Below, in pieces: positions 1-64,000 of a stretch of 64,000 nt of DNA. Where the stretch lies: positions 930,001 to 994,000 of the forward strand of contig NZ_CP031115.1 of assembly GCF_003568865.1 (NCBI RefSeq), in the 5' to 3' direction. This DNA is from Rubrobacter indicoceani (GTDB taxonomy: Bacteria > Actinomycetota > Rubrobacteria > Rubrobacterales > Rubrobacteraceae). A program made the position numbers and the translations under genes. How positions within the stretch are numbered: the first letter of the stretch is position 1; every line of letters begins with the position of its first letter. Below the pieces are notes generated by a model. It was not told where the DNA came from, ran no database searches, and saw only the letters and a program-made list of their open reading frames with translations.

Positions 1-138
1 CCGAACACCCGCTACGTCGAGCGGTTCGAGGCCGCGCAGGAGGAGGCCCGGGGGGGCGGGCGCGGAATCTGGGGGCTGCCGGAGGACGAGGCGTGTCTGC
101 TTCGTGACCGGGGCAACGGTCTCGGGGGCGGGTGCTAG
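1..138 (+). CDS. C-terminal end of a nuclease-like protein (partial)
   Basis: The left edge cuts this gene. The 45 visible codons read NTRYVERFEAAQEEAR, then a Gly/Arg stretch and GIWG, ending at TAG. A final helix rich in E, A and R followed by GxGIWG is typical of the end of staphylococcal-nuclease-like (thermonuclease, SNase) domains. The last residues are Gly-rich and include two cysteines. The catalytic part lies outside the window, so the family call rests on a short tail and is tentative. The next gene is convergent and begins (at its stop codon) 4 bases away. Confidence 0.5.
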   Translation, partial: PNTRYVERFEAAQEEARGGGRGIWGLPEDEACLLRDRGNGLGGGC

Positions 139-142
139 GGGA

Positions 143-439
143 TCAGGAACGTTCCTCTATCTGATCCACCTTCGCCGCCAGCTCGATGTCGCGCTCGGTC
201 AGGCCGCCGGAGTCGTGTGACGTCAGAGAGACTTCGGCCCTGCCCCAGCCGAACGCTATGTCCGGGTGGTGGTTGTGCTGTTCGGCGAGCTCCCCGACGC
301 GGTTCACAAAGGCTAAAGCGCCCGCGAAGTCGTTAAACGCAAAGGAGCGGGAGATACCGACCTCGTCGTCGGATAACTCCCAGTCCGGGATGCGGTTCGT
401 GTGTTCCCTGAGTTCTTCACCCTTCAACGTGTCGGCCAT
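143..439 (-). CDS. phhB: 4a-hydroxytetrahydrobiopterin dehydratase (pterin-4a-carbinolamine dehydratase)
   Basis: A 98-residue protein of the usual size for the family. It dehydrates 4a-hydroxytetrahydrobiopterin, recycling the pterin cofactor used by aromatic amino acid hydroxylases. The core motif EQHNHHPDIAFGWGRAEVSL, with the paired histidines and downstream TSHDSGGLTERDIELAA, is diagnostic. The ATG at 439 was chosen because GGAGAAG sits just upstream and the protein begins in family register (MADTLKGEELRE). A longer in-frame extension exists but looks non-coding. No pterin-dependent hydroxylase is in the window, so its partner is unknown. Confidence 0.9.
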   Translation of the reverse strand: MADTLKGEELREHTNRIPDWELSDDEVGISRSFAFNDFAGALAFVNRVGELAEQHNHHPDIAFGWGRAEVSLTSHDSGGLTERDIELAAKVDQIEERS

Positions 440-535
440 GGATCTTCTCCTTGCTCGTGACCAGTAGCTTTCTGACGTACCCGGCATCCGCCGCCGGATA
501 ACGGTTTTCCGGCCTTCCTCAAGGCTATGCCCGCC

Positions 536-2062
536 TCAAGTCCCCGTTCCCTGGCCCGCCGGGTTGCGGTAGAGAAACGCCCCGGCGTCGTAGAGGTCTC
601 TGTGCGTGACGGGTCTGTACTCTTCGGACATCGCCCGGAGCAGCTCTTCGGAGGGCCGCAGGTGAGCGTAGACAAGGATGATCTCCCCGTGCTCCGCACC
701 CGCGCTCAGCACGGCGGCCATCCTCTCGGCCTCACACGCCCCGACCTGGGAGAACTCCGAGCGGTCTGAGCCCTGCGCCCGATAGTAGTAGTTCGCCTCC
801 CGCCCGACCCCGCAGTGCACCACGAGCGGGTCGTTCTCCCGGCGGTCCGTAACAAAGGCGACGGCCTCCCGGACCTGCTGCTTGTGGACCCGCGAGTAGA
901 GTTCGTCCGTGAACACCACCTGATACAAAGACAAACCCGCCACCCCGACGGCGAGCGCGGTCTGAAGGCGTGCGTTCGGTGCGAGCACGACGATGGCCCG
1001 GGCAAGGAGCAGGTACGCGGCGGGAGAGGCGACGATCATGTTCCTCGCGGAGAGTATCGGGGTTGCGTACTCCGAGATGATCCAGGCAACCCCGAACGGT
1101 ACGGTGAGCCACCCGACGAGCAGAAGCCCCGGCATGAACCTCCCGAAGCCCTCGACGGACCTCACGGCCCCGAGAGCCGGGAGCGAGACGGCGAAGAGGC
1201 CGAAGAACAGAAGGGCGGCGATAAGCGTCATGGCCGGAGAGCTGTTGAACAGGAAGTCCGCGTAAAGCCCCGGCGCGGTCGCGCCCGGCTCCCGGTCGCG
1301 GGCCTGCCCCGGCATCACGAACGCCCAGGGCAGGTAGGCTAGACCGATCGGGACGTACACAACGATAACCCCGAACACGCTTCGCAACCGGAAGACCCCG
1401 ACCGCCCAGAACATCGCCGCCCCCTGAAAGGCTACGATGAACAGCCCGAAATAGTGGAGGTAGCAGCAGATGGTCGCCGCCGCAACGTACCCGAGAACCG
1501 TCCATCCGCCGGGCCTGCCGCCCTCCGTAAAGCCCCGGAAGACCCGCCACCAGAGCAGGGCCGTCAGCGCGGAGAAGAGCAGCAGCAGAGAGTAGGATCG
1601 GGCCTCCTGAGCGTAGTAGACCGGGGAAAAGAAAACGGCGGTCAGAAGCGCGCCCGCAAGCCCCTCCCGCGTCGAGTAAAGCTCCCGACCGAGCAGGAAG
1701 ACCACGTACACGGCCAGCCACCCGGCGACCGCCGACGGCAGTCGAACGGCCCACTCCGCATCCCCGAAAACGGTCATCGAGAGGTGCAGCACAAGGTGAT
1801 AACCCGGTGGATGAACGTCCCCGACCGTGCGTTCTACAACCTCAGCGACGGAACCCGGCCCGGCAAACCACACGCTCGCGAGCTCGTCCACCCACAGCGA
1901 CTGGATGCCGAGCCCGTAGAACCTCAGGCCCCCGGCCAGCAGCAGCACCCCGAAAAGGGCGAGCGGTATGCGGGACTTCAGGACCGCGCCCCTCAAGCGT
2001 AGAATTGCCGGATCCCAGCCCCTGCTTGCATCATATAACTCGCGGGCGCGACACCTCTCCAT
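536..2062 (-). CDS. GT-C family membrane glycosyltransferase (GT39/PMT-like)
   Basis: About 508 residues, polytopic, of the ArnT/protein-mannosyltransferase-like fold. These enzymes move a sugar from a polyprenyl-phosphate donor on the outer face of the membrane. Visible signatures are the first-loop acidic pair in SLWVDELASVWFA and the DVHPPGYHLVLHL motif, followed by many hydrophobic segments and a soluble C-terminal tail. The open frame continues upstream through the tRNA-Leu gene, which cannot be coding, so I place the start at the ATG at 2062. No strong ribosome site is seen there and a CTG near 1981 is possible. The sugar and acceptor are unknown. Confidence 0.78.
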   Translation of the reverse strand: MERCRARELYDASRGWDPAILRLRGAVLKSRIPLALFGVLLLAGGLRFYGLGIQSLWVDELASVWFAGPGSVAEVVERTVGDVHPPGYHLVLHLSMTVFGDAEWAVRLPSAVAGWLAVYVVFLLGRELYSTREGLAGALLTAVFFSPVYYAQEARSYSLLLLFSALTALLWWRVFRGFTEGGRPGGWTVLGYVAAATICCYLHYFGLFIVAFQGAAMFWAVGVFRLRSVFGVIVVYVPIGLAYLPWAFVMPGQARDREPGATAPGLYADFLFNSSPAMTLIAALLFFGLFAVSLPALGAVRSVEGFGRFMPGLLLVGWLTVPFGVAWIISEYATPILSARNMIVASPAAYLLLARAIVVLAPNARLQTALAVGVAGLSLYQVVFTDELYSRVHKQQVREAVAFVTDRRENDPLVVHCGVGREANYYYRAQGSDRSEFSQVGACEAERMAAVLSAGAEHGEIILVYAHLRPSEELLRAMSEEYRPVTHRDLYDAGAFLYRNPAGQGTGT

Positions 2063-2096
2063 ATCTGCAGGTAAGAAAAGTTCGGGTTCCCCCGAG

Positions 2097-2179
2097 TACC
2101 GGAGGTGGGACTCGAACCCACACGAGCTTTCGCTCATCGGATTTTGAGTCCGACGCGTCTACCATTCCGCCACTCCGGC
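2097..2179 (-). tRNA. tRNA-Leu (anticodon CAA)
   Basis: The minus strand folds as a class II tRNA. The acceptor stem is GCCGGAG with CTCCGGT, the D-loop reads TGGCGGAATGGTAGACGC, the anticodon loop is CTCAAAA (anticodon CAA, reading UUG), there is a variable arm GATGAGCGAAAGCTCG, and the T-loop is GGTTCGAGTCCC. The long variable arm and the anticodon identify leucine. The 3' CCA is not encoded. It lies between the glycosyltransferase start and the divergent small gene at 2280. Confidence 0.95.
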
Positions 2180-2279
2180 GCGGTCAGGACATTCTACAGT
2201 TTATTTCGTAGAGATCGAGCCACGACCCGCCATCCGTCGGGATAGAATCCTGTGGGTAAGTGAAACGCTCGGAGGCTTT

Positions 2280-2639
2280 TTGCACCGTAACGGCCTGAAC
2301 CTCACGCACGATTACCATCACCCCCTCAGCGAAGCCGCTCGTTGTCGCATCAGGGTCTATCTCTCCGACGACGACCGGGACGCCCCGGTGGTGATCCTCA
2401 CGGAACCGACCCCCAACCCGGCCAGCCCCGTACTGGACGGCGCGGACAGGCTGGCGGAGGAGATCTGCGACGAGCGAAGCCCGGAGTTCTCCGGTCGGCC
2501 CGCCCCGGTCTTTATCCAGCACAACGAGGAGCGCGACGGTTTCTACCTACTCGTCCTGACGCCGGCGAAGTTCACCGGCCCGCGCTGGAAGCACCTCGGC
2601 AAAAGAACCGTCGAAGGCCTTATCGGCGGAAACCTCTGA
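2280..2639 (+). CDS. Hypothetical protein (119 aa)
   Basis: I do not recognise this family. The TTG start is preceded by GGAGG at 2271-2275. The protein looks genuinely coding: it has alternating hydrophobic strands (APVVILTEPTPNPASPVL, PAPVFIQHNEERDGFYLLVL), a helix between them and a basic C-terminus (GPRWKHLGKRTVEGLIGG). It has no signal peptide or membrane span and is probably a small cytoplasmic alpha/beta protein. The opposite-strand frame over the same DNA lacks such structure. It stands alone between tRNA-Leu and the liv promoter. Confidence 0.55.
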   Translation: MHRNGLNLTHDYHHPLSEAARCRIRVYLSDDDRDAPVVILTEPTPNPASPVLDGADRLAEEICDERSPEFSGRPAPVFIQHNEERDGFYLLVLTPAKFTGPRWKHLGKRTVEGLIGGNL

Positions 2640-2679
2640 TACGCGGAGCGCGGGCGCACAGCCGTGTAATTTAACCGTC

Positions 2680-2709
2680 TTGACAACAACTCGGCGAAGT
2701 ACCCATAAT
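2680..2709 (+). promoter_or_regulatory. Sigma-70-type promoter of the liv operon
   Basis: TTGACA at 2680-2685 and CATAAT at 2704-2709 with an 18-base spacer, close to the housekeeping consensus. The predicted start near 2716 leaves a leader of about 120 bases before the livJ start at 2840. I see no clear attenuator in that leader. Confidence 0.6.
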
Positions 2710-2839
2710 GCCAACCTGACGAACCTCAGATCAGCCAGTTGTTCCGAAAGCCTTGTTTCTACGGCGTCGGTGGGGGTGCGGATAGGCAGGATCGTCTGGC
2801 ATTTAATGGAATGTCGTGCTGCTCGATAAGGAGGCTGGT

Positions 2840-4120
2840 TTGAGTAGGATGCGTAGAACGCTGGTTACGGTGGCCCTCGGGTGCGCCGTCGGGGTGGTGG
2901 CCGCGGGTTGCGGCGGTGGCGGAAGCGGCGATAGCGGTGGTTCCGGCGGTGGCGGTGGCGGCGAGGCCGAAGCCGTGAAGATAGTCAGCGACCTCCCGCT
3001 TCAGGGGGCGAACCGGACGCAGACCGAGTCGATGGTCAACGCCATTCAGCTTGCCATAGAGCAGCGCGACGGTATGGTCGGGGACCTGCGCATCGAGTAC
3101 GAATCACTTGATGACTCGGTGGCCCAGACCGGCTCGTGGGACGAGGCCCGGTGCGCCCAGAACGCTCAGGAAACCGCTCAGGACGAGCAGGTGGTCGGTT
3201 GGATCGGCCCGTTCAACTCCGGCTGTGCGGCCGTTCAGATACCGATACTCAACGAGGCGGGCCTCGCGATGGTCAGCCCGGCCAACACCGCGCTCGGCCT
3301 GACGAAAGAGGGCGGCGACGAGGGAGAGCCCGACCGCTACTACCCGACCGGCGAGCGCAACTACACCCGCACCATCACCGCCGACGACAAGCAGGGTCGG
3401 CTCGGGGCGGTCCTTATGGAGGAGGAGGGCGTCGAGCGCGTCTTTATCCTCGATGACCGCGAGGTCTACGGTCAGGGGCTTGCGGACCAGGTCGAGATGG
3501 CCGCCGAGGAGCTCGGTATCGAGGTCGTCGGGCGCGAGGGCATAGACGGCTCCGCTGCCAACTACCGGGGCATCATGAACCGCATCGCGGAAGAAGACGT
3601 TGACGCCATCTACTTCGGCGGCATCATCGAGAACAACGCCGGGCAGATCGTCCGCGACAAGGTCGCCGCCGGGATGTCCAACGAAGACGTTCTCTTTGTC
3701 GTGCCGGACGGCGTTCTGGTGGACACGTACATCGAGCAGGGCGGCGACGCCTCCGAAGGAACCTACGCGACGCTCGGCGGCGTCCCGGCTTCGGAGCTCG
3801 GCGAGCGCGGACAGAGCTTCGTCGATGAGTACGAGGCTGCCTACCCGGATGTGCCGATAGCGGCCTACACCGCCTACGCCTACGAGTCCGCGAACGTCAT
3901 GCTCGACGCCATCGAGCGGGCCGCGGAAGAGGCCGGAGGACCACCGGAGAGGGCGGCGGTCGTGGAGCAGCTCTTCGCCACCGAAGACTACGAGGGCGTT
4001 CTCGGGACGTGGAGCTTTGACGAGGAGGGCGACACGACCCTCACGGAGCTCTCGGTGCAGCGCGTCGAGAACGGCGAGTTCACCCTCGACCGCGTACTGG
4101 ACGTAAGCGAGGGGCAGTAA
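2840..4120 (+). CDS. livJ: Branched-chain amino acid ABC transporter, substrate-binding lipoprotein
   Basis: A 426-residue type I periplasmic-binding-fold receptor that captures amino acids (probably Leu/Ile/Val or relatives) outside the membrane for LivHMGF. The TTG start at 2840 follows AAGGAGG at 2828-2834; an upstream GTG at 2816 precedes that site and is unlikely. Residues 1-23 are a lipoprotein signal with lipobox VAAGC (lipidated Cys24), followed by a Gly/Ser-rich linker that tethers the domain. The body has two alternating lobes (KIVSDLPLQG at the start, the IGPFNSGC binding loop, then IAAYTAYAYES). It is the first gene of a complete liv operon. The exact ligand cannot be read from sequence. 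Confidence 0.93.
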   Translation: MSRMRRTLVTVALGCAVGVVAAGCGGGGSGDSGGSGGGGGGEAEAVKIVSDLPLQGANRTQTESMVNAIQLAIEQRDGMVGDLRIEYESLDDSVAQTGSWDEARCAQNAQETAQDEQVVGWIGPFNSGCAAVQIPILNEAGLAMVSPANTALGLTKEGGDEGEPDRYYPTGERNYTRTITADDKQGRLGAVLMEEEGVERVFILDDREVYGQGLADQVEMAAEELGIEVVGREGIDGSAANYRGIMNRIAEEDVDAIYFGGIIENNAGQIVRDKVAAGMSNEDVLFVVPDGVLVDTYIEQGGDASEGTYATLGGVPASELGERGQSFVDEYEAAYPDVPIAAYTAYAYESANVMLDAIERAAEEAGGPPERAAVVEQLFATEDYEGVLGTWSFDEEGDTTLTELSVQRVENGEFTLDRVLDVSEGQ

Positions 4121-4147
4121 GCCCGGAGCACGATAGATTCTCGGGGG

Positions 4148-4178
4148 CCGGGTTTCGCACCCGGTCCTCGCTTTTTTT
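4148..4178 (+). terminator. Hairpin plus T run between livJ and livH (partial terminator)
   Basis: CCGGGT (4148-4153) and ACCCGG (4159-4164) form a 6-bp stem with a TTCGC loop. CCTCGC and then seven T residues follow (4172-4178). The T run is a few bases from the stem, so termination is probably incomplete. Such an element between a binding-protein gene and its permease gene would make the receptor more abundant than the membrane parts. Confidence 0.5.
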
Positions 4179-4214
4179 AACCACTCTCAAAAAGAGAGCT
4201 AGAGAGGAATTCAG

Positions 4215-5306
4215 ATGACCACCGGAGAGGCGAACAAACCCCGCGCCGGGGGAATCGGGCGGAGCATTCGCCTGTCGAGCTGGAGTTCGCGGCTCGCGGT
4301 CGTCCTGCTCCTTGTGCTGCTCGTTGCGCTCGGGACGCAGGCCGTACAGGCCCCCGGACAGTTCCTGTCGCAGTTGCTTATCGGCATTACGAACGGCTCC
4401 ATCATCGCGCTTATCGCGCTCGGCTACACCCTTGTCTACGGTATCATCGAGCTTATAAACTTCGCCCACGGCGATAATTTCATGATCGGCTCCTTTGTCG
4501 GCCTGACGGTGCTCTCCGGGACGTTCCTCGGGCTCGGTTTCTTTGCCCCGATCACCGGCGATGCCGGAACGGCGATAAAGATACTGGGCGTTATCTTCGC
4601 CCTTGTCGTGGCGATGACGGCCTGCGGTTTTCTCGGCATGGGCATCGAGCGCATCGCCTACAAACCGCTTCGCAACTCACCGAGGCTCGCCGTGCTCATC
4701 ACGGCCATCGGGATGTCGTTTATCCTGCAGAACGTCGGCATCATCTGGAAAGGCCCCGCGCAGGTTCCGTTTCCGGACCTGATCTCAAACGCCAACGTCT
4801 TCGGTGGCAACGTCGTCTTTCGCTGGAAAGACCTCTTCGTCGTCTCCCTCACCATCCCGCTCCTTCTCGCCCTCTCGTACTTTATCCGCTCCACAAAGCA
4901 GGGAAAGGCGATGCGGGCCGTGGCGCAGGACAAGGAAGCGGCCTCGATGGTCGGCATCAACGTCAACCGTACGATCTCCATCACGTTTCTCCTCGGCGGC
5001 ATCCTCGCCGGGGCTTCGGGGGTGATGTTCGGCCTCTTCAACGGCACAACGGTCTTCAACGTCGGTTTCATTCAGGGGCTCTACGCGTTTACGGCGGCGG
5101 TGCTCGGCGGCATCGGGAACCTCGCCGGGGCGGTCGTCGGGGGGATTCTGATCGGCATTATCGCGGCGATGAGCGACCAGTACATCGGGGTCCGGTGGAC
5201 GGAGATCATGATCTTCAGCGTCCTGATCCTTGTTCTGGTCTTCCGCCCGACGGGCCTTCTCGGAGACCGCTCCGCAGTCCAGGGAGGGGGTGAGGAGCGT
5301 GGTTAG
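4215..5306 (+). CDS. livH: Branched-chain amino acid ABC transporter permease LivH
   Basis: A 363-residue membrane permease that with LivM forms the channel of the importer. The ATG follows GAGAGGAA. About 60 N-terminal residues include a basic cytoplasmic stretch and a first span, then the family core: NGSIIALIALGYTLVYGI, ELINFAHGD (a LivH signature), GIERIAYKPLR, and the coupling-loop region TKQGKAMRAVAQDKEAASMV that contacts the ATPases. The C-terminal coding region overlaps livM by about 17 bases, indicating translational coupling. The N-terminal extension is somewhat longer than in E. coli LivH. Confidence 0.93.
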   Translation: MTTGEANKPRAGGIGRSIRLSSWSSRLAVVLLLVLLVALGTQAVQAPGQFLSQLLIGITNGSIIALIALGYTLVYGIIELINFAHGDNFMIGSFVGLTVLSGTFLGLGFFAPITGDAGTAIKILGVIFALVVAMTACGFLGMGIERIAYKPLRNSPRLAVLITAIGMSFILQNVGIIWKGPAQVPFPDLISNANVFGGNVVFRWKDLFVVSLTIPLLLALSYFIRSTKQGKAMRAVAQDKEAASMVGINVNRTISITFLLGGILAGASGVMFGLFNGTTVFNVGFIQGLYAFTAAVLGGIGNLAGAVVGGILIGIIAAMSDQYIGVRWTEIMIFSVLILVLVFRPTGLLGDRSAVQGGGEERG

Positions 5307-6468
5307 GAAATACGCCCTTCCCGTAGTCCTTATAGCAATCGCCGCGACGTTCCCGTTCTGGGGGCCGGTCGTCGAGGACGTTACCGGGGTCGGGCTTTTC
5401 TACCCGGTTATCGTTATCAGCGTGTATATCCTGCTCGCGCTCGGCCTGAACATCGTTATCGGGTTCGCCGGGCTTCTGGACCTCGGGTTCGTTGCGTTCT
5501 ATGCGATGGGGGCCTACGTGATGGGCTGGCTGGCCTCGAGCCACTTCTCGCAGGTGAGCTTCTCGCTCGGCACGACGACGCAGTCGCTCTCCGGCGACCC
5601 GCTGCCGGGGATACACCTCTCGTTCTGGCTGATCATCATCATCGCTATGGCGTTCAGCGCGCTCTGCGGCATCATAATCGGCTTCCCGACGCTCAGGCTG
5701 CGCGGCGACTACCTCGCGATAGTCACGCTGGGGTTCGGGGAGATCATCCCGAGGTTCTTTCTGAACGGCGACAACCTCGCGGGCTTCAACCTGACAAACG
5801 GGGCCATCGGCATCAAGGCGATAGACTCGCCGGGCATCCCCTTTGCGACCGACCCGGCGTGGCAGCGCTTCGGGACGCTCGACCTGAACCCCTGGTACTA
5901 CACGATACTCGCCCTTGTTCTTATAACGGTCTTTGTCAACGTCAGGCTCCAGAACTCAAAGCTCGGACGGGCGTGGGTCTCGGTGCGCGAGGACGAGACG
6001 GCGGCGGCGGCGATGGGGATAAACCCGGTAACGACCAAGCTCTGGGCCTATGCGCTCGGGGCGATGTTCGGCGGGATGGCCGGGGCGTTCTACGGGGCGT
6101 TCATCAAGAACATCTTCCCGACAAGCTTCTCGTTCAACATCTCTATTCTGATCCTCTGCATGGTCATCCTCGGCGGGATGGGGAACATCTACGGGGTCAT
6201 ACTCGGGGCGATAGTGCTGCAGGGCGTGAACTTCGCGCTTCTGCCCCAGATCCGCACCTGGGTCAATCAGATCGGGGAGGCCACCGGGAACGCGACGCTG
6301 GCGAGCATAGACGTGGCCCGCTACAACTTCTTTCTCTTCGGCATAATCCTGGTCGTGATGATGCTGTTGCGACCCGAAGGCATCATCCCCAACCGACAAC
6401 GCCAGGAAGAGCTGCACGACGACGACCCGACCACCGGGGACTCGATGGGAGGTCCGGCCCGTGTCTGA
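5290..6468 (+). CDS. livM: Branched-chain amino acid ABC transporter permease LivM
   Basis: About 392 residues, second permease of the importer. Family features are ALGLNIVIGFAGLLDLGFVA, FPTLRLRGDYLAIVTLGFGE and the coupling segment GRAWVSVREDETAAAAMGIN. I start it at GTG 5290, overlapping the end of livH, with AGGGAGG just upstream; a second GTG at 5299 is equally possible. It ends in a hydrophilic tail (RQRQEELHDDD) and overlaps livG by 8 bases. Confidence 0.92.
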   Translation: MRSVVRKYALPVVLIAIAATFPFWGPVVEDVTGVGLFYPVIVISVYILLALGLNIVIGFAGLLDLGFVAFYAMGAYVMGWLASSHFSQVSFSLGTTTQSLSGDPLPGIHLSFWLIIIIAMAFSALCGIIIGFPTLRLRGDYLAIVTLGFGEIIPRFFLNGDNLAGFNLTNGAIGIKAIDSPGIPFATDPAWQRFGTLDLNPWYYTILALVLITVFVNVRLQNSKLGRAWVSVREDETAAAAMGINPVTTKLWAYALGAMFGGMAGAFYGAFIKNIFPTSFSFNISILILCMVILGGMGNIYGVILGAIVLQGVNFALLPQIRTWVNQIGEATGNATLASIDVARYNFFLFGIILVVMMLLRPEGIIPNRQRQEELHDDDPTTGDSMGGPARV

Positions 6469-7309
6469 GAACCAGAACAGCGAACGGCCCGATATGCAGC
6501 GGCGAGCCGACGAAGTGCTCGCAAACGACCCGCTTATCGGCGAGCCGATAATGACTGCGAAGGGCATCGTCAAGCGATTCGGGGGGCTCGTCGCGGTCAA
6601 CTCGGTCGACTTCAACATCCCTGAACGCTCTATCGTGAGCCTGATCGGCCCGAACGGCGCGGGTAAGACAACGTTCTTCAACATGGTCTCGGGGCTGCTC
6701 GGGCCGACGGAGGGCGCGTTTATCTTTGACGGGACGGACGTTACAAGGAAAAAGGCTCACCAGCGGGCGCAGATGGGGATAGGCCGGACGTTTCAGAACA
6801 TCCGGCTCTTCGGGACGATGAGTGTCGTGGACAACGTCCTGACCGGGATGCACACCCGCCTGCGCGGGCGCGTCCTCGGGGCGATCCTCGGCCTGCCCGG
6901 CACTCGCGGCGAGGAACGGAACGCCCGCGAGAAGACCGAAGACCTTCTCAACTTCGTCGGCATCCGGGCCAGGCAGACCTTTGCAAAGAACCTCTCCTAC
7001 GGAGATCAGCGGCGGCTCGAAATCGCCCGCGCTCTGGCCGCCGAGCCGAAGCTCCTGCTCCTCGACGAGCCCACGGCGGGCATGAACCCGCAGGAGACGG
7101 CGAAGCTCACGCAGCTTATCTACCGGCTGCGGGACGAGCGCGGGATCTCGGTGCTGCTCATCGAGCACGAGATGAAGGTCGTCATGAGCATCTCCGACCG
7201 GGTTACGGTTCTCGACCACGGCGAGAAGATCTCCGAAGGTCTTCCTTCGGAGGTCCGGGAAGACCCGAAGGTCATCGAGGCGTACCTCGGCACGGCGAAG
7301 ACGGGATAA
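6461..7309 (+). CDS. livG: Branched-chain amino acid ABC transporter ATP-binding protein LivG
   Basis: A 282-residue ATPase of the liv importer. Walker A GPNGAGKT lies at residues 63-70, the family signature is SYGDQRRLEIARAL and Walker B LLLLDEPTAGM follows. There is also the LivG-type insertion after the Q-loop (RTFQNIRLFGTMSVVDNVL). The GTG start at 6461 has GGGAGG upstream. About 30 extra N-terminal residues precede the nucleotide-binding domain. It pairs with LivF to drive transport through LivHM. Confidence 0.95.
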   Translation: MSENQNSERPDMQRRADEVLANDPLIGEPIMTAKGIVKRFGGLVAVNSVDFNIPERSIVSLIGPNGAGKTTFFNMVSGLLGPTEGAFIFDGTDVTRKKAHQRAQMGIGRTFQNIRLFGTMSVVDNVLTGMHTRLRGRVLGAILGLPGTRGEERNAREKTEDLLNFVGIRARQTFAKNLSYGDQRRLEIARALAAEPKLLLLDEPTAGMNPQETAKLTQLIYRLRDERGISVLLIEHEMKVVMSISDRVTVLDHGEKISEGLPSEVREDPKVIEAYLGTAKTG

Positions 7310-7318
7310 GGTTTACCT

Positions 7319-8026
7319 ATGCCACTACTCGAACTCAAGAACGTAAACAGCTACTACGGCAACATCCACGCCGCCCGCGACATCTCCATGACCGTCGAGG
7401 AGGGCGAGGTCGTAACGCTCATCGGCTCCAACGGCGCGGGCAAGACAACGACGCTCCGCTCCATACACGGCGTCCTCGCGCCGAGGGACGGGGAGATTAT
7501 CTTCAACGGCGAGGCGATACAGGGGCTTCCGGCGCACGACATGATCACGCGCGGCATCGCCCAGTCCCCCGAGGGACGCAAGATCTTCCCGCGCATGACC
7601 GTTCTGGAGAACCTCGAGATGGGCGCGTACCACCGCAAAGACAGGCTCGACGACGACATCGCCCGCGTCTACGAGCTCTTCCCGCGCCTCAAGGAACGCG
7701 AGAAGCAGGAGGCCGGGACGATGTCCGGCGGGGAGCAGCAGATGCTCGCCATCGGACGCGCCCTGATGAGCCAGCCGAAGCTGCTGCTCCTGGACGAACC
7801 CTCGATGGGGCTTGCGCCGGTGCTGGTAGAGCGGATATTCCAGATCATCGAGGAGATCAACAAACAGGGCACCACCATCCTCCTGGTCGAACAGAACGCG
7901 AACGTCGCCCTTGAGATCGCATCCCGCGGCTACGTGCTGGAGTCCGGCGCGGTGGTAAACGCCGACTCGGCCGAGAAGCTCCGCAACGACCCGAAGGTGC
8001 GCGAGGCTTATCTGGGGGAGATCTGA
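7319..8026 (+). CDS. livF: Branched-chain amino acid ABC transporter ATP-binding protein LivF
   Basis: A 235-residue second ATPase, the usual LivF length. Walker A GSNGAGKT is at residues 36-43, the signature MSGGEQQMLAIGRALM and Walker B LLLLDEPSMGLAP are intact, and the RGIAQSPEGRKIFPRMTV segment is typical of LivF. It starts 9 bases after livG and closes the operon, followed by the hairpin at 8050-8080. Confidence 0.95.
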   Translation: MPLLELKNVNSYYGNIHAARDISMTVEEGEVVTLIGSNGAGKTTTLRSIHGVLAPRDGEIIFNGEAIQGLPAHDMITRGIAQSPEGRKIFPRMTVLENLEMGAYHRKDRLDDDIARVYELFPRLKEREKQEAGTMSGGEQQMLAIGRALMSQPKLLLLDEPSMGLAPVLVERIFQIIEEINKQGTTILLVEQNANVALEIASRGYVLESGAVVNADSAEKLRNDPKVREAYLGEI

Positions 8027-8049
8027 GCCGCAGCGGATAGCTGAAGAGG

Positions 8050-8080
8050 GGTAGTGAGCAGGGAAATCCCGCTCGCTACC
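8050..8080. terminator. Hairpin between convergent livF and trmB
   Basis: GGTAGTGAGC (8050-8059) pairs with GCTCGCTACC (8071-8080) through ten positions, one a G-T pair. The loop itself contains GGG-AAAT-CCC, which could lengthen the stem. No long T run follows on either strand. The right arm overlaps the trmB stop codon (8076-8078). It is probably a shared boundary element for the two convergent genes. Confidence 0.4.
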
Positions 8081-8750
8081 CACCGTTTTCGAGCAGAAAG
8101 CGTCTCACCGTCCTGCCGCGCTTCTCCCAGAGTTCCTGAAACCGCGACTTGACCGGGGGATCGAAGCCGACGAGATACGGCTCTTCGTGGACGCGCCGCC
8201 ACCGGGTTTGGCTCTCGATAAGCTCCAGCATCGCCGCGAAGTAGTCTTCGCTGTCGGTTACAAGGCTCATCCCGCCGCCCGGAACGACGGCCCGGTGCAT
8301 CTCATCAAGGAAGCGTCCGTCCATGATGCGCCGCTTTCTGTAGCGCTCCTTTATGCCGGGGTCGGGGAAGTGGAGGTAGACCTTCGAGACCGAATCCTCT
8401 ACAAAGAGCGGGTACATCTGCCGGAAGTCGCCGCGCACAAAGCGGATGTTATCGAGTTCGGCCTCGGAGGCGAGGCCGACCGCCCCGTAGAGCGACTTCA
8501 TGTGAAGGTCGAACCCGAGGAAGTTTTTCCCGGGCGAAGCCGTCGCAAGCGAGCACACGAACTCGCCCGTCCCGCACCCAACCTCTATCTCAAGCGGTTT
8601 TCCGTTGCCGAAAAGCGAGGTTGAATCAAGACCCGGCAGGGAGCCGGGGTCGTTGTGGAGGTCGAAGCCCGTCAGATGGAGAAGGTATCTCTCCCGGGTT
8701 TCCAAATCCGGCTCAGAAACGTTCAGGCGTCCGAGTTTTCTGCGGGTCAT
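8076..8750 (-). CDS. trmB: tRNA (guanine-N7-)-methyltransferase
   Basis: A 224-residue SAM-dependent enzyme making m7G46 in the tRNA variable loop. SAM motif I reads IEVGCGTGEF around residues 55-64. The TrmB signature YLHFPDPGIKERYRKRR and the downstream LVTDSEDYF are present, and the C-terminal FQELWEKRGRTV matches the family's substrate-binding end. The ATG at 8750 gives the normal family length. The open frame extends much further upstream but that part would run across the divergent riboswitch and has no recognisable content. Confidence 0.93.
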   Translation of the reverse strand: MTRRKLGRLNVSEPDLETRERYLLHLTGFDLHNDPGSLPGLDSTSLFGNGKPLEIEVGCGTGEFVCSLATASPGKNFLGFDLHMKSLYGAVGLASEAELDNIRFVRGDFRQMYPLFVEDSVSKVYLHFPDPGIKERYRKRRIMDGRFLDEMHRAVVPGGGMSLVTDSEDYFAAMLELIESQTRWRRVHEEPYLVGFDPPVKSRFQELWEKRGRTVRRFLLENGG

Positions 8751-8851
8751 GGAAGAAGAAGGTACCACCCCGAAGCCCCGGCGACACGCCCGGCGCGGCT
8801 CCGGGAGACGGTGGTCCACGGATCGAGACCTGCCCCGGTCAGGCGCAGCGT

Positions 8852-8881
8852 TTGACCCCGGCGGCCCGGGTGGTCTAAGAT
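8852..8881 (+). promoter_or_regulatory. Putative promoter of the cobalamin operon
   Basis: TTGACC at 8852-8857 and TAAGAT at 8876-8881 with an 18-base spacer. The predicted transcript start near 8888 falls just before the first conserved element of the cobalamin riboswitch, which fits well. Confidence 0.55.
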
Positions 8882-8887
8882 AGCGTC

Positions 8888-9065
8888 CTGAAAACGGGGT
8901 GTCGGCGTCAGGAAGCTGGTTGGAGTCCAGCACGGTCCCGCCACTGTAACCGGGGAGCGAACCTCCACAGCGTGCCACTGTCTGCAAAGCGGGGCGGGAA
9001 GGCCGGGGGTTGGCCCTGATCCGGGAGTCAGGATACTGAGACGACCCCACGACATATCCGACCGG
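8888..9065 (+). promoter_or_regulatory. Cobalamin (adenosylcobalamin) riboswitch
   Basis: Conserved blocks appear in the canonical order: GGAAGCTGGTTGGAGTCCAG, GGTCCCGCCACTGTAACCGG, GCCACTGTCTGC, GGGAAGGCCGGGG, then the B12-box-like TCCGGGAGTCAGGATACTG. The element lies between the promoter and cbtB. No hairpin with a T run is visible before the ATG. A CCTCC at 8962-8966 could in principle pair with the cbtB ribosome site GGAGG (9083-9087), so control is probably at translation initiation; that mechanism is inference. It probably turns down cobalt uptake and cobalamin synthesis when B12 is plentiful. Confidence 0.93.
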
Positions 9066-9093
9066 GGCGAGGATCCCGAAAAGGAGGCGCAGG

Positions 9094-9315
9094 ATGCAGA
9101 AGGCTACGCAAGGCAACGTCGGGCGTTTCGGCGAGGCAAGGATTCCGGCGTGGGGCTGGTTTTTGCCTGGCATCGTTCTGCTTATCGTCTTCGCGGTTCT
9201 CTACGACAACGGCGCGCTTCTCGCCCCGCTTGTCGGGGAGAGCGCCTACGCGAACAACTATCTCCACGAGGTTTTCCACGACGGGCGACACCTGCTCGGC
9301 GTCCCCTGCCACTAG
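9094..9315 (+). CDS. cbtB: CbtB, cobalt transporter subunit
   Basis: A 73-residue protein with one membrane span (LPGIVLLIVFAVLYDNGALL) and the conserved C-terminal metal-binding end HEVFHDGRHLLGVPCH, characteristic of CbtB. CbtAB are predicted cobalt transporters usually found under B12 riboswitches. The ATG follows AAGGAGG by six bases. It is the first gene after the riboswitch, and cbtA follows after 18 bases. Confidence 0.87.
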   Translation: MQKATQGNVGRFGEARIPAWGWFLPGIVLLIVFAVLYDNGALLAPLVGESAYANNYLHEVFHDGRHLLGVPCH

Positions 9316-9333
9316 GCGCGGAGAGGAGATAGC

Positions 9334-10032
9334 TTGTTTTTCACCTACCTGCGTCGCGGCGTGCTTGCGGGGCTTGTCGCGGGCCTCATAGCCGGGCTTT
9401 TCGCCTACTCAGTCGGCGAGCCCGCAATAGAACGCGCCCTGCTTCTGGAAGAGGGGGCCAGCGAGCCCGACGGGGTCGTGAGCCGCGACCGGCAGGAGAT
9501 CGGCCTCATCGTTGCGACGGTGCTCTACGCCGGGGCGATGGGTGGGGTCTTCGCGGTGGTCTTCTCGTGGCTCCGGGGTCGGGGAGCCGCCTCCGACTGG
9601 TCGAGAAGCCTCGGGCTGGCGTCCGTGCTTTTCTCCGGGTTCTTTTTCATTCCGTTTGTCAAGTACCCTTCCGAGCCGCCGGGGACCGGCGATATGGAGA
9701 CGCTCGGCCTCCGCACGGCGGCGTACCTTCTGTGTCTGGTGATCTCCCTGTTCTCGCTGCTCGGGGCGTGGTATCTGGCCCGGTTTCTGCGGGGCCGGGG
9801 TTACACCGCCCCCGTGCGACAGGTCGTTGTGGGGGGCGCGCTGGTCGGGGTGCTAGGCGTCCTGTTCGCGCTGCTGCCGCCCGCAACGGCGGTCGGGGAC
9901 TTCCCGGGTGATGTGCTGTGGAGCTTCCGGGTCTCGACGGTCGGGACGCAGGTTCTGATCTGGGGGATGACGGGGGTGATCTTCGGCCTTCTCGGAGAGC
10001 GCGCCGCGAGAAAGGAACGGCGCGCGCTTTGA
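9334..10032 (+). CDS. cbtA: CbtA, cobalt transporter membrane subunit
   Basis: A 232-residue polytopic protein, typical of CbtA, with about five to six predicted spans. It begins FFTYLRRGVLAGLVAGLIAG, followed by an acidic loop (EPAIERALLLEE), a family hallmark. The TTG start has GGAGA upstream. With CbtB it probably supplies cobalt to the chelatases encoded downstream. Its stop overlaps the next start (TTGA). Confidence 0.87.
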   Translation: MFFTYLRRGVLAGLVAGLIAGLFAYSVGEPAIERALLLEEGASEPDGVVSRDRQEIGLIVATVLYAGAMGGVFAVVFSWLRGRGAASDWSRSLGLASVLFSGFFFIPFVKYPSEPPGTGDMETLGLRTAAYLLCLVISLFSLLGAWYLARFLRGRGYTAPVRQVVVGGALVGVLGVLFALLPPATAVGDFPGDVLWSFRVSTVGTQVLIWGMTGVIFGLLGERAARKERRAL

Positions 10033-13000
10033 CCGGCTCCCCGAAGGGATCACTCCTTGTCTGCGGAACCCACTCCGACGCCGGGAAGAGCGTCGTAGTC
10101 GCCGGGCTTTGCCGCTGGCTCTCGAACGAGGGCGTGAAGGTGGCGCCGTTCAAGGCGCAGAACATGGCCCTCAACTCGTTTGTCACCCTCGACGGGGCCG
10201 AGATCGGCCGCGCCCAGGCGGCCCAGGCGCAGGCCGCCCGCGTAGAACCCGAAGCCGCCATGAACCCGGTGCTGCTGAAGGCGAGCGCGGGCAACAGAAC
10301 GCAGGTCGTGGTGATGGGGAAGCCGCACTCGGAGGCAACGGCGAGAAGCTATCAGGAGACGAAGCGCGCCCTGATGCCCGTTGTGCTCGAAGCGTTCGGG
10401 AGCCTGAAATCCCGGTACGAAGTCGTTATCTGCGAGGGAGCCGGGAGCCCGGCGGAGATCAACCTGCGCAAAAACGACCTGGCGAACCTGGGGCTCGCCC
10501 GCGCGGCAGACGTCCCGACCATCCTTGTCGGGGATATAGACCGGGGCGGCCTCTTCGCCTCGCTCTACGGGACGCTCGCGCTGCTCTCCGAGGGGGACCA
10601 GGCGATGATAAAAGCCTTTGTCGTGAACAAGTTTCGCGGCGATCCGAGGGTTCTGGAACCGGGCCTCGATACGCTCACGCGCCTGAGCGGAAGACCGTTT
10701 CTCGGGACGCTCCCGTTTGCGGGCGGCCTTGAGCTCGACGGTGAGGATTCGATGTCGCTGGACAAAACCCGCGAGACGAAACCGCCGCTCGGACGGGACG
10801 TCCTGAAGGTCGCGGTCGCGCGGTTCCCGCGCATAAGCAACTTCACCGACCTCGACGCGCTCGCCCACGAGCCGGGGGTTGAGGTGCGCTTCACCCGCTC
10901 GGCGACCGAGCTTCTTTCGGCCGACCTCGCGGTGCTGCCCGGCACGAAGGCCACCGTGGAGGACCTTGCGTGGATGAGGGCTCGGGGGATGGACTCCGCC
11001 GTGCAGGAGCGAAAAAAGCGCAGCCTGCCTACGCTCGGCGTCTGCGGCGGATACCAGATGCTCGGCCGGCGCATAACCGACGAAGTGGAGAGCGTCTGTG
11101 GCGAGGTGCAGGGGCTCGGGCTGCTCCCAGTCGAGACGGTCTTCAAGCGGGAGAAAGTCCTTGCGCGTCCCTCCGGTGCGGCCCCGGCGTTCGGCGGGGA
11201 GCGGGTGCTTGGGTATGAGATCCGGCACGGCAGGGTCCGGGCGGAGAGCGGAACGCCGCTTATAACCGGCGAGGGCTTCGAGGAGGGTCGCGTCGCGGAG
11301 AGCGTCTACGGGACTTCGTGGCACGGGGTGATGGAATCGGACGGCTTCCGGCAAGCGTTCCTCGGGATGGTCGCGGAAAGCCGCGGCCTTGACTGGAGGC
11401 CGGGCGGGGAGCTGTTCTCCTCGGCGCGGGAGAGTCGGTTCGAGCGGATCGCAGACCTTGTAGCGCAAAACCTCGACCGCGATGCGCTGCTCGCCATCAT
11501 CGAGGGGCGGGGCTACAGCGAGTTCGTCCCGCTCGCCCCGCCGGGGATGCCGGACGAAACGCCGGAGGGCGGGGCTCCGGTATCTCCGTTGCTTGCCGGA
11601 CCCGAAAACCCCACCGCCGGGCGGGCCGAAGACGTCGAGGCCGCCGACCGAAACCGGCGTTCGGCGTCAGAGGGCAACGGGAACAAAGCAGAAGAAGCCC
11701 GTGAAAACGTCGAGGCCGGAGATCGAAAGGCAGAAGACTTGAACGGACCGAAAAACAGACCGGACGCCGGACACGTACTCTTTTTTACGACGGCGGATAC
11801 GGAGGTTCTCGCCGCCTCGAAGGCCGCGGGCTCCCTGCCCGACGGGTTTCCGGTCGTTCTGTGCGCAAACCCCGTCGCGCTGGAGGAGCCGCAGCGTGAA
11901 CTGCCAAAGCTCCTCGACGGGGCCAGGCTTGCGCTGGTGCGCCTGCTCGGCGGTCGGAAGGCGTGGCCCGAAGGTCTCGACCTTCTGCGCCGCGAGTGCG
12001 AGGGACGCGGTATACCCCTCCTCGCCTTCGGCGGCGAGGCCGAGCCCGACGCGGAACTCACCGCCCTCTCGACCGCCCCGGCGGGCGTCGTCGCAACCGC
12101 TTTCGAGTACCTCCGGCACGGCGGCGTACGGAACACCGGGAACCTCCTGCGCTTCGTCGCGGATACGCTTCTAGTGGAGGGATACGGGTTTGATCCACCG
12201 GCGGAACTGCCGGACTTCGGCATTTACCACCCCCGCTTTGCAACCCCGGGCATAGAGGAACTGGTTGCCGACCACGACCGGCACAGACCGACGGTCGGGA
12301 TAGTTTTCTACCGGGCGCACTGGATGGCGGGCAACACGGATTTCATAGACGCGCTCGTGCGGGAGGTCGAGGCCGCCGGGGCTAACACGCTGCCCGTCTT
12401 TGCGTACTCCCTGCGCGCCGAGCCGGACGGAAAGGTTCCGGCTCTGGAGCTTCTCGCCGGGCGAGCGGATTGTCTTGTAACGACCGTGCTCGCGAGCGGC
12501 GGGTCGAACGCCTCCGACGCCGCAGACCACGGCGGGCCGGAGGGCTGGCTTGAGTGGGAGGTCCCGGCCCTTAAAGAGCTTGGCGTCCCGGTGATACAGG
12601 GCATCTGCACGACCTCGACGCGGGGGGCGTGGCTTGACTCCGACGCGGGGCTCTCGCCGCTCGACACGGCCTGGCAGGTGGCGATACCGGAGTTCGACGG
12701 GCGCATAATCTCCGTACCGTTCTCGTTCAAGGAGACCGTTGCGGACGATTCACCCGTAGGCGCGCCGCTCACGGTCTACCGCGCGGACCCGGAGCGAACC
12801 GCCCGCGTCGCCGGGCTTGCAGCCCGGTTCGCCCGGCTCGGAAAGAAACCGAACCGGGAAAAGCGGATCGCCGTCATGCTCTCGAACTACCCGACAAAGC
12901 ACTCGCGGGTCGGGAACGCTGTCGGGCTGGACACGCCCCGGAGCGCGGTTCTGCTCCTCGACGCCCTGCGCGGGGCCGGATACCGGGTGGACGACGCGCC

Positions 13001-15503
13001 CGACGACGGCGATGAACTCATCCACTCGCTTATCGCCGCCGGGGGCCACGACCTTGAGTTCCTGACCGAAGAGCAACTTCGCGGCGCGACCGGAAGGGTC
13101 GATCCCGAACGCTACGCCGGGTGGTTCTCCGGGCTGCCGGGGGATCTGCAGAGCAGCGTCAAGCGGCAGTGGGGCGAGCCGCCGGGCGAGTTGTATCTGG
13201 ACGAGGACGAGCTTGTCGTGGCGGGGCTGCGCTTCGGGAACGTCTTTGTCGGGATACAGCCGCCGAGGGGTTTCGGGGAGAACCCCATCGCCATCTACCA
13301 CGACCCGGAGCTGGCCCCGACGCACCACTACCTGGCGGCGTACTGGTGGTTGATAGAGGAGTTCGGGGCCGACGCGGTCGTTCACCTCGGGAAGCACGGA
13401 ACGCTCGAATGGCTGCCGGGGAAATCGCTCGGGCTGTCGGCTTCGTGCGCGCCGGACGCCGCGATCCGGGACGTGCCGTTCTTCTACCCGTTTGTCGTCA
13501 ACGACCCCGGCGAGGGAACTCAGGCCAAGCGTCGGGCGCACGCGACGGTCGTTGACCATCTCATCCCGCCGATGACCCGGGCCGAGACCTACAACGATCT
13601 CGCCCGCCTGGAGCAGCTCCTGGACGAGTACTACCAGGTCGAGACCCTCGACCCGTCGAAGCTCCCGGCAATAGAAAAACAGGTCTGGGAGTGCATGCAG
13701 GGGGCCGACCTCGACAAGGACCTCGGCGTGGATGAGAAACCGGAGGAGTTCGGGGACTTTATCGGCGAGGTGGACGGTTATCTGTGTGAGATCAAAGACC
13801 TCCCCATCCGGGGCGGCCTCCACGTTCTCGGCGAAGCCCCGTCCGGCGAGGCGTTCCGCCACCTGACCGCCGCCATCCTCCGCCTCGGCGCGGGCGATGT
13901 TCCCGGCCTGCGGCGCGCCGTGGCCGCCGCCTGTGGTCTCGACGAAAAGCGGCTGACCGAGGACGGCGGAGCACGAATGGAAGCCCCGCCGGAGCTCGCG
14001 AGACGCTTCGGAAGAGGCAAGGTGGCGGTGACCGCCTCGGACGTTCTGGACCTTCTGGAGCTGGCGCAGCAGGCTCTGCTCGCCGCCCTCGAAGAACGCG
14101 GCTGGGACGCAGGTTCCGCCGAATCCGTCTGCCGGGAGACGCTCGGTTTCACAGACGCGGGCGTCGTAGCGTCGCTCCGGTTCTGCGCTGAGGAGGTCGT
14201 GCCGAGGCTTCTTCGGACGCCGGACGAGATGGGGAACCTTCTCGGCGGGCTTGCGGGGGGATACGTTCCGGCGGGCCCGTCCGGCTCCCCGACGCGTGGC
14301 CTCGTGAACGTGCTGCCGACGGGCCGGAACTTCTACTCCGTGGACCCGAAGGCGCTGCCCTCGCGGCTTGCGTGGCCCGTCGGGCGGTCGCTGGCTGAGA
14401 ACCTGCTCGCGCGCCACCTCGACGAGGAGGACCGGTACCCGGAGACCGTCGGCATCGTGGTCTGGGGGACGGCGGCGATGCGGACGCAGGGCGACGACAT
14501 CGCGGAGGTGCTGGCCCTGCTCGGGGTGAGGCCTGTGTGGAACGAGGAGTCGCTGCGGGTAACCGGGCTGGAGGTTGTTTCGCTGGAGGAGCTTGGACGG
14601 CCCCGGATAGACGTTACCGTCAGGATCAGCGGCTTTTTCCGGGACGCTTTTCCGAACCTGATCTCCCTCATGGACGAAGCCTTCCGAACCGTCGCCGCCC
14701 TCGACGAACCGCCCGGGATGAACTTCGTAAAGAAACACGCCGAACAGGAGACCGCCGAAGGCGCGACCGACCGCGAAGCCACGACGCGCATCTTCGGCTC
14801 CAAGCCGGGGGCCTACGGCGCGGGGCTTCTGCCGCTTATAGACGCGAGAAACTGGCGCGACGACAACGATCTGGCCGAGGTCTACGCCGTCTGGGGCGGC
14901 TACGCCTACGGCAAGGGGCTCGAGGGGCGTGAAGCGAGAAAGGAGCTGGAGGCGAACTTGAGGCGCACCGAGGTCGCGGTCAAGAACATAGACAACCGCG
15001 AGCACGACCTCTTTGACTCCGACGACTACTTCCAGTATCACGGGGGTATGATCGCCGCCGTCCGCGCCCTCACCGGACGCAACCCGAAGTCCTACATCGG
15101 GGACTCCGCCGACCCGGCGAGCGTGAAGACCCGTGACCTGTCCGAGGAGGCCAGGCGGGTCTTCCGCTCGCGCGTTGCGAACCCGAAGTGGATCAAAGCG
15201 ATGCAGAACCACGGTTACAAGGGGGCTTTCGAGCTTTCCGCGACGGTTGACTACCTCTTCGGCTACGATGCGACCGCGAACGTCGTGGAAGGTTGGATGT
15301 ACCGCGATATAACCGAGAAATACGTTCTCGATGAGGAGGTTCGCGAGTTCATGCAGAGGTCAAACCCCTGGGCGTTGCGGGCGATAAGCGAGCGGCTGCT
15401 GGAGGCCGCCGAGCGCGGCCTCTGGCAGAACCCGGAGAACCTCGAGGCGCTGAAGGCGGTTTATCTGGAGAACGAAGGAGTACTGGAGGAGACCACGCAA
15501 TGA
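10029..15503 (+). CDS. cobQ-cobN: Fused cobyric acid synthase (CobQ) and cobaltochelatase large subunit (CobN)
   Basis: One uninterrupted 1824-codon frame encodes two normally separate enzymes. Residues 1 to about 500 are CobQ, which amidates adenosylcobyrinic a,c-diamide to cobyric acid: ATP site GTHSDAGKS (13-21), PFKAQNMALNS, glutaminase nucleophile in LGVCGGYQMLG (Cys339) and SWHGV (His432). Residues about 505-585 are a low-complexity Glu/Arg/Pro/Gly linker. The rest is full-length CobN, the large subunit of the ATP-dependent cobaltochelatase, with HGTLEWLPGK near residue 1123 and GTAAMRTQGDDIAE. The TTG start overlaps the cbtA stop. An in-frame TTG at 11739 with GAAAGG upstream could also start CobN alone (1254 residues, the normal length). 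Confidence 0.9.
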   Translation: MTGSPKGSLLVCGTHSDAGKSVVVAGLCRWLSNEGVKVAPFKAQNMALNSFVTLDGAEIGRAQAAQAQAARVEPEAAMNPVLLKASAGNRTQVVVMGKPHSEATARSYQETKRALMPVVLEAFGSLKSRYEVVICEGAGSPAEINLRKNDLANLGLARAADVPTILVGDIDRGGLFASLYGTLALLSEGDQAMIKAFVVNKFRGDPRVLEPGLDTLTRLSGRPFLGTLPFAGGLELDGEDSMSLDKTRETKPPLGRDVLKVAVARFPRISNFTDLDALAHEPGVEVRFTRSATELLSADLAVLPGTKATVEDLAWMRARGMDSAVQERKKRSLPTLGVCGGYQMLGRRITDEVESVCGEVQGLGLLPVETVFKREKVLARPSGAAPAFGGERVLGYEIRHGRVRAESGTPLITGEGFEEGRVAESVYGTSWHGVMESDGFRQAFLGMVAESRGLDWRPGGELFSSARESRFERIADLVAQNLDRDALLAIIEGRGYSEFVPLAPPGMPDETPEGGAPVSPLLAGPENPTAGRAEDVEAADRNRRSASEGNGNKAEEARENVEAGDRKAEDLNGPKNRPDAGHVLFFTTADTEVLAASKAAGSLPDGFPVVLCANPVALEEPQRELPKLLDGARLALVRLLGGRKAWPEGLDLLRRECEGRGIPLLAFGGEAEPDAELTALSTAPAGVVATAFEYLRHGGVRNTGNLLRFVADTLLVEGYGFDPPAELPDFGIYHPRFATPGIEELVADHDRHRPTVGIVFYRAHWMAGNTDFIDALVREVEAAGANTLPVFAYSLRAEPDGKVPALELLAGRADCLVTTVLASGGSNASDAADHGGPEGWLEWEVPALKELGVPVIQGICTTSTRGAWLDSDAGLSPLDTAWQVAIPEFDGRIISVPFSFKETVADDSPVGAPLTVYRADPERTARVAGLAARFARLGKKPNREKRIAVMLSNYPTKHSRVGNAVGLDTPRSAVLLLDALRGAGYRVDDAPDDGDELIHSLIAAGGHDLEFLTEEQLRGATGRVDPERYAGWFSGLPGDLQSSVKRQWGEPPGELYLDEDELVVAGLRFGNVFVGIQPPRGFGENPIAIYHDPELAPTHHYLAAYWWLIEEFGADAVVHLGKHGTLEWLPGKSLGLSASCAPDAAIRDVPFFYPFVVNDPGEGTQAKRRAHATVVDHLIPPMTRAETYNDLARLEQLLDEYYQVETLDPSKLPAIEKQVWECMQGADLDKDLGVDEKPEEFGDFIGEVDGYLCEIKDLPIRGGLHVLGEAPSGEAFRHLTAAILRLGAGDVPGLRRAVAAACGLDEKRLTEDGGARMEAPPELARRFGRGKVAVTASDVLDLLELAQQALLAALEERGWDAGSAESVCRETLGFTDAGVVASLRFCAEEVVPRLLRTPDEMGNLLGGLAGGYVPAGPSGSPTRGLVNVLPTGRNFYSVDPKALPSRLAWPVGRSLAENLLARHLDEEDRYPETVGIVVWGTAAMRTQGDDIAEVLALLGVRPVWNEESLRVTGLEVVSLEELGRPRIDVTVRISGFFRDAFPNLISLMDEAFRTVAALDEPPGMNFVKKHAEQETAEGATDREATTRIFGSKPGAYGAGLLPLIDARNWRDDNDLAEVYAVWGGYAYGKGLEGREARKELEANLRRTEVAVKNIDNREHDLFDSDDYFQYHGGMIAAVRALTGRNPKSYIGDSADPASVKTRDLSEEARRVFRSRVANPKWIKAMQNHGYKGAFELSATVDYLFGYDATANVVEGWMYRDITEKYVLDEEVREFMQRSNPWALRAISERLLEAAERGLWQNPENLEALKAVYLENEGVLEETTQ

Positions 15504-15721
15504 CACAGAGCTGGGAAGACCTCAAAGTCTGGCTTGCATCTCACCCGTTTCAGGCCGTCATCGTCTTTATCGGCATCAACTTCGTCGGGGTCTTCGCCGG
15601 AGAGCTTGCGGCGGGGGTCGCCGGCGGTTTCGTCGGTTTCCTTGTGCGGGGCCTCTTTCTCACCGCCGCGGTCGCCGTCGGGATAGCCTACCTCTCCGGT
15701 CGCTGGAAGCTGCGCCGATGA
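15500..15721 (+). CDS. Small membrane protein of the cobalamin operon (unknown)
   Basis: A 73-residue protein starting in an ATGA overlap with the end of cobQ-cobN, so translation is coupled. It has a short polar start (MTQSWEDLKVWLASHPF), two closely spaced hydrophobic, Gly/Ala-rich segments (QAVIVFIGINFVGVFAGELA and GLFLTAAVAVGIAYLSG) and a basic end (RWKLRR). I do not recognise a family. Its place between the chelatase large subunit and the AAA+/vWA subunit suggests a membrane anchor or a cobalt-delivery partner, but that is inference only. Confidence 0.65.
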   Translation: MTQSWEDLKVWLASHPFQAVIVFIGINFVGVFAGELAAGVAGGFVGFLVRGLFLTAAVAVGIAYLSGRWKLRR

Positions 15722-15755
15722 GGCAGAGCGCCGGACCCCGCGCCGGGGGGTTCTC

Positions 15756-17696
15756 GTGAGCGTCGGGTATCCTTTCTCCGCGATAGTCGGGCAGGACGAG
15801 CTGAAGCTCGCCCTTCTTCTGAACGCCGTATCGCCGGAGATCGGCGGGGTTCTCGTGCGTGGCGAGAAGGGCACGGCCAAGTCAACCGCGGTGCGCGCTC
15901 TGGCGAGCCTTCTTCCGCAGATAGAAGCCGTCGCGGGGTGCCCGTATTCCTGCGACCCGGAGGACCCGAACCCGGAATGCCCCGCAGGGCCGCATCTCGA
16001 AGGCGCGCCGACGGAGAACCGCCCGGTCCGGCTCGTAGAGCTTCCGGTCGGGGCGTCGTCTGACCGACTGACCGGGACGCTCGACCTTGAAAAAGCGCTT
16101 ACGAAAGGCGAACGCAGCTTCGAGCCGGGGCTGCTCGCGGCGGCTCACCGGGGGATTCTCTACGTGGACGAGGTAAACCTTTTGTCCGATCACCTCGTGG
16201 ACCTTCTGCTCGACGTGGCTGCGATGGGGGTGAACCGCGTCGAGGCCGAAGGGGTGAGCGTCTCGCACCCGGCGCGGTTCCTGCTCGTCGGGACGATGAA
16301 CCCCGAGGAGGGCGAACTGAGGCCGCAGCTTCTAGACCGCTTCGGGCTCTCGGTGGAGGTCTCCGGGACGCCTGAAGTCGAAGAACGCGCCGAGGTCGTG
16401 CGGCGGCGGCTCCGCTACGAGGCCGACCGGGAAGACTTCGCCGCCGGGTGGCGCGAGGCCGACGGGGAGTTCTCCGCAAAGGTGATGAAGGCCGGACGGA
16501 AACTCCCGAACGTCTCGCTGGCCGAGGAGCGGCTGATGGACGTATCGGCGGTCTGCGCTGCGCTCGGGGTGGACGGGCTGCGCGGCGACATCGTAACCGC
16601 GAAGGCCGCGCTCGCGCTCGCCGCCTGGGAAGGACGAGGCGCGGTCGAGCGCGAGAACGTAAAGCGTGCAGCGCTTCTTGCCCTGGCGCATCGCAGGCGG
16701 CGAAATCCCTTTGACGAGCCGGGCGTAACGCCGGAAGAGATCGAGTCCGCCCTCCCCGAGGAGCCGCCGGATCATGATCCCCCGAGCGACCCCGACAGAC
16801 CGGACGGCGAAGCCGAGGGCGAGGCTCCGGCCCCCGGCGAGCCGGACGCGACGGTGGGCGGCGGAGAGCGGAGCTTCGCCCCGGCGCCGTCCGGGGTGGA
16901 CCTGTCCCGGTTCTCGGGGGAGGTGCGCGGCGCGGGTGGGCCGGCGGGGCGCAGAAGCCGGTCGGTCGGGGAGCGGGGCGTCTCCGTCGGGTCGCGGCCG
17001 GTGAAGCGGGGTGAGAGGGATATCTCCGTTGCGGCCACGCTCCGGGCGGCGGCCCCGTTTCAGGCCGGGCGGGGCCGGGCCGGGGCCGGGCCGGTGCTGC
17101 GGGCTTCGGATCTCCGGTCGAATGTTCGCGAGGGAAGGGAGGGAAACCTCGTTGTCTTCTGCGTAGACGCGAGCGGTTCGATGGCGGCGAGGTCGAGGAT
17201 GAGCGCGGTCAAGGGCGCGGTGCTGGAGCTTCTCTCGGAGGCGTACCGCAAGCGCGACAGGGTCTCGCTGATCTCCTTCCGGGGGGCCGGGGCCGAGCTG
17301 CTTCTGCCCCCGACCTCGAGCGTGGAGCTTGCGACCCGCCGCCTTTCGGAGCTCCCGACGGGCGGCAGGACGCCCATCGCCTCCGGCCTCGAAAAGGCCC
17401 TGGAGGTTATCCTGCGTGAGGGTCGGCGGGACCCGTCGAGGGCGCCGCTTTTGGTTTTCCTGACCGACGGACGCGCCACCGACGGACGCCCGACGGACGA
17501 CGTCGCGGCGAGGTTCCACCGGGCCGGGGTAACATCGGTCGTTGTGGACACGGAGTCAGGGAACGTGCGGCTCGGGCTGGCGCGGGGGCTTGCGGAGGCG
17601 CTGGGCGGCGGTTACGTGAGGTTCGATGAGGTTTCGGCCGACGCGCTGGTCGGGACGGTCGGAGGGGCGAGGAACACGGGAAGGGGTGCGGCGTGA
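15756..17696 (+). CDS. Chelatase ChlI-ChlD fusion (AAA+ and vWA), partner of CobN
   Basis: A 646-residue protein uniting the ATPase and integrin-like subunits of a Mg/Co-chelatase. Residues 1-330 are the AAA+ part: Walker A GEKGTAKS (36-43), a Cys-rich loop GCPYSCDPEDPNPECP, and Walker B-like ILYVDEVNLL. A Pro/Asp-rich linker follows, then a vWA domain with MIDAS motif DASGSM (about residue 470) and LTDGRATDGRP. Next to cobN this is most likely the ATP-driven subunit of a cobaltochelatase, in place of CobS/CobT. No chlorophyll genes are near. The GTG start at 15756 has a weak GGGGGG ribosome site. Confidence 0.9.
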   Translation: MSVGYPFSAIVGQDELKLALLLNAVSPEIGGVLVRGEKGTAKSTAVRALASLLPQIEAVAGCPYSCDPEDPNPECPAGPHLEGAPTENRPVRLVELPVGASSDRLTGTLDLEKALTKGERSFEPGLLAAAHRGILYVDEVNLLSDHLVDLLLDVAAMGVNRVEAEGVSVSHPARFLLVGTMNPEEGELRPQLLDRFGLSVEVSGTPEVEERAEVVRRRLRYEADREDFAAGWREADGEFSAKVMKAGRKLPNVSLAEERLMDVSAVCAALGVDGLRGDIVTAKAALALAAWEGRGAVERENVKRAALLALAHRRRRNPFDEPGVTPEEIESALPEEPPDHDPPSDPDRPDGEAEGEAPAPGEPDATVGGGERSFAPAPSGVDLSRFSGEVRGAGGPAGRRSRSVGERGVSVGSRPVKRGERDISVAATLRAAAPFQAGRGRAGAGPVLRASDLRSNVREGREGNLVVFCVDASGSMAARSRMSAVKGAVLELLSEAYRKRDRVSLISFRGAGAELLLPPTSSVELATRRLSELPTGGRTPIASGLEKALEVILREGRRDPSRAPLLVFLTDGRATDGRPTDDVAARFHRAGVTSVVVDTESGNVRLGLARGLAEALGGGYVRFDEVSADALVGTVGGARNTGRGAA

Positions 17697-18283
17697 GCGA
17701 AAGACCGGAGAGCGGTGGTTTGCGGCAGTCAAGGGAGGAGCGCCTTAGAAAGCGTTCCCGGCGCGAGAGGCCGATGCTGATAGTGAACACCGGCAAGGGA
17801 AAGGGGAAGTCAACGGCCTCGTTCGGGGTGATGCTCCGGGGCTGGGCGCGGGGATACAGGATCGGGGTCTATCAGTTCGTAAAGAGCGGGAAGTGGAACG
17901 TCGGGGAACAGAAGGCCGCCGAGGCCCTCGGTAACATAGACTGGTTTAAGATGGGCGACGGCTGGACGTGGACAGTGAAGGACCTGGAAGTCTCCGAAGA
18001 CCTTGCCCGCGAGGGCTGGGAGGAGGTCAAGCGACGCATTTTGGACGAGACGTACGACATGCTTCTTCTCGACGAGTTCACTTACCCGTTGAAGTGGGGC
18101 TGGATCGATACGGAGGAGGTCGTGGAGTTTCTAAAGAACCGGCCCGGCTTTCAGCACGTCATCATCTCCGGGCGGGACGCCCCACAGAAGCTTGTCGAGG
18201 CGGCGGATCTCGTCAGCGAGATCCACAAGATAAAGCACCCGATGGACGAGGGCTTCAAGGGCCAGAAGGGGATAGAGTGGTAG
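17693..18283 (+). CDS. cobO: Cob(I)yrinic acid a,c-diamide adenosyltransferase (CobO/BtuR type)
   Basis: A 196-residue enzyme that transfers the adenosyl group of ATP to Co(I) corrinoid. The P-loop NTGKGKGKST is at residues 32-41, followed by RGWARGYRIGVYQFVKSG and the family motif LLLDEFTYPLKWGWI. It ends GFKGQKGIEW, as is usual for BtuR. The GTG start overlaps the previous stop (GTGA). Confidence 0.95.
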   Translation: MSERPESGGLRQSREERLRKRSRRERPMLIVNTGKGKGKSTASFGVMLRGWARGYRIGVYQFVKSGKWNVGEQKAAEALGNIDWFKMGDGWTWTVKDLEVSEDLAREGWEEVKRRILDETYDMLLLDEFTYPLKWGWIDTEEVVEFLKNRPGFQHVIISGRDAPQKLVEAADLVSEIHKIKHPMDEGFKGQKGIEW

Positions 18284-18284
18284 C

Positions 18285-19670
18285 TTGACGGATCGCTTCT
18301 ACACCCCGAGGCTGGTCGTCGCCGGAACGCACTCCGGGGCGGGCAAGACAACCGTGGCGACCGGCCTGATGGCAGCGTTCTCCGGGCGGGGCAAAGCGGT
18401 TGCGCCGTTCAAGGTCGGGCCGGACTTTATAGACCCGTCGTATCATGCCCTTGCAACCGGGCGACCGGGGCGCAACCTCGATGCTTTTCTTTTCGGTGAG
18501 GACCTTGTCGCGCCGCTTTTCCTGCACGGCTCCGGGGGGGCGGAGATCTCCGTGATAGAGGGGGTCATGGGCCTTTTCGACGGTCGGAGCGGGGCCGGGG
18601 ACTTCGCCTCGACGGCACACGTCGCGAAGCTTCTCGGCGCGCCCGTCGTGCTGGTCGTGGATGCTTCGGCGATGGCGGGTTCGGTGGCGGCGATGGTCTA
18701 CGGCTACGCGACCTTCGATGCGGAGGTCAACGTGGCGGGCGTCGTTCTGAACCGCGTAGGGTCGGATCGGCACGAGGCGATGCTCCGCCGGGCGGTGGAG
18801 CCGCTCGGAATCCCGGTTGTCGGGGTGCTGCGACGCGACGCGGGGATCGAAACGCCGGACCGGCACCTCGGCCTCATCCCGGTCGCGGAGCGCAGGGACG
18901 AGGCGCGACGGGCCGTTGAGCGGCTGGGGGAGGTGGTCTCCGCCTCCTGCAGCCTGAACTCTATAGAACGACTCGCTGCCGACGCGGAGCCGTTTTTGGG
19001 CGAAGCGTGGAAGCCGGAGGCGGACGAGGCGGTCGCGGGCGAGGCCGGGGTGCGCGTCGCGGTGGCGACCGGACCGGCGTTCAGCTTTCTCTACCGGGAG
19101 AACCTGGAGCTTATGCGCTCGGCCGGGGCCGAAGTATGTTTTTTCGATCCCACGACCGACGACCGGCTGCCCGCCGGTACGGACGCCCTCTACCTCGGCG
19201 GCGGCTTCCCGGAGGCTTACGCCAACGCGCTCTCGGAGAACACGGACCTGCGGGACGCAGTGCGGGTCTTCGCCGCTTCGGGGCGGCCCGTCGCCGCGGA
19301 GTGCGGCGGCCTGATGTACCTGACGCGCGACCTCGACGGGCGTCGGATGTGCGGTGTCGTTGGGGCTTCATCCCGGATGTCCGGTCGGCTGAAGCTCGGG
19401 TACCGGGAGGCGATAGCCGCCGCCGACTCGCCGCTTATGCGCGCCGGAGAGACCATAAACGGCCACGAATTCCACTACTCGGAGGTGGAGCCCGACGGGG
19501 CGGTAAAGGCGGCCTGGAGCTTCGACGACGGCCGGGGGGAGGGCTTTGTCTGCGGCCCGGAGGCCAACGTCCACGCAAGCTACCTCCACACCCACTGGGC
19601 GGCGGTCCCGCAGGTGGCGAGCCGGTTTGTGAGGGCCGCCGCATCCGCAAAGCGGGGGGTGAGGGCGTGA
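18285..19670 (+). CDS. cobB: Cobyrinic acid a,c-diamide synthase (CobB/CbiA)
   Basis: A 461-residue two-domain amidotransferase acting on side chains a and c of the corrin. The ATP-binding domain opens with AGTHSGAGKTTVATGLMAAF and FKVGPDFIDPSYH; the glutaminase domain carries its Cys in AAECGGLMYLT and a late His pair in YLHTHW. Length and order match CbiA/CobB. It starts at TTG one base after the cobO stop and ends in a GTGA overlap with cobI. In the cobalt-early route it acts on cob(II)yrinate; in the late route on hydrogenobyrinate; the sequence does not decide. Confidence 0.95.
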   Translation: MTDRFYTPRLVVAGTHSGAGKTTVATGLMAAFSGRGKAVAPFKVGPDFIDPSYHALATGRPGRNLDAFLFGEDLVAPLFLHGSGGAEISVIEGVMGLFDGRSGAGDFASTAHVAKLLGAPVVLVVDASAMAGSVAAMVYGYATFDAEVNVAGVVLNRVGSDRHEAMLRRAVEPLGIPVVGVLRRDAGIETPDRHLGLIPVAERRDEARRAVERLGEVVSASCSLNSIERLAADAEPFLGEAWKPEADEAVAGEAGVRVAVATGPAFSFLYRENLELMRSAGAEVCFFDPTTDDRLPAGTDALYLGGGFPEAYANALSENTDLRDAVRVFAASGRPVAAECGGLMYLTRDLDGRRMCGVVGASSRMSGRLKLGYREAIAAADSPLMRAGETINGHEFHYSEVEPDGAVKAAWSFDDGRGEGFVCGPEANVHASYLHTHWAAVPQVASRFVRAAASAKRGVRA

Positions 19671-20398
19671 GGCTCGTCGGGGTCGGCGTCGGGCCGGGCG
19701 ACCCGGAACTCCTGACCTTGAAGGGGCTGCGCGCGCTGCGCGAGGCCGACGTCGTGTTCGTGCCGGTCGGGGACGCGGGCGAGGTCGGACGGGCGGAGGC
19801 GGTCGTTGCGGCGCACCTCGGGGGGGATGGGGCGCATAAGATCCGGCGGCTTGTCTTTGCGCTCTCGGCGGATGCCGGGGAGATGGAGCGCAACCACCGG
19901 TCGGCGGCGAGGACCGTTGCGGCGGAGCTGGGGTCGGGTCTGGCCTGCGCCTTTGCGACCATCGGCGACCCGAACGTGTACTCGACGTTTACGTACCTGG
20001 CGCGGCGGGTGCGGGATATCCTGCCGGGGGTCGGCGTCTCGACGGTCCCGGGAATCACGGCTATGCAGGATCTCGCCTCCAGAAGCGGGACGGTGCTGGT
20101 CGAGGGGGACGAACGCCTGACGCTCGTGCCGTTTGTCGGGGGGGGGCGGACCGGGCGGTTCTCCGAGGCTCTCGCGACGGGTGAGACGGTGGTCTGCTAC
20201 AAGGGCGGCGCGAGGCTGGCGGAGGTTGTCGGGGTCGCGAGCGAGGCGGGCCGGCTGGAGAACGCCGTCTACGGGGCGCGCCTCGGCGGCGGGGAGGCGG
20301 AGTCGGTCGGGTACGTCGGGGAGCTTGAGGCCGAACGGCTGCCGTACCTCTCGACGGTTATCTTCAACGACAGGGGGCGGGAGTTCGATGGCGAATAA
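19667..20398 (+). CDS. cobI: Precorrin-2 / cobalt-factor II C20-methyltransferase
   Basis: A 243-residue SAM-dependent tetrapyrrole methylase. It begins LVGVGVGPGDPELLTLKGLR, the C20-methylase signature, then FATIGDPNVYSTFTYLARRV and the central VSTVPGITAMQDLASRSG. The GTG at 19667 overlaps the cobB stop. The open frame upstream of it only shadows cobB in another frame. It is the first ring-methylation enzyme of the operon. Confidence 0.92.
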   Translation: MRLVGVGVGPGDPELLTLKGLRALREADVVFVPVGDAGEVGRAEAVVAAHLGGDGAHKIRRLVFALSADAGEMERNHRSAARTVAAELGSGLACAFATIGDPNVYSTFTYLARRVRDILPGVGVSTVPGITAMQDLASRSGTVLVEGDERLTLVPFVGGGRTGRFSEALATGETVVCYKGGARLAEVVGVASEAGRLENAVYGARLGGGEAESVGYVGELEAERLPYLSTVIFNDRGREFDGE

Positions 20399-21203
20399 TC
20401 CGGCTGGAAAGGTCTGGTTTATCGGGGCGGGACCGGGGGCCGCAGACCTTATAACCGTGCGTGGGGCGAAGGCGATCTCGGAAGCAGACATCGTTGTCTG
20501 GGCGCGGAGCCTTGTAAGCGAGGAGATACTCGGCTACGCCTCGCCGGACGCCGAGGTCGTCGAGTCAACGGATATCCCGCTCGAAGGCACGGCCGCGGTC
20601 TACAGGCGGGCGGCGCGGGAGGGGCTCACGGTCGCCCGCATCCACTCCGGCGACCCGGCTATCTTCGGGGCGATCATGGAGCAGATAGAGCGCTGCGAAG
20701 ACCTCGAACTCGACTGGGAGGTCGTACCCGGCGTCTCGTCGTTCTCCGCCGCCGCCGCCGCCATCGGGCGCGAGCTGACCATCCCCGAGGTCTCGCAGTC
20801 CATTATCCTGACGCGCCGGGCGAGCCGCACCCCGATGCCGAGGGGCCAGGAGATAGAACGCTTCGCGGCCCACGGCACTACGATGGCCATCTTTCTCTCC
20901 GCCGCCCGTCCGCGGGAACTCCAGGAGGAACTCCTCTCCGGCGGTTATCCGCCGCACACGCCGTGCGCGGTGGTGTACCGGGCCACGTGGCCGGATCAGA
21001 AGATCTCCCGCTGCCGGCTGGAGGGGCTTGGGGATGCGATCCGCGAGATGGGGGTAAACCGGCAGGCCATGATCCTCATCGGGCCCGGCCTCGACGCTTA
21101 CGGCAGACGCTCGCGGCTCTACGACCCGGAGTTCTCCCACATGTTCCGCAGGGGTTCTTCCGAGTCCATCCGGGATATCACGGAGGGCATCGAGGCCCGG
21201 TGA
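20388..21203 (+). CDS. cobM: Precorrin-4 / cobalt-precorrin-4 C11-methyltransferase
   Basis: A 271-residue SAM-dependent methylase of the CobM/CbiF group: FIGAGPGAADLITVRGAKAI at the start, RIHSGDPAIFGAIMEQ, VVPGVSSFSAAAAAIGRELT, and LTRRASRTPMPRGQE, which is characteristic of C11 enzymes. The ATG at 20388 overlaps the cobI end by 11 bases. The frame upstream is a shadow of cobI. It ends in a GTGA overlap with cbiD. Confidence 0.94.
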   Translation: MANNPAGKVWFIGAGPGAADLITVRGAKAISEADIVVWARSLVSEEILGYASPDAEVVESTDIPLEGTAAVYRRAAREGLTVARIHSGDPAIFGAIMEQIERCEDLELDWEVVPGVSSFSAAAAAIGRELTIPEVSQSIILTRRASRTPMPRGQEIERFAAHGTTMAIFLSAARPRELQEELLSGGYPPHTPCAVVYRATWPDQKISRCRLEGLGDAIREMGVNRQAMILIGPGLDAYGRRSRLYDPEFSHMFRRGSSESIRDITEGIEAR

Positions 21204-22402
21204 CGGACCGCAACGACAGGAGGACGCACGAGCCGCCGATGCCGCCGAGCATGGCCCGGGTCGTGGGCGACCGGGAGAAACTGCGCACCGGCTGGACGAC
21301 CGGGGCCTGCGCCACCGCCGCCGCCAAAGCCGCCACCCTCGCCCTGACGACGGGCGAGATGCCAGAGGAGATCGAGATAAAACTCCCTGGTAAAAACGAA
21401 AGGCGGGTTACCTTTGTCCTTGAACGCTGCAGGCTCGCCCCGGACGGCTCCTGCGCCGAAGCGGTCGTTGTAAAGGACGCGGGCGACGACCCGGACGTTA
21501 CGGACGGCGCACACCTGACGGCCCGCGTCTCGTGGCGCGAGGAGCCGGGTCTGCTGCTCGAAAACGGCCCCGGCGTCGGACGGGTAACGCGCCCCGGCCT
21601 CGGCCTCACCGTCGGAGGCCCGGCGATAAACGCAACGCCGAGGGCCATGATCGAATCCTCCGTAACCGAGGTCCACGACCCCTCCGAACGCGGCCTCCTT
21701 GTAGAGATAAGCGTTCCCGGAGGCGAGCTCATGGCCGAGAAAACAACGAACGCCAGACTCGGCATCGTCGGCGGTATCTCCATCCTCGGGACCACCGGCA
21801 TCGTCCGACCCTTCTCGACCGCCGCCTGGGCCGCAAGCGTCGTTCAGGCCGTGAACGTCATGTCGGCGCAGAACATAGACACGTTCGTTCTGTCAACGGG
21901 CGGGTTAACGGAAAAGGCGGCGATGCGGCTTCTGCCGGAGCTGGAGGAAGTCTGTTTTATCGAGGTCGGGGATTTCACGGGGCAGGCCATCCGGCAGGCG
22001 GTCAAGAACGGGTTGCGGCGGGGGTTTTTCGTGGGGATGGCCGGGAAGCTCGCAAAGCTGGCCGCCGGGGTGATGATGACGCACTGGACCCGGTCGAAGG
22101 TGGACAACTCGGTGCTGGCTCGTATCACCCGCGAGGCCGGGGGTTCTGCGGGGGTGGTAGCCGAGGTCGAGGGGGCGAACACCGCGCGGCACGCATACGA
22201 GATATGGCTTCGCGAGGGCCTGAGCGAAGCTCCGAACATCCTCTGCGAGCGGGCGGCGGAGAACCTGCGGGCCCACGTAAAGTCAGGTTCCGGTGAAGAA
22301 TCGCTGGAGCTTCACGCCATCATCATAGACTTCGACACCCTGAAGCCGACCGGGGCGAGCGCGGGCGCGCTGGAGCAGACGGCCTGGCGGGGGCGTCCTT
22401 GA
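21200..22402 (+). CDS. cbiD: Cobalt-precorrin-5B C1-methyltransferase CbiD
   Basis: A 400-residue protein that methylates C1 in the cobalt-early pathway. Its diagnostic N-terminal motif is LRTGWTTGACATAAAKAA, and the central GGISILGTTGIVRPFS is also typical. The GTG at 21200 overlaps the cobM stop; about 30 poorly conserved residues precede the conserved start, so a later start (for example Met near MPPSMARVV) is possible. CbiD is a marker of the anaerobic-type route and replaces CobF. Confidence 0.94.
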   Translation: MTDRNDRRTHEPPMPPSMARVVGDREKLRTGWTTGACATAAAKAATLALTTGEMPEEIEIKLPGKNERRVTFVLERCRLAPDGSCAEAVVVKDAGDDPDVTDGAHLTARVSWREEPGLLLENGPGVGRVTRPGLGLTVGGPAINATPRAMIESSVTEVHDPSERGLLVEISVPGGELMAEKTTNARLGIVGGISILGTTGIVRPFSTAAWAASVVQAVNVMSAQNIDTFVLSTGGLTEKAAMRLLPELEEVCFIEVGDFTGQAIRQAVKNGLRRGFFVGMAGKLAKLAAGVMMTHWTRSKVDNSVLARITREAGGSAGVVAEVEGANTARHAYEIWLREGLSEAPNILCERAAENLRAHVKSGSGEESLELHAIIIDFDTLKPTGASAGALEQTAWRGRP

Positions 22403-23619
22403 CGCCGGAGAAGATAGTCGTTGTCGGGTTGAACGGGGGTGGGTTGGACCCTGAGCGGAAAAGGCTTATTGCCGGGGCTTCGCTTGTCGTCGGGGGCGAG
22501 CGGCATCTCGCGGCGGCGGGCGTGGAGGGGGAGCGTTCGGTGGTCTTGAAGGGCGATCTCTCGGGGGCGATGGAGCGGATACCGGAGGTCGACGGGCGGG
22601 TCGTGGTGCTCGCCTCAGGAGACCCCGGTTTCTTCGGGATAGTGCGCCTGCTCTCCGGGAGGTTCGGCTCGGAGCGGCTGGAGGTCCTGCCCGCGCCGTC
22701 TTCGGTCGCGCTCGCGTTCGGGCGGGCGGGGATGTCCTGGGAGGATGCGGTCGTGGTGAGCGTACACGGGGTCGAGTCGGAGCGGGGGCCGAGGCGGGCT
22801 GTAAACGTCTGCCGGGCGCACTCGAAGGTCTGCGTCCTGACGAGGCCGGGGTTCGGGCCGGGTGAGATCGCCTCCGAACTGCAGCACCTCGGGCTGCGGT
22901 TCGCCGTCGGGGAGCGGCTCGGGATGGAGGGGGAGAGGGTCTTTTTCGGGGATGCGGAGGAAGTCCTGAGCGAAACGTGGCGGGAGCCGAACGTCGTGAT
23001 CGTCTACGACCGGAACCGCCTGCCGGAGGGGAAGTCGTGGCTTTCGGGCGGAGCCCCGGGAAGCGGTGCGTGGGGGCTTTCTCTGGACGAGTTCGAGTAC
23101 CGGTCGGCCATGATCACCCGCCCCGAGCCCCGCTCCGTCGTTCTCTCGAAGCTCGGGCCGGGGGTCGGGGATCTCATCTGGGACGTGGGCGCGGGCAGCG
23201 GCTCCGTCGCCGTCGAGTGCGCTCGTTTCGGGGCCGCTGCGATAGCGGTCGAGCGCGACCGGGAATCCTGCGGAAACGTCCGCAAAAACGCCGCCCGGCA
23301 CGGCCTGCGGGTCGAGGTCGTGGAGGGTGAGGCTCCGGCGGCTCTGCACGGCCTCCCCGACCCGGATGCGGTCTTTATCGGTGGCACGGGCGGCGACTTC
23401 GAGGGGGTAGTGGAGTTCTGCGCAGGCCGGGCGATACGCTCGGTTGTCCTGACGCTTATCACGCTGGAGCGGGTCGTACCGGCGATGCGGCTGCTGGAGA
23501 GGTTTGGCTGCAGGGTCGAGGCCGTCCAGCACCAGACCTCGCACGTCCGGCCGATCGCAAAGATGCACCGCCTCGTGCCGGAGAGCCAGGTCTTTATCGT
23601 ATCCGGGACAAAGGGGTGA
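22399..23619 (+). CDS. cobL: Precorrin-6Y C5,15-methyltransferase, decarboxylating (CbiE-CbiT fusion)
   Basis: A 406-residue fusion. The N-terminal half (about 1-210) is the CbiE-type methylase (VVVLASGDPGFFGIVRLL, PAPSSVALAFGRAGMSWEDA). The C-terminal half is the CbiT-type Rossmann methyltransferase with SAM motif WDVGAGSGSVAVECAR and VEGEAPAAL. Together they methylate C5 and C15 and remove the ring C acetate carboxyl. The TTG start overlaps the cbiD stop (TTGA). Confidence 0.94.
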   Translation: MTPEKIVVVGLNGGGLDPERKRLIAGASLVVGGERHLAAAGVEGERSVVLKGDLSGAMERIPEVDGRVVVLASGDPGFFGIVRLLSGRFGSERLEVLPAPSSVALAFGRAGMSWEDAVVVSVHGVESERGPRRAVNVCRAHSKVCVLTRPGFGPGEIASELQHLGLRFAVGERLGMEGERVFFGDAEEVLSETWREPNVVIVYDRNRLPEGKSWLSGGAPGSGAWGLSLDEFEYRSAMITRPEPRSVVLSKLGPGVGDLIWDVGAGSGSVAVECARFGAAAIAVERDRESCGNVRKNAARHGLRVEVVEGEAPAALHGLPDPDAVFIGGTGGDFEGVVEFCAGRAIRSVVLTLITLERVVPAMRLLERFGCRVEAVQHQTSHVRPIAKMHRLVPESQVFIVSGTKG

Positions 23620-25319
23620 GCCGTATAAAGCGGGTAGCCCTGATCGCCGCCACCGAGAACGGACGCCGGAACGCCCGGCATCTGGCGAGCGTCTGGCCCG
23701 AGGCCGAGGTCTACGGCGGCCCGGTAAGGGAGGCGATGTGCCGGGCGTGGGACGAAGCCGACGGCATCGTTGCCTTTGTGGCGACCGGGGCGGCGGTTCG
23801 GCTGGCCGCGCCGCTGTTCTCGGACAAGCGAACGGACCCCGGCCTTGTCTGCGTGGACGACGCGGCCCGTTTCGCCGTCGCCCTCTCCGGGGGTCACGAA
23901 GGCGGGGCGAACGGCCTTGCGGAGCGGGTCGCGGCGGCGCTCGGGGCGACGCCCGTCGTTACGACCGCCTCGGACGTTACCGGGCATCCGGATCTTGATT
24001 TGTTCGGGGCGGACCTCGGGTTCCGGGCGGACGGGCGCTCGGAGGTCGCCGCCGTCGGGGCCGCGCTTGTCTCCGGCGGGGAGGTGCGTCTTGTCTCGGA
24101 GCGGCGCTGCCCCGTCGGGCCCCTCCCCGAAAACGTCGTCGCCGGGGAAGCCGCACCGGGCGTGCCGGCCATCATCATCTCGGACCGGACAGGGGATCTC
24201 CCGTCGCCTTCGGTGCTCTACCGACCGGCCTCGCTCGTGGTCGGGGTCGGGTGCAGCCGGGGGGCCTCGGCGGGGGAGATCGTCGCCCTCGTGCGCGAGT
24301 CACTCAGGGAAGCCGGGCTCTCCGAAGCGTCGGTCGCCGCCTTTGCGAGCGTGGACGTGAAGCGCGACGAGGCCGGGCTGCTCACCGCCGCCGGGGAGTT
24401 CGGGGTCCCGGTGCGGTTCTTCCCGGCGGCGGAACTCTCCGGCTTCGAAGCGCCGAACCCGTCGGAGGTGGTGCGCGGGGCCGTGGGTACGCCGAGCGTC
24501 GCGGAGGCTTCGGTGCTCGCGAGCGGCGCGGAGCTTGTCCTTGAAAAGCGGAAGTCCGGGATGGCGACGTGCGCCGTCGGGCGGCTGCCGGTGCGCGGGC
24601 GGCTGTACCTCGTGGGCCTCGGGCCGGGGGACGAGTCGCTCGTTCCGCCAATGGCCCGTGAGGCGCTTGCAAAGTCGGAGGTCGTGGTCGGTCTGAAGCA
24701 GTACGTGGACCGCATCCGGCACCTGCTCCGCCCCGGGACCCGGACCGTCGAGCCGCCGCTCGGGCGCGAGGTCGAACGGGCGGAGATCGCCGTCGAGGAG
24801 GCCCGAAAGGGCGGCTCGGTCGCGCTTGTCAGCAGCGGCGACATCGGGGTGTACGCGATGGCCTCACCCGCGCTCGAGGTCGCCGGAGAGGAGGTGGAGG
24901 TCGTAACCGTGCCGGGGGTAACGGCCTCGGGCGCGGCGGCGGCGCTGCTCGGCTCCCCGCTCGGGCACGACCACTGCTCCATCAGCCTCTCCGACCTCCT
25001 GACCCCCTGGTCCGTTATAGAGAACCGTCTCGAAGCCGCCGCCGCCGGGGATTTCGTTGTCTCCTTCTACAACCCGCGCTCGAAAGGCCGCGACTGGCAG
25101 CTCCGGAAAGCCATAGAGATCCTCTTATCCTGTCGCTCCCCAGAGACCCCTGCAGGTCTTGTCCGGGACGCCTACCGTCCGACGCAGAGAGTCCACCTGA
25201 CGACCCTCGGGGGGCTCAGGCCCGAAGACGTGGACATGCTCACGGTCGTCGTTGTCGGGAGCTCGCAGACGATGCTCCGGGCCGGACGGATGGTAACGCC
25301 GAGGGGGTATCCGCTGTGA
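23616..25319 (+). CDS. cbiG-cobJ: CbiG-CobJ (CbiH) fusion: cobalt-precorrin-5A hydrolase and C17-methyltransferase
   Basis: A 567-residue fusion. Residues 1 to about 320 are CbiG, which opens the delta-lactone of cobalt-precorrin-5A: DGIVAFVATGAAVRLAAPLF, VALSGGHEGGANGLAERVA and SLVVGVGCSRGAS are family motifs. From about 325 a CobJ/CbiH methylase follows (GRLYLVGLGPGDESLVPPMA, SSGDIGVYAMASPALEV, DFVVSFYNPRSKGRDWQL), which methylates C17 with ring contraction. CbiG presence indicates the cobalt-early route. The GTG start overlaps the cobL stop. Such fusions are known. Confidence 0.94.
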   Translation: MSRIKRVALIAATENGRRNARHLASVWPEAEVYGGPVREAMCRAWDEADGIVAFVATGAAVRLAAPLFSDKRTDPGLVCVDDAARFAVALSGGHEGGANGLAERVAAALGATPVVTTASDVTGHPDLDLFGADLGFRADGRSEVAAVGAALVSGGEVRLVSERRCPVGPLPENVVAGEAAPGVPAIIISDRTGDLPSPSVLYRPASLVVGVGCSRGASAGEIVALVRESLREAGLSEASVAAFASVDVKRDEAGLLTAAGEFGVPVRFFPAAELSGFEAPNPSEVVRGAVGTPSVAEASVLASGAELVLEKRKSGMATCAVGRLPVRGRLYLVGLGPGDESLVPPMAREALAKSEVVVGLKQYVDRIRHLLRPGTRTVEPPLGREVERAEIAVEEARKGGSVALVSSGDIGVYAMASPALEVAGEEVEVVTVPGVTASGAAAALLGSPLGHDHCSISLSDLLTPWSVIENRLEAAAAGDFVVSFYNPRSKGRDWQLRKAIEILLSCRSPETPAGLVRDAYRPTQRVHLTTLGGLRPEDVDMLTVVVVGSSQTMLRAGRMVTPRGYPL

Positions 25320-25534
25320 AGGCCCGGAAACCGCTGCGGCGAACCTCGACCTTTGTTGTGACGGACGCCTGCGCCGGTTGCGGGGCGTGCATCCCGACCT
25401 GTCCCGAACGGGCGTTCCTGCCGGGCAGGACCGACGGACGGGTGCCGCTCGTGATCCTCGAAGACCGCTGCTCGGGCTGCGCCGAGTGCGCCGAAATCTG
25501 TCCCGTCGCGGCGATAATCGAGGTGCGGAGATGA
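25316..25534 (+). CDS. Small ferredoxin with two [4Fe-4S] clusters
   Basis: A 72-residue protein with two complete CxxCxxCxxxCP motifs: CAGCGACIPTCP and CSGCAECAEICP. The GTG start overlaps the cbiG-cobJ stop, and its stop overlaps the cobH start, so it is embedded in the methylase series. It probably delivers low-potential electrons to a reductive step in this pathway: cobalt reduction before adenosylation, precorrin-6A reduction, or support of CbiX or CobJ. The sequence does not say which. Confidence 0.92.
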   Translation: MKARKPLRRTSTFVVTDACAGCGACIPTCPERAFLPGRTDGRVPLVILEDRCSGCAECAEICPVAAIIEVRR

Positions 25535-26127
25535 GCCGGAGCATCCACCCGATAGAGGCTGAGTCGTACCGCATCCTGCGCTCCATGGTGGACCTCTCGC
25601 ACCTCGGGCCGCTCTCGCGGGCCGTTGCCGAGCGCGTCATCCACGCCTCCGCCGACCTTGAGTACGCCGAATCCCTGGTCCTGGACGAAGCCGCGCTCCG
25701 GCGGGGATACGAGGCGCTGCTCTCGGGGGCGCCGCTTGTCGCCGACGTACGGATGGTCGCGGCGGGGATAACGACCCGGGAGGTGCGGTGCTTTGTCTCG
25801 GACGGGCGCACGAAGAGGCTCGCCGCCGAAGCCGGGCTCACCCGCAGCGCGGCGGGCTTCCGGGTCGCCTGCGGGGAGGTCGGGCCGGGGGCGGTGTGGG
25901 TTGTCGGGAACGCCCCGACCGCGCTCTTCGAACTGCTGGGGTCGGGGGCGGAGCCGGCCCTCGTCGTCGGGCTGCCGGTCGGGTTCGTCGGGGCTTCGGA
26001 GTCAAAGGCCGAGCTGGTCGCAAGCGGCCTGCCCTGTCTGACGAACGTCGGGATGAAGGGCGGGTCGGCGGTCGCGTCCGCCGCCCTCAACGCCCTGCTC
26101 TACTACGGGGAAGAGGAGGGCTTATGA
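25531..26127 (+). CDS. cobH: Precorrin-8X methylmutase (CobH/CbiC)
   Basis: A 198-residue enzyme that moves the C11 methyl to C12, giving (hydrogeno)cobyrinic acid. Motifs are SYRILRSMVDLSHLGPLSRA, the catalytic-His region RVIHASADLEY, VADVRMVAAGIT and GLPVGFVGASESKAEL, ending LPCLTNVGMKGGSAVASA. The ATG at 25531 overlaps the ferredoxin stop. It is followed by the structured gap before cbiX. Confidence 0.95.
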   Translation: MSRSIHPIEAESYRILRSMVDLSHLGPLSRAVAERVIHASADLEYAESLVLDEAALRRGYEALLSGAPLVADVRMVAAGITTREVRCFVSDGRTKRLAAEAGLTRSAAGFRVACGEVGPGAVWVVGNAPTALFELLGSGAEPALVVGLPVGFVGASESKAELVASGLPCLTNVGMKGGSAVASAALNALLYYGEEEGL

Positions 26128-26369
26128 GGCAGGAGAGCCGGGGCGTTCACGGGCGTCGGGGCCGCGGGGCCATCTGCCGGTTCCGACCCTCTGGCGGTCG
26201 GGGTCTTCAAGCGGGCGTCCCCGGCTCTCCGGGCGCAGGAGCAGCGCCTCCGGTAGACGGGGTACGCGCTGCGGGTTCCATCTGCCGCAGCCCCCGGACG
26301 GCAGGAAAGCGTACGGCGGGAGCGACACCGGGCACCACAACAGAAACCACAGCGGGAGGTAAGACGTGA
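26124..26369 (+). CDS. Doubtful small ORF (81 codons) in the cobH-cbiX gap
   Basis: An ATG overlapping the cobH stop (ATGA), with GAGGAGGG upstream, opens 81 codons that end across the cbiX start. The product would be Gly/Arg/Thr/Ala-rich, with no recognisable fold or family (for example GRRGRGAICRFRPSGGRG). The same DNA carries strong inverted repeats, so RNA structure explains it better than a protein. Listed because start and coupling signals are good. I regard it as probably not a functional protein. Confidence 0.2.
   Translation: MRQESRGVHGRRGRGAICRFRPSGGRGLQAGVPGSPGAGAAPPVDGVRAAGSICRSPRTAGKRTAGATPGTTTETTAGGKT
26132..26304 (+). other. Candidate structured RNA between cobH and cbiX
   Basis: Several perfect inverted repeats lie in one 173-base stretch. 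GGAGAGCCGGGG (26132-26143) pairs with CCCCGGCTCTCC (26219-26230), 12 bp, enclosing CCGACC (26183-26188)/GGTCGG (26196-26201). Then GCAGCGC (26241-26247) pairs with GCGCTGC (26266-26272), and CTGCCG (26282-26287) with CGGCAG (26299-26304). CCATCTGCCG occurs twice (26170-26179 and 26278-26287), so two alternative pairings to CGGCAG exist. It does not show the conserved boxes of the cobalamin riboswitch. The cbiX ribosome site (GGGAGG) follows at 26354-26359. Confidence 0.42.
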
Positions 26370-27313
26370 TCGGCAACGCAAACAAGACCATAAACGTAGT
26401 TCGAGCCCTCAAGAACAACTCCGGGGAGGTTCCGGCCCTGCTGGTCGTCGGGCACGGAAGCCGGGACAGGAGGGCGACGCAGGAGTTCGAGCGGCTGATG
26501 GAGCTTCTGGACAAGCGGGGCGAGATGAACGTGGAGGGTGGCTTTATAGAGCTTGCGCGGCCCCCGATCTCGGAGTGCGTCGAGCGTCTGGACGCTGCCG
26601 GGAGCCGCGACGTCTTTGCCGTGCCGCTGATGCTGCTGGCCGCCGGGCACGCCAAGAACGACATCCCGGCGACGCTAGTGCGGGAGAAACGCTCTCACCC
26701 CGACCTGACCTTTCACTACGGTCGCGCCCTCGGCATCCGGCCCGAGCTTCTCGACCTCATGGACGACCGCATCCGGGCCGTCGTTGCGGAAGAAGAACTC
26801 TCCGAGACGGCGGTGCTGGTCGTCGGGCGGGGGTCGTCGGATCCGGACGCCAACTCGGACGTGGCCAAGATAGCGCGGCTCTTCTTCGAGGGTCGTCCGT
26901 ATCCGATGGTCGAGACGGCGTTTGTAAGCCTCGCCCCGCCGGACGTGAAGGACGGCCTCGACCGGCTCCGAAGGCTCGGGGCGAAGCGCGTCGTTGTTTT
27001 CTCGTACTTTCTGTTCACCGGGGTTCTGGAGAGGAAGATCCGGCTCCAGAGCGGGGAGTTCGCCGCCGATAACCCGGACCTGGATGTTCGTTACGCCGGG
27101 TATTTCGGGCCGGACGAGCGCATCGCCGACCTTGTTCTTGAGCGATACCGGGAGGCGGGTCGCGGCGACATCCGCATGAACTGCGACGCCTGCGTCCACC
27201 GGGTCGCGCTGCCGGGCTTCGAGGAGAAGGTCGGAAAAGCCGCGACCCCGCACTACCACCCCGACGAGCCGGGGCATTCCCACGATCACGACCACCACGG
27301 TCATCACCACTAG
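26366..27313 (+). CDS. cbiX: Sirohydrochlorin cobaltochelatase CbiX (long form)
   Basis: A 315-residue class II chelatase inserting cobalt into sirohydrochlorin, the first committed step of the cobalt-early route. The N-terminal half has the catalytic motif LLVVGHGSRD and LMLLAAGHAKNDIP; the second half repeats the fold with LVVGRGSSDPDANSD, where the His is Arg. The C-terminus has MNCDAC, matching the MxCxxC motif known to bind an iron-sulfur cluster in long CbiX proteins, and a His-rich tail (HSHDHDHHGHHH) that could hold or sense cobalt. GTG start with GGGAGG upstream. Confidence 0.93.
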   Translation: MIGNANKTINVVRALKNNSGEVPALLVVGHGSRDRRATQEFERLMELLDKRGEMNVEGGFIELARPPISECVERLDAAGSRDVFAVPLMLLAAGHAKNDIPATLVREKRSHPDLTFHYGRALGIRPELLDLMDDRIRAVVAEEELSETAVLVVGRGSSDPDANSDVAKIARLFFEGRPYPMVETAFVSLAPPDVKDGLDRLRRLGAKRVVVFSYFLFTGVLERKIRLQSGEFAADNPDLDVRYAGYFGPDERIADLVLERYREAGRGDIRMNCDACVHRVALPGFEEKVGKAATPHYHPDEPGHSHDHDHHGHHH

Positions 27314-27325
27314 AAAGGAAGGCTG

Positions 27326-28390
27326 GTGTCTTTCGAGGATCGGGTAGCGGAGCTTGCCGGGGATGTGTTTCCGCCGGATGCGGGGGAGATGGAGGCCGCG
27401 CGGAGGCGGCATCTGACGCTGACCAAGCCGCCGGGGAGCCTCGGCCGGGTCGAGAGGGTCGGGGTCGCGCTTGCGGGGATAAGCGGGGCGTGTCCGCCGC
27501 CCGTCCCGTTCCACCCGGCGGTCGTGGTGTGCGCCGGAGACCACGGTGTCCTTGCGCGGGGGGTCTCGCCCTGGCCGCAGGAGGTAACGGCGGCGATGGT
27601 GGCGAACTTCTGCGCGGGCGGCGCGGCGGTCAACGTCCTTGCCCGCTCGGTCGGGGCGCGCGTCAGCGTGCTGGACGTGGGCGTGGCCTCGGGGGTCCGG
27701 GATCACCCCCTCCTCAGACGGGCGCGCGTCAGGCCCGGAACGGACGACCTCTCCAGAGCGGCGGCGATGAGCCGCGAGGAGGCGGCGCGGGCGGTTATGG
27801 CCGGAGCGCACCTCGCCGAAGAGCTCGTCGAGAGCGGCGGCGTGGACCTTCTCGTTACGGGCGACATGGGGATCGGGAACACGACCCCGGCGGCGTGTCT
27901 TATATCCGCCCTTACCGGCTGCCCGGTTGAGGCGGCGACCGGGCGCGGCACCGGCATAGACGACGAGACCCTCGCCCTCAAGCGGCGCATCGTCTCCGAA
28001 GCAATAGAGCTTCACGCCCCCGACGCGGACGACCCGCTCGGGGTCCTGGCGGCGCTTGGCGGGCTGGAACACGCGGCCATCTGCGGGGTGATCCTCTCGG
28101 GAGCCGCCCTCGGCGTGCCGGTTATGCTCGATGGCGTAGTCTCCAACTCCGCCGCGCTGGTCGCCGGGGCCCTTGCGCCGGAGTCCGTCGGGTACCTTTT
28201 CGCCGGACATCGCTCGTCGGAGCCGGGCGCCCCGGTCGCTCTGGAAAGCCTCGGTCTCGAACCGATCCTCGACCTCGGTATGCGGCTCGGGGAGGGTACG
28301 GGCGGGCTGCTCGCTGTGCCGGTGGTGCAGGGCGCGGCCCGCATCCTTTCACAGATGGCGACCTTTGAAGACGTCGGGATAGAAGGTTAG
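27326..28390 (+). CDS. cobT: Nicotinate-nucleotide--dimethylbenzimidazole phosphoribosyltransferase
   Basis: A 354-residue enzyme that activates the lower-ligand base to alpha-ribazole phosphate. Family motifs are LTKPPGSLGRVERVG, VVVCAGDHGVLARGVSPWPQ, LLVTGDMGIGNTTPAACLI and, near the end, the catalytic Glu in LRLGEGTG-type sequence (MRLGEGTGGLLAVPVV). The GTG start follows AAGGAAGG. It begins the nucleotide-loop half of the operon. Confidence 0.95.
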   Translation: MSFEDRVAELAGDVFPPDAGEMEAARRRHLTLTKPPGSLGRVERVGVALAGISGACPPPVPFHPAVVVCAGDHGVLARGVSPWPQEVTAAMVANFCAGGAAVNVLARSVGARVSVLDVGVASGVRDHPLLRRARVRPGTDDLSRAAAMSREEAARAVMAGAHLAEELVESGGVDLLVTGDMGIGNTTPAACLISALTGCPVEAATGRGTGIDDETLALKRRIVSEAIELHAPDADDPLGVLAALGGLEHAAICGVILSGAALGVPVMLDGVVSNSAALVAGALAPESVGYLFAGHRSSEPGAPVALESLGLEPILDLGMRLGEGTGGLLAVPVVQGAARILSQMATFEDVGIEG

Positions 28391-28399
28391 GGATATGGG

Positions 28400-29230
28400 T
28401 TGAAGAAGCCGGAACCCGGTGCAGAGAAACGCGGCAGCCCGTTCGGGTTCGTCTCCGACTTCACGGTGGCGGTCGGCTTTCTGACGGTGATCCCGGTGCC
28501 GGAGCGGGCGTGGTCGGACCCTGATCTGTTTGGTCGGAGCTTTGCGTGGTTTCCGGTGGCGGGGTTGCTCGTCGGAGGGATCGTGGCAGGGGCGTCGGCT
28601 CTTCTTCCGGCGCTTCTGCCGCCGGGGGTGGTCGCCGCGTTGCTCGTTGCGCTCTGGGTCTTTGTTACGGGCGGGCTTCATCTGGACGGCCTGATGGATT
28701 CGTGCGACGGCCTGTTCTGCGCGAAGTCGCCCGCAGAACGGCTCGAAGTGATGCGTGACAGCCGGGTCGGGGCTTTCGGGGTGCTGGGCGCGTTCCTTAC
28801 GCTGCTCGTGAAGTTCGCCGCGCTGGGTGCTCTTCTCGAGGGGGATGCGATCTGGACGGCTGTGGCGGTCGTTCTCTCGGCGGTGACGGGGCGGTGGGCG
28901 ATGGTCTTTGCGGCGGCGGCGTTTCCCTACCACCGGCACGGCGGTACGCTCGGGGCCGCCTTTACCAGGGGCGTGGGGGCGAGGCAACTGGCGGTCGCCT
29001 CGCTTCTGACCGGGGGGTTCTCGCTCGCCGGGTGGTGGGCTTCCTCGGGGGACGCGGCGCTTCTGGCCGGGCCGGTCGTCGCGCTCGTGGTCGGCGCGGT
29101 CGCATCCCTCGCCATCCGGCGGCTCGGCGGCCTGACCGGGGACGTCTACGGGGCGGCGGGCGAGGTCTCGGAGGTGGCGGTGCTGCTCGTCTTTGTCGGC
29201 TTCGCCTCGTCTTTTGGGGGGATGCCGTGA
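28400..29230 (+). CDS. cobS: Adenosylcobinamide-GDP ribazoletransferase (cobalamin synthase)
   Basis: A 276-residue polytopic membrane enzyme joining activated cobinamide to alpha-ribazole. Typical motifs are FLTVIPVPE, the catalytic acidic segment GGLHLDGLMDSCDG, RLEVMRDSRVGAFGV and LTGDVYGAAGEVSE. TTG start; the stop overlaps the next start (GTGA). It is also called CobV; it is not the CobS ATPase of the aerobic chelatase. Confidence 0.95.
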   Translation: MKKPEPGAEKRGSPFGFVSDFTVAVGFLTVIPVPERAWSDPDLFGRSFAWFPVAGLLVGGIVAGASALLPALLPPGVVAALLVALWVFVTGGLHLDGLMDSCDGLFCAKSPAERLEVMRDSRVGAFGVLGAFLTLLVKFAALGALLEGDAIWTAVAVVLSAVTGRWAMVFAAAAFPYHRHGGTLGAAFTRGVGARQLAVASLLTGGFSLAGWWASSGDAALLAGPVVALVVGAVASLAIRRLGGLTGDVYGAAGEVSEVAVLLVFVGFASSFGGMP

Positions 29231-30135
29231 ACCGTAGAGCCTGCACCCTCGCGCTCGCGGTCGGGATGGACCTCATGCTCGGTGAGCCGCCGGAGACGGT
29301 GCACCCGGTTGTCCTGATGGGCCGGTACGTCGGGTTGCTCGCGGACAATGCCCCCGAACCCCGAACGGCTCAGCTTGCGTGGGGCGCGGGTTCGGTGCTT
29401 CTCGTCGGCGGGCTGTCGTATGGTTTCGGACGCTTTGCGGAGCGGCGGAGCGGCGGCCTGGCGGGTCTTGTAGCGGAGGCTTACCTTCTGAAGACCTGCT
29501 TTGCCTACCGCGCCCTCGAGGGGGCGGCTCTCGGGGTCGTGGCGTCGCTTGAAGCCGGGCAGACAGAAGAGGCGCGAGACGCGCTGCGCTCGCTTGTCGG
29601 GCGGGACCGCTCGAAGCTGGACGGGACCGGGATCTCGGCTGCGGTCATCGAGTCCCTCGGGGAGAACCTCTCCGACAGCTTTACCGCGCCGCTTCTGGCC
29701 TACGCCGGCGGCGGCCTCCCGGCGGCCTTTGCCTACCGGGCCGCCAACACCGCAGATGCCATGATCGGCTACCGGGGCCGGTACGAGTACACCGGGAAAT
29801 TCGCCGCCGGGGCGGACGATCTCCTGAACCTCATCCCGGCCCGGATAACGGGGGCGGCGGTCTGCCTCGCCTCCGGGCGGGCGGCGGCGGAGGGGGTCCG
29901 AACCATGGTGCGGGACCGCCATATCACCGAGAGCCCGAACGCCGGGTGGCCGATGTCGGCGGTCGCGGGCGCGCTCGGCGTCGCGCTCGCGAAACCCGGT
30001 TTCTACAGGATCAACGCCGGGGCGAGGGAGCCGGACGCGGGGGACGCCCGAAGGGCCGTCGCGCTCGTGCGGCGGTCCGCCGTCCTGTGTGCCGGTCTGG
30101 CGTTTGTCACGGCTCTGTTGCGGGAGACGCGGTGA
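29227..30135 (+). CDS. cbiB: Adenosylcobinamide-phosphate synthase (CbiB/CobD)
   Basis: A 302-residue membrane protein that attaches the aminopropanol (phosphate) arm to adenosylcobyric acid. It carries LMLGEPPETVHPVVLMGR at the start, then AVIESLGENLSDSFTAPLL, ANTADAMIGYR and SPNAGWPMSAVAGALG, all CbiB hallmarks. The GTG at 29227 overlaps the cobS stop. The longer frame upstream is a shadow of cobS. Confidence 0.94.
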   Translation: MNRRACTLALAVGMDLMLGEPPETVHPVVLMGRYVGLLADNAPEPRTAQLAWGAGSVLLVGGLSYGFGRFAERRSGGLAGLVAEAYLLKTCFAYRALEGAALGVVASLEAGQTEEARDALRSLVGRDRSKLDGTGISAAVIESLGENLSDSFTAPLLAYAGGGLPAAFAYRAANTADAMIGYRGRYEYTGKFAAGADDLLNLIPARITGAAVCLASGRAAAEGVRTMVRDRHITESPNAGWPMSAVAGALGVALAKPGFYRINAGAREPDAGDARRAVALVRRSAVLCAGLAFVTALLRETR

Positions 30136-31256
30136 CGGACGTCCGGCCCGGCGCGGTTCACGGTGCACCCGACTTCGGGGAACTCGCCCGCCTCGGCGTC
30201 GAGGCGGAATCGGTGGTGGACTTCAGCTCGAACGTCAACCCGTACGGCCCCGCACCCTGCGTCGTCGCGGCCTTTCGGAACGCCGACATCGCAAGCTATC
30301 CCGACCGGGAGTGCCTGAAGCTCCGGGACGCCATAGCCGCGAGGTCCGGGGTGTCTCCGTCCTCAGTCGTGGTCGGGAACGGTTCGGCGGAGATCATAGA
30401 CCTTGTCGCCCGGACGTTCCTCGTGCCGGGGGACCGGGCGCTTGTCGTCGGCCCGACCTTTTCCGAGTACGAGCGGGCCTCCGCGCTCGCCGGAGCAGGG
30501 GTCGTTCGTTTCGGGAGAACCGTTGCGCCGGAGGGGGTCTCGCTCGACGCCGGGGGGCTTCTGGGGGCTATCCGCTCCGAAACCCCGGGCATCGTCTGGC
30601 TCTGCAACCCGAACAACCCGACCGGGGATGTGATCGGAGCCGCAGAGGTGGAGAGCATCCTTCGGGCGGCGCGAGAGGTGGGGGCGACGCTTGTCGTGGA
30701 CGAGGCTTACGCGGAGCTTGTCCTCGGCGGCGGGGAGCCCGAAGACCTGACACCCCCGCTGGGGGACGGCGGCCTCGTGCTTCTGCGCTCCATGACCAAG
30801 GGACACGCGCTCGCCGGGCTGCGGCTCGGGTATGCGCTTCTGCCGCCGGGGGCGGCGGAGCGGATAGAGAGGCTTCGCCCGCCCTGGATGGTCTCCTCTC
30901 CGGCTCAGGTCGCCGGGGTCGCCGCGCTCTCCGCCGGGGCGGAGAAGCATTTGCGCCGGAGCGTCGGGGCGATGAAAAAAGAGCTGGCGTACCTTGTCGG
31001 GGAGCTCCGGGAACTCGGCCTTGCGCCCGTACCGTCCCGGACGAACTACCTGATCTCACCCGCCGGAGAACGCTGCGGCAGCGGCGAATCCCTGCGTCTG
31101 AAGCTGCTGCTGGAGGACGGGTTGCTCGTCCGGGACTGCGCTTCGTTCGGGCTTGCCGGGTACGTGAGGCTCGCCGTGCGGCTCCCGGATGAGAACCGGA
31201 GGCTCGTCGGCGCGCTGCGCCGGATCTTCCACGACGAGCCGGACGGGTCGCGGTGA
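30132..31256 (+). CDS. PLP-dependent L-threonine-O-3-phosphate decarboxylase-like protein (CobD/CobC type)
   Basis: A 374-residue fold-type I PLP enzyme of the histidinol-phosphate aminotransferase family. It shows DFSSNVNPYGP, SYPDRECLKLRDAIA, LCNPNNPTGD, DEAYAEL and the PLP lysine in SMTKGHALAGLRLGY. In cobalamin operons this type makes (R)-1-amino-2-propanol phosphate from threonine phosphate. The nearby PduX-type kinase and CbiB support that role over histidine synthesis. The GTG overlaps the cbiB stop. Confidence 0.82.
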   Translation: MTDVRPGAVHGAPDFGELARLGVEAESVVDFSSNVNPYGPAPCVVAAFRNADIASYPDRECLKLRDAIAARSGVSPSSVVVGNGSAEIIDLVARTFLVPGDRALVVGPTFSEYERASALAGAGVVRFGRTVAPEGVSLDAGGLLGAIRSETPGIVWLCNPNNPTGDVIGAAEVESILRAAREVGATLVVDEAYAELVLGGGEPEDLTPPLGDGGLVLLRSMTKGHALAGLRLGYALLPPGAAERIERLRPPWMVSSPAQVAGVAALSAGAEKHLRRSVGAMKKELAYLVGELRELGLAPVPSRTNYLISPAGERCGSGESLRLKLLLEDGLLVRDCASFGLAGYVRLAVRLPDENRRLVGALRRIFHDEPDGSR

Positions 31257-31879
31257 GGCGGCTCTACCTTGTCCGGCACGCCCCGGCAAACTGGCCGGAG
31301 GCCCGGCCGTGCTACCGGGGCAGCAGCGACGTCCCGCTCTCCGAGGCCGGACGGGCCGAGGCCCGGCAGCTTGCGCGCCGCCTGGGCAAAGACGTAGGGA
31401 GGATCTACACCAGCGACCTCGCCCGGGCCAGACAGACCGCCCGGGCCGCCGCCGACAGAACCGGGGCCGGGGTAAGCGTGGTCAGGGGGCTCGGGGAGAT
31501 GGACTTCGGGGCCTGGGAAGGGCGATCCCACGCGGAGCTTCTTGCGGACGGATGCCCGGTCTACCGCAGGTGGCTGGACAAGCCGTTTGAGGTCGCGCCG
31601 CCGGGCGGCGAGGGCTTCGGCGAGTTCTGCAGGCGCGTGAGGGCGGCGTTCCGGTCGGTGATGGAAGCCGAGCCGGAGAGGGAGGGCACCGTCGTGCTGG
31701 TCGGGCACGGGGGGTCACTCCGGGTTATCCTCACCGACCTGCTCGGGATGCCGAAGGAGATGCACTTCAGGCTTCGCGTGGATCACTCCTCCCTGAGCAT
31801 CGTCGAGTGGTCCGGCCCGGTGCCGGTCCTTTGCGGCCTGAACGACGTTTCGCACCTCGCGCGGCGGGCTTCCCCGTGA
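31253..31879 (+). CDS. cobC: Histidine phosphatase family protein, probable alpha-ribazole phosphatase
   Basis: A 208-residue phosphoglycerate-mutase-like phosphatase. The catalytic His is in YLVRHAPANW (RHA where the family usually has RHG); the second His is in VLVGHGGSLRVIL, and Arg in IYTSDLARARQTA. In the cobalamin operon it most likely removes the phosphate from ribazole phosphate or adenosylcobalamin phosphate. The GTG overlaps the preceding stop. Confidence 0.78.
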   Translation: MRRLYLVRHAPANWPEARPCYRGSSDVPLSEAGRAEARQLARRLGKDVGRIYTSDLARARQTARAAADRTGAGVSVVRGLGEMDFGAWEGRSHAELLADGCPVYRRWLDKPFEVAPPGGEGFGEFCRRVRAAFRSVMEAEPEREGTVVLVGHGGSLRVILTDLLGMPKEMHFRLRVDHSSLSIVEWSGPVPVLCGLNDVSHLARRASP

Positions 31880-32463
31880 GCGAGCCGCGTCTGATCTTTG
31901 TTACGGGGGCGGCCCGGAGCGGGAAGAGCCACTTTGCCGAGAGGGTGGCCGCCGCGACCGGAGGATCCGTTCTCTACGTGGCGACCGCCGAAGCCCTCGA
32001 CAGCGAGATGAGGGAGCGGGTAAGCCGCCACCGCGAGCGTCGCCCCGCAACCTGGAGGACGGTCGAAGCCCGGCGCGGGGTCGCGGACCGCCTGAGAGAG
32101 GATGCGGGGCCGACCGGGACGATGCTCCTTGACTGCCTGAGCCTTCTTGTATCGAACCTGCTCCTCGACGCGACCGCCGCCCTGTCGGACGCGCCCGACC
32201 TTGAAGCCCGGGTCTGGAGAGAGGTGGAAGCGGAGATGGTCGGCCTGCTCGGGTTCGCCAGAGAGCGGGGCGTTGACCTTGTATGCGTCTCGAACGAGGT
32301 CGGCTGGGGGGTTGTTCCGGATCACAGGCTCGGGAGGGTCTACCGGGACCTGCTCGGTCGGGCAAACCAGTGGATGGCCGCGCGGGCGACCGACGCCGTG
32401 CTGCTCGTCGCCGGGCTGCCGGTTGTCCTGAAGGGCGACCCGGAACGCGGGGGGCCTCTCTGA
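31876..32463 (+). CDS. cobU: Adenosylcobinamide kinase / adenosylcobinamide-phosphate guanylyltransferase
   Basis: A 195-residue bifunctional enzyme (CobU/CobP) that phosphorylates adenosylcobinamide and then transfers GMP. P-loop GAARSGKS is at residues 11-18; YVATAEALDSEMRERVSRHR carries the conserved guanylylated-His region, and VCVSNEVGWGVVPDHRLGR is family-typical. The GTG overlaps the phosphatase stop. Confidence 0.94.
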   Translation: MSEPRLIFVTGAARSGKSHFAERVAAATGGSVLYVATAEALDSEMRERVSRHRERRPATWRTVEARRGVADRLREDAGPTGTMLLDCLSLLVSNLLLDATAALSDAPDLEARVWREVEAEMVGLLGFARERGVDLVCVSNEVGWGVVPDHRLGRVYRDLLGRANQWMAARATDAVLLVAGLPVVLKGDPERGGPL

Positions 32464-33389
32464 GAGAGAAGGGATCGGGCTCGGCGGGGCTGCATTTCGG
32501 TGAGGTGCTGCAGGGGGCTTTCCGGGTCGGGGAGGGGCTGCGGCGCGGCCTCGTTACGCTCCCGATGCCCGGCTGCGGTTCGCGGGCGACCTTCCGACCC
32601 GCCGGGAGTGAAGGCATAGATATCATCGCGCCCGGCAGGTCTGAAGCGTCCGTGCAGAAGGTCCGGCGGGCCGTCGCCGAAGGATTGTCGCGGTGGGGGG
32701 GGACGGTCTCCGGCGGGGAGCTCGGGATCTGCGGGGGCGTGCCTGCGGGCCGGGGGATGGGGTCTTCCACGTCCGAGGTGGTCGCGGTGCTGCGGGCGGT
32801 TGCGGCCGCGTTCGGGGTACAGCCTTCGGGAAAAGAGCTTGCGGCGGCGACCGCCCGCAGCGAGTCGGCCTCCGACCCCCTGATGCTCGACCTGGCGAGG
32901 GGAACGCCGCTCTTCGACCCGGTGAGCTGCAGGGTGCTGGCCGCTCTGGATCTCCCGCTGCCCGCCCTGGAGGTTGTCGGTTTCGACCCCGGAGGTCCGG
33001 AAGTGCCGACCGACAAGCTCGGACGGGCGGAATATTCTTCTGCGGAACTCAAGGCTCTCGACGGGCTCTTTCAGAGCCTCTGGCGGGCCGTTCGATCCGG
33101 GGACCCGCGGGGCCTCGGTCGGGTGGCGACCGGGAGCGCGAGGATCAACCAGAGGTTTCTCTACAGGTCGGAGCTCGAGGAGGTGATCTCACTCGCAGAA
33201 GGGTTCGGGGCCGTCGGGGTGGCGGTGGCGCACAGCGGGACGGTGGCCGGGGTCCTCTTCGACGCTTCGGAGCCCGCGGGCCGGGACGGGTCGGACGCGG
33301 TAGCCGGAAGGCTGTCCGACTTCGGGGGGGAGGTCTTCAGGTTCGAAACGGGCGACGTGTCGGGGGAAAACCTCGGAGAACTGGGTTAG
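32460..33389 (+). CDS. pduX: GHMP-family L-threonine kinase (PduX type)
   Basis: About 309 residues. The GHMP ATP loop is PAGRGMGSSTSEV around residues 95-107; the start LHFGEVLQGAF matches the SCGE-(L/I)-(I/V)QG opening of PduX, and the C-terminal GVAVAHSGTVAGVLFD is the third GHMP motif. PduX phosphorylates threonine for the aminopropanol arm. No ATG, GTG or TTG occurs in register between the cobU stop and the conserved start. The best start is a CTG at 32460 in the same 4-base overlap style (CTGA). It closes the cobalamin gene set. Confidence 0.78.
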   Translation: MREKGSGSAGLHFGEVLQGAFRVGEGLRRGLVTLPMPGCGSRATFRPAGSEGIDIIAPGRSEASVQKVRRAVAEGLSRWGGTVSGGELGICGGVPAGRGMGSSTSEVVAVLRAVAAAFGVQPSGKELAAATARSESASDPLMLDLARGTPLFDPVSCRVLAALDLPLPALEVVGFDPGGPEVPTDKLGRAEYSSAELKALDGLFQSLWRAVRSGDPRGLGRVATGSARINQRFLYRSELEEVISLAEGFGAVGVAVAHSGTVAGVLFDASEPAGRDGSDAVAGRLSDFGGEVFRFETGDVSGENLGELG

Positions 33390-33399
33390 ATTAGACTCG

Positions 33400-34986
33400 A
33401 TGAACGAGATACAGTCACTAATCTTTCTGCTTGCGGCGGCGGCTCTTCTGACGCAGCTCTCGCAGGTGGTCCGGGTCCCGTACCCGGTCTTTCTGGTCGT
33501 CGGAGGGGTGATAATAGGGTTTATTCCCGGTCTGCCGGAGGTGGAGATCGCGGCGGAGGTGATCTTCCTGATCTTCCTGCCCCCGCTTCTGAACGCCTCG
33601 GCGTTCTCTTCGTCTCCGGTAGACCTGCGGGCGCACCTGCGGGCGATCTCGCTTCTTGCCATCGGGCTGGTGCTTCTGACGGCGGGTTCGGTCGCGCTTG
33701 TCGGACACTACGTGCTGGGGCTTCCGTGGGCGGTGGCGTTTGTGCTGGGCGGCATCCTCGCACCGACCGACCCGGTGGCCGCCGATGCGGTCTTCAAGCG
33801 GCTCGGGGTGCCGGACCGGGTCAGGACGGTCGTCGGCGGCGAGAGCCTCATCAACGACGGCTCGGGGCTGGTCGTCTACCAGATCGCCCTGATCGCCGCC
33901 GTAACGGGGACGTTCTCGGTCTTCTCCGCCGGGGCGAGCTTTCTCTTGGTAGGCGGGGTCGGAGTCGTGATCGGGATAGTCGCCGCGCAACTTGTCCGGC
34001 CCGTCTGGCGGTGGGTGGAGGAGCCTTCGCTGGTCGTAACGCTCTCGCTTCTGATCCCCTACGGGGTCTATGTTTTTGCGGATTCGCTCGGGGTCTCGGG
34101 CATCCTCGCGGTCGTGGCCTACGGCCTGTACCAGAGCTGGCGGCAGCCGATGCTCTACTCAAAGGCCTCGACGCGGCTGATGGCCAGGTCTTTTTGGGAT
34201 GTGCTGGTCTTTCTGCTGGAGGTCCTGCTCTTCGTACTGCTCGGACAGCAGCTCCGGGGGATCCTCTCCGACCTTGCGGAGTACTCGCTGGTCGAGGTCC
34301 TGCTCTACTCGGCCCTGGTCTACGGGGTTCTGGTGGCGGTGAGGTTCGGGTGGTTTTTCTCGGTGCCGTACCTGCACCCGATGTTTAACAGGATCACCCG
34401 CGGCGACTACGATACGGCCCCCTGGCGCGAGCGGGTGGTGATGAGCTGGAGCGGGATGCGCGGTGCGGTCTCCCTGGCCGCCGCGCTGGCCATCCCGCTT
34501 GCGAGCGGGGCGGGGGAGCAGTACCCTTGGCGCGACCTCGTGGTCTTTGTGACCTTTGTCGTGATCTTCGCGACCCTTGTCGTGCAGGGGTTGACGCTCG
34601 CCCCCCTGACAAACCGCCTCGGTCTGGCGCGCAACCCCTCCGAAGAGCGCCTCGTCGAGATCTCGGCTCGCCTGACCTCTACGCGGGCGGCGCTCTCGCG
34701 CCTCGAAGAGATCTCCGAGAGCGCGAACATTTCAAGGGAGAGCCAGGATGAGCTGCGCCGCGTTTACCGCGAGCGCATCCGCCGCTACAGAGCGGGGCTG
34801 CTCGCCGGGGGGGTAACCCGCCGCTACGCCGAGGAATCCTCCAACTGGCAGGAGTGGCGCATGAAGCTCCTCGACGCCGAACGGGAGGAGTTGATCCTGG
34901 CAAGAAACCGGGGCCAGCTCTCGCCGGAGGCCATGCGCCGCATCCAGCGCGACATAGACCTCGACGAATCCCGCATCGGCGGCTGA
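33400..34986 (+). CDS. Na+/H+ antiporter of the CPA1 (NhaP) family
   Basis: A 528-residue transporter with about 12 spans and a soluble C-terminal tail. Motifs are ILAPTDPVAADAVFKRLGVP, VVGGESLINDGSGLVVYQIA and SGMRGAVSLAAALAIPL, as in CPA1 exchangers. The tail is charged and helical (SRLEEISESANISRESQDEL) and probably regulatory. It starts 10 bases after pduX, so readthrough from the cobalamin operon is possible, although the function is unrelated. There is no clear ribosome site before the ATG. Confidence 0.9.
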   Translation: MNEIQSLIFLLAAAALLTQLSQVVRVPYPVFLVVGGVIIGFIPGLPEVEIAAEVIFLIFLPPLLNASAFSSSPVDLRAHLRAISLLAIGLVLLTAGSVALVGHYVLGLPWAVAFVLGGILAPTDPVAADAVFKRLGVPDRVRTVVGGESLINDGSGLVVYQIALIAAVTGTFSVFSAGASFLLVGGVGVVIGIVAAQLVRPVWRWVEEPSLVVTLSLLIPYGVYVFADSLGVSGILAVVAYGLYQSWRQPMLYSKASTRLMARSFWDVLVFLLEVLLFVLLGQQLRGILSDLAEYSLVEVLLYSALVYGVLVAVRFGWFFSVPYLHPMFNRITRGDYDTAPWRERVVMSWSGMRGAVSLAAALAIPLASGAGEQYPWRDLVVFVTFVVIFATLVVQGLTLAPLTNRLGLARNPSEERLVEISARLTSTRAALSRLEEISESANISRESQDELRRVYRERIRRYRAGLLAGGVTRRYAEESSNWQEWRMKLLDAEREELILARNRGQLSPEAMRRIQRDIDLDESRIGG

Positions 34987-35009
34987 GGAGGCCACCCGGT
35001 CGGGTCCGG

Positions 35010-36161
35010 CTAGAGTCTCCCCCCGAGGCGCAGCAGCTCGGCGCGGTAGCCTTCGTCGCGTTCCCGGTCCCCGCCGGAGGTCAGGCCGCGAGAGATCCGG
35101 TCGCGGTGGAAGGCCAGCTCGCTTGCCGCCTGGTTGAAGCGGCGACGCGCGCGCCAGCGGCCCGGGCCGGAGAAAAACGCCCGCATCGTAGAGGCGAGCC
35201 GACCGCTCACGCTGCCGAGCGTCCGGTACTCGGAGGCCGAGATCTCACCGGCTTCGAGCTCCGGCCTAAGAAACTCCCGGACGACCCGACCCTCCCGCCC
35301 GAGCGACAGAGAGACCGCAACAAGAACCCCGGCCATCGTCGGAAAGAGGAGAAGTGAGATCACGATGGCCAGCCCGAGAAGGCCCGGCGTTACGTAGGAG
35401 AGCCCGTTCCAGAGCGCGTGCAGCAGCATCGCAAGAAAAAAGCCCACAACCGGGGCCGAAACCTTTACCCACCGCCTGCCGGAGACGCGGGCGAGGCCCA
35501 GCCCGATGCCGAACATCGCGGTGAAGAGCGGGTGGTTGAACGGCGTCAGCACGCCCCGGACCACAAAGGTCGCAACCCCGCCCTCGATCCCGCCCTGCAC
35601 CAGAGCGGCCCCGTAGTAGCTGAAGTTCTCGACCATCGCAAAGCCGAGGCCGACCATGGCGGCGTAGACAACCCCGTCCACCACCCCGTCGAACTCGTCG
35701 CGCTTCCAGAGAAAGAGCACGAGAAGGGCGAACCCCTTGGACGATTCCTCCACCACCGGGGCCGAGATCACGCTCATAAAGAAATCGCCCGCCGCCGCCC
35801 CGGCTACCGAGGCGACCACCGCCCCGCTTATGGAGTTAAGGACAAAGGAGAGAAAGACCGCAACCGTCGCCCCCCAGAAAAACGCCCCGGCGAGCATCCA
35901 CACCGGCTCCTTCTCGTAGCGGTCAAGCCAGAGCGCGAGCGCGGCGTACACCGGAACCGGGAGCGTCCCAAGCACCATCCCGAAGACCAGCCCCCGGCCC
36001 CCGGTGTTGAAGCCCCCGATAAGCAGCAGCGTCAGAAGCCCGAAAAACGCAAAGACGCAGACAGCCGCCACCGCGAGCAGCACCCCGCCCCACGAACGAC
36101 CCCCCCTCACAAACGGCTCCTCTTCATTTCGCCGTACCTGCCTTTTCCAGACGTCGGACAA
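35010..36161 (-). CDS. PrsW-family intramembrane metalloprotease
   Basis: A 383-residue polytopic protein. The family's metal motifs are visible: VVEESSKGFALL (EExxK type), FDGVVDGVVYAAMVGLGFAM followed by VENFSYY, and NHPLFTAMFGIGLG. WLDRYEKEP near the start is also typical. PrsW proteases cut membrane anti-sigma factors in Firmicutes; here the substrate is unknown. The start is TTG at 36161. A long hydrophilic C-terminal tail follows the last span. It is convergent with the antiporter. Confidence 0.86.
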   Translation of the reverse strand: MSDVWKRQVRRNEEEPFVRGGRSWGGVLLAVAAVCVFAFFGLLTLLLIGGFNTGGRGLVFGMVLGTLPVPVYAALALWLDRYEKEPVWMLAGAFFWGATVAVFLSFVLNSISGAVVASVAGAAAGDFFMSVISAPVVEESSKGFALLVLFLWKRDEFDGVVDGVVYAAMVGLGFAMVENFSYYGAALVQGGIEGGVATFVVRGVLTPFNHPLFTAMFGIGLGLARVSGRRWVKVSAPVVGFFLAMLLHALWNGLSYVTPGLLGLAIVISLLLFPTMAGVLVAVSLSLGREGRVVREFLRPELEAGEISASEYRTLGSVSGRLASTMRAFFSGPGRWRARRRFNQAASELAFHRDRISRGLTSGGDRERDEGYRAELLRLGGRL

Positions 36162-36416
36162 CCCGTGACATGCTCAGGCTTTAGTCAGGGGGAATCGTAC
36201 CCGTCCGGCCCGCCCCGCGCACCCGGCCCGAAAATGCATCTTGGGCCGGTGCGTGAGAACGGAACTTCATGTATAAATTCAGAAGTGGAATATCCGGCCC
36301 GGCAGGGGGAGGCTTTGCCGAGGGAGGCCCGGCCTCGAGCGAGTCGGTGGGCCGAGGTGTGAAAACTTCCGGGAAACAGGCCGTGAAACCCGTACACAGA
36401 AAAGGGCGGAGAGTTC

Positions 36417-36839
36417 TTGAGAGACCCCGAATCGCCGTACACGGGTGAGGAGTCGGGCGGCGGTCTGCCAACTCCGAGGTCTTTCTGGATACTGGTCTCC
36501 AGCGTGGAGATGCTCGGCGCTACGGCTTTCTTTACCGGGGAGGCCGACACGATGGTCCTGCGCCGCGAGGCCGCCAGGGTTATCCCGGTCTTCAGCTTTT
36601 ACGAGGAGGCCGAGTTGTTTCTCTGGATGGGCGGCTTCGGCCGGGGCTGGCGGGTGGTCGAGGTGAGTTCCCTGACGCTGGCCGAGATGCTCCGGGGCCT
36701 CTACTCGCGGGTGGACGAGGTGGCCCTCGACCCGATACCGGAGGTTCAGGCCCGCTCGTTTATGGAGCTTGTAACAGTCGGGCGTGAGAGCTTTCTGAAC
36801 TCGATCTCCGGCAACGACTCCGGCCCGAAACTTGCCTGA
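36417..36839 (+). CDS. Hypothetical protein (140 aa)
   Basis: I do not recognise this protein. A TTG start with GGCGGAGAG upstream opens a compact alpha/beta sequence: FWILVSSVEMLGATAFFTG, VIPVFSFYEEAELFLWMGG, GWRVVEVSSLTLAEMLRGLY, VDEVALDPIPEV. The regular strand-helix alternation and biased codon use suggest a real cytoplasmic protein. The 255 bases upstream hold no other gene and include a TATAAAT-like stretch at about 36271-36277. It precedes the DUF2723 pair, with no evidence of shared function. Confidence 0.5.
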   Translation: MRDPESPYTGEESGGGLPTPRSFWILVSSVEMLGATAFFTGEADTMVLRREAARVIPVFSFYEEAELFLWMGGFGRGWRVVEVSSLTLAEMLRGLYSRVDEVALDPIPEVQARSFMELVTVGRESFLNSISGNDSGPKLA

Positions 36840-36899
36840 GACGTTCAACCGCAGCGCCCCTGCAATAGACGCTTTCCGGCCTGATACCCTCTCCGTTTT

Positions 36900-38501
36900 A
36901 TGCGGGTCGTAGACAGCCTCTCGAAGCGTCGGAGCGAAAAGGGAGAATCCCCCGGTGGCGCAGAACCCGGAGCGTCGTTTGTGGTCGGCGCGCTGCTGTT
37001 CTGCGGCGCGTTCGGTCTCTACCTTGCGACCCTTGCGCCGACGGTTCTCTACTACGACCTCCCTGACCTCAGGGATTCGGCGGTGCTCCAGACGCGGGCA
37101 TACGTGCTCGGCGTCCCGGACTACACCGGGTACCCGACCTACATCGTTCTCGCGCACCTTTTCACGTACCTGCCCTTCGGGGACCCGGCCTACCGGGTAA
37201 ACCTCGCCTCGGCGGTCTACGCCGGCGGGGCCGTCGCCCTGACCTTCGCCTCTGCCCGTCTGCTTACGGGACGGATCGCCGTCTCGCTCGCCGGTGCGCT
37301 GGCGTTTGCCCTCGGGCCGATTTTCTGGAGCCAGGCCGTTATAGCCGAGGTCTACTCGCTGAACGCCCTGCTCGTGGCGGCTTCGGTTGCGGTGCTGCTG
37401 ATGTGGAGCCGGGCCCGGCGCGACGGGTATCTGCTCCTTGCCTGCTCTCTCATGGGCCTTTCGCTTACAAACCACATAACGAGCGGTCTTGTGGTGGCGG
37501 GGGCTTTCGTGCTCGTGGGGCTGACGGAGCGGCGCAAGCTCCTTGAGTGGCGGCTGGGTCTTAAGGGGGGGCTGTTGTTCCTTGCGGGGCTTCTGCCCTA
37601 CCTCTACCTGCCCCTCAGAGCCTCGATGGACTACCTGCCGGAGGGTCTTGCGTGGGGGCAGCCCGCCGTCCGGCGTTACCCGCCGGATACGCTCTACGGC
37701 TTCTACAACCTTGTGTCGGGGGGGGAGTGGGGGGAGCGTCTGTGGGCTTTCGGGCCGTCGGCGCTTGCGGGGCGGACCCTGATGTATCTGGATCGCCTGT
37801 GCGGTTCCGGGGGGGAGTTCGGGGTATGGTTTGTGGCGCTCGGCGTTGCGGGCGGGTTTTATCTGGTCTACCGCCACCCGCCCGAGGGCTGCTTTCTGGC
37901 CCTGCTTTACTTCGGCTGGCTTTTCCACGCCCTTGAGTACGACATCGAGGATATCGAGGTCTATTTTATCCCGACCTTTTTCATCACGAGCCTGTTTGCG
38001 GCGGTGGGCCTCTCCGGCGGGCTGGGGTTGCTTGAGCGTTACGCGCCGGGGGGATCGCTGAAAAAGGCTGCGGCGGCCGGTCTGCCACTCCTTGCGCTCG
38101 CCTTTGTTTTCGCTGGGGTGGGCGAGAAATTCCGGGCGAGCGACATGTCGGAGGACTTCCGGGGGCGCGAGATCATGGACGCGGTCGCCTCCGAAACCCC
38201 CGGGGGGGCGACCGTCCTCCACCACCGTAGCCCGCTGGACTACATGGTCGCCGTGGAGAACCGCCGGACCGACCTGAAGCTTGTACCGTACCTCGAAGAG
38301 ATCAACTCCCCCGGCATCGTCCGCGGCGTGGTGGAGTCCCGCCGGGCCCCGACCTACGTGCTGTTCCCCGCCTACGCCTCCACCATCTACTCCCCGGGCG
38401 TCGAACAGAGCCAGCGCTTCTACCGCCGCTACGGCTACGACCTCACCCCCGTGAACAGAGACCTTCTGCTCTACCGCGTCGTGCCGCCCGGCGGGGGATA
38501 A
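36900..38501 (+). CDS. DUF2723-family membrane protein, intact copy
   Basis: A 533-residue polytopic protein with the DUF2723 opening: TLAPTVLYYDLPDLRDSAVL, VPDYTGYPTYIVLAHLFTYL, FSQAVIAEVYSLNALL-type segment and LTNHIT. The family resembles GT-C glycosyltransferases (protein O-mannosyltransferase-like). The hydrophilic C-terminal domain ends LLLYRVVPPGGG. The ATG lacks a ribosome site, and TACCCT lies at 36885-36890, so a leaderless message is possible. It shares long identical DNA blocks with the next gene. Confidence 0.86.
   Translation: MRVVDSLSKRRSEKGESPGGAEPGASFVVGALLFCGAFGLYLATLAPTVLYYDLPDLRDSAVLQTRAYVLGVPDYTGYPTYIVLAHLFTYLPFGDPAYRVNLASAVYAGGAVALTFASARLLTGRIAVSLAGALAFALGPIFWSQAVIAEVYSLNALLVAASVAVLLMWSRARRDGYLLLACSLMGLSLTNHITSGLVVAGAFVLVGLTERRKLLEWRLGLKGGLLFLAGLLPYLYLPLRASMDYLPEGLAWGQPAVRRYPPDTLYGFYNLVSGGEWGERLWAFGPSALAGRTLMYLDRLCGSGGEFGVWFVALGVAGGFYLVYRHPPEGCFLALLYFGWLFHALEYDIEDIEVYFIPTFFITSLFAAVGLSGGLGLLERYAPGGSLKKAAAAGLPLLALAFVFAGVGEKFRASDMSEDFRGREIMDAVASETPGGATVLHHRSPLDYMVAVENRRTDLKLVPYLEEINSPGIVRGVVESRRAPTYVLFPAYASTIYSPGVEQSQRFYRRYGYDLTPVNRDLLLYRVVPPGGG
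37153..37241 (+). repeat. 89-bp block identical to 38903-38991
   Basis: This part of the first DUF2723 gene is identical base for base to 38903-38991 in the second, at a constant offset of 1750. A further 43-bp block, 37324-37366 = 39074-39116, is also identical. The sequence between the blocks differs in protein as well as silent positions. That pattern points to patchy gene conversion, not a simple recent duplication. Confidence 0.93.
37404..37631 (+). repeat. 228-bp block matching 39154-39380 except for one G
   Basis: The longest shared block between the two DUF2723 genes. All bases match, silent sites included, except that this copy has seven G residues at 37565-37571 where the other has six. 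Confidence 0.95.
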
Positions 38502-38625
38502 ACCGGGCCGCGACGCTTGACCTGTAGTGCAGGTACACGGCGGGCCTGGACCCGTGGTAGAGGCGTGGGAAAGGGGCCAGGGGGGCTTTACCGGTCCGGT
38601 TTTCGGGCTGTGCTATCTTTTCCGG

Positions 38626-40301
38626 GTGGAATCGGTATCTTCCGGCGGCGATACGGTCGCCAACGACGCTGGCAACGAGAAATCCGGGAAGGTTTCGGTC
38701 GGAGCGGCCCGTCGCGGCTGGCCGGTCGCGCTGGTCGGGGCGCTGGTAACCCTGGCCATGCTGGCGCTGTACCTGCGGACGCTCGCGCCGACGGTGCTGT
38801 ACTACGAGAGGCCGCTGCTCCTCGACTCCGCGATGCTGCAGGTGCAGGCGATAGTCCTCGGGATACCGGGGGGGACGGGCAGCCCGTCGTGGGTGATGCT
38901 GACGCACCTTTTCACGTACCTGCCCTTCGGGGACCCGGCCTACCGGGTAAACCTCGCCTCGGCGGTCTACGCCGGCGGGGCCGTCGCCCTGGTCTACGCA
39001 TCGGCCTACGCCGTCGGGCGCAGCGTCGCCGCCGCGGTGGCGGGCGCGCTTGCCTTCGGCTTCGGGACCACGCTCTGGAGCCAGGCCGTTATAGCCGAGG
39101 TCTACTCGCTGAACGCGCTCTTTATAATGTCTTCGGTTACGGCCCTGATCCTCTGGAGCCGGGCCCGGCGCGACGGGTATCTGCTCCTTGCCTGCTCTCT
39201 CATGGGCCTTTCGCTTACAAACCACATAACGAGCGGTCTTGTGGTGGCGGGGGCTTTCGTGCTCGTGGGGCTGACGGAGCGGCGCAAGCTCCTTGAGTGG
39301 CGGCTGGGTCTTAAGGGGGGCTGTTGTTCCTTGCGGGGCTTCTGCCCTACCTCTACCTGCCCCTCAGAGCCTCGATGGACCCGCTGCTAGACGAGTGGGA
39401 GCCGACAAACTGGGAGCGGTTCTGGTATCTGGTAAGCGGGGGGGACCACCACGTAAACAGCTTTGCGTTCGGGCCGTCGGAGCTCCCGGAGCGGTTCATG
39501 CTCTACCTCGACTTCCTTTTCCAGAACTTCCACTGGGGGGTGGTGCTCGTCGCGCTGGTCGGGGCGTCGTCGGCGGTCGCCCGCCGCCGGAGCCGGGCGG
39601 TCGGGGTGATGATCGCCGTGCTCTGGCTCGGGTGGATGTTTCACGCCATCGAGTACAACATCTTTGACTTCAACCTCTACTTTATAACCTCGTACCTGAT
39701 GGTCGCGCTGGCCTTCGCCTTCGGTGTGGCGGAGCTTCTCGGGGCGGCGAGCGGGTTTGTTCGCGGGCGTTCTCGAACGTTCGGCATCGCGACCGCCGGG
39801 CTTCTGGCGGTCGGGTTCGTGGTGCTTGCCGGGGCGAAGATGCCCGGGGCCTACGCCGCAAACGATATGTCCGGGGACTACCGGGGGCGGGCGGTTATAG
39901 ACGCGGTCGCCGGGGGGGCGGCCCCGAACTCAACGGTGCTGCATCACAGAAGCAGCCTCTGGTACATGGTGCTGGTCGAGAAACGCCGCACCGACCTCAC
40001 GCTCATCGCCCCGCTGCCGCCGGATCGCCAGCGTTACACCGATATAGTCTGGCCGGACGACCTCGACTACGTAACCACCAACCTCCGCTACGGCACAAAC
40101 GACGAGACCGGGGTCACGAGCGCGAAGATAGCCGCCCGGGAAGGCCCGGTCTATATCCTCAACGAAGCGGGGGCCGGGGCGCAGAACTACTACGACGCGG
40201 GCTTTGAGGTAGTACACGTCCGGGACGACGTACTCTACGAGCTCGTGCCGCCCGGCTACGGAAGCTACACCCTCGGAGAGCGCACCGCCACCGAGGACTA
40301 G
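38626..40301 (+). pseudogene. DUF2723-family membrane protein, second copy, frameshifted
   Basis: A paralogue of the preceding gene. The first part (TLAPTVLYYERPLLLDSAML, VIAEVYSLNALF) reads from about GTG 38626 up to GLKGG. Then a run of six G (39315-39320), seven in the sister gene, shifts the frame and meets TAG at 39388-39390. The downstream frame continues the protein without loss (LFLAGLLPYLYLPLRASMD to YELVPPGYGSYTLGE at 40301). Both halves look conserved, so the break is recent, a sequencing error in a homopolymer, or a site of slippage. With one G restored the product would be about 558 residues. Confidence 0.85.
39154..39380 (+). repeat. 227-bp block matching 37404-37631 with one G missing
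   Basis: Second copy of the long shared block. The only difference is the shorter G run at 39315-39320, exactly where the reading frame breaks. The flanking sequence differs clearly from the first gene on both sides. Confidence 0.95.
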
Positions 40302-40319
40302 CCCCCGGCCCGTCGGGGG

Positions 40320-41285
40320 TCACCCCGGCGTGGTCACGAGCTTGCCGTGCGTCCCGCGAGAGCCGAGCCGGACAAGCGCCTCCGGAACCTCGGCGAACGG
40401 TACAACGGAGTGTACGAGCGGGTCTATCTCTCCGGCTCCGTAGAGGCGCATGAGTTCCCTGTGGGTCTCGTGGACGAGGTGCGGGGCTCTGGTGCGGTAG
40501 AGGCCCCAGTGGACCCCGACGACGGAGTAGTTCTTGACGAGGGCGTGGTTTGTCGGGGCCTCGGCGATACGCCCCCCGGCGAAGCCTATAACAAGGAGGC
40601 GGCCCTCGAAGCCGATCATCCTTCTTGAAGCATCGAACACGTCGCCCCCGACGGGGTCGAAGATAACGTCCGCCCCGCGCCCGCCCGTCGCCGCCTTGAC
40701 CGAGAGGACTATCTCCTTCAGGTCGGCCGCCCGGTAGTCAAAGACCCTGTCCGCCCCGAGCGTCCGGCAGACCTCGACCTTCTCCGGGCCGCCCGCCGTC
40801 GCAAAGACCGTCGCCCCGGCGGCCTTTGCGAGCTGTATCGCCGCCGAACCGACCCCGCCGGCCCCGGCGTTTACCACGACCGTCTCGCCCGCCCGGAGCC
40901 TCCCCCGGCGGTGGAGGGCGAAGTGGGCGGTCTGGTAGATGATGTGCATGGCGGCGGCCTTCTCGGCGGGGAGGGAGTCCGGGATGTCGAAGAGATCGTT
41001 CTCGCCAGCGACGACCTTCTGAGCGAAGCCGCCCGTCGGCGAGGGGGTGGTGATAACGCGGCGGTCCGTCCCGGCGACCGTTCCGGCGACCTCGCCGCCC
41101 GGCGAGAACGGGAGCTCCGGGCGTTCCTGATACTCCCCCCGGCAGAGCAGGATGTCAAAGAAGTTAAGGGACGCCGCCTCGACCTCCACAAGGACTTCGC
41201 CCTCCTTCGGGGTCGGGTCCTCGACCTCTTCCAGCTTCAGGACGTTTTCGGGTTCTCCGAGTTCGTGTACTCGTAGGGCCTTCAT
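40320..41285 (-). CDS. Zinc-independent medium-chain alcohol dehydrogenase/quinone oxidoreductase
   Basis: A 321-residue NADPH-dependent MDR-family protein. It begins MKALRVHELGEPENVLKLEE, has the substrate loop SLNFFDILLCRGEYQ, the Rossmann motif VNAGAGGVGSAAIQLAKAAG, and DVIFDPVGGDVFD. No structural zinc cysteines are seen. The family reduces quinones or enones or uses acyl-CoA-like substrates; which applies is unclear. The ATG at 41285 follows GGAGGAAACGGGGGATAC. It is divergent from the CBS-ACT gene. Confidence 0.88.
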   Translation of the reverse strand: MKALRVHELGEPENVLKLEEVEDPTPKEGEVLVEVEAASLNFFDILLCRGEYQERPELPFSPGGEVAGTVAGTDRRVITTPSPTGGFAQKVVAGENDLFDIPDSLPAEKAAAMHIIYQTAHFALHRRGRLRAGETVVVNAGAGGVGSAAIQLAKAAGATVFATAGGPEKVEVCRTLGADRVFDYRAADLKEIVLSVKAATGGRGADVIFDPVGGDVFDASRRMIGFEGRLLVIGFAGGRIAEAPTNHALVKNYSVVGVHWGLYRTRAPHLVHETHRELMRLYGAGEIDPLVHSVVPFAEVPEALVRLGSRGTHGKLVTTPG

Positions 41286-41378
41286 GTATCCCCCGTTTCC
41301 TCCAGGTGAACTTCGCGTATAAGCGGTACGTTAACATCTATGCGGCTCCGATCCCCCGCCTCCCGCGATCTCCTGGGC

Positions 41379-41406
41379 GCTCTTTCGGGGGTGCTCTTTC
41401 GGGGGT
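41379..41406. repeat. Tandem 14-bp direct repeat
   Basis: GCTCTTTCGGGGGT occurs twice head to tail (41379-41392 and 41393-41406) in the 270-base divergent region between the oxidoreductase and the CBS-ACT gene. The rest of that region holds no gene. It could be regulator sites or replication slippage. Confidence 0.7.
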
Positions 41407-41555
41407 TTCCGGTCGGTGCGGCCTCCTGCCGGGTCGCGGCGGGCTTCGGGGGGAGGCCCGTCGGGTAAGGTTAAGGCGCGGCTCCGGGCTGGCTGGTAAG
41501 CTCATCTCAGACCAGAAAGCGCCGGTTTCAGAGGTTCTATCTACGGAGGGAAACT

Positions 41556-42227
41556 ATGCTGAAGGTAAGAGATTCCATGACGAGGGAGGTCGCGACGCTC
41601 GCGCCGGAGGCGAGCGTCGCCCAGGCGTGGCAGCTTCTGCGCGAACGCGAGGTCCGGCACATCCCGATAGTCGAGGGCGGCAGGCTCGTGGGTCTTGTCT
41701 CCGACCGCGACCTGCGCGACGCAAGCCCGGTCAGGAAGTCCGACGACGGCGGCGAGGACGAAAACGTCTTCGGCTGGGCCAGCATGCGCGACATAATGAC
41801 CACGAAGCCCGTAACCATAAGCCCCTTCGACACGATAGAACACGCGGCGCGTGAGATCTACGACCGCAGGATAGGCTGCCTGCCCGTCGTGGAGGGCGGC
41901 GACCTCGCCGGGATAATCACCTCCTCGGACATGATGCGGACGCTCATCGAGCTCTTCGGGGCCGGGAAACCGGGGGTCTGGCTCGAGGTCGAGGTTTCGG
42001 ACGAGCCGGGGGCGCTCGCCGGGATAGTGGACGCCATAAGCGACCGCCACGTGAACCTCGCGAGCGTCTTTGTCGCTCCGGGCCACCGCGTCTCGGACAA
42101 GGTTATCGCCCTGCGCCTCGAAACCACGAACCCGAAGGGCATAGTCGGCGCTCTGGAGGACGCCGGGTACGCGGTCGAGACGGTCGAGTCCACGGCGGAG
42201 GTCAACACCAGCCACGAGGAGATCTAG
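41556..42227 (+). CDS. CBS domain pair with C-terminal ACT domain (AcuB-like)
   Basis: A 223-residue cytoplasmic sensor protein. Two CBS units (MLKVRDSMTREVATLAPEAS, HIPIVEGGRLVGLVSDRDLR; then MRDIMTTKPVTISPFDTIEH, CLPVVEGGDLAGIITSSDMM) occupy about residues 1-135, and an ACT domain follows (LEVEVSDEPGALAGIVDAIS). CBS pairs bind adenosine nucleotides and ACT domains often bind amino acids, so it probably couples both signals. Its target is unknown. The ATG follows GGAGGGAAACT. A perfect hairpin follows the gene. Confidence 0.92.
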   Translation: MLKVRDSMTREVATLAPEASVAQAWQLLREREVRHIPIVEGGRLVGLVSDRDLRDASPVRKSDDGGEDENVFGWASMRDIMTTKPVTISPFDTIEHAAREIYDRRIGCLPVVEGGDLAGIITSSDMMRTLIELFGAGKPGVWLEVEVSDEPGALAGIVDAISDRHVNLASVFVAPGHRVSDKVIALRLETTNPKGIVGALEDAGYAVETVESTAEVNTSHEEI

Positions 42228-42242
42228 GCCGTACAAGCCCGT

Positions 42243-42279
42243 GAAGGGGGCCGGAGGCTGTTTTTCTCCGGCCCCCTTC
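42243..42279. terminator. Perfect 14-bp hairpin, probable bidirectional terminator
   Basis: GAAGGGGGCCGGAG (42243-42256) pairs perfectly with CTCCGGCCCCCTTC (42266-42279) around a 9-base loop containing five T. It lies between the convergent CBS-ACT gene and the epimerase gene. No T run follows the stem, which is common in GC-rich actinobacterial terminators. Confidence 0.65.
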
Positions 42280-42314
42280 CGAGCCCTTCCGGGATAACGG
42301 CCGGGTCCGGCGGG

Positions 42315-43217
42315 CTATCTGCCCCCGACGCCCGGTTTCGTCTCGCCGTTTTCATCGAGGTAGTCGCTCCAGGTGCGCTTCGGGGCGTAGCCGAGAAGGT
42401 CCATCGCCTTTCTGCAGGTTATGCCGGAGGCGTCTCTACGCTCCAGGTCGCGGATCTCGATGTCCTCTTCCGGGTAGTACTTCTCGACCATCTCGCGGAG
42501 GTCGCGGTTGCCGACGTTGTCGGGCGAGGCGATGTAGAAGACCTCGTGGCCGGGTAAGTCGGACTCGGCGGCGAGGACCAGCGCGTCCGCGAGATCGTAG
42601 ACATCAATGTAGCTCCAGAAGTTCGGGCTCAGCACGCTCGCGTCCCTGACCTGCGGGCCGAGGTTGCGCTCGTAGTTGCCCTCGTGCTGCACCCAGCAGG
42701 GGCGGATGGAGATCGCCCGGATGTCCGAACGCCTCACGCCTGCGTCCATGAGCTGCTCCGAGAAGTGCTTGGCGGTTGCGTAGGGGTCCTGCGGCCGGAT
42801 GGGATGCTCTTCGTCAACCGGCAGGTAGTCCGGGTAGAACGGACGCTCCGGAAAGAAAAAGCCCGGCACGGTCTCGCTCGATACGTTGACGAAGCGCGGG
42901 ACCCTGAAGCGGATAGCGGCTTCCAGCATGTTGAAGACACCCATAAGGTTGTTCTGGAAGACAACGTGCGGCGGGTGCGCGGTCGGCTCCGGGATGGCCC
43001 CGGCGTGGATAACGGCGTCCACCCCCCGGGCAAGGGCGAAGGTCGAGCCCGCGTCCGTGAGGTCGGCCTGGATGTACTCGTCGGGGTCGCCCTCAACCTC
43101 GCGCTCGAAGGTCGGCGGGGCCACATCCGCCGCCCGCACCTCGTGGCCCTTGGCGAGCAGCGCGGCAACCGTCGCCCGCCCGACTTTGCCTCTAGAACCC
43201 GTTACAAGAACTTTCAT
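42315..43217 (-). CDS. NAD-dependent epimerase/dehydratase (extended SDR)
   Basis: A 300-residue Rossmann protein. The cofactor motif is VTGSRGKVGRATVAAL (GxxGxxG), the catalytic Ser is in FVNVSSETVPG and the YxxxK motif in DPYATAKHFSEQL. It resembles nucleotide-sugar epimerases, but the substrate cannot be assigned. The ATG at 43217 has AAAGGAAG upstream. It stands alone between the hairpin and the divergent permease gene. Confidence 0.9.
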   Translation of the reverse strand: MKVLVTGSRGKVGRATVAALLAKGHEVRAADVAPPTFEREVEGDPDEYIQADLTDAGSTFALARGVDAVIHAGAIPEPTAHPPHVVFQNNLMGVFNMLEAAIRFRVPRFVNVSSETVPGFFFPERPFYPDYLPVDEEHPIRPQDPYATAKHFSEQLMDAGVRRSDIRAISIRPCWVQHEGNYERNLGPQVRDASVLSPNFWSYIDVYDLADALVLAAESDLPGHEVFYIASPDNVGNRDLREMVEKYYPEEDIEIRDLERRDASGITCRKAMDLLGYAPKRTWSDYLDENGETKPGVGGR

Positions 43218-43327
43218 GCTCCACTTCCTTTCGTTTTCGGGGGGTGTTCATAGGTCTGTGAAGGTCAAGCATTCCCGCTAGCGTTCCGGTCCACACCCCC
43301 GCGCCCCCGAGGAGTACAATCCGGCAG

Positions 43328-45310
43328 TTGCACGGACAAGTTCGCGACGTATCTACCAGAAAGAACGGTGTTGCGGTGGCTGTCGGGCAGAAGAGCGGCG
43401 GGGTGACGGGCTGGCTTCTCGCCAGGAAAGTTCAGGAGGTCGGCGGGCCGGAGTCCAGCCGGAGCGAGGAAGAGGCCAAACCCTGGTGGCAGATCGTCTG
43501 CCTCACCGGCGTCGACTACTTCTCGACGCTCGGCTACATCCCCGGCATCGCGCTCTTTGCGGCGGGCGCGCTCTCCCCGATAGCCACCCTTCTTATAGTC
43601 CTGCTGACGCTTTTCGGGATGCTTCCGATGTACCGCCGGGTCGCCACCGAAAGCCCGAACGGTCAGGGTTCCATAGCGATGCTGGAGCGGCTCCTGTCGT
43701 TCTGGAAGGGGAAGGTCTTTGTTCTTGTCCTGCTCGGCTTCGTGGCGACGGCCTGGCTTGTCACCATCACCCTCTCCGCCGCCGACGCGACCGCGCACGT
43801 TGTCGAGAACCCGTTTGTCCCGGAGTTTGTCCGGGGCCAGCGGGTCCTTATAACCCTTGTTCTTCTGGCCCTGCTCGGGGGGATCTTCCTTAAAGGCTTT
43901 CGCGAGGCTATCGGGGTGGCCGTTCCGGTCGTGGCGGTCTTTCTCACGGTCAACCTTATCGCCGTGTCCGTCGGCTTCTACGAGATATTCACGACCCCCG
44001 GCTCGCTCCTGAGCTGGCGCGACGCGCTCTTTGCCGAGGCCCCGAACCCGCTTCTGATGTTCGCCGCGGCGATGCTCGTCTTTCCGCAGCTCGCGCTCGG
44101 GCTCTCGGGTTTTGAGACCGGGGTCTCGATGATGCCGCTTGTCCGGGGTGATCCGGGCGACAGACCGGATCATCCGACCGGGAGGATTCGCAACACCGGT
44201 AAGATGCTGATGGTCGCCGCCCTTATAATGAGCTTCTTTCTGCTCACGACAAGCTTCGTTACGGCGGTCCTGATCCCCGCCGAAGCCGCCGCGGAGGGCG
44301 GTCCGGCGAACGGTCGGGCGATGGCCTACCTCGCCCACGAGTACCTCGGCGACGGCTTCGGGACGGTCTACGATGTCTCGACCATCGCCATCCTCTGGTT
44401 TGCCGGAGCGTCCGCGATGGCCGGGCTCCTGAACATCGTGCCGCGTTACCTGCCGCGCTACGGGATGTCGCCGGAGTGGGGGCGGGCGGTACGCCCGATG
44501 GTGCTGGTCTACACGGCGGTCGCCTTTGTCGTGACCATCATCTTCGGGGCGAGCGTGGACGCTCAGGCCGGGGCCTACGCGACGGGGGTGCTCGCGATGA
44601 TGACCTCCGCCGCCGTAGCCGTTACGCTCGCGGCCTTCAGACGCGGAGACCGAAGGATGGGGCTGTTCTTCACCGTTGTATCGGCGGTCTTTGTCTACGC
44701 GCTGGTCGCCAACGAAGTGCAGAGGCCGGACGGGCTGTTGATCGCCCTCCTCTTTATCTTCGCCATCGTCGTGCTCTCTCTTATCTCCCGGGCGGCCCGC
44801 TCGACCGAGCTTCGCACCGAGCGCGTGGAACTCGACGACGAGGCTCGCCGCTTTATCCGGGAAGCCTCAGAAAGCGGCGCGCTGCACATCATCGCCCACC
44901 GCCGGCGGCGCGGCGACAGCCCCGGCGAGTACGCGGAGAAGCAGAGCGAGCAGCACGAGGACAACCACATCCCGCCGGGGGTGATGCTCTTTCTTGAGGT
45001 AGACGTCGCCGACCCGTCCGAGTTCGCCGACGTGGTGGAGGTTCGCGGCGTGGACATCGGCGGCTACCGCGTCCTGCGCGCCGAAAGCTCCACCGTCCCG
45101 AACGCCATCGCCGCCCTGCTGCTCTACCTGCGCGACGAGACCGGGCTCCGGCCGCACTGCTACTTCGGCTGGACGGAGGGGAACCCCATCCTCTACCTTC
45201 TGCGCTACCTGCTCTTCGGCGAGGGCGACACCGCCCCTGTCTGCCGCGAGGTCCTGCGCGAGGCCGAACCCGACCCGAAGAAACGCCCCGCCATCCACGT
45301 CGGGGGATAG
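43328..45310 (+). CDS. APC-superfamily permease with C-terminal soluble domain
   Basis: A 660-residue membrane protein. After a variable 50-residue start it shows the APC-type first helix [20 protein letters not shown], then about 12 spans and a helical cytoplasmic tail of about 170 residues containing a His/Arg patch ([12 protein letters not shown]). Substrate unknown; amino acid or K+ transport are options. The TTG at 43328 lies only 9 bases after TACAAT, which would make the message leaderless. A GTG at 43376 is an alternative start. Confidence 0.85.
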
Positions 45311-45316
45311 TCGGGC

Positions 45317-46255
45317 TTATACCAGACTCCGCTGCTCCATCTCGCGGGCGAGGGTCCGCATGTGAGCGAGGTACTTCTCCTCACGGTGGTACTCGTTGAG
45401 CATGGAGATCCGGTAGAGGTCTTCAAGGTAGCGGGTTTCGAGACCAGAGATAAAGCCGTCGAAGGCGACCTCGTCTTCCTGCTCCAGGACGAACTTCGCG
45501 ACCCGAACGTTCCAGCGAAAGTCGCCGGTCCCGGTTATAGCCCCTATATCATCGAGGGTGGTTACTTTGTGGTGGTTGATCTCGAACTCCGCCGCCGGAT
45601 TCTCCCTGGCTACCTCCGGAGCCACGTCGCACAAAAACGCGACGGTCAGCGAGGCGAGACCGGGGATTCCCCCGAGGAAGTCGAGGAGCATGTCCTGCGT
45701 CGCGCCCGTTACCCGCACGTCGTCTATGACCACGAGGTGCGCCCCTTTGAGGCGGCGCGCGTCCACGCTCAGGCGGACGTTGCCGAGCATGAGCCGCCGC
45801 TCTTTCTCGCTCATCGTCGGGAAGTAGTGTTCGATGCTCGCCTGCCAGGGGTACTTGAAGATATGCAAAAGGCCCGCCGCTGGACGACCCGAAGCCGTCA
45901 GGACATGGTTGAGCCTGGTGAGGGTGTGATCCACCATGTTCGCCGCCGCCGTCGGGACGTACTTGTACGGAAACGACGCGAGCAGAACTCTGTCCGAGCG
46001 CATCGCCTCCGGGCGGAAAAGCTCCGATCTCTCGTTGAGCAACATCTCCGCAACCTCACGCCCGAACTTTCTCGTCCACCGTTCGTCACCGTGCTTGAAG
46101 AGGCTGTAACCGTCCGCTGAGAAAGACGTGTCCCAGCCCCGGATAACACCGTCGCCCCCGCGCACCAGACGGTGTACGGCATGCGTCTTCCGGGATACCT
46201 GAACCTGCCTGACCTCTCCCGGGGCCACAACGAAATCTTCTGGCATGATCTCCAC
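45317..46255 (-). CDS. Phosphoribosyltransferase-like protein (ComF-like PRTase)
   Basis: A 312-residue protein with a clear PRPP-binding motif, LVVIDDVRVTGATQDM, in the middle. It has a long N-terminal part (SFSADGYSLFKHGDERW, LLASFPYKYVPTAAANMVDH) and a C-terminal helical region (LYRISMLNEYHREEKYLAHM). This is unlike salvage PRTases and closer to the ComF-like PRTases found in stress and tellurium-resistance gene neighbourhoods, although no ter genes are here. The reaction is unknown. The start is GTG 46255 or ATG 46246; both have only modest ribosome sites. Confidence 0.55.
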   Translation of the reverse strand: MEIMPEDFVVAPGEVRQVQVSRKTHAVHRLVRGGDGVIRGWDTSFSADGYSLFKHGDERWTRKFGREVAEMLLNERSELFRPEAMRSDRVLLASFPYKYVPTAAANMVDHTLTRLNHVLTASGRPAAGLLHIFKYPWQASIEHYFPTMSEKERRLMLGNVRLSVDARRLKGAHLVVIDDVRVTGATQDMLLDFLGGIPGLASLTVAFLCDVAPEVARENPAAEFEINHHKVTTLDDIGAITGTGDFRWNVRVAKFVLEQEDEVAFDGFISGLETRYLEDLYRISMLNEYHREEKYLAHMRTLAREMEQRSLV

Positions 46256-46612
46256 GTTGCCACCCCCGACCCGTCGCTGCCTGGCTGATGCTCTTGATCC
46301 CGTCGCCGCTCTCGCCGCCCGGAACCGGCTCTCTTTCGTACCGAACTCTCCACGCTCCTCCCCGTTACGTCTCGGGTCGGATCACTTCTGCCGGGTTTAC
46401 CTCGGCTCACCGAAAACTAAACTCGAAGGTCGAGAGGTTGTCGGGGCGCCCGCTGGATGCAGGCCTCGCCGTTTCGTAAGTTTCGTGAGACACGAGATCG
46501 AGAGTCCGGGAAAATATCGTCGGGTAGCGGCCGGTGGACGAGCCGGAAGCGCGTGAAGTTTCGTCTCTTGCCAGACAGATGTAGCCTGTAGCGAGCAGGA
46601 GTGGCTCGTCTC
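46256..46612. other. Non-coding region upstream of the PRTase gene
   Basis: 357 bases without a convincing gene. Small palindromes are present (CTCGA-AGG-TCGAG and TCGTG-AGA-CACGA), in a locally more AT-rich stretch. It separates the PRTase gene from the LLM oxidoreductase gene, both on the minus strand, and presumably holds the PRTase promoter. I see no clean -35/-10 pair. Confidence 0.5.
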
Positions 46613-47650
46613 TCAGGCCTCCTTCGTTACGCCCGAGATAACGCCCCGCCAGAATTCGTCGCGTTCGCCGGGGACGTAGGGCATGTAGAGGGCGAGCCGG
46701 TCAACGAGGCCGCCGTAGCGCTCGACAAGGGCCGGACCTATCTCATCCGGCGCGCCCTCGACCGCAAAGGCCGCGAGCATCTCGTCGGTTACGAGCGCCG
46801 GCATCTCGGCCCACTTTTTCTCCCGGGCGAGCCCGGACAGCCGCTCGCCGACCTCGCCCCAGCCGTGAACCTCCAGCACCGTCCGGTAGGTCGGGGTGGA
46901 GGCGTAGAAGGCGGTCTGCTGGCGCATCGCCCGGCGCTGCTCCTCGAGCCGTCGCCCGTCCTCTCCGGTGATAACAAAGACGGGGACGGCGAGTTTGATC
47001 TCCTCTTCCCGACGCCCGGCCTTCTTTGCGCCCTCGGCGATGGCGGGTTTCACGACCTGCCGCAGGTAGTCCGGCGAGTGGAACGGGTGGACGTGGAAGC
47101 CGTCCGAGACCTCCCCGGCGAGCCTCGCCAGAGCCGTGTTCACCCCGGCGATGTAGATCGGGATCTCGGGGCGCTCAACCGGGCCGGGGTTGAAGAACGG
47201 GGTCATGAGCGTGTGCCGGTAGAACTCCCCCTCGTACTTCAGGGGGCCTTCGGTCTGGAACGACCCCCAGATGGCCCGCACGGCGAGGATGTAGTCCCGC
47301 AGCCTCGCCACCGGCCTGTCCCAGGGCATCGAGAACCGCCGCGTTATGTGCGCCTTGACCTGCGTCCCGAGCCCCAGGATAAACCGCCCGTCCGAAAGGG
47401 ACTGCAGGTCCCAGGCCGTCTGGGCCGTCTCCATCGGGGACCGGGAGAACGCTATCGCGACCGAGGTGAGCAGGTCGAGCCTTTCGGTGGCGTCGGCGGC
47501 GAGGGCAAGCGGAATAAAGCCGTCGTGCTTGGTCTCCGACGAGACGATGCCGGAGAAGCCGAGCTCGTCGGCGGCTCGGGAGATACGCCTCACGTCTTTC
47601 AGGTAGTCTCCCTCGACCCCGAGGTTTACATCGAGCTTGAGGGCGGGCAT
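46613..47650 (-). CDS. LLM-class (F420-type) oxidoreductase
   Basis: A 345-residue luciferase-like TIM-barrel protein. Characteristic segments are RAADELGFSGIVSSETKHDG, TSVAIAFSRSPMETAQTAWD, LSDGRFILGLGTQVKAHITR and FSMPWDRPVARLRDYILAVR, as in the F420-dependent TIGR03617-like group of actinobacteria. The substrate is unknown. Its ATG overlaps the stop of the quinone oxidoreductase gene (TGATG), so the two are co-translated. Confidence 0.88.
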   Translation of the reverse strand: MPALKLDVNLGVEGDYLKDVRRISRAADELGFSGIVSSETKHDGFIPLALAADATERLDLLTSVAIAFSRSPMETAQTAWDLQSLSDGRFILGLGTQVKAHITRRFSMPWDRPVARLRDYILAVRAIWGSFQTEGPLKYEGEFYRHTLMTPFFNPGPVERPEIPIYIAGVNTALARLAGEVSDGFHVHPFHSPDYLRQVVKPAIAEGAKKAGRREEEIKLAVPVFVITGEDGRRLEEQRRAMRQQTAFYASTPTYRTVLEVHGWGEVGERLSGLAREKKWAEMPALVTDEMLAAFAVEGAPDEIGPALVERYGGLVDRLALYMPYVPGERDEFWRGVISGVTKEA

Positions 47651-48630
47651 CAGCCCGCGTCCGGGATAAGGATAAGCTTCCCGGTGGTCCTTCGGCCCTG
47701 CAAGTCTTCGTGGGCCCTTTTTGCGTCTTCGAGGGCGTACGTGCCGCCGATGCGTATGTCGAGGGTGCCGTTGCCGATCCAGGAGAGAACGCTCTCCGCC
47801 CGCCAGAGAAGTTCCTCTCTGGTCTGCGTGTACTGCCCAAGCGCGGGCCGCGTTACGTACAGGCCGCCTTTCTGGTTCAAGACCTGAAGGTCAACGGGTG
47901 GCACCGGGCCGCTCGACGCCCCGAAGAGAACGAGCATCCCGCGCGGTTTCAGGCAGTCGAGGCTCCTGTCGAAGGTGTCCCTGCCGACCGAGTCGTAGAC
48001 TACGTCCGCGCCCGCGCCGTCGGTCAGGCGGTCTACCTCGGCGGCGAAGTCCACGTCGCGGTAGAGGATCACCTCATCGGCCCCTGCCCCTCTGGCGAGC
48101 TTTGCTTTCTCCTCGCTCCCGGCGGTCCCGATAACCTGCGCGCCGAGCATCTTCGCCATCTGGCAGACGAGCAGGCCGACGCCCCCGGCGGCGGCGTGGA
48201 TAACCATGGTGTGGCCCTTCTTCAGGGGGAAGGTCGAGTGGGTGAGGTAGTGGGCGGTCATCCCCTGGAGCATCGCCGCCGCGGCGACCCGAGCCTCGAC
48301 GAGCGTTACGTTCACCGGGACGGCCCTGTCCTGAGCAACTACCGCGTACTCGGCGTAGAGCCCGACCCCGGCGGCGGTCGCAACGTAGTCCCCGACCTCG
48401 AAGTTCGTGACGCCCTCCCCGACCTCTACGACCTCGCCCGCCCCCTCGGAGCCGGGGGTGTAGGGGAGGTTCATCGGGTAGATCCCCTCGCGCTGGTAGG
48501 TCTCTATGTAGTTGATCCCGGTGGCGGAGACCTTTACAAGCAACTCCCCGGCTCCGGGCCTCGGGACTTCCACGTCCCTGAAGCTCAGTACCTCCGGGCC
48601 GCCGGTCGCTTCCACTTTTATGGCCTTCAA
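47650..48630 (-). CDS. qor: Quinone oxidoreductase (zeta-crystallin type MDR)
   Basis: A 326-residue NADPH-dependent enzyme: KAIKVEATGGPEVLSFRDVE, GINYIETYQREGIYPMNLPY, TPGSEGAGEVVEVG, LQGMTAHYL, VIHAAAGGVGLLVCQMAKML and DVVYDSVGRDTF are all typical of Qor. No zinc ligands. The TTG start at 48630 follows AGGGGGT. The open frame extends 80 codons upstream but crosses the divergent decarboxylase promoter and looks non-coding. Confidence 0.92.
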   Translation of the reverse strand: MKAIKVEATGGPEVLSFRDVEVPRPGAGELLVKVSATGINYIETYQREGIYPMNLPYTPGSEGAGEVVEVGEGVTNFEVGDYVATAAGVGLYAEYAVVAQDRAVPVNVTLVEARVAAAAMLQGMTAHYLTHSTFPLKKGHTMVIHAAAGGVGLLVCQMAKMLGAQVIGTAGSEEKAKLARGAGADEVILYRDVDFAAEVDRLTDGAGADVVYDSVGRDTFDRSLDCLKPRGMLVLFGASSGPVPPVDLQVLNQKGGLYVTRPALGQYTQTREELLWRAESVLSWIGNGTLDIRIGGTYALEDAKRAHEDLQGRRTTGKLILIPDAG

Positions 48631-48790
48631 GCTTCGTACCCCCTGCAGATCGTTCCCGTCAACGGTTTCCCACGCCCGTATTCTAGTCGCGGCGGACCGC
48701 TCCCGCCGGAGAGTGTGGCGGGTTCGAGGCGGGTATATACAGGGCACTCGAAACAGACTCAAGCTCCATGGGAAAGGCGGTTCTGCTTTT

Positions 48791-50398
48791 ATGCCGACGG
48801 TCAGGGACGCAACGCTGGACTTGCTCAGGGAACTCGGTATGACGACGGTCTTCGGAAACCCCGGCTCCACCGAGCTGCCGATGCTCCGGGACTGGCCGCC
48901 CGACTTTCGCTACATCCTTGCCCTGCACGAAGCCGCCGCGCTCGGGATGGCGGAGGGCTACGCCCGGCAGACCGGGAACGCGGCCTTCGTCAACCTCCAC
49001 ACCGCCCCCGGCCTCGGGAACGCGATGGGCCAGATGGTAACGGCTTGGCACAACAGAACGCCCCTCGTCGTTACCGCCGGGCAGCAGCACCGGGACCACA
49101 TCGCCCGCGAACCCATGCTCAAGGGCGAGCTTACGGAGCTTGCAAAGCCCTACGTCAAGCGCAGCCACGAACCCCGCCGCGCCGGGGACGTGCCGCACGA
49201 GATACTCCGCGCCTACCACACCGCCATGACCGCCCCGCAGGGTCCGGTTTTTCTTTCGATCCCGATGGACGACTGGGACGCGCAGGCGGAACCCGTGGAG
49301 GTCACGAGCGTCTCCTACCGCCGGGCCCCCGACCCCGACGGGCTTGCAGCGGCCTCGGAGGTTCTCGCCGCCGCGCAGAACCCGGCCATCGTTGTCGGGC
49401 CGGGGGTTGCGCGCTCGGTCGGGCCGAAGGGCTCCGCCGGGGGCTTCGGCTCCGTCGTGGCCCTGGCGGAGAAGCTCCGCGCCCCGGTTTTCCAGGAGGG
49501 GGTCGTCGCCCTCTCCGGCTTTCCGCAGCGACATCCGCTTTTTCAGGGGTTTCTGCCGCTTGCGCAGAAGCCCCTCGCCGCAAAGCTCGCCCCCTACGAC
49601 GCGGTGCTGGTCGTCGGAACCCGGGTGTTCTCGTACTACCCGTACGTCCCCGGCCCGGTCGTCGAGGGGGAGACCTCGGTTGTCCTGATCACCGACGACC
49701 CGGAAGAGGCGGCGTTCTCCCCGACGGGCCGGAGCATCATCGGGGACGTGGAGCTTTCGTGCGGCGGTCTTCTGGGACTTCTGCCGGAGTCCGACCGGAC
49801 CCCGCCCGTCCCCGTAAAGACCCCCGGAAAACCCGAGCCGTCCGACCCGATGAGCGTGGCGTTCGTTATGGACGCCGTCTCCCGGACGCTCCCGGAGGAC
49901 GCCGTTGTTGCAGACGAGTCGACGTCGAGCAAGGGGATGCTCCACCGGTTTGTAAAGCCGGACTCACCGGACGCCTATCTCTCCTCGGAGGCCGGAGGTC
50001 TCGGGTTCTGCCTGCCCGCCTCGGTCGGGGCGAAGCTCGCCATGCCCGACCGGACGGTCGCCTGCATAATCGGGGACGGGAGCAGCATGTACTCCATACA
50101 GGCTCTCTGGACGGCGGCGAGCTACGGCGTGGGGGTTGTCTTTGTCATCATAAACAACCGGGGGTATTCGATCCTCAAGAGCTTCCGGGACGTGCTCGGC
50201 CTGGAGGGCGTGCCGGGTCTGGACGTCCCCGGACTGGACCACGTCCAGATAGCCCGGGGGTTCGGGGTCGAGGGCGAGGCGGTCCGGTCGCCGGGCGACC
50301 TCGAAGCCGCCCTTGTCCGAGCCGTCGAGTCGGGCAGAAACGGCAGGCCGTACCTCGTGAACGCCGTCGTGAGCGGCGATGTGCCGCCGCTGCTCTAA
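48791..50398 (+). CDS. Thiamine diphosphate enzyme, benzoylformate decarboxylase-like
   Basis: A 535-residue ThDP enzyme, co-linear with Pseudomonas putida benzoylformate decarboxylase. Conserved are Ser26 (VFGNPGSTELP), Glu47 (LALHEAAALGMAEGYA) and His70 (FVNLHTAPGLGNAMG), the ThDP motif GDGSSMYSIQALWTAA to NN, and a C-terminal GLDVPGLDH segment. The second catalytic His of BFDC (His281, in FRYHQY) is replaced: the aligned text reads FSYYPYVPG. Substrate and reaction may therefore differ. ATG start; divergent from qor, followed by a LacI regulator. Confidence 0.85.
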   Translation: MPTVRDATLDLLRELGMTTVFGNPGSTELPMLRDWPPDFRYILALHEAAALGMAEGYARQTGNAAFVNLHTAPGLGNAMGQMVTAWHNRTPLVVTAGQQHRDHIAREPMLKGELTELAKPYVKRSHEPRRAGDVPHEILRAYHTAMTAPQGPVFLSIPMDDWDAQAEPVEVTSVSYRRAPDPDGLAAASEVLAAAQNPAIVVGPGVARSVGPKGSAGGFGSVVALAEKLRAPVFQEGVVALSGFPQRHPLFQGFLPLAQKPLAAKLAPYDAVLVVGTRVFSYYPYVPGPVVEGETSVVLITDDPEEAAFSPTGRSIIGDVELSCGGLLGLLPESDRTPPVPVKTPGKPEPSDPMSVAFVMDAVSRTLPEDAVVADESTSSKGMLHRFVKPDSPDAYLSSEAGGLGFCLPASVGAKLAMPDRTVACIIGDGSSMYSIQALWTAASYGVGVVFVIINNRGYSILKSFRDVLGLEGVPGLDVPGLDHVQIARGFGVEGEAVRSPGDLEAALVRAVESGRNGRPYLVNAVVSGDVPPLL

Positions 50399-50416
50399 AG
50401 CCCCGGCGAGCAGGTC

Positions 50417-50439
50417 GGTATCATCGGGAGTATGATACC
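50417..50439. promoter_or_regulatory. 8-bp inverted repeat after the decarboxylase gene
   Basis: GGTATCAT (50417-50424) and ATGATACC (50432-50439), perfect, with a 7-base spacer CGGGAGT. It lies 19 bases after the decarboxylase stop and 84 before the lacI-type gene. It could be a weak terminator or an operator. Confidence 0.45.
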
Positions 50440-50448
50440 CGGAGCATC

Positions 50449-50463
50449 TGGTAACCGTTTACA
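50449..50463. promoter_or_regulatory. LacI-family operator-like site
   Basis: TGGTAACCGTTTACA is nearly palindromic around the central CG and matches the general LacI-family pattern (TGnnAAnCGnTTnnCA-like). It lies 60 bases upstream of the regulator start, consistent with autoregulation of the lacI-rbsK pair. Confidence 0.5.
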
Positions 50464-50522
50464 CGACCGGACCATTCCGGCCCGCGACTAGCCCCGCAGC
50501 AGGAGAGCCTCAAGGTGAGAAA

Positions 50523-51554
50523 TTGACCAGCATCAAGGACGTTGCGCGGGAGGCCGGGGTCTCGGTGGCGACGGTCTCGCGGACCTTCAGCGGGGCGCAG
50601 CCGGTGAGCGAAAAGGTCAAGGAACGGGTCCGGGACTCGGCCCGGAAGATCGGCTACCGCCCGAACGCCCTCGCCCGTTCGCTGCGGGTCGAGGAGACGA
50701 TGACGCTCGGGCTGGTGGTGCCGAGCATCATCAATCCGTTTTTCACCAACCTCGCCCGGGCCATCGAGGATGCGGCGTGGGAGGACGGCTACAGCATCAT
50801 GCTCGGCAACACCGACGAGAGCGTAGAGAAAGAGGCCCGCTACCTGGAGCTTCTTCTGGAGAAGCGGGTGGACGGGATCATAGTAAGCCCCGCCCGGGCG
50901 GAGTCGCCCGCTCTCCAGAGGGTTGTCGGGGAGGTTCCGGTGGTCTTTATAGACCGGCTGGCCGACGGGGTCGAGGCCCCGGTCGTGCGGGCGAGCGGCG
51001 ACCGGGCCGTGCGCGAGCTCGCGGGATATCTTATCGGCCTCGGGCACGAGCGGCTCGGGGTCATCTCCGGCCCGGCGGATACCGTCTCCGGTCGGGAGCG
51101 CCTCGACGCCTTTCTCACGGAGACGCTCTCCCTGGGCGTTCCCGTACCCGGGGGGCGGGTGAGGATAGGGGACTTCCGCCGGGAGAGCGGGGCACAGGCG
51201 ATGAGGGAGCTTCTCGCGCTCGGGCATCCCCCGACGGCGGTCTTCGTGGCGAACAACTCGATGGCCCTCGGCGCGCTCCTCGAGCTCAGGGGACGGGGGC
51301 TCAGGGTGCCGGAAGACGTCTCCGTGGCGAGCTTCGACGATGTGGGGTGGTTTGATCTTCTTTCCCCGCCGCTGACGGCCATCGCCCAGCCCGTCCGGGA
51401 GATGGGCGTGGTCGCCGCGAAGACCCTTGCCCGGATGCTGGCCGGGGAGGGGGCCGGGGAGATAGCGCCCTTCGAGGCGGAGCTTATAGTGCGCGGTTCC
51501 TGCGCCCCGCCAAACGGTCGGGTGGCCTCCAACGGGCATCACGAGGGGTTTTGA
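50523..51554 (+). CDS. LacI-family transcriptional regulator
   Basis: A 343-residue repressor-type protein. Residues 1-55 form the helix-turn-helix and hinge: TSIKDVAREAGVSVATVSRT, then KIGYRPNALARSLR. The rest is a sugar-binding periplasmic-fold domain (LGLVVPSIINPFFTNLARAI, ISGPADTVSGRERLDAF, VASFDDVGWFDLLSPPLTAI). The TTG start follows AAGGTGAG. It overlaps rbsK (TTGA), so it probably responds to ribose or a related sugar. Confidence 0.94.
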   Translation: MTSIKDVAREAGVSVATVSRTFSGAQPVSEKVKERVRDSARKIGYRPNALARSLRVEETMTLGLVVPSIINPFFTNLARAIEDAAWEDGYSIMLGNTDESVEKEARYLELLLEKRVDGIIVSPARAESPALQRVVGEVPVVFIDRLADGVEAPVVRASGDRAVRELAGYLIGLGHERLGVISGPADTVSGRERLDAFLTETLSLGVPVPGGRVRIGDFRRESGAQAMRELLALGHPPTAVFVANNSMALGALLELRGRGLRVPEDVSVASFDDVGWFDLLSPPLTAIAQPVREMGVVAAKTLARMLAGEGAGEIAPFEAELIVRGSCAPPNGRVASNGHHEGF

Positions 51555-52492
51555 GCGCGTCCGGGAGGAGCCCTCGGGGGAGGGTCTTCGTGGTCGGCTC
51601 GATAAACCGGGACTTTGTTCTGAAGGTCGAGCGCCGGGCAAGGCCGGGTGAGACCCTGACGGACGCCGCGCTGGAGCTGCACGAGGGCGGCAAGGGGGCA
51701 AATCAGGCCGTAGCTGCGGCCCGGCTCGGGGCGGAGGTCTCCATCCTCGGGCGGATCGGAGAGGATGAGATAGGCCCGCCGCTTCTGCGCTCGCTGGAGG
51801 AGAACGGCGTGGACGTGAAGTCTGTCTCGCGCGACCCCGAACGGGCGACGGGTTCGGCGTTTATAGCGGTAACGCCCGACGGCGAGAACTCCATAACCGT
51901 AGCGCCGGGGGCGAACCGGGGGCTTTCGGTCGCGGACGTGGAGGCCGCCCGGGAGAGAATAGAGGCTGCGGCGGTCGTCGTGGCCCAGCTGGAGATCCCA
52001 CCGGAGGTGGTGGAACAGACCGCCGGGATCGTCCGCGAGTCCGGCGGGAGGATGCTCTTGAACTTCGCCCCGGCCCGGCGGGCGGCCTCGCCCGGTCTGG
52101 TGCGCGGTGCAGACCCGCTGGTCGTCAACGAGATCGAAGCCGGAATCCTTCTCGGGGACCCGGAGCGCGTCGCGGATCCCGAAGCGGCGATGGAGGCCGC
52201 GCCGGAACTGCTTGCGCTCGGGGCCGGCTCGGTGGTCATCACCCTCGGCGGGGCCGGGGCGGTCTGCGCCGCAGAGAACTTCGGACCGGAGCATGTCCCG
52301 GCCCCGGAGGTCGAGGTCGTGGACACGACCGGGGCGGGGGATGCGTTTGTCGGGGCGCTGGCCGCCCGGCTCTCCTTCGGGGATACCTTTCGAGACGCCG
52401 TCGGCCTTGCCGTACTCGCCGGGTCCGCCGCCGTTACCGGGGCGGGGGCGCAGGGCGCGCTGCCGACGCCGGAGCAACTGCGCCGCCCCTGA
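51551..52492 (+). CDS. rbsK: Ribokinase
   Basis: A 313-residue PfkB-family sugar kinase. FVVGSINRDFVLKV, ELHEGGKGANQAVAAARLG and the anion-hole/catalytic motif DTTGAGDAFVGALAARLSFG are present, with LEIPPEVVEQTA between them. It phosphorylates ribose (or deoxyribose) at C5. Start TTG in the lacI stop. No ribose transporter is adjacent. Confidence 0.94.
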   Translation: MSASGRSPRGRVFVVGSINRDFVLKVERRARPGETLTDAALELHEGGKGANQAVAAARLGAEVSILGRIGEDEIGPPLLRSLEENGVDVKSVSRDPERATGSAFIAVTPDGENSITVAPGANRGLSVADVEAARERIEAAAVVVAQLEIPPEVVEQTAGIVRESGGRMLLNFAPARRAASPGLVRGADPLVVNEIEAGILLGDPERVADPEAAMEAAPELLALGAGSVVITLGGAGAVCAAENFGPEHVPAPEVEVVDTTGAGDAFVGALAARLSFGDTFRDAVGLAVLAGSAAVTGAGAQGALPTPEQLRRP

Positions 52493-52584
52493 TACAGGTC
52501 CGAGGGGCCCACGGTCCGGTATCCGGGGTCTTTCCGAGGGACCGCGAGCAGACAGGCCCTTCGAAAGATGTAGAGGATGGTCAA

Positions 52585-52616
52585 GACCCTGCCCGCGTCG
52601 GTCTCGGGGCAGGGTC
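52585..52616. terminator. 10-bp hairpin downstream of rbsK
   Basis: GACCCTGCCC (52585-52594) and GGGCAGGGTC (52607-52616) form a perfect stem with a 12-base loop. It lies in the 317-base region between rbsK and the convergent methyltransferase gene (52493-52809), where I find no gene; a 103-codon frame there has only random composition. Probable terminator without a T run. Confidence 0.5.
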
Positions 52617-52809
52617 GCCGTATCCCGTCACGGGGTCATGACGCCGGAGTAGAGGAGATCAAGGACGCTCCAGTTCTCGACGTCAGCGTGGAAGGCCGTC
52701 CCGAAGAGGGGGGCAAGACCCGCGAGAAACAGAGGGGCCGGGTCAGGGGTACAAAGAAAGCTGCCGGTTCCATTCTCTTGCGGACACCGACCAGACCGCC
52801 AAAGAGCGG

Positions 52810-53637
52810 CTACCCGTCCCGGACGCTCGCCCCGACGAAAAAGACCGGGCCGAACCTGACGAGCGGGTCCGCTTTGAAACCGGCGTGATCTAGCATGGAA
52901 GCTACCTTCTGCGGTTCAAAGAAGCTTACGCCGCCGGTGGAGAGGAGCCGCTGCAGCCGACGGCCGTTTCTCGTTTCCGCCCGCAAGATGCCCATGATCG
53001 CCAGCCGGCCGCCGGGACGCACGACGCGGGCGGTCTCGCGCAGCACCCGGGCCGGGTCTCCGAGCTCGTTCAGCGTCCCGCCGCACAGGGCCCCCGCGAA
53101 GCTCCCGTCAGCAAACGGCAGCCGTTTCGCATCGGCCCGGACAAAAGACGGCGATACGCCGGCGTTGTGGGCCTTCTTCACCGCTTCTTTCAGCATCGAG
53201 GGCGCAAGGTCTATCCCCACAACGTCCCCGTCCGAGCCGAGCCTGCGGGCCGCGTTCCGGGTATAGAGCCCGGCGGAACATCCGAGGTCGAGAAAGACGC
53301 CGCCGCTCTTCAGGTCCGCGAGGTCGAAGACAAGGTCCATCTCCCGTGCGTTGGAGAACTCCTCTCCGGTCAGCAGCGAGAGCGACCGCCCCCGCCAGAG
53401 CGGTTCGTAGCCCGCGCCCGCGCCGGGGAGGTAGTTGGTGAGGTTGGCGATGTTGTCCCCGACGGCCCGGCCCGGCCCGAGCAGGTCGAGGTAGCCATCC
53501 CTTATCCGGTAGCGTCCGCCGGACCCCGAGACAACGGAGCCCTCCCGGAGGTACTCCACGACCCCGCCCTCCGGCACAGGACCGCCCGTCTCCTCCGGGG
53601 AGGTTCGCACGAGGTCGAGGAGCCGCGCCCGGAACAC
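52810..53637 (-). CDS. SAM-dependent methyltransferase (class I)
   Basis: A 275-residue protein. SAM motif I is FLDLGCSAGLYTRNAARRLG, motif II region VVGIDLAPSMLKEAVKKA, and post-motif ADAKRLPFADGSFAGALCGG and RVVRPGGRLAIMG. The first 95 residues are a separate part resembling the Trm112-like/UbiE-associated N-terminus of some methyltransferases (VVSGSGGRYRIRDGYLDLL). Substrate unknown; a lipid or quinone methylase is possible. GTG start at 53637. Confidence 0.87.
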   Translation of the reverse strand: MFRARLLDLVRTSPEETGGPVPEGGVVEYLREGSVVSGSGGRYRIRDGYLDLLGPGRAVGDNIANLTNYLPGAGAGYEPLWRGRSLSLLTGEEFSNAREMDLVFDLADLKSGGVFLDLGCSAGLYTRNAARRLGSDGDVVGIDLAPSMLKEAVKKAHNAGVSPSFVRADAKRLPFADGSFAGALCGGTLNELGDPARVLRETARVVRPGGRLAIMGILRAETRNGRRLQRLLSTGGVSFFEPQKVASMLDHAGFKADPLVRFGPVFFVGASVRDG

Positions 53638-53640
53638 GGG

Positions 53641-54228
53641 TCAGCCCCGCTGCTTTCCGCGCCTGCGACCGAAGCCCTGAAGCCGGGCGTCGAAGCCCCG
53701 GGCGGAGTCCATGAACGCTCCGGCTTCGCCGGGGCCATCGGCGGGGACGAGGCGCGGGTAGCCGCCCTCGTGGTAGACGAGCGGGTTCTTCCCCGTCTCA
53801 CCGGGATGGACGGCGACGACGCGCCCGAGAAAGAGCTCGTGGTCGCCGCCGGGGTAGGTGGCTTCGAGCTCGCACTCGACGGAGGCTATGGCCCCGCTTG
53901 CAAGCGGGGCGCCCGTCTTGCCGGGGCCTCCGCCGAGTGAGTGGGCCGCCTCAAGGCCGCCGGAGCGCTCCGGAGAGGCGAAGAGGCGGCTGAGCCCTTC
54001 CTGATCCTCCGCAAGGAAGTTTATGGCGTAGTGCTTGCGGTCCAGGATCTTGTCCCTGATCCGGGCGTCCCGCTGGACGCTTACGAGCATGAGCGGCGGG
54101 TCCAGGGAGACGGAGATGACCGCGCTGGCCGTCATGCCCTCGGCGTCTTCTTCGGGGCCGCAGGTCACGACCGTTACGCCGCCGGGGAAGTGGCGCATGA
54201 CGCTCCGCAGCTCCTCGCCCGGCGTCAT
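53641..54228 (-). CDS. Flavin reductase-like FMN-binding protein
   Basis: A 195-residue split-barrel flavoprotein: VMRHFPGGVTVVTCGPEE, GMTASAVISVSLDPPLMLVS and KHYAINFLAEDQEGLSRLFA are typical of the flavin reductase domain of two-component monooxygenases. The C-terminus is Arg/Gly-rich. The ATG at 54228 overlaps the lipase stop (ATGA). The larger upstream frame is a shadow of the lipase. It probably supplies reduced flavin to an unidentified oxygenase. Confidence 0.88.
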   Translation of the reverse strand: MTPGEELRSVMRHFPGGVTVVTCGPEEDAEGMTASAVISVSLDPPLMLVSVQRDARIRDKILDRKHYAINFLAEDQEGLSRLFASPERSGGLEAAHSLGGGPGKTGAPLASGAIASVECELEATYPGGDHELFLGRVVAVHPGETGKNPLVYHEGGYPRLVPADGPGEAGAFMDSARGFDARLQGFGRRRGKQRG

Positions 54229-54983
54229 GCCGGACCCTTCGCCGTCGCCGGAGAACCGGATGCCCGGCTCCCTCGCAGCCCGGCGGGCCACCAGCGGGCG
54301 ACCGTCGCGAGGTCGGAGCCGTACCAGTTGTGAGAGCCGTTCTGGTCGTGGCGAAGGTCGTTGAGGACGAGGTGCTCGGAGCCGGGGAGCAGGGCCGACT
54401 GCACCGGGACTATGCCGTCTCCGGGGAGGTCGCTGTCTCCGGTCATGCGCCCGTAGAAGCGGGCGGCCCTGCGCGACTCCCGACCGTTTACGGCGGCCCC
54501 GGCGACGGAGAGGTAGGAGATGTTTTCGTGGAGCGCGCCGGGGAACAGCTCGTTTGCGCGGTGGATCTCCCCGAGCGGCCACGAGTCGCCGACAAGGTGG
54601 GGCGAGCCGAGGGTGATAAGGTGCGAGACCCGGCGGTGGCCGGAGTAGCGTCGGCCGCCGTAGGGCGGGGTCCCGCCGATGCAGACCCGGGAGGCGATGC
54701 CGCCCGCCGAGTGGCCGACGAGGATCACCCGATCAGCCGGTGAGTCAAGCAAAACCTTGTCTATAACGGTTGCGACTTCGAAGACGAGCTGTCCCGTTCG
54801 CCCGAGAAAGAGCGCGGCCAGCCAGTCCGCCGGGGTTAGCGGCACCACGTGCACCGGAAACCCGGAGAGTTCCCCGATGGCCGCAGCCATCTTCCGGTAG
54901 TGAACCGGCCACGAGAAGAACCCCCCGACCACGACGACCGGGGGACGGTTGGACAGGGGATCTTTTCTGCGCTCTGATTCCAT
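54225..54983 (-). CDS. Alpha/beta hydrolase, lipase-like
   Basis: A 252-residue hydrolase with nucleophile motif ILVGHSAGGIASRV and an oxyanion start PVVVVGGFFSWPVHY. HLITLGSPHLVGDSW and GDGIVPVQSALL (acid) with HNWYG (His) complete a triacylglycerol-lipase-like pattern. No signal peptide is evident. Coupled with the flavin reductase gene. Confidence 0.85.
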   Translation of the reverse strand: MESERRKDPLSNRPPVVVVGGFFSWPVHYRKMAAAIGELSGFPVHVVPLTPADWLAALFLGRTGQLVFEVATVIDKVLLDSPADRVILVGHSAGGIASRVCIGGTPPYGGRRYSGHRRVSHLITLGSPHLVGDSWPLGEIHRANELFPGALHENISYLSVAGAAVNGRESRRAARFYGRMTGDSDLPGDGIVPVQSALLPGSEHLVLNDLRHDQNGSHNWYGSDLATVARWWPAGLRGSRASGSPATAKGPA

Positions 54984-55067
54984 GCCTCTGAGTATAACCA
55001 GCCGCAGGGCCGCCGCCGGTGTGGGACGACCCGGAAACCCGGTCCCCTTCGGCCACCAGCCGAGAGG

Positions 55068-55688
55068 CTAGCCGAGCAGGCCTGAACGTATGCCGTCGAG
55101 GATAAACTGCACGGCGAGCGCGGCCACCACGACCCCGAGAACGCGGGAGAGCACGTTTGCCCCCGTCTCCCCGAGCAGCCGGGTGATAAGCGGCGCGAGG
55201 AGCAGCGATACAAGCGTCAGGGCGAGAACAGCGGCCAGCACCCCGATGAACAGCGCGGTCCGGGCGGGGGCGGCCCCGCCGGTGAAGAGCAGGACGGTCG
55301 CTATGGCCCCCGGCCCGGCGATAAGCGGGATGGAGAGCGGGAAGACGGTTATGTCCGTGGCGTACTCGTCCTCTTCCTGCTGCTGTACGGAGCGGGCGTG
55401 CAGGCCGCGCGGGGAGGCGAAGACCATGTCGAGGGCGAGGATAAAGAGCAGGACGCCCCCCGCTATCCTGAACGCGTCGAGGCTGATGCCGAGGGCGCCG
55501 AGCAGCGCGTCGCCGACAAGCGCGAAGATAAGCAGTATCCCGGCCCCGATGAGCGTCCCTTTTACGGCGGCCTCGCGCCTGCGTTTCGGGCCGTAACCCC
55601 GCGTGAGCGCGGCGAAGACCGGCGCGAGGCCCGGCGGGTCCACGACCACCAGAAGCGTTATAAAGGCGTTGAAGAGGAACTCGCTCAA
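55068..55688 (-). CDS. MarC-family integral membrane protein
   Basis: A 206-residue protein with six predicted spans. LFNAFITLLVVVDPPGLAPV, DAFRIAGGVLLFILALDMVF and FPLSIPLIAGPGAIATVLL are MarC hallmarks. The physiological role of this family is unclear. TTG start at 55688. It is divergent from the prepilin peptidase gene. Confidence 0.92.
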   Translation of the reverse strand: MSEFLFNAFITLLVVVDPPGLAPVFAALTRGYGPKRRREAAVKGTLIGAGILLIFALVGDALLGALGISLDAFRIAGGVLLFILALDMVFASPRGLHARSVQQQEEDEYATDITVFPLSIPLIAGPGAIATVLLFTGGAAPARTALFIGVLAAVLALTLVSLLLAPLITRLLGETGANVLSRVLGVVVAALAVQFILDGIRSGLLG

Positions 55689-55811
55689 GGTTTCATCACC
55701 GGGGGGATATTAATCCGGCCCGGGGTCGGCTGCACGTTTGACCTTTGGGGTCCGTGCAGGGTACGCTTCAAAGATGCGTACTTACGCCGAAAGCCCCGAA
55801 GCGGACCCGCG

Positions 55812-56564
55812 ATGACAGACGCGCTGCCCGCGGTCGTGGCGGGTCTTTTCGGGCTTCTTGCGGGGAGCTTCCTGAACGTGGTTATCCACCGCGTCCCCCT
55901 GAAGGAGTCCATCGTCTGGCCCGGCTCCCGCTGCCCGAACTGCCGGTCGAGCATCCGCGCCTACGACAACGTCCCCGTCCTCTCCTACCTTGTCCTGCGC
56001 GGCAGGTGCCGGAGCTGCGGCGTGCACATCCCGGCGCGCTACCCGCTCGTCGAGCTGCTCACGGGGCTTCTTTTCTTTGCGGTCGCGCTGCGGTTCGGAC
56101 TGACGCTCGCGCTCGCCCCGGCCCTTGTACTGGTCGCCGTTCTTGTCGTGCTGGCCGCCACCGACCTCGAACACCGGCTCCTGCCGAACGCCGTGGTCGG
56201 CCCGGCGGCGGTGGCCGGCCTCGTTCTCTCCGTACCGGCGAGGCCGGAGTGGTGGTGGGTGTATCCGGTGTCGGGGCTCGCGGCGGGGGCCGGGCTGTTC
56301 CTTATAGCTTCCCTCTACCCCGGCGGTATGGGGATGGGGGACGTGAAGATGGCCGCGATGCTCGGCTTTTTCCTCGGGCCGTACGCCTTTCTCGCGGTCT
56401 TTCTCGGGGCACTTCTCGGAACGCTCGTGAGCGTCGCGCTTATTGCGGCCCGCAGGATGGGCCGCCGGAGCCTGATCCCGTTCGGTACGTTCATGGCCGC
56501 CGGGGCGCTTGTCGTGCTGTTCTTAGGACCCGCGCTCTGGAACGGCTACCTCGGGCTTTTCTAG
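55812..56564 (+). CDS. pilD: Type IV prepilin peptidase / N-methyltransferase
   Basis: A 250-residue polytopic aspartic peptidase that cleaves and methylates type IV prepilins. AGSFLNVVIHRVPLKESIVW, two CxxC pairs (SRCPNCRSS and GRCRSCGVH), the first catalytic Asp in AATDLEHRLLPNAV and the second in GGMGMGDVKMAAMLGFFLG. The ATG at 55812 fits the family length; the longer frame upstream overlaps marC. It probably processes the prepilins encoded at 57439-61574. A weak promoter (TTGACC 55738, TACGCT 55762) may precede it. Confidence 0.94.
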   Translation: MTDALPAVVAGLFGLLAGSFLNVVIHRVPLKESIVWPGSRCPNCRSSIRAYDNVPVLSYLVLRGRCRSCGVHIPARYPLVELLTGLLFFAVALRFGLTLALAPALVLVAVLVVLAATDLEHRLLPNAVVGPAAVAGLVLSVPARPEWWWVYPVSGLAAGAGLFLIASLYPGGMGMGDVKMAAMLGFFLGPYAFLAVFLGALLGTLVSVALIAARRMGRRSLIPFGTFMAAGALVVLFLGPALWNGYLGLF

Positions 56565-56581
56565 CCGGCCCGGCTTTGCTG

Positions 56582-56875
56582 CTACGCTTTGTCTATGGAG
56601 GCGGTGAGGCCCTCGGCCTGCAGGCGTTCCTCGTACATCTCGGCCAGCTCCCTGTGGCAACTCTTGACGACGGCCTGACCGTGCGAGTGGGCCTCGTACA
56701 TAAGCTTCGTGGCTTTGGCGAGGGTCATGCCGGGGATAGTCCTCTTCAGGACAAGGACCACGCGGGTCATGGAGTTGTCCCAGTCGTTGTGCAGCAGCAC
56801 GTTGTACGGCGGCTCGATCCTGCTCTTCTGCTTTGTCCTCGGAACCCGCTCTGGTTTTCTCCTCGTATCTATCAT
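56582..56875 (-). CDS. clpS: ATP-dependent Clp protease adaptor ClpS
   Basis: A 97-residue adaptor that brings N-degron substrates to ClpA/ClpC. Motifs are YNVLLHNDWDNSMTRVVLVL, LAKATKLMYEAHSHGQAVV and the C-terminal LAEMYEERLQAEGL. The substrate pocket region (N-D-W-D) is conserved. Basic 20-residue N-terminus. Convergent with pilD. Confidence 0.95.
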   Translation of the reverse strand: MIDTRRKPERVPRTKQKSRIEPPYNVLLHNDWDNSMTRVVLVLKRTIPGMTLAKATKLMYEAHSHGQAVVKSCHRELAEMYEERLQAEGLTASIDKA

Positions 56876-57173
56876 GGCAACATGATACAGGCCTTCGGTC
56901 CCGGTGCGACGTTCGGACGTACTGCCTTCGTACTACGACGTTGGACTAAGCCGGAGCTTCGACCGCCGTCCGCTCACCCGAAACCGACCGGCGTTGCCCG
57001 CCGGTACGGTCCGCCGCACTCCGTATAAGAACCGTGCAACACAGGCCGGGCCAGCCTTTCGTCCCGAGCCCCGAACGATTCGCGCCGGTTGGCGGTCGGC
57101 TGTATGAGGACCGCCGTCGCCGTGTCGTTTTTGGGGGCGGTGCGCGACCCGTTCGGGGGTTCGCCTTCCTCCA

Positions 57174-57341
57174 CCCGGCAGCTTGCAAGGGCCGCGTCGT
57201 TGCGTTCCGCAGCGAAGACCTCGCCCGAGCGTTGTGTGCCTGCCCGCGCCGCAGGAGAAAGATCGGGACGGTGATAGCGGCGAGGAGGCCGGGGAAGATC
57301 ACGACAAAGAGCAACTCTGCGAATGCAAAGACCGCCCGTTG
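57174..57341 (-). pseudogene. Remnant of a type IV pilin gene
   Basis: The minus strand encodes AVFAFAELLFVVIFPGLLA, then AITVPIFLLRRGQAHNARAR and SSLRNATTRPLQAAG. This aligns with the start of PilA (RGFTLIELLVVVIIIGILA, then AIAIPTFLAQRDRANRSALQ and SDMRNAATAAQACAA). The Gly of the peptidase site is lost, there is no start codon in register before an in-frame TGA at 57366-57368, and the tail becomes Arg/Pro-rich nonsense. The remaining gap (56876-57173) shows nothing else. Confidence 0.72.
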
Positions 57342-57382
57342 GATACAGAGCCTCCGTCGGGAACCTCAGGCACGAAACTTTC

Positions 57383-57416
57383 GAAAAAAGAAAGCCCCCG
57401 CAATTGGGGGGCTTTT
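57383..57416 (-). terminator. Intrinsic terminator of pilA
   Basis: On the minus strand AAAGCCCCC pairs with GGGGGCTTT (57407-57415 and 57391-57399) around a 7-base loop, followed by CTTTTTT. A textbook Rho-independent terminator just after pilA. Confidence 0.9.
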
Positions 57417-57438
57417 AGATGCTAAGCGTACGTTGCTA

Positions 57439-57855
57439 TTACGGAGTAACTACCACACGGCCAGCGTTAGCACCGGTTGTGCTGTAGGTCGCAGTAGTGC
57501 TCGACAGGTTAGCGTGAGTTCCTGAAGCGGACCAGTTCGCAGCAGCGGGGGTTGGTGTAATCGTAACGTTTGCAGATGGATTGAAGCCATTGGTCCTCAG
57601 CGCGGCCAGATCACATCCTGCGTAGCTGCCATCTGCAGCAGCGGCACAAGCCTGCGCCGCAGTAGCAGCGTTTCTCATATCACTTTGAAGAGCGGATCGG
57701 TTTGCCCGGTCCCGCTGAGCAAGGAACGTCGGGATGGCGATGGCGGCGAGGATGCCGATGATGATCACGACGACCAGAAGCTCTATGAGGGTGAAGCCTC
57801 GCTCGTCGGCTTTCCTCTCTTGCATTCCGCGCAGCACTTTACCGAGTCTCCACAT
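57439..57855 (-). CDS. pilA: Type IV major pilin-like protein PilA
   Basis: A 138-residue prepilin. The basic leader (ERKADERG) is cut by PilD before FTLIELLVVVIIIGILAAIA, with Glu5 conserved. The hydrophobic helix is followed by a head with one Cys pair (QACAAAADGSYAGCDL) and a Thr/Ala/Ser-rich C-terminus (TATYSTTGANAGRVVVTP). The ATG at 57855 has AGGAAAGGAT upstream; an internal ATG at 57825 would give a shorter leader. It has its own terminator. Confidence 0.93.
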   Translation of the reverse strand: MWRLGKVLRGMQERKADERGFTLIELLVVVIIIGILAAIAIPTFLAQRDRANRSALQSDMRNAATAAQACAAAADGSYAGCDLAALRTNGFNPSANVTITPTPAAANWSASGTHANLSSTTATYSTTGANAGRVVVTP

Positions 57856-57873
57856 AACCTGTATCCTTTCCTT

Positions 57874-57924
57874 GCGGGGTTTCGTCTTTGGGCCACTCGC
57901 CCTTCTAGTTCTTTTAAGCCCCGC
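57874..57924 (-). promoter_or_regulatory. Structured 5' leader of pilA
   Basis: In the leader, GCGGGG (57919-57924) can pair with CCCCGC (57874-57879), enclosing GGGC-GAGTG-GCCC (57890-57902). The outer arm ends just before the ribosome site. It does not show the conserved boxes of c-di-GMP riboswitches that I can recognise. It may protect the message or modulate translation. Confidence 0.3.
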
Positions 57925-58072
57925 TTCCCGAAAGCTAGACGCTTTTTTCGGTGTTTGTGACGAAAATTTTTGAAACCGCCGTAACTGCGCTAAGATGCCA
58001 GCGGCTTTCGGGGCTCAGCCGAGGCCCGGATAATCGGAACGGCGGCTTGCGCTGGGTGGAAGAGAGGTCGGG

Positions 58073-58543
58073 ATGAAACCGTCGATTTCGCGCAGGACGT
58101 TCAACGTCGAGGGGTGCCACAGGATGGCCGAGGCCAGGATACTCAGCGAGGATAACCTGGTGGAGTTGATCGAAATTGAATCAACGTCCGTGAACCCGTC
58201 TGTTCCATGAACTCGCCGGACCCGAGTACATGGTTGCCGTGCAGAAGCCGGTACGCCTCTCGGGCCTTTACGAGCCGGAGCCGAACCTCGCATCCTGCTC
58301 ATTATCGAGGTTTTCGGTGCCTTACTTTAATGCGCCCGGACGGTAAAGCCTCTACTCCATGCCCGGCACAGGATACCGGAGGTGTGGACAGCAGACCCGC
58401 AGAGTCGGGGCGTTGAGGTGTACAAAAAGCTGGGAGGTGACCGCTACACCGTTCTCACGACGGAGCGTGGCGGCAAGAGGGTCAAATCAAAAGTGTTTAC
58501 GCGGCTTTCTGTTGAAGTCGGAGACGTAGCCGGACCAAGATAA
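58073..58543 (+). pseudogene. Broken Uma2-family (DUF820) endonuclease gene
   Basis: Pieces of a Uma2 protein lie in order but in different frames: MKPSISRRTFNVEGCHRMAE with ARILSEDNLVELIEIE (from 58073), VAVQKPVRLSGLYEPEPNLA (near 58228), ILLIIEVFGALL (near 58287), and HARHRIPEVWTADP with GVEVYKKLGGDRYTVL to TAA at 58541-58543. The total span of 471 bases is shorter than the roughly 560-590 usual for the family, and several frameshifts separate the pieces. It fills most of the 876-base gap between pilA and the PilX-like gene. Confidence 0.78.
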
Positions 58544-58731
58544 AGAGTATCCGTCGGTACATTGACCGGGTGTGACGGCGGTGAGTCCATCGGTGGTTCT
58601 CTCTGTGCAAAAACAATCGAATCGATGAGCCCGAATAGCGGACGAGTTCTCGGGCTCTTCGCGTAGCGAAATCAGTCTCTCACCGGGGGTTTTCCGTTCT
58701 TCGAGCGTAGCGTGTATAAAGCAAAGGAAGT

Positions 58732-60126
58732 TCAAGGAGCAGTGCACGTTGCATTGTAGCATTCGCGCCAGTTAGCGACGCTCAGCGCACCGTCGAACGA
58801 GGAAAGGGTATTCAGGGCCGGGACCGAACCAGCTCCGGGGGTGCCCTGGATAGACATGTTTCCAGTAGCGTTGGCGTACCCGACAAGGCAGGAGCCGCCC
58901 GAGGAAGAGAACGTACCCCTGTCGGCACCGGTCGGGTTGGTGTAGGTGATCACCCCTCCGTTGAACCCCGTGCTGCCCGCCATCTCGAAGTTACCGTTCA
59001 CCACGACGATCACTCCCCGAGCCGAGGGGGTCGGACAACCGCCTCCGGAGTTCGTGTACTTGACTACGTTTGTCGAGCTGTAGCTGTCGAACTCGTAGAA
59101 CACGACGGTTTCGTAGTTGGCTCCGGAGGGCCAGGAACTTATATCCCGGTATGCCGAGGTCGCGGAGGTGGACGGGGAGGGTAGGGGCCGATAGTAGTCG
59201 TAGCCAGTGGCGGCCTCCAGCTCCTGGGCCCGCTGACGCAGGGACGCTATATCGGCGTCCAGCGTGGTCATCCTGGTATCGAACGGAAAGGTGATTTGGC
59301 TGGAGGACTGCGGGCTTGAGGGCGTTTCGACCATCCTGGGGTTGGCGGTGGTGCCGGAAGTGGTACCGGTAAAGACCTGCGCATTCTGCGGGGAAGTTGA
59401 GTACCAGGAGTCAACGGTGCCAAGAGCCCCGACCGCTCTTCTGTTCGAGCTTCGCGCGGTCATGTTGAACGGGTTCGGATAGGTGAAGCTATCTCCAGTG
59501 GCGGCCCATTTCTTGAAGTATTCATCGTTTCCCGTGAAGCTTCCAGAGCCGCCGCCGGACTTCGTTACGTTCCCGAATGAGAAGAGGCTGATGTCAGCAA
59601 GGTTCGTATTACCGCCGAGGCTGATGCTACTGCGGCTGAAGTATGTCGGCGGGATCCCCACACCGCCCCCCTGTTTGAAAACCGTGTCTATTTTGCGCCT
59701 GGCCGGACCGTACTTCCCGGTTGCGACGACCTTGAAGCCTCCCCCGGCCTGGCTGGTGATGGCGACGCTCACGGCGTCATCGGTGGCAGTGTTTTCGTCG
59801 AGGTTACGCAGACAGACCCCAGAGGTTCCGAGGCCGGAGCAGTTGGTGTCCGCGTTCGGCTTGCTAGAAGACCATTGAACGTCGTCCGAGCCGCCGCCGT
59901 CGTAGGCTGTTACGGTGGCGTTTTGATCAAGCTGGCGCTTGGCGGCCTTTACTCCAGCGTCGGCCATCTCGAAGGCCCGCTGACTTTGGTTCTCCTCTGT
60001 GGCGAAGCTAAGGTCGGTTGTTGCGAAGACGAGCAGCCCCGCCCCCAGTACGCCGAGCAAAGCAACCATCATGACAGCTATCGGCATCGCGATGCCTGAT
60101 TCTCCAGGGCCAAGCCTGTGGTTCAT
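58732..60126 (-). CDS. PilX-like type IV pilus assembly protein
   Basis: A 464-residue protein. Its start GESGIAMPIAVMMVALLGVL with FATTDLSFATEENQSQRAFE is the PilX-type N-terminus: one membrane helix, then AMADAG-type sequence (MADAGVKAAKRQLD). The long secreted part is Ser/Thr/Gly-rich with four or more Cys and ends NWRECYNATCTAP. The ATG at 60126 follows AAGGAAC and overlaps the previous stop. Probably a minor pilin or pilus-tip component. Confidence 0.8.
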   Translation of the reverse strand: MNHRLGPGESGIAMPIAVMMVALLGVLGAGLLVFATTDLSFATEENQSQRAFEMADAGVKAAKRQLDQNATVTAYDGGGSDDVQWSSSKPNADTNCSGLGTSGVCLRNLDENTATDDAVSVAITSQAGGGFKVVATGKYGPARRKIDTVFKQGGGVGIPPTYFSRSSISLGGNTNLADISLFSFGNVTKSGGGSGSFTGNDEYFKKWAATGDSFTYPNPFNMTARSSNRRAVGALGTVDSWYSTSPQNAQVFTGTTSGTTANPRMVETPSSPQSSSQITFPFDTRMTTLDADIASLRQRAQELEAATGYDYYRPLPSPSTSATSAYRDISSWPSGANYETVVFYEFDSYSSTNVVKYTNSGGGCPTPSARGVIVVVNGNFEMAGSTGFNGGVITYTNPTGADRGTFSSSGGSCLVGYANATGNMSIQGTPGAGSVPALNTLSSFDGALSVANWRECYNATCTAP

Positions 60127-60683
60127 GCTCTGTTCCTTAAATAGACGTCCGTTGTAAGCGTCTGGTCGCGACCGTTCTCGCTGGTGGTGAGAGAGATGCG
60201 AACGAGCCGGACGTTCGCTTCGCTTATGCTGGTGCAACTGTCCGGGGTGCTGCAGTACCTGAACTCAAGGGCGCTTACGTTGTCCACAACAGGCTGGCCG
60301 TTGCGCTCAAGAGGGCCGCGTCCCGCTCCATCGAGCGCGCCGCGTCGGTAAGTGACCGTCTCGGGCGTACCGGACGGATTGTGGCGGAAGCTTATTTCCC
60401 CGGGATTATTCGTTAGCAGCAGGGTCGTGCCGCTGCTCGGGGGGTAGGCGGCCCGGATCTCCCGCTCCATCCGGTTCAGGCTGAGACGGGCGTTCTCGTT
60501 TGCCTCAGTCCGGTCGTTGCCCATGCTGAAGACCCGGACGCTGGCATCAAAGATACCGTAGAGCGCGGACAGCATTATCGTCAGCAGCATGATCGTGACC
60601 AAGAGCTCCGGCAAAGTAAAACCGCGCTCGTCCCCGAGCGCCACCCGGACCCGTCTCCTCCACGGCTTCACCAGTGAGTTCAC
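60123..60683 (-). CDS. Prepilin-like protein (PilW type)
   Basis: A 186-residue protein with a basic leader and class III signal DERGFTLPELLVTIMLLTIM. NARLSLNRMEREIRAAYPP is typical of PilW/GspJ. The Cys pair in RYCSTPDSCTS is near the C-terminus. The GTG at 60683 overlaps the preceding stop. Probably a minor pilin that initiates pilus assembly. Confidence 0.85.
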   Translation of the reverse strand: MNSLVKPWRRRVRVALGDERGFTLPELLVTIMLLTIMLSALYGIFDASVRVFSMGNDRTEANENARLSLNRMEREIRAAYPPSSGTTLLLTNNPGEISFRHNPSGTPETVTYRRGALDGAGRGPLERNGQPVVDNVSALEFRYCSTPDSCTSISEANVRLVRISLTTSENGRDQTLTTDVYLRNRA

Positions 60684-61132
60684 TGGACCACCACGCCCGA
60701 GGCGCTGTACATGTTTCCCGAGCCCCACGTTACCCGCACCGTTAGCCGAATAAGGCCCTGATCCGTGCTGGACGTCACGAAGCTCTGAGCCGCGATGCCC
60801 TCCGCCGGTTGCGCAAGGTATTCCTTTGTAATGGTATAGGAGAGGCCGGGGTAGGAAGCGCTTGCCTGCGCCGGGGACGTGACGTTCGGGTTTCCGGTCC
60901 CTGCCGGGAAATTTGATTTCACGGTCGCGTAGGCGAGGCTCTTCGCCCGCTCCAGTTCCGTGTTCGCCAGCAACCGGGCTCGGTCGTAGTTGCCGCTCGT
61001 GGTGGAGGTTTTGAGCCCGGTGTCGAGCATGGTCACCATTGGAATTATGGCTACCGTGAGGATCACGATAGCTGCGAGAAGCTCGACGAGGGAGTATCCG
61101 GCCTCGTCTCTGGCTCGGCTAGACAACTTCAA
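60680..61132 (-). CDS. Prepilin-like protein (PilV type)
   Basis: About 150 residues. Signal EAGYSLVELLAAIVILTVAI, with Tyr in place of Phe after the cleavage Gly, then NYDRARLLANTELERAKSLA and a beta-rich head (IRLTVRVTWGSGNMYSASGV). I place the start at TTG 61132, overlapping the fimT-like gene by 14 bases; a TTG at 61126 is an alternative. Confidence 0.82.
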   Translation of the reverse strand: MKLSSRARDEAGYSLVELLAAIVILTVAIIPMVTMLDTGLKTSTTSGNYDRARLLANTELERAKSLAYATVKSNFPAGTGNPNVTSPAQASASYPGLSYTITKEYLAQPAEGIAAQSFVTSSTDQGLIRLTVRVTWGSGNMYSASGVVVQ

Positions 61133-61574
61133 TCCGCGAGGTCTGAGTGTTGAGACGAAGCCTGTACTCGGGCGTGGATCGGGACGCCCGCGCCACCCCG
61201 ATGTCCCCCGAGCCGGAGACAACGGCGCTGCCATCTGCCTTGAACTCCACCGCCGTTATGGACGAGATGAACTTGGTGCCCTCGGGTAAGCATCGGTTCC
61301 GGCTTATACCGTTTCCCGCTACGTTGTAGCAGTTCGAAGTCGTGTTGAAAGTCACCTGGATATTTGAGAGGCGGTTTCGGGCCGTTCCGTGCGAGAGACG
61401 CAGATCGGCAGTAATCTGGTTGGCGGCAGAGGCCGCGTTCCGGCTGTCTATAAAACTGAAGAAGCTCGGTATCGCTATCGCCGCCAGTATGCCCAGGAGG
61501 ACCATGACGATCAGCAACTCCGGCAGCGTGAAGCCCCGGTCGTTTTCCGTCTCTGTCTTTTTCCTCGGCTGCAT
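61119..61574 (-). CDS. Prepilin-like protein (FimT/GspH type)
   Basis: A 151-residue protein: leader MQPRKKTETENDRG, then FTLPELLIVMVLLGILAAIA, SAANQITADLRLSHGTARNR and a head with one Cys pair (SNCYNVAGNGISRNRCL). ITADLRLSHGTARNR is the GspH/FimT signature. First prepilin gene after the sigma factor. Confidence 0.88.
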   Translation of the reverse strand: MQPRKKTETENDRGFTLPELLIVMVLLGILAAIAIPSFFSFIDSRNAASAANQITADLRLSHGTARNRLSNIQVTFNTTSNCYNVAGNGISRNRCLPEGTKFISSITAVEFKADGSAVVSGSGDIGVARASRSTPEYRLRLNTQTSRIEVV

Positions 61575-61606
61575 AGGATATTTATCGGATGGGGGAGATG
61601 GGAGCT

Positions 61607-62383
61607 TTAGCCGCTCCGGGCAAGGGTTCCGAGCCGCCGGATGGAAGCGGCCGCTATTCTGGACACTTTGCGCTGAGACAACCCGAGCTTCTCGCCGGTC
61701 TCGGTCTGAGAGAGGTCTTCGTAGTAGAGGTGGTGCAGGACTTTTCTCTGAAGCTCGGATAGGCTCTGCATCGCCTCCTGGAGCCAGATGCGGTCCTCTA
61801 TCGGGAGGGCGAAGGTCTCGTGGTGAAGGCTTTTTATGGCGGAGAGGTCCGCAGCACCGGAGCCCTCCGCTTCTTCGTCGAGGGAGCGAACGTTGGTGTC
61901 GAAGTAGAGCTTCATGAGTTCCTCGATGCCCTCGGGCGTTACGTTTACCTCGCGGGCGAGTTCTTCGGTGAGCGGCGGGCGGCCGAGCTCGGCCATGAGC
62001 TTTGCGTTCGCCTTCGCGACCTTTGCGTAGAGGCTTCTGGCCCAGCGGGGGCGTCGCATCCCCGGCGAAGAGTCGCGGAGGTGGTGGCGGATCTCACCCT
62101 CGATCATGGCGTGGGCGTAGGTACTGAACTTCGCCCGCGAGCCGGGCTCGTAGCCGCAGACGGCCTTCATCAGCCCGACGTGGCCGACCTGCAGCAGGTC
62201 CTCGTAGGACTCGCCGCTGGAGTCTCTGTAACGCAGTACGACCCCCCGGAGTATCCCCCCGTGCATCGCGAAGAGCCGCGCAAGAGCGCGCCGGTCGTTG
62301 CTCTCCCGGTAGGCCGCGAGAAGTCGCCCCGTCCGATCCCACCCCACCTGCGGCCCTGCGACCGTTGCGTGCATAGTTGCCAT
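61607..62383 (-). CDS. RNA polymerase sigma factor, SigF/SigB-like (sigma-70 group 3)
   Basis: A 258-residue sigma factor. Region 2: YEDLLQVGHVGLMKAV followed by FSTYAHAMIEGEIRHHLRD; region 3: LMAELGRPPLTEELAREVNV; region 4: LSELQRKVLHHLYYEDLSQT with the helix-turn-helix TGEKLGLSQRKVSRIAAASI. It lacks region 1, as in stress and motility sigma factors. It ends 32 bases before the first prepilin gene on the same strand, so it may direct, or be cotranscribed with, pilus genes. No anti-sigma gene is adjacent. Confidence 0.92.
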   Translation of the reverse strand: MATMHATVAGPQVGWDRTGRLLAAYRESNDRRALARLFAMHGGILRGVVLRYRDSSGESYEDLLQVGHVGLMKAVCGYEPGSRAKFSTYAHAMIEGEIRHHLRDSSPGMRRPRWARSLYAKVAKANAKLMAELGRPPLTEELAREVNVTPEGIEELMKLYFDTNVRSLDEEAEGSGAADLSAIKSLHHETFALPIEDRIWLQEAMQSLSELQRKVLHHLYYEDLSQTETGEKLGLSQRKVSRIAAASIRRLGTLARSG

Positions 62384-62496
62384 GCGATGGGTTATCGGGG
62401 AAAGGGTATGGGAACTTTAGACGCTCGCCGCCGAACCGGGAAATTTGCGTCTTTCGTACTAGTCCGGGACCGCTGAAGCCGGGGTGAAACGGCCCT

Positions 62497-64000
62497 TCAG
62501 AAAGAGCCCATCACGTCCAGAGCCGCCCCGACGATGGTCTCCGGGTCGAGGCCGTGGTGCCGGTAGAGGTCGTCCACGCCCCCCGACTGTCCGAACTCCG
62601 AGACCCCGAGGTGCGTCGCCGGGACGGTCTGCACCCCTCCCAGAAACGCCAGCGAGTGCGGATGGCCGTCTATAACGCTGACCATCGGGAGCTTTCTGCT
62701 TTCCGGGAACAGCCTGTCGAGGATGCCGTACGGGGCGTCCGTCAGCCCCTTCCTCGCCTGCAGCGCCCGAAAGACAAGGCTCGCGCTCGTCAGGCACACC
62801 ACGTCCGCCCCGATTGCGCCCTCTTCCTCCAGCAGGTCGGCGGCCCGGATAACCTCCGGCATCATCGCCCCGACCCCGACAAGCGTTACCTGCGGCCTCA
62901 GGCCGCGCTCCTGTGCATCCCGGAGCCGGTAGCCGCCGCTTAAAACCTGCCGCCGGCGACTTTCGCGGTCTTCTCTGTTCCCGGGAGCGGGGGAGAGGGA
63001 CTGCTCGACCGGGCGGGTCGAGAGCCGGAAGTAGTGTGAGGCGCCGCCCTTCTCCGGGGGTTTGCCGAGGCGGGAGAGGGCGTACAGAAGCGTCCATTCA
63101 AGGTCCTGGCCGAAGGCCGGTTCCCACGCGATACAGCCGGGTTGTTCGAGGCCGATGGACGGGGTGCTTATGGACTGGTGCGCGCCGCCCTCCGGGGCCA
63201 GCGTAACCCCCGAGGGGGTGCCGACGAGGATGGACTGACCGCCACCGTAGATGCCGAACGACCAGGGTTCAAGGGTTCGGTTCACGAAGGGGTCGTAGAT
63301 CGTTCCGATGGGCAGGAGCGGCTGGCCGCTTCTTCTCCACTCGTAGCCGAGCTCCCCTATAAGCCCGGCGAGGTTGACCTCCGCGATGCCGAGTTCTATG
63401 TGCTGGCCCGTGCCCGTCTCGCGCCAGCGGAGAAGGGTCTCGGGGTCGTCCGAGAACCAGTCGCGGCGTTCCTCGGTGGACCAGATACCGACCTTGTTGA
63501 TCCAGCCCCCGAGGTTCGTCGAGGACGCCACGTCCGGGCTGACGGTTACTATCCGCTCGGCGACCTCCGGCGCGAGCCTCGGAAGCTCCGTTACCGTACG
63601 ACCGAACTCCTGCTGCGTCGAGGTCTCGCCCCTGTAAGCGCGCCCCGTCTCCACCGGAACCTCCGGCGGCGGGGCTGGCGCGGACTCCGGCTTTGCAAGC
63701 CTCTCCGAGACCTCCCCGCAGAGCTTCGATTCCTCGCTGTTTTCGTTGAACGTCTCCCACGGGTCTTCCGGGTCGAAGCCGTACTCTTCTGCGAGTTCTC
63801 CGTACTGCTCGAGCGTGAGGAGCGCGGAGTGGTTGGAGGGGTGGCCCTCTATCGGGAGCCGCCTACCCTTGATGGTGTAGGCGAAGACGACGGAGGGGCG
63901 GTCGGTTGCGGCGTCGGCCTCGCGGTATGCCTCGACGAGGCTCTCGAGGTCGTGGCCGCCGAGGTCGCGGAAGGCGCGGGCGAGGTCGGCGTCCTCCACT
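62497..64000 (-). CDS. Pyruvate dehydrogenase E1-like (homodimeric transketolase-type), C-terminal part
   Basis: The right edge cuts the gene; about 500 C-terminal residues are visible. YTIKGRRLPIEGHPSNHSAL resembles the AceE-type active-site region, and the pyrimidine-binding domain follows (TGQHIELGIAEVNLAGLIGE, PIGTIYDPFVNRTLEPWSFG, PEGGAHQSISTPSIGLEQPG). The C-terminal transketolase domain ends HLGVSEFGQSGGVDDLYRHH. The AceE type (PDH E1) is most likely, but the ThDP motif GDG lies outside the window. Confidence 0.82.
   Translation of the reverse strand, partial: VEDADLARAFRDLGGHDLESLVEAYREADAATDRPSVVFAYTIKGRRLPIEGHPSNHSALLTLEQYGELAEEYGFDPEDPWETFNENSEESKLCGEVSERLAKPESAPAPPPEVPVETGRAYRGETSTQQEFGRTVTELPRLAPEVAERIVTVSPDVASSTNLGGWINKVGIWSTEERRDWFSDDPETLLRWRETGTGQHIELGIAEVNLAGLIGELGYEWRRSGQPLLPIGTIYDPFVNRTLEPWSFGIYGGGQSILVGTPSGVTLAPEGGAHQSISTPSIGLEQPGCIAWEPAFGQDLEWTLLYALSRLGKPPEKGGASHYFRLSTRPVEQSLSPAPGNREDRESRRRQVLSGGYRLRDAQERGLRPQVTLVGVGAMMPEVIRAADLLEEEGAIGADVVCLTSASLVFRALQARKGLTDAPYGILDRLFPESRKLPMVSVIDGHPHSLAFLGGVQTVPATHLGVSEFGQSGGVDDLYRHHGLDPETIVGAALDVMGSF

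What the first reader, a model, noticed from the sequence alone, without database searches (positions are those of the whole stretch)
10029..15503. Single-frame fusion of cobyric acid synthase (CobQ) to cobaltochelatase subunit CobN
The sequence shows one open frame of 1824 codons holding complete CobQ and complete CobN joined by a low-complexity linker of about 80 residues. These enzymes act at different, non-consecutive steps and I know them as separate proteins. An in-frame TTG at 11739 with GAAAGG just upstream could also make CobN alone, so both a fusion and a separate CobN may be produced. The fusion could channel intermediates or place the chelatase beside a late amidation step.
Basis: partly seen in the sequence, partly recalled or inferred. 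Interest (0 to 1): 0.78.

Follow-up and report, generated by a model that had tools for sequence, protein, structure and literature searches.

The report
Lone CobQ-CobN fusion by stop loss
Two neighbouring vitamin B12 genes, which normally overlap slightly and are read separately, run on as one long gene in this single bacterial genome, most likely because a small insertion or deletion removed the stop signal between them; it is a small evolutionary curiosity, not a new kind of enzyme.

Summary
In detail: 10029-15503 (+) is one open frame of 1824 codons with a complete CobQ (res 8-491) and a complete CobN (res 582-1816), each the genome's only copy. Comparison explains how it arose. In 43 relatives whose junction I read (23 Rubrobacteraceae, 20 other Actinomycetota), cobQ and cobN are adjacent but separate, usually overlapping by a few bases in different frames; none is fused. 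The window keeps that ancestral signature. TTG 11739, at CobN's expected start, overlaps a TGA (TTGA) in the +1 frame, and that frame is open from 11464. A net one-base frame change in the fast-evolving CobQ tail therefore suffices to turn two coupled genes into one. Both halves evolve at normal rates and keep their active-site residues. CobN's old start site, weak Shine-Dalgarno and low local structure remain, so free CobN is probably still made. One rival is a sequencing indel: the same 64 kb holds another one-base frameshift at a G6 run. But only that one appeared in 339 compared genes, so a real fusion is favoured. Nothing supports channelling. I found no report or other example of this pairing.

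The parts
8909..9038 (+). cobalamin riboswitch (RF00174) heading the operon
   Evidence: 80.9 bits against gathering 31.5
9094..9315 (+). small ORF, 73 aa, CbtB-like by position and by its HEVFHDGRH histidine motif (inference)
   Evidence: identity inferred, no family search run
9334..10032 (+). cbtA, probable cobalt transporter subunit; its stop TGA overlaps the cobQ start (TTGA at 10029)
10029..15503 (+). fused cobQ::cobN open frame, 1824 codons
10050..11501 (+). CobQ part (residues 8-491), P-loop K, GATase Cys339 and His432 intact
11514..11753 (+). 80-residue E/A/P/G-rich linker; corresponds to the hypervariable CobQ C-terminal tail of relatives; contains a 26-nt imperfect repeat 75 nt apart (11628, 11703)
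11464..11742 (+). +1 frame, open for 92 codons and ending in TGA 11740-11742; the probable former reading frame of the end of the CobQ tail, at least in its last part
11739..11742 (+). TTGA: probable ancestral stop/start overlap; TTG is the likely CobN start, AAAGG 8 nt upstream, local structure among the most open 3% of coding windows
11772..15476 (+). CobN part (residues 582-1816)
15756..17696 (+). ChlI-ChlD type chelatase ATPase subunit (TIGR02442, just under cut-off)
17693..18283 (+). cobO adenosyltransferase; GTGA overlap with the previous gene
18285..19670 (+). cobB a,c-diamide synthase

Best explanation
In the ancestor, as in most relatives, cobQ and cobN were adjacent riboswitch-controlled genes with an overlapping stop and start. 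In this lineage a net one-base frame change in the disposable, fast-changing C-terminal tail of cobQ put cobQ in the frame of cobN, so ribosomes no longer meet the TGA at 11740 and make a CobQ-linker-CobN protein of about 197 kDa. CobN's own start (TTG 11739, with a weak Shine-Dalgarno) is still there, so some free CobN (about 137 kDa) is probably made too. Each half works as its separate homologue does: CobQ as cobyric acid synthase, CobN as the large cobaltochelatase subunit docking on the ChlID-type ATPase. Shown: the open frame, complete domains, separate genes in relatives, the retained TTGA, normal evolutionary rates. Inferred: the mutation, translation products, enzyme activities, near-neutrality.
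For: Complete CobQ and CobN domains in one frame. 23 of 23 family junctions read and 20 of 20 in other Actinomycetota are unfused, mostly overlapping by about 1-40 nt; the nearest relative G001 has ATGA. The window keeps TTGA at the expected CobN start, the same overlap type as other junctions of this operon: 10029 TTGA, 17693 GTGA, 22399 TTGA, 23616 GTGA. The +1 frame is open 11464-11739. The tail is hypervariable: 9-82 aa and unalignable between relatives. Branch lengths are normal: CobQ 0.199 against 0.186 in G001, CobN 0.104 against 0.139, and active-site residues are invariant. Indels near gene 3' ends are expected to be mutations rather than errors (PMC3711429).
Against: Only one genome shows it. 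Codon statistics favour the fused frame in the first half of the linker but are near-neutral over 11631-11738 (+7 nats over 36 codons, about half to a fifth of what normal coding gives), so neither an old fusion nor a last-minute indel is demonstrated. TTGA alone is a weak signature: 19 of 71 in-frame NTG codons are followed by A, and 5 also have a long open +1 frame. The Shine-Dalgarno of TTG 11739 is not distinctive: 31 of 70 in-frame NTGs have one as strong. A nearby frameshift in the same window leaves room for assembly error.
Confidence: 0.7

Rival explanations
1. Sequencing or assembly artefact: a one-base indel error in the linker joins two genes that are separate and overlapping (TTGA) in the real genome.
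For: No relative is fused; either alternative frame ends at or before CobN's start (TGA 11740, TGA 11702); codon signal near the end of the linker is ambiguous; the same window has a one-base frameshift at a G6 run at about 39323 in a gene that is whole in G001.
Against: Among 339 confident orthologues (about 334 kb of coding alignment) only that one clear frameshift was found, so under 0.001 errors are expected in a 225-base linker. No homopolymer longer than 4 lies in the linker upstream of TTG 11739. The region is where real indels are most tolerated. The fused frame scores best over the linker as a whole.
Confidence: 0.2
2. An adaptive bifunctional enzyme: fusion fixes CobQ and CobN stoichiometry or channels intermediates between cobalt insertion and amidation.
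For: The linker is in frame, long, acidic and free of stops, and holds an in-register 75-nt imperfect repeat; both halves are conserved; the partners sit in one operon with the intervening enzymes CobO and CobB.
Against: Unique to one genome among all surveyed. The reactions are not consecutive (adenosylation by CobO lies between; established pathway knowledge). The acidic tail has no conserved counterpart. CobN must still dock with an oligomeric ATPase ring. CobN's own start is retained.
Confidence: 0.1

Closest known systems
Overlapping cobQ-cobN gene pair of Rubrobacteraceae and other Actinomycetota (e.g. G001 L004:3114, ATGA)
   Same: Gene order, both full-length enzymes, stop/start overlap at the CobN start
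   Different: There CobQ ends at the overlap, in another frame than CobN; in the window CobQ is in CobN's frame and reads through
Known cobalamin-pathway fusions: CbiE-CbiT, CbiG-CbiH (both in this same operon), CobB-CobC (NCBIfam NF053748)
   Same: In-frame joining of neighbouring pathway enzymes
   Different: Those recur in many lineages (own knowledge); CobQ-CobN was found only here, and its enzymes are not consecutive
CobN of solved structures 7c6o and 9uk9; ChlH 4zhj
   Same: CobN part aligns over almost its whole length
   Different: No CobQ part
ChlI-ChlD fused chelatase ATPase genes and programmed frameshifting in chlD (PMC3711429, PMC9227772)
   Same: Chelatase subunits whose fused or separate state varies by reading-frame changes
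   Different: Different subunits; no plus-strand slippery AAAAAAG site lies at the CobQ-CobN junction

Membership tests
Cobyric acid synthase CobQ | Full-length match to NF001989/TIGR00313 above curated cut-off | tested here: met
   583.5 against 273 bits and 456.7 against 309.9 bits
Cobyric acid synthase CobQ | P-loop and GATase Cys/His conserved | tested here: met
   GTHSDAGKS, Cys339, His432, invariant in 24 aligned sequences
Cobyric acid synthase CobQ | Amidation of adenosylcobyrinic acid a,c-diamide at b, d, e and g | not testable with these tools
   needs enzyme assay
Cobaltochelatase subunit CobN | Full-length match to TIGR02257 above cut-off and above the BchH model | tested here: met
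   1218 against 822 bits; BchH 804.7 is below its cut-off 829
Cobaltochelatase subunit CobN | Partner ATPase subunit(s) encoded nearby | tested here: met
   ChlID-type gene 15756-17696, TIGR02442 757.5 bits, slightly under cut-off 779
Cobaltochelatase subunit CobN | Cobalt insertion into hydrogenobyrinic acid a,c-diamide | not testable with these tools
   substrate uncertain because CbiX/CbiD/CbiG genes are also present
Established (recurrent) fusion family CobQ-CobN | Same fusion in at least one other lineage | tested here: not met
   0 of 43 junctions read; no other single-frame match listed in 396 phylum and 299 class genomes, though the listing was truncated
Overlapping, translationally coupled gene pair | Stop of the first gene overlaps the start of the second | tested here: not met
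   TTGA is present but the TGA is not in the CobQ frame

The most novel reading that the evidence does not exclude
A genuine, expressed bifunctional CobQ-CobN protein, unknown elsewhere, made alongside free CobN from an internal start, in which tethering affects assembly or flux of the late cobalamin steps.
Probability: 0.1. Interest if true: 0.55.

Novelty: new variant of a known kind. Interest (0 to 1): 0.3.

Why it matters
If real, it is a clean snapshot of how an overlapping, translationally coupled gene pair becomes a fused gene by a single frame change, with the sister genus member still in the overlapping state and the old start site still visible. It would give a natural tethered CobN for chelatase assembly studies. 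It also warns that a new 'fusion' in one genome should be compared with the junctions of relatives before a function is proposed.

Tried and rejected
Possible fusions in G029 and G035, suggested by equal open_frame values, were rejected after reading the DNA: several stops lie between the genes. The Spirosoma plasmid hit H1, which covered 95% of the query, is separate genes in another order. Most frameshift candidates in the G000/G001 survey were antisense ORFs or gene boundaries. Literature searches found no CobQ-CobN fusion. A programmed-frameshift idea was dropped: no plus-strand slippery AAAAAAG at the junction. Only one scan of genome contigs and none of metagenome contigs was allowed, so no second strain of the species could be examined.

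Full report
OBSERVATION. Window 10029-15503 (+) is a single open frame of 1824 codons. Residues 8-491 are a full-length cobyric acid synthase and residues 582-1816 a full-length cobaltochelatase CobN by curated models well above cut-off (Pfam agrees). The genome (3.08 Mb in 3 contigs, 99.99% complete) has no second copy of either. CobQ keeps its P-loop lysine, GATase Cys339 and His432, all invariant among 24 aligned sequences.

CONTEXT. The frame lies in a cobalamin operon behind a cobalamin riboswitch at 8909-9038. The order is a small CbtB-like ORF, cbtA, cobQ::cobN, ChlID-type ATPase, cobO, cobB, then (after a stretch with two open frames not assigned here) cbiD, cbiET, cbiGH, cobH/cbiC, cbiX-like, cobT, cobS, and a cobD/cobC-like aminotransferase. 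Several junctions are NTGA overlaps: 10029 TTGA, 17693 GTGA, 22399 TTGA, 23616 GTGA. Fusions of neighbouring enzymes (CbiET, CbiGH) already occur in this operon.

RELATIVES. In the nearest held genome (G001, same genus; about 74% identity for CobQ and 83% for CobN) the genes are separate and overlap as ATGA. I read 23 Rubrobacteraceae junctions besides the window. In 18 of them cobQ and cobN overlap, with stop and start sharing bases or crossing by a few codons. In 5 a further stretch of about 490 nt separates them. None is fused. Twenty more distant Actinomycetota junctions are also unfused and mostly overlap. In samples of 396 phylum genomes (158 with a match) and 299 class genomes (34 with a match) no other genome gave a single-frame match across both parts; the phylum listing was truncated, so a weak fused case could have been missed. 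The CobQ tail between the two conserved parts is hypervariable: 9-82 residues in the family, with no alignable sequence.

ORIGIN. In the window, TTG 11739 sits where CobN should begin, 13 codons before the conserved LFFTTAD block at residue 584, and overlaps TGA 11740-11742 in the +1 frame, which is open from 11464. This is the ancestral overlap with CobQ displaced from its stop. A net one-base frame change somewhere in the tail is sufficient. Codon likelihoods favour the fused frame for 11514-11631 and are nearly neutral for 11631-11738, so a change late in the tail is the most natural place. TTGA on its own is not rare (19 of 71 in-frame NTGs); the argument rests on its position plus the comparative pattern.

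REAL OR ERROR. To judge assembly quality I compared 800 kb of this genome with 800 kb of G001. Among 339 confident orthologues (about 111,000 aligned residues) one clear frameshift was found, in the window itself at a G6 run near 39323, in a TMEM260-like gene that is whole in G001. The implied error rate makes an error in this 225-base linker improbable (below 0.001 expected), while real indels in this tail are evidently common. A published survey of frame transitions notes that frameshifts near gene 3' ends are more likely mutations than errors (PMC3711429). I put the fusion being real at about 0.8, but only reads can settle it.

CONSEQUENCE. Both halves evolve at ordinary rates (window against G001, distance to common node: CobQ 0.199 against 0.186, CobN 0.104 against 0.139), so neither has decayed. 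TTG 11739 has AAAGG 8 nt upstream and lies in one of the least structured 60-nt windows of the gene (MFE -10.4, top 3%). The Shine-Dalgarno by itself is not distinctive (31 of 70 in-frame NTGs are as strong), so internal initiation is plausible but unproven. The expected products are a 197 kDa fusion and a 137 kDa CobN.

FUNCTION. From established pathway knowledge CobN inserts cobalt into hydrogenobyrinic acid a,c-diamide with an oligomeric ATPase (CobNST: PMC10206600), CobO adenosylates, and CobQ makes four amidations. The fused activities are therefore not consecutive and no evidence supports channelling. The presence of CbiX-, CbiD- and CbiG-type genes in the same operon leaves even the physiological substrate of CobN open.

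VERDICT. A real-looking, lineage-specific gene fusion by loss of a reading-frame boundary between overlapping operon neighbours. It is a new combination of known enzymes with a mundane origin, of modest interest unless shown to be expressed and functionally distinct.

Noticed in passing
window 38521-40298 (+), break near 39323: TMEM260-like (PF11028) membrane-protein gene split by a one-base frameshift at a G6 run; the gene is whole (551 aa) in the nearest relative G001. Pseudogene or sequencing error.
   Followed up: partly
window 20963-31256 (+): The operon mixes an early-cobalt-insertion set (CbiX-like, CbiD, CbiG) with a late-insertion set (CobN and ChlID-type ATPase), leaving the role of CobN unclear.
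   Followed up: no
L043, L044, L052, L053, L062 between cobQ and cobN: Five relatives have about 490 extra bases between cobQ and cobN; in L008/L044 and L013/L062 these look like an additional small membrane-protein gene in another frame.
   Followed up: no
L007, L009, L010 cobQ tails: CobQ tails of several relatives are built from short repeats (TCAGC-like, GAAGCCTGATG-like), as if repeat insertions drive the length variation of the tail.
   Followed up: no
genomes G002, G018, G025, G026, G027: Near-complete family members without any strong CobQ or CobN match, suggesting loss of the pathway in parts of the family.
   Followed up: no
window 8076-9173 (-) and 8909-9038 (+): The called TrmB-like ORF on the minus strand overlaps the plus-strand riboswitch; its real start is probably well inside the ORF.
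   Followed up: no
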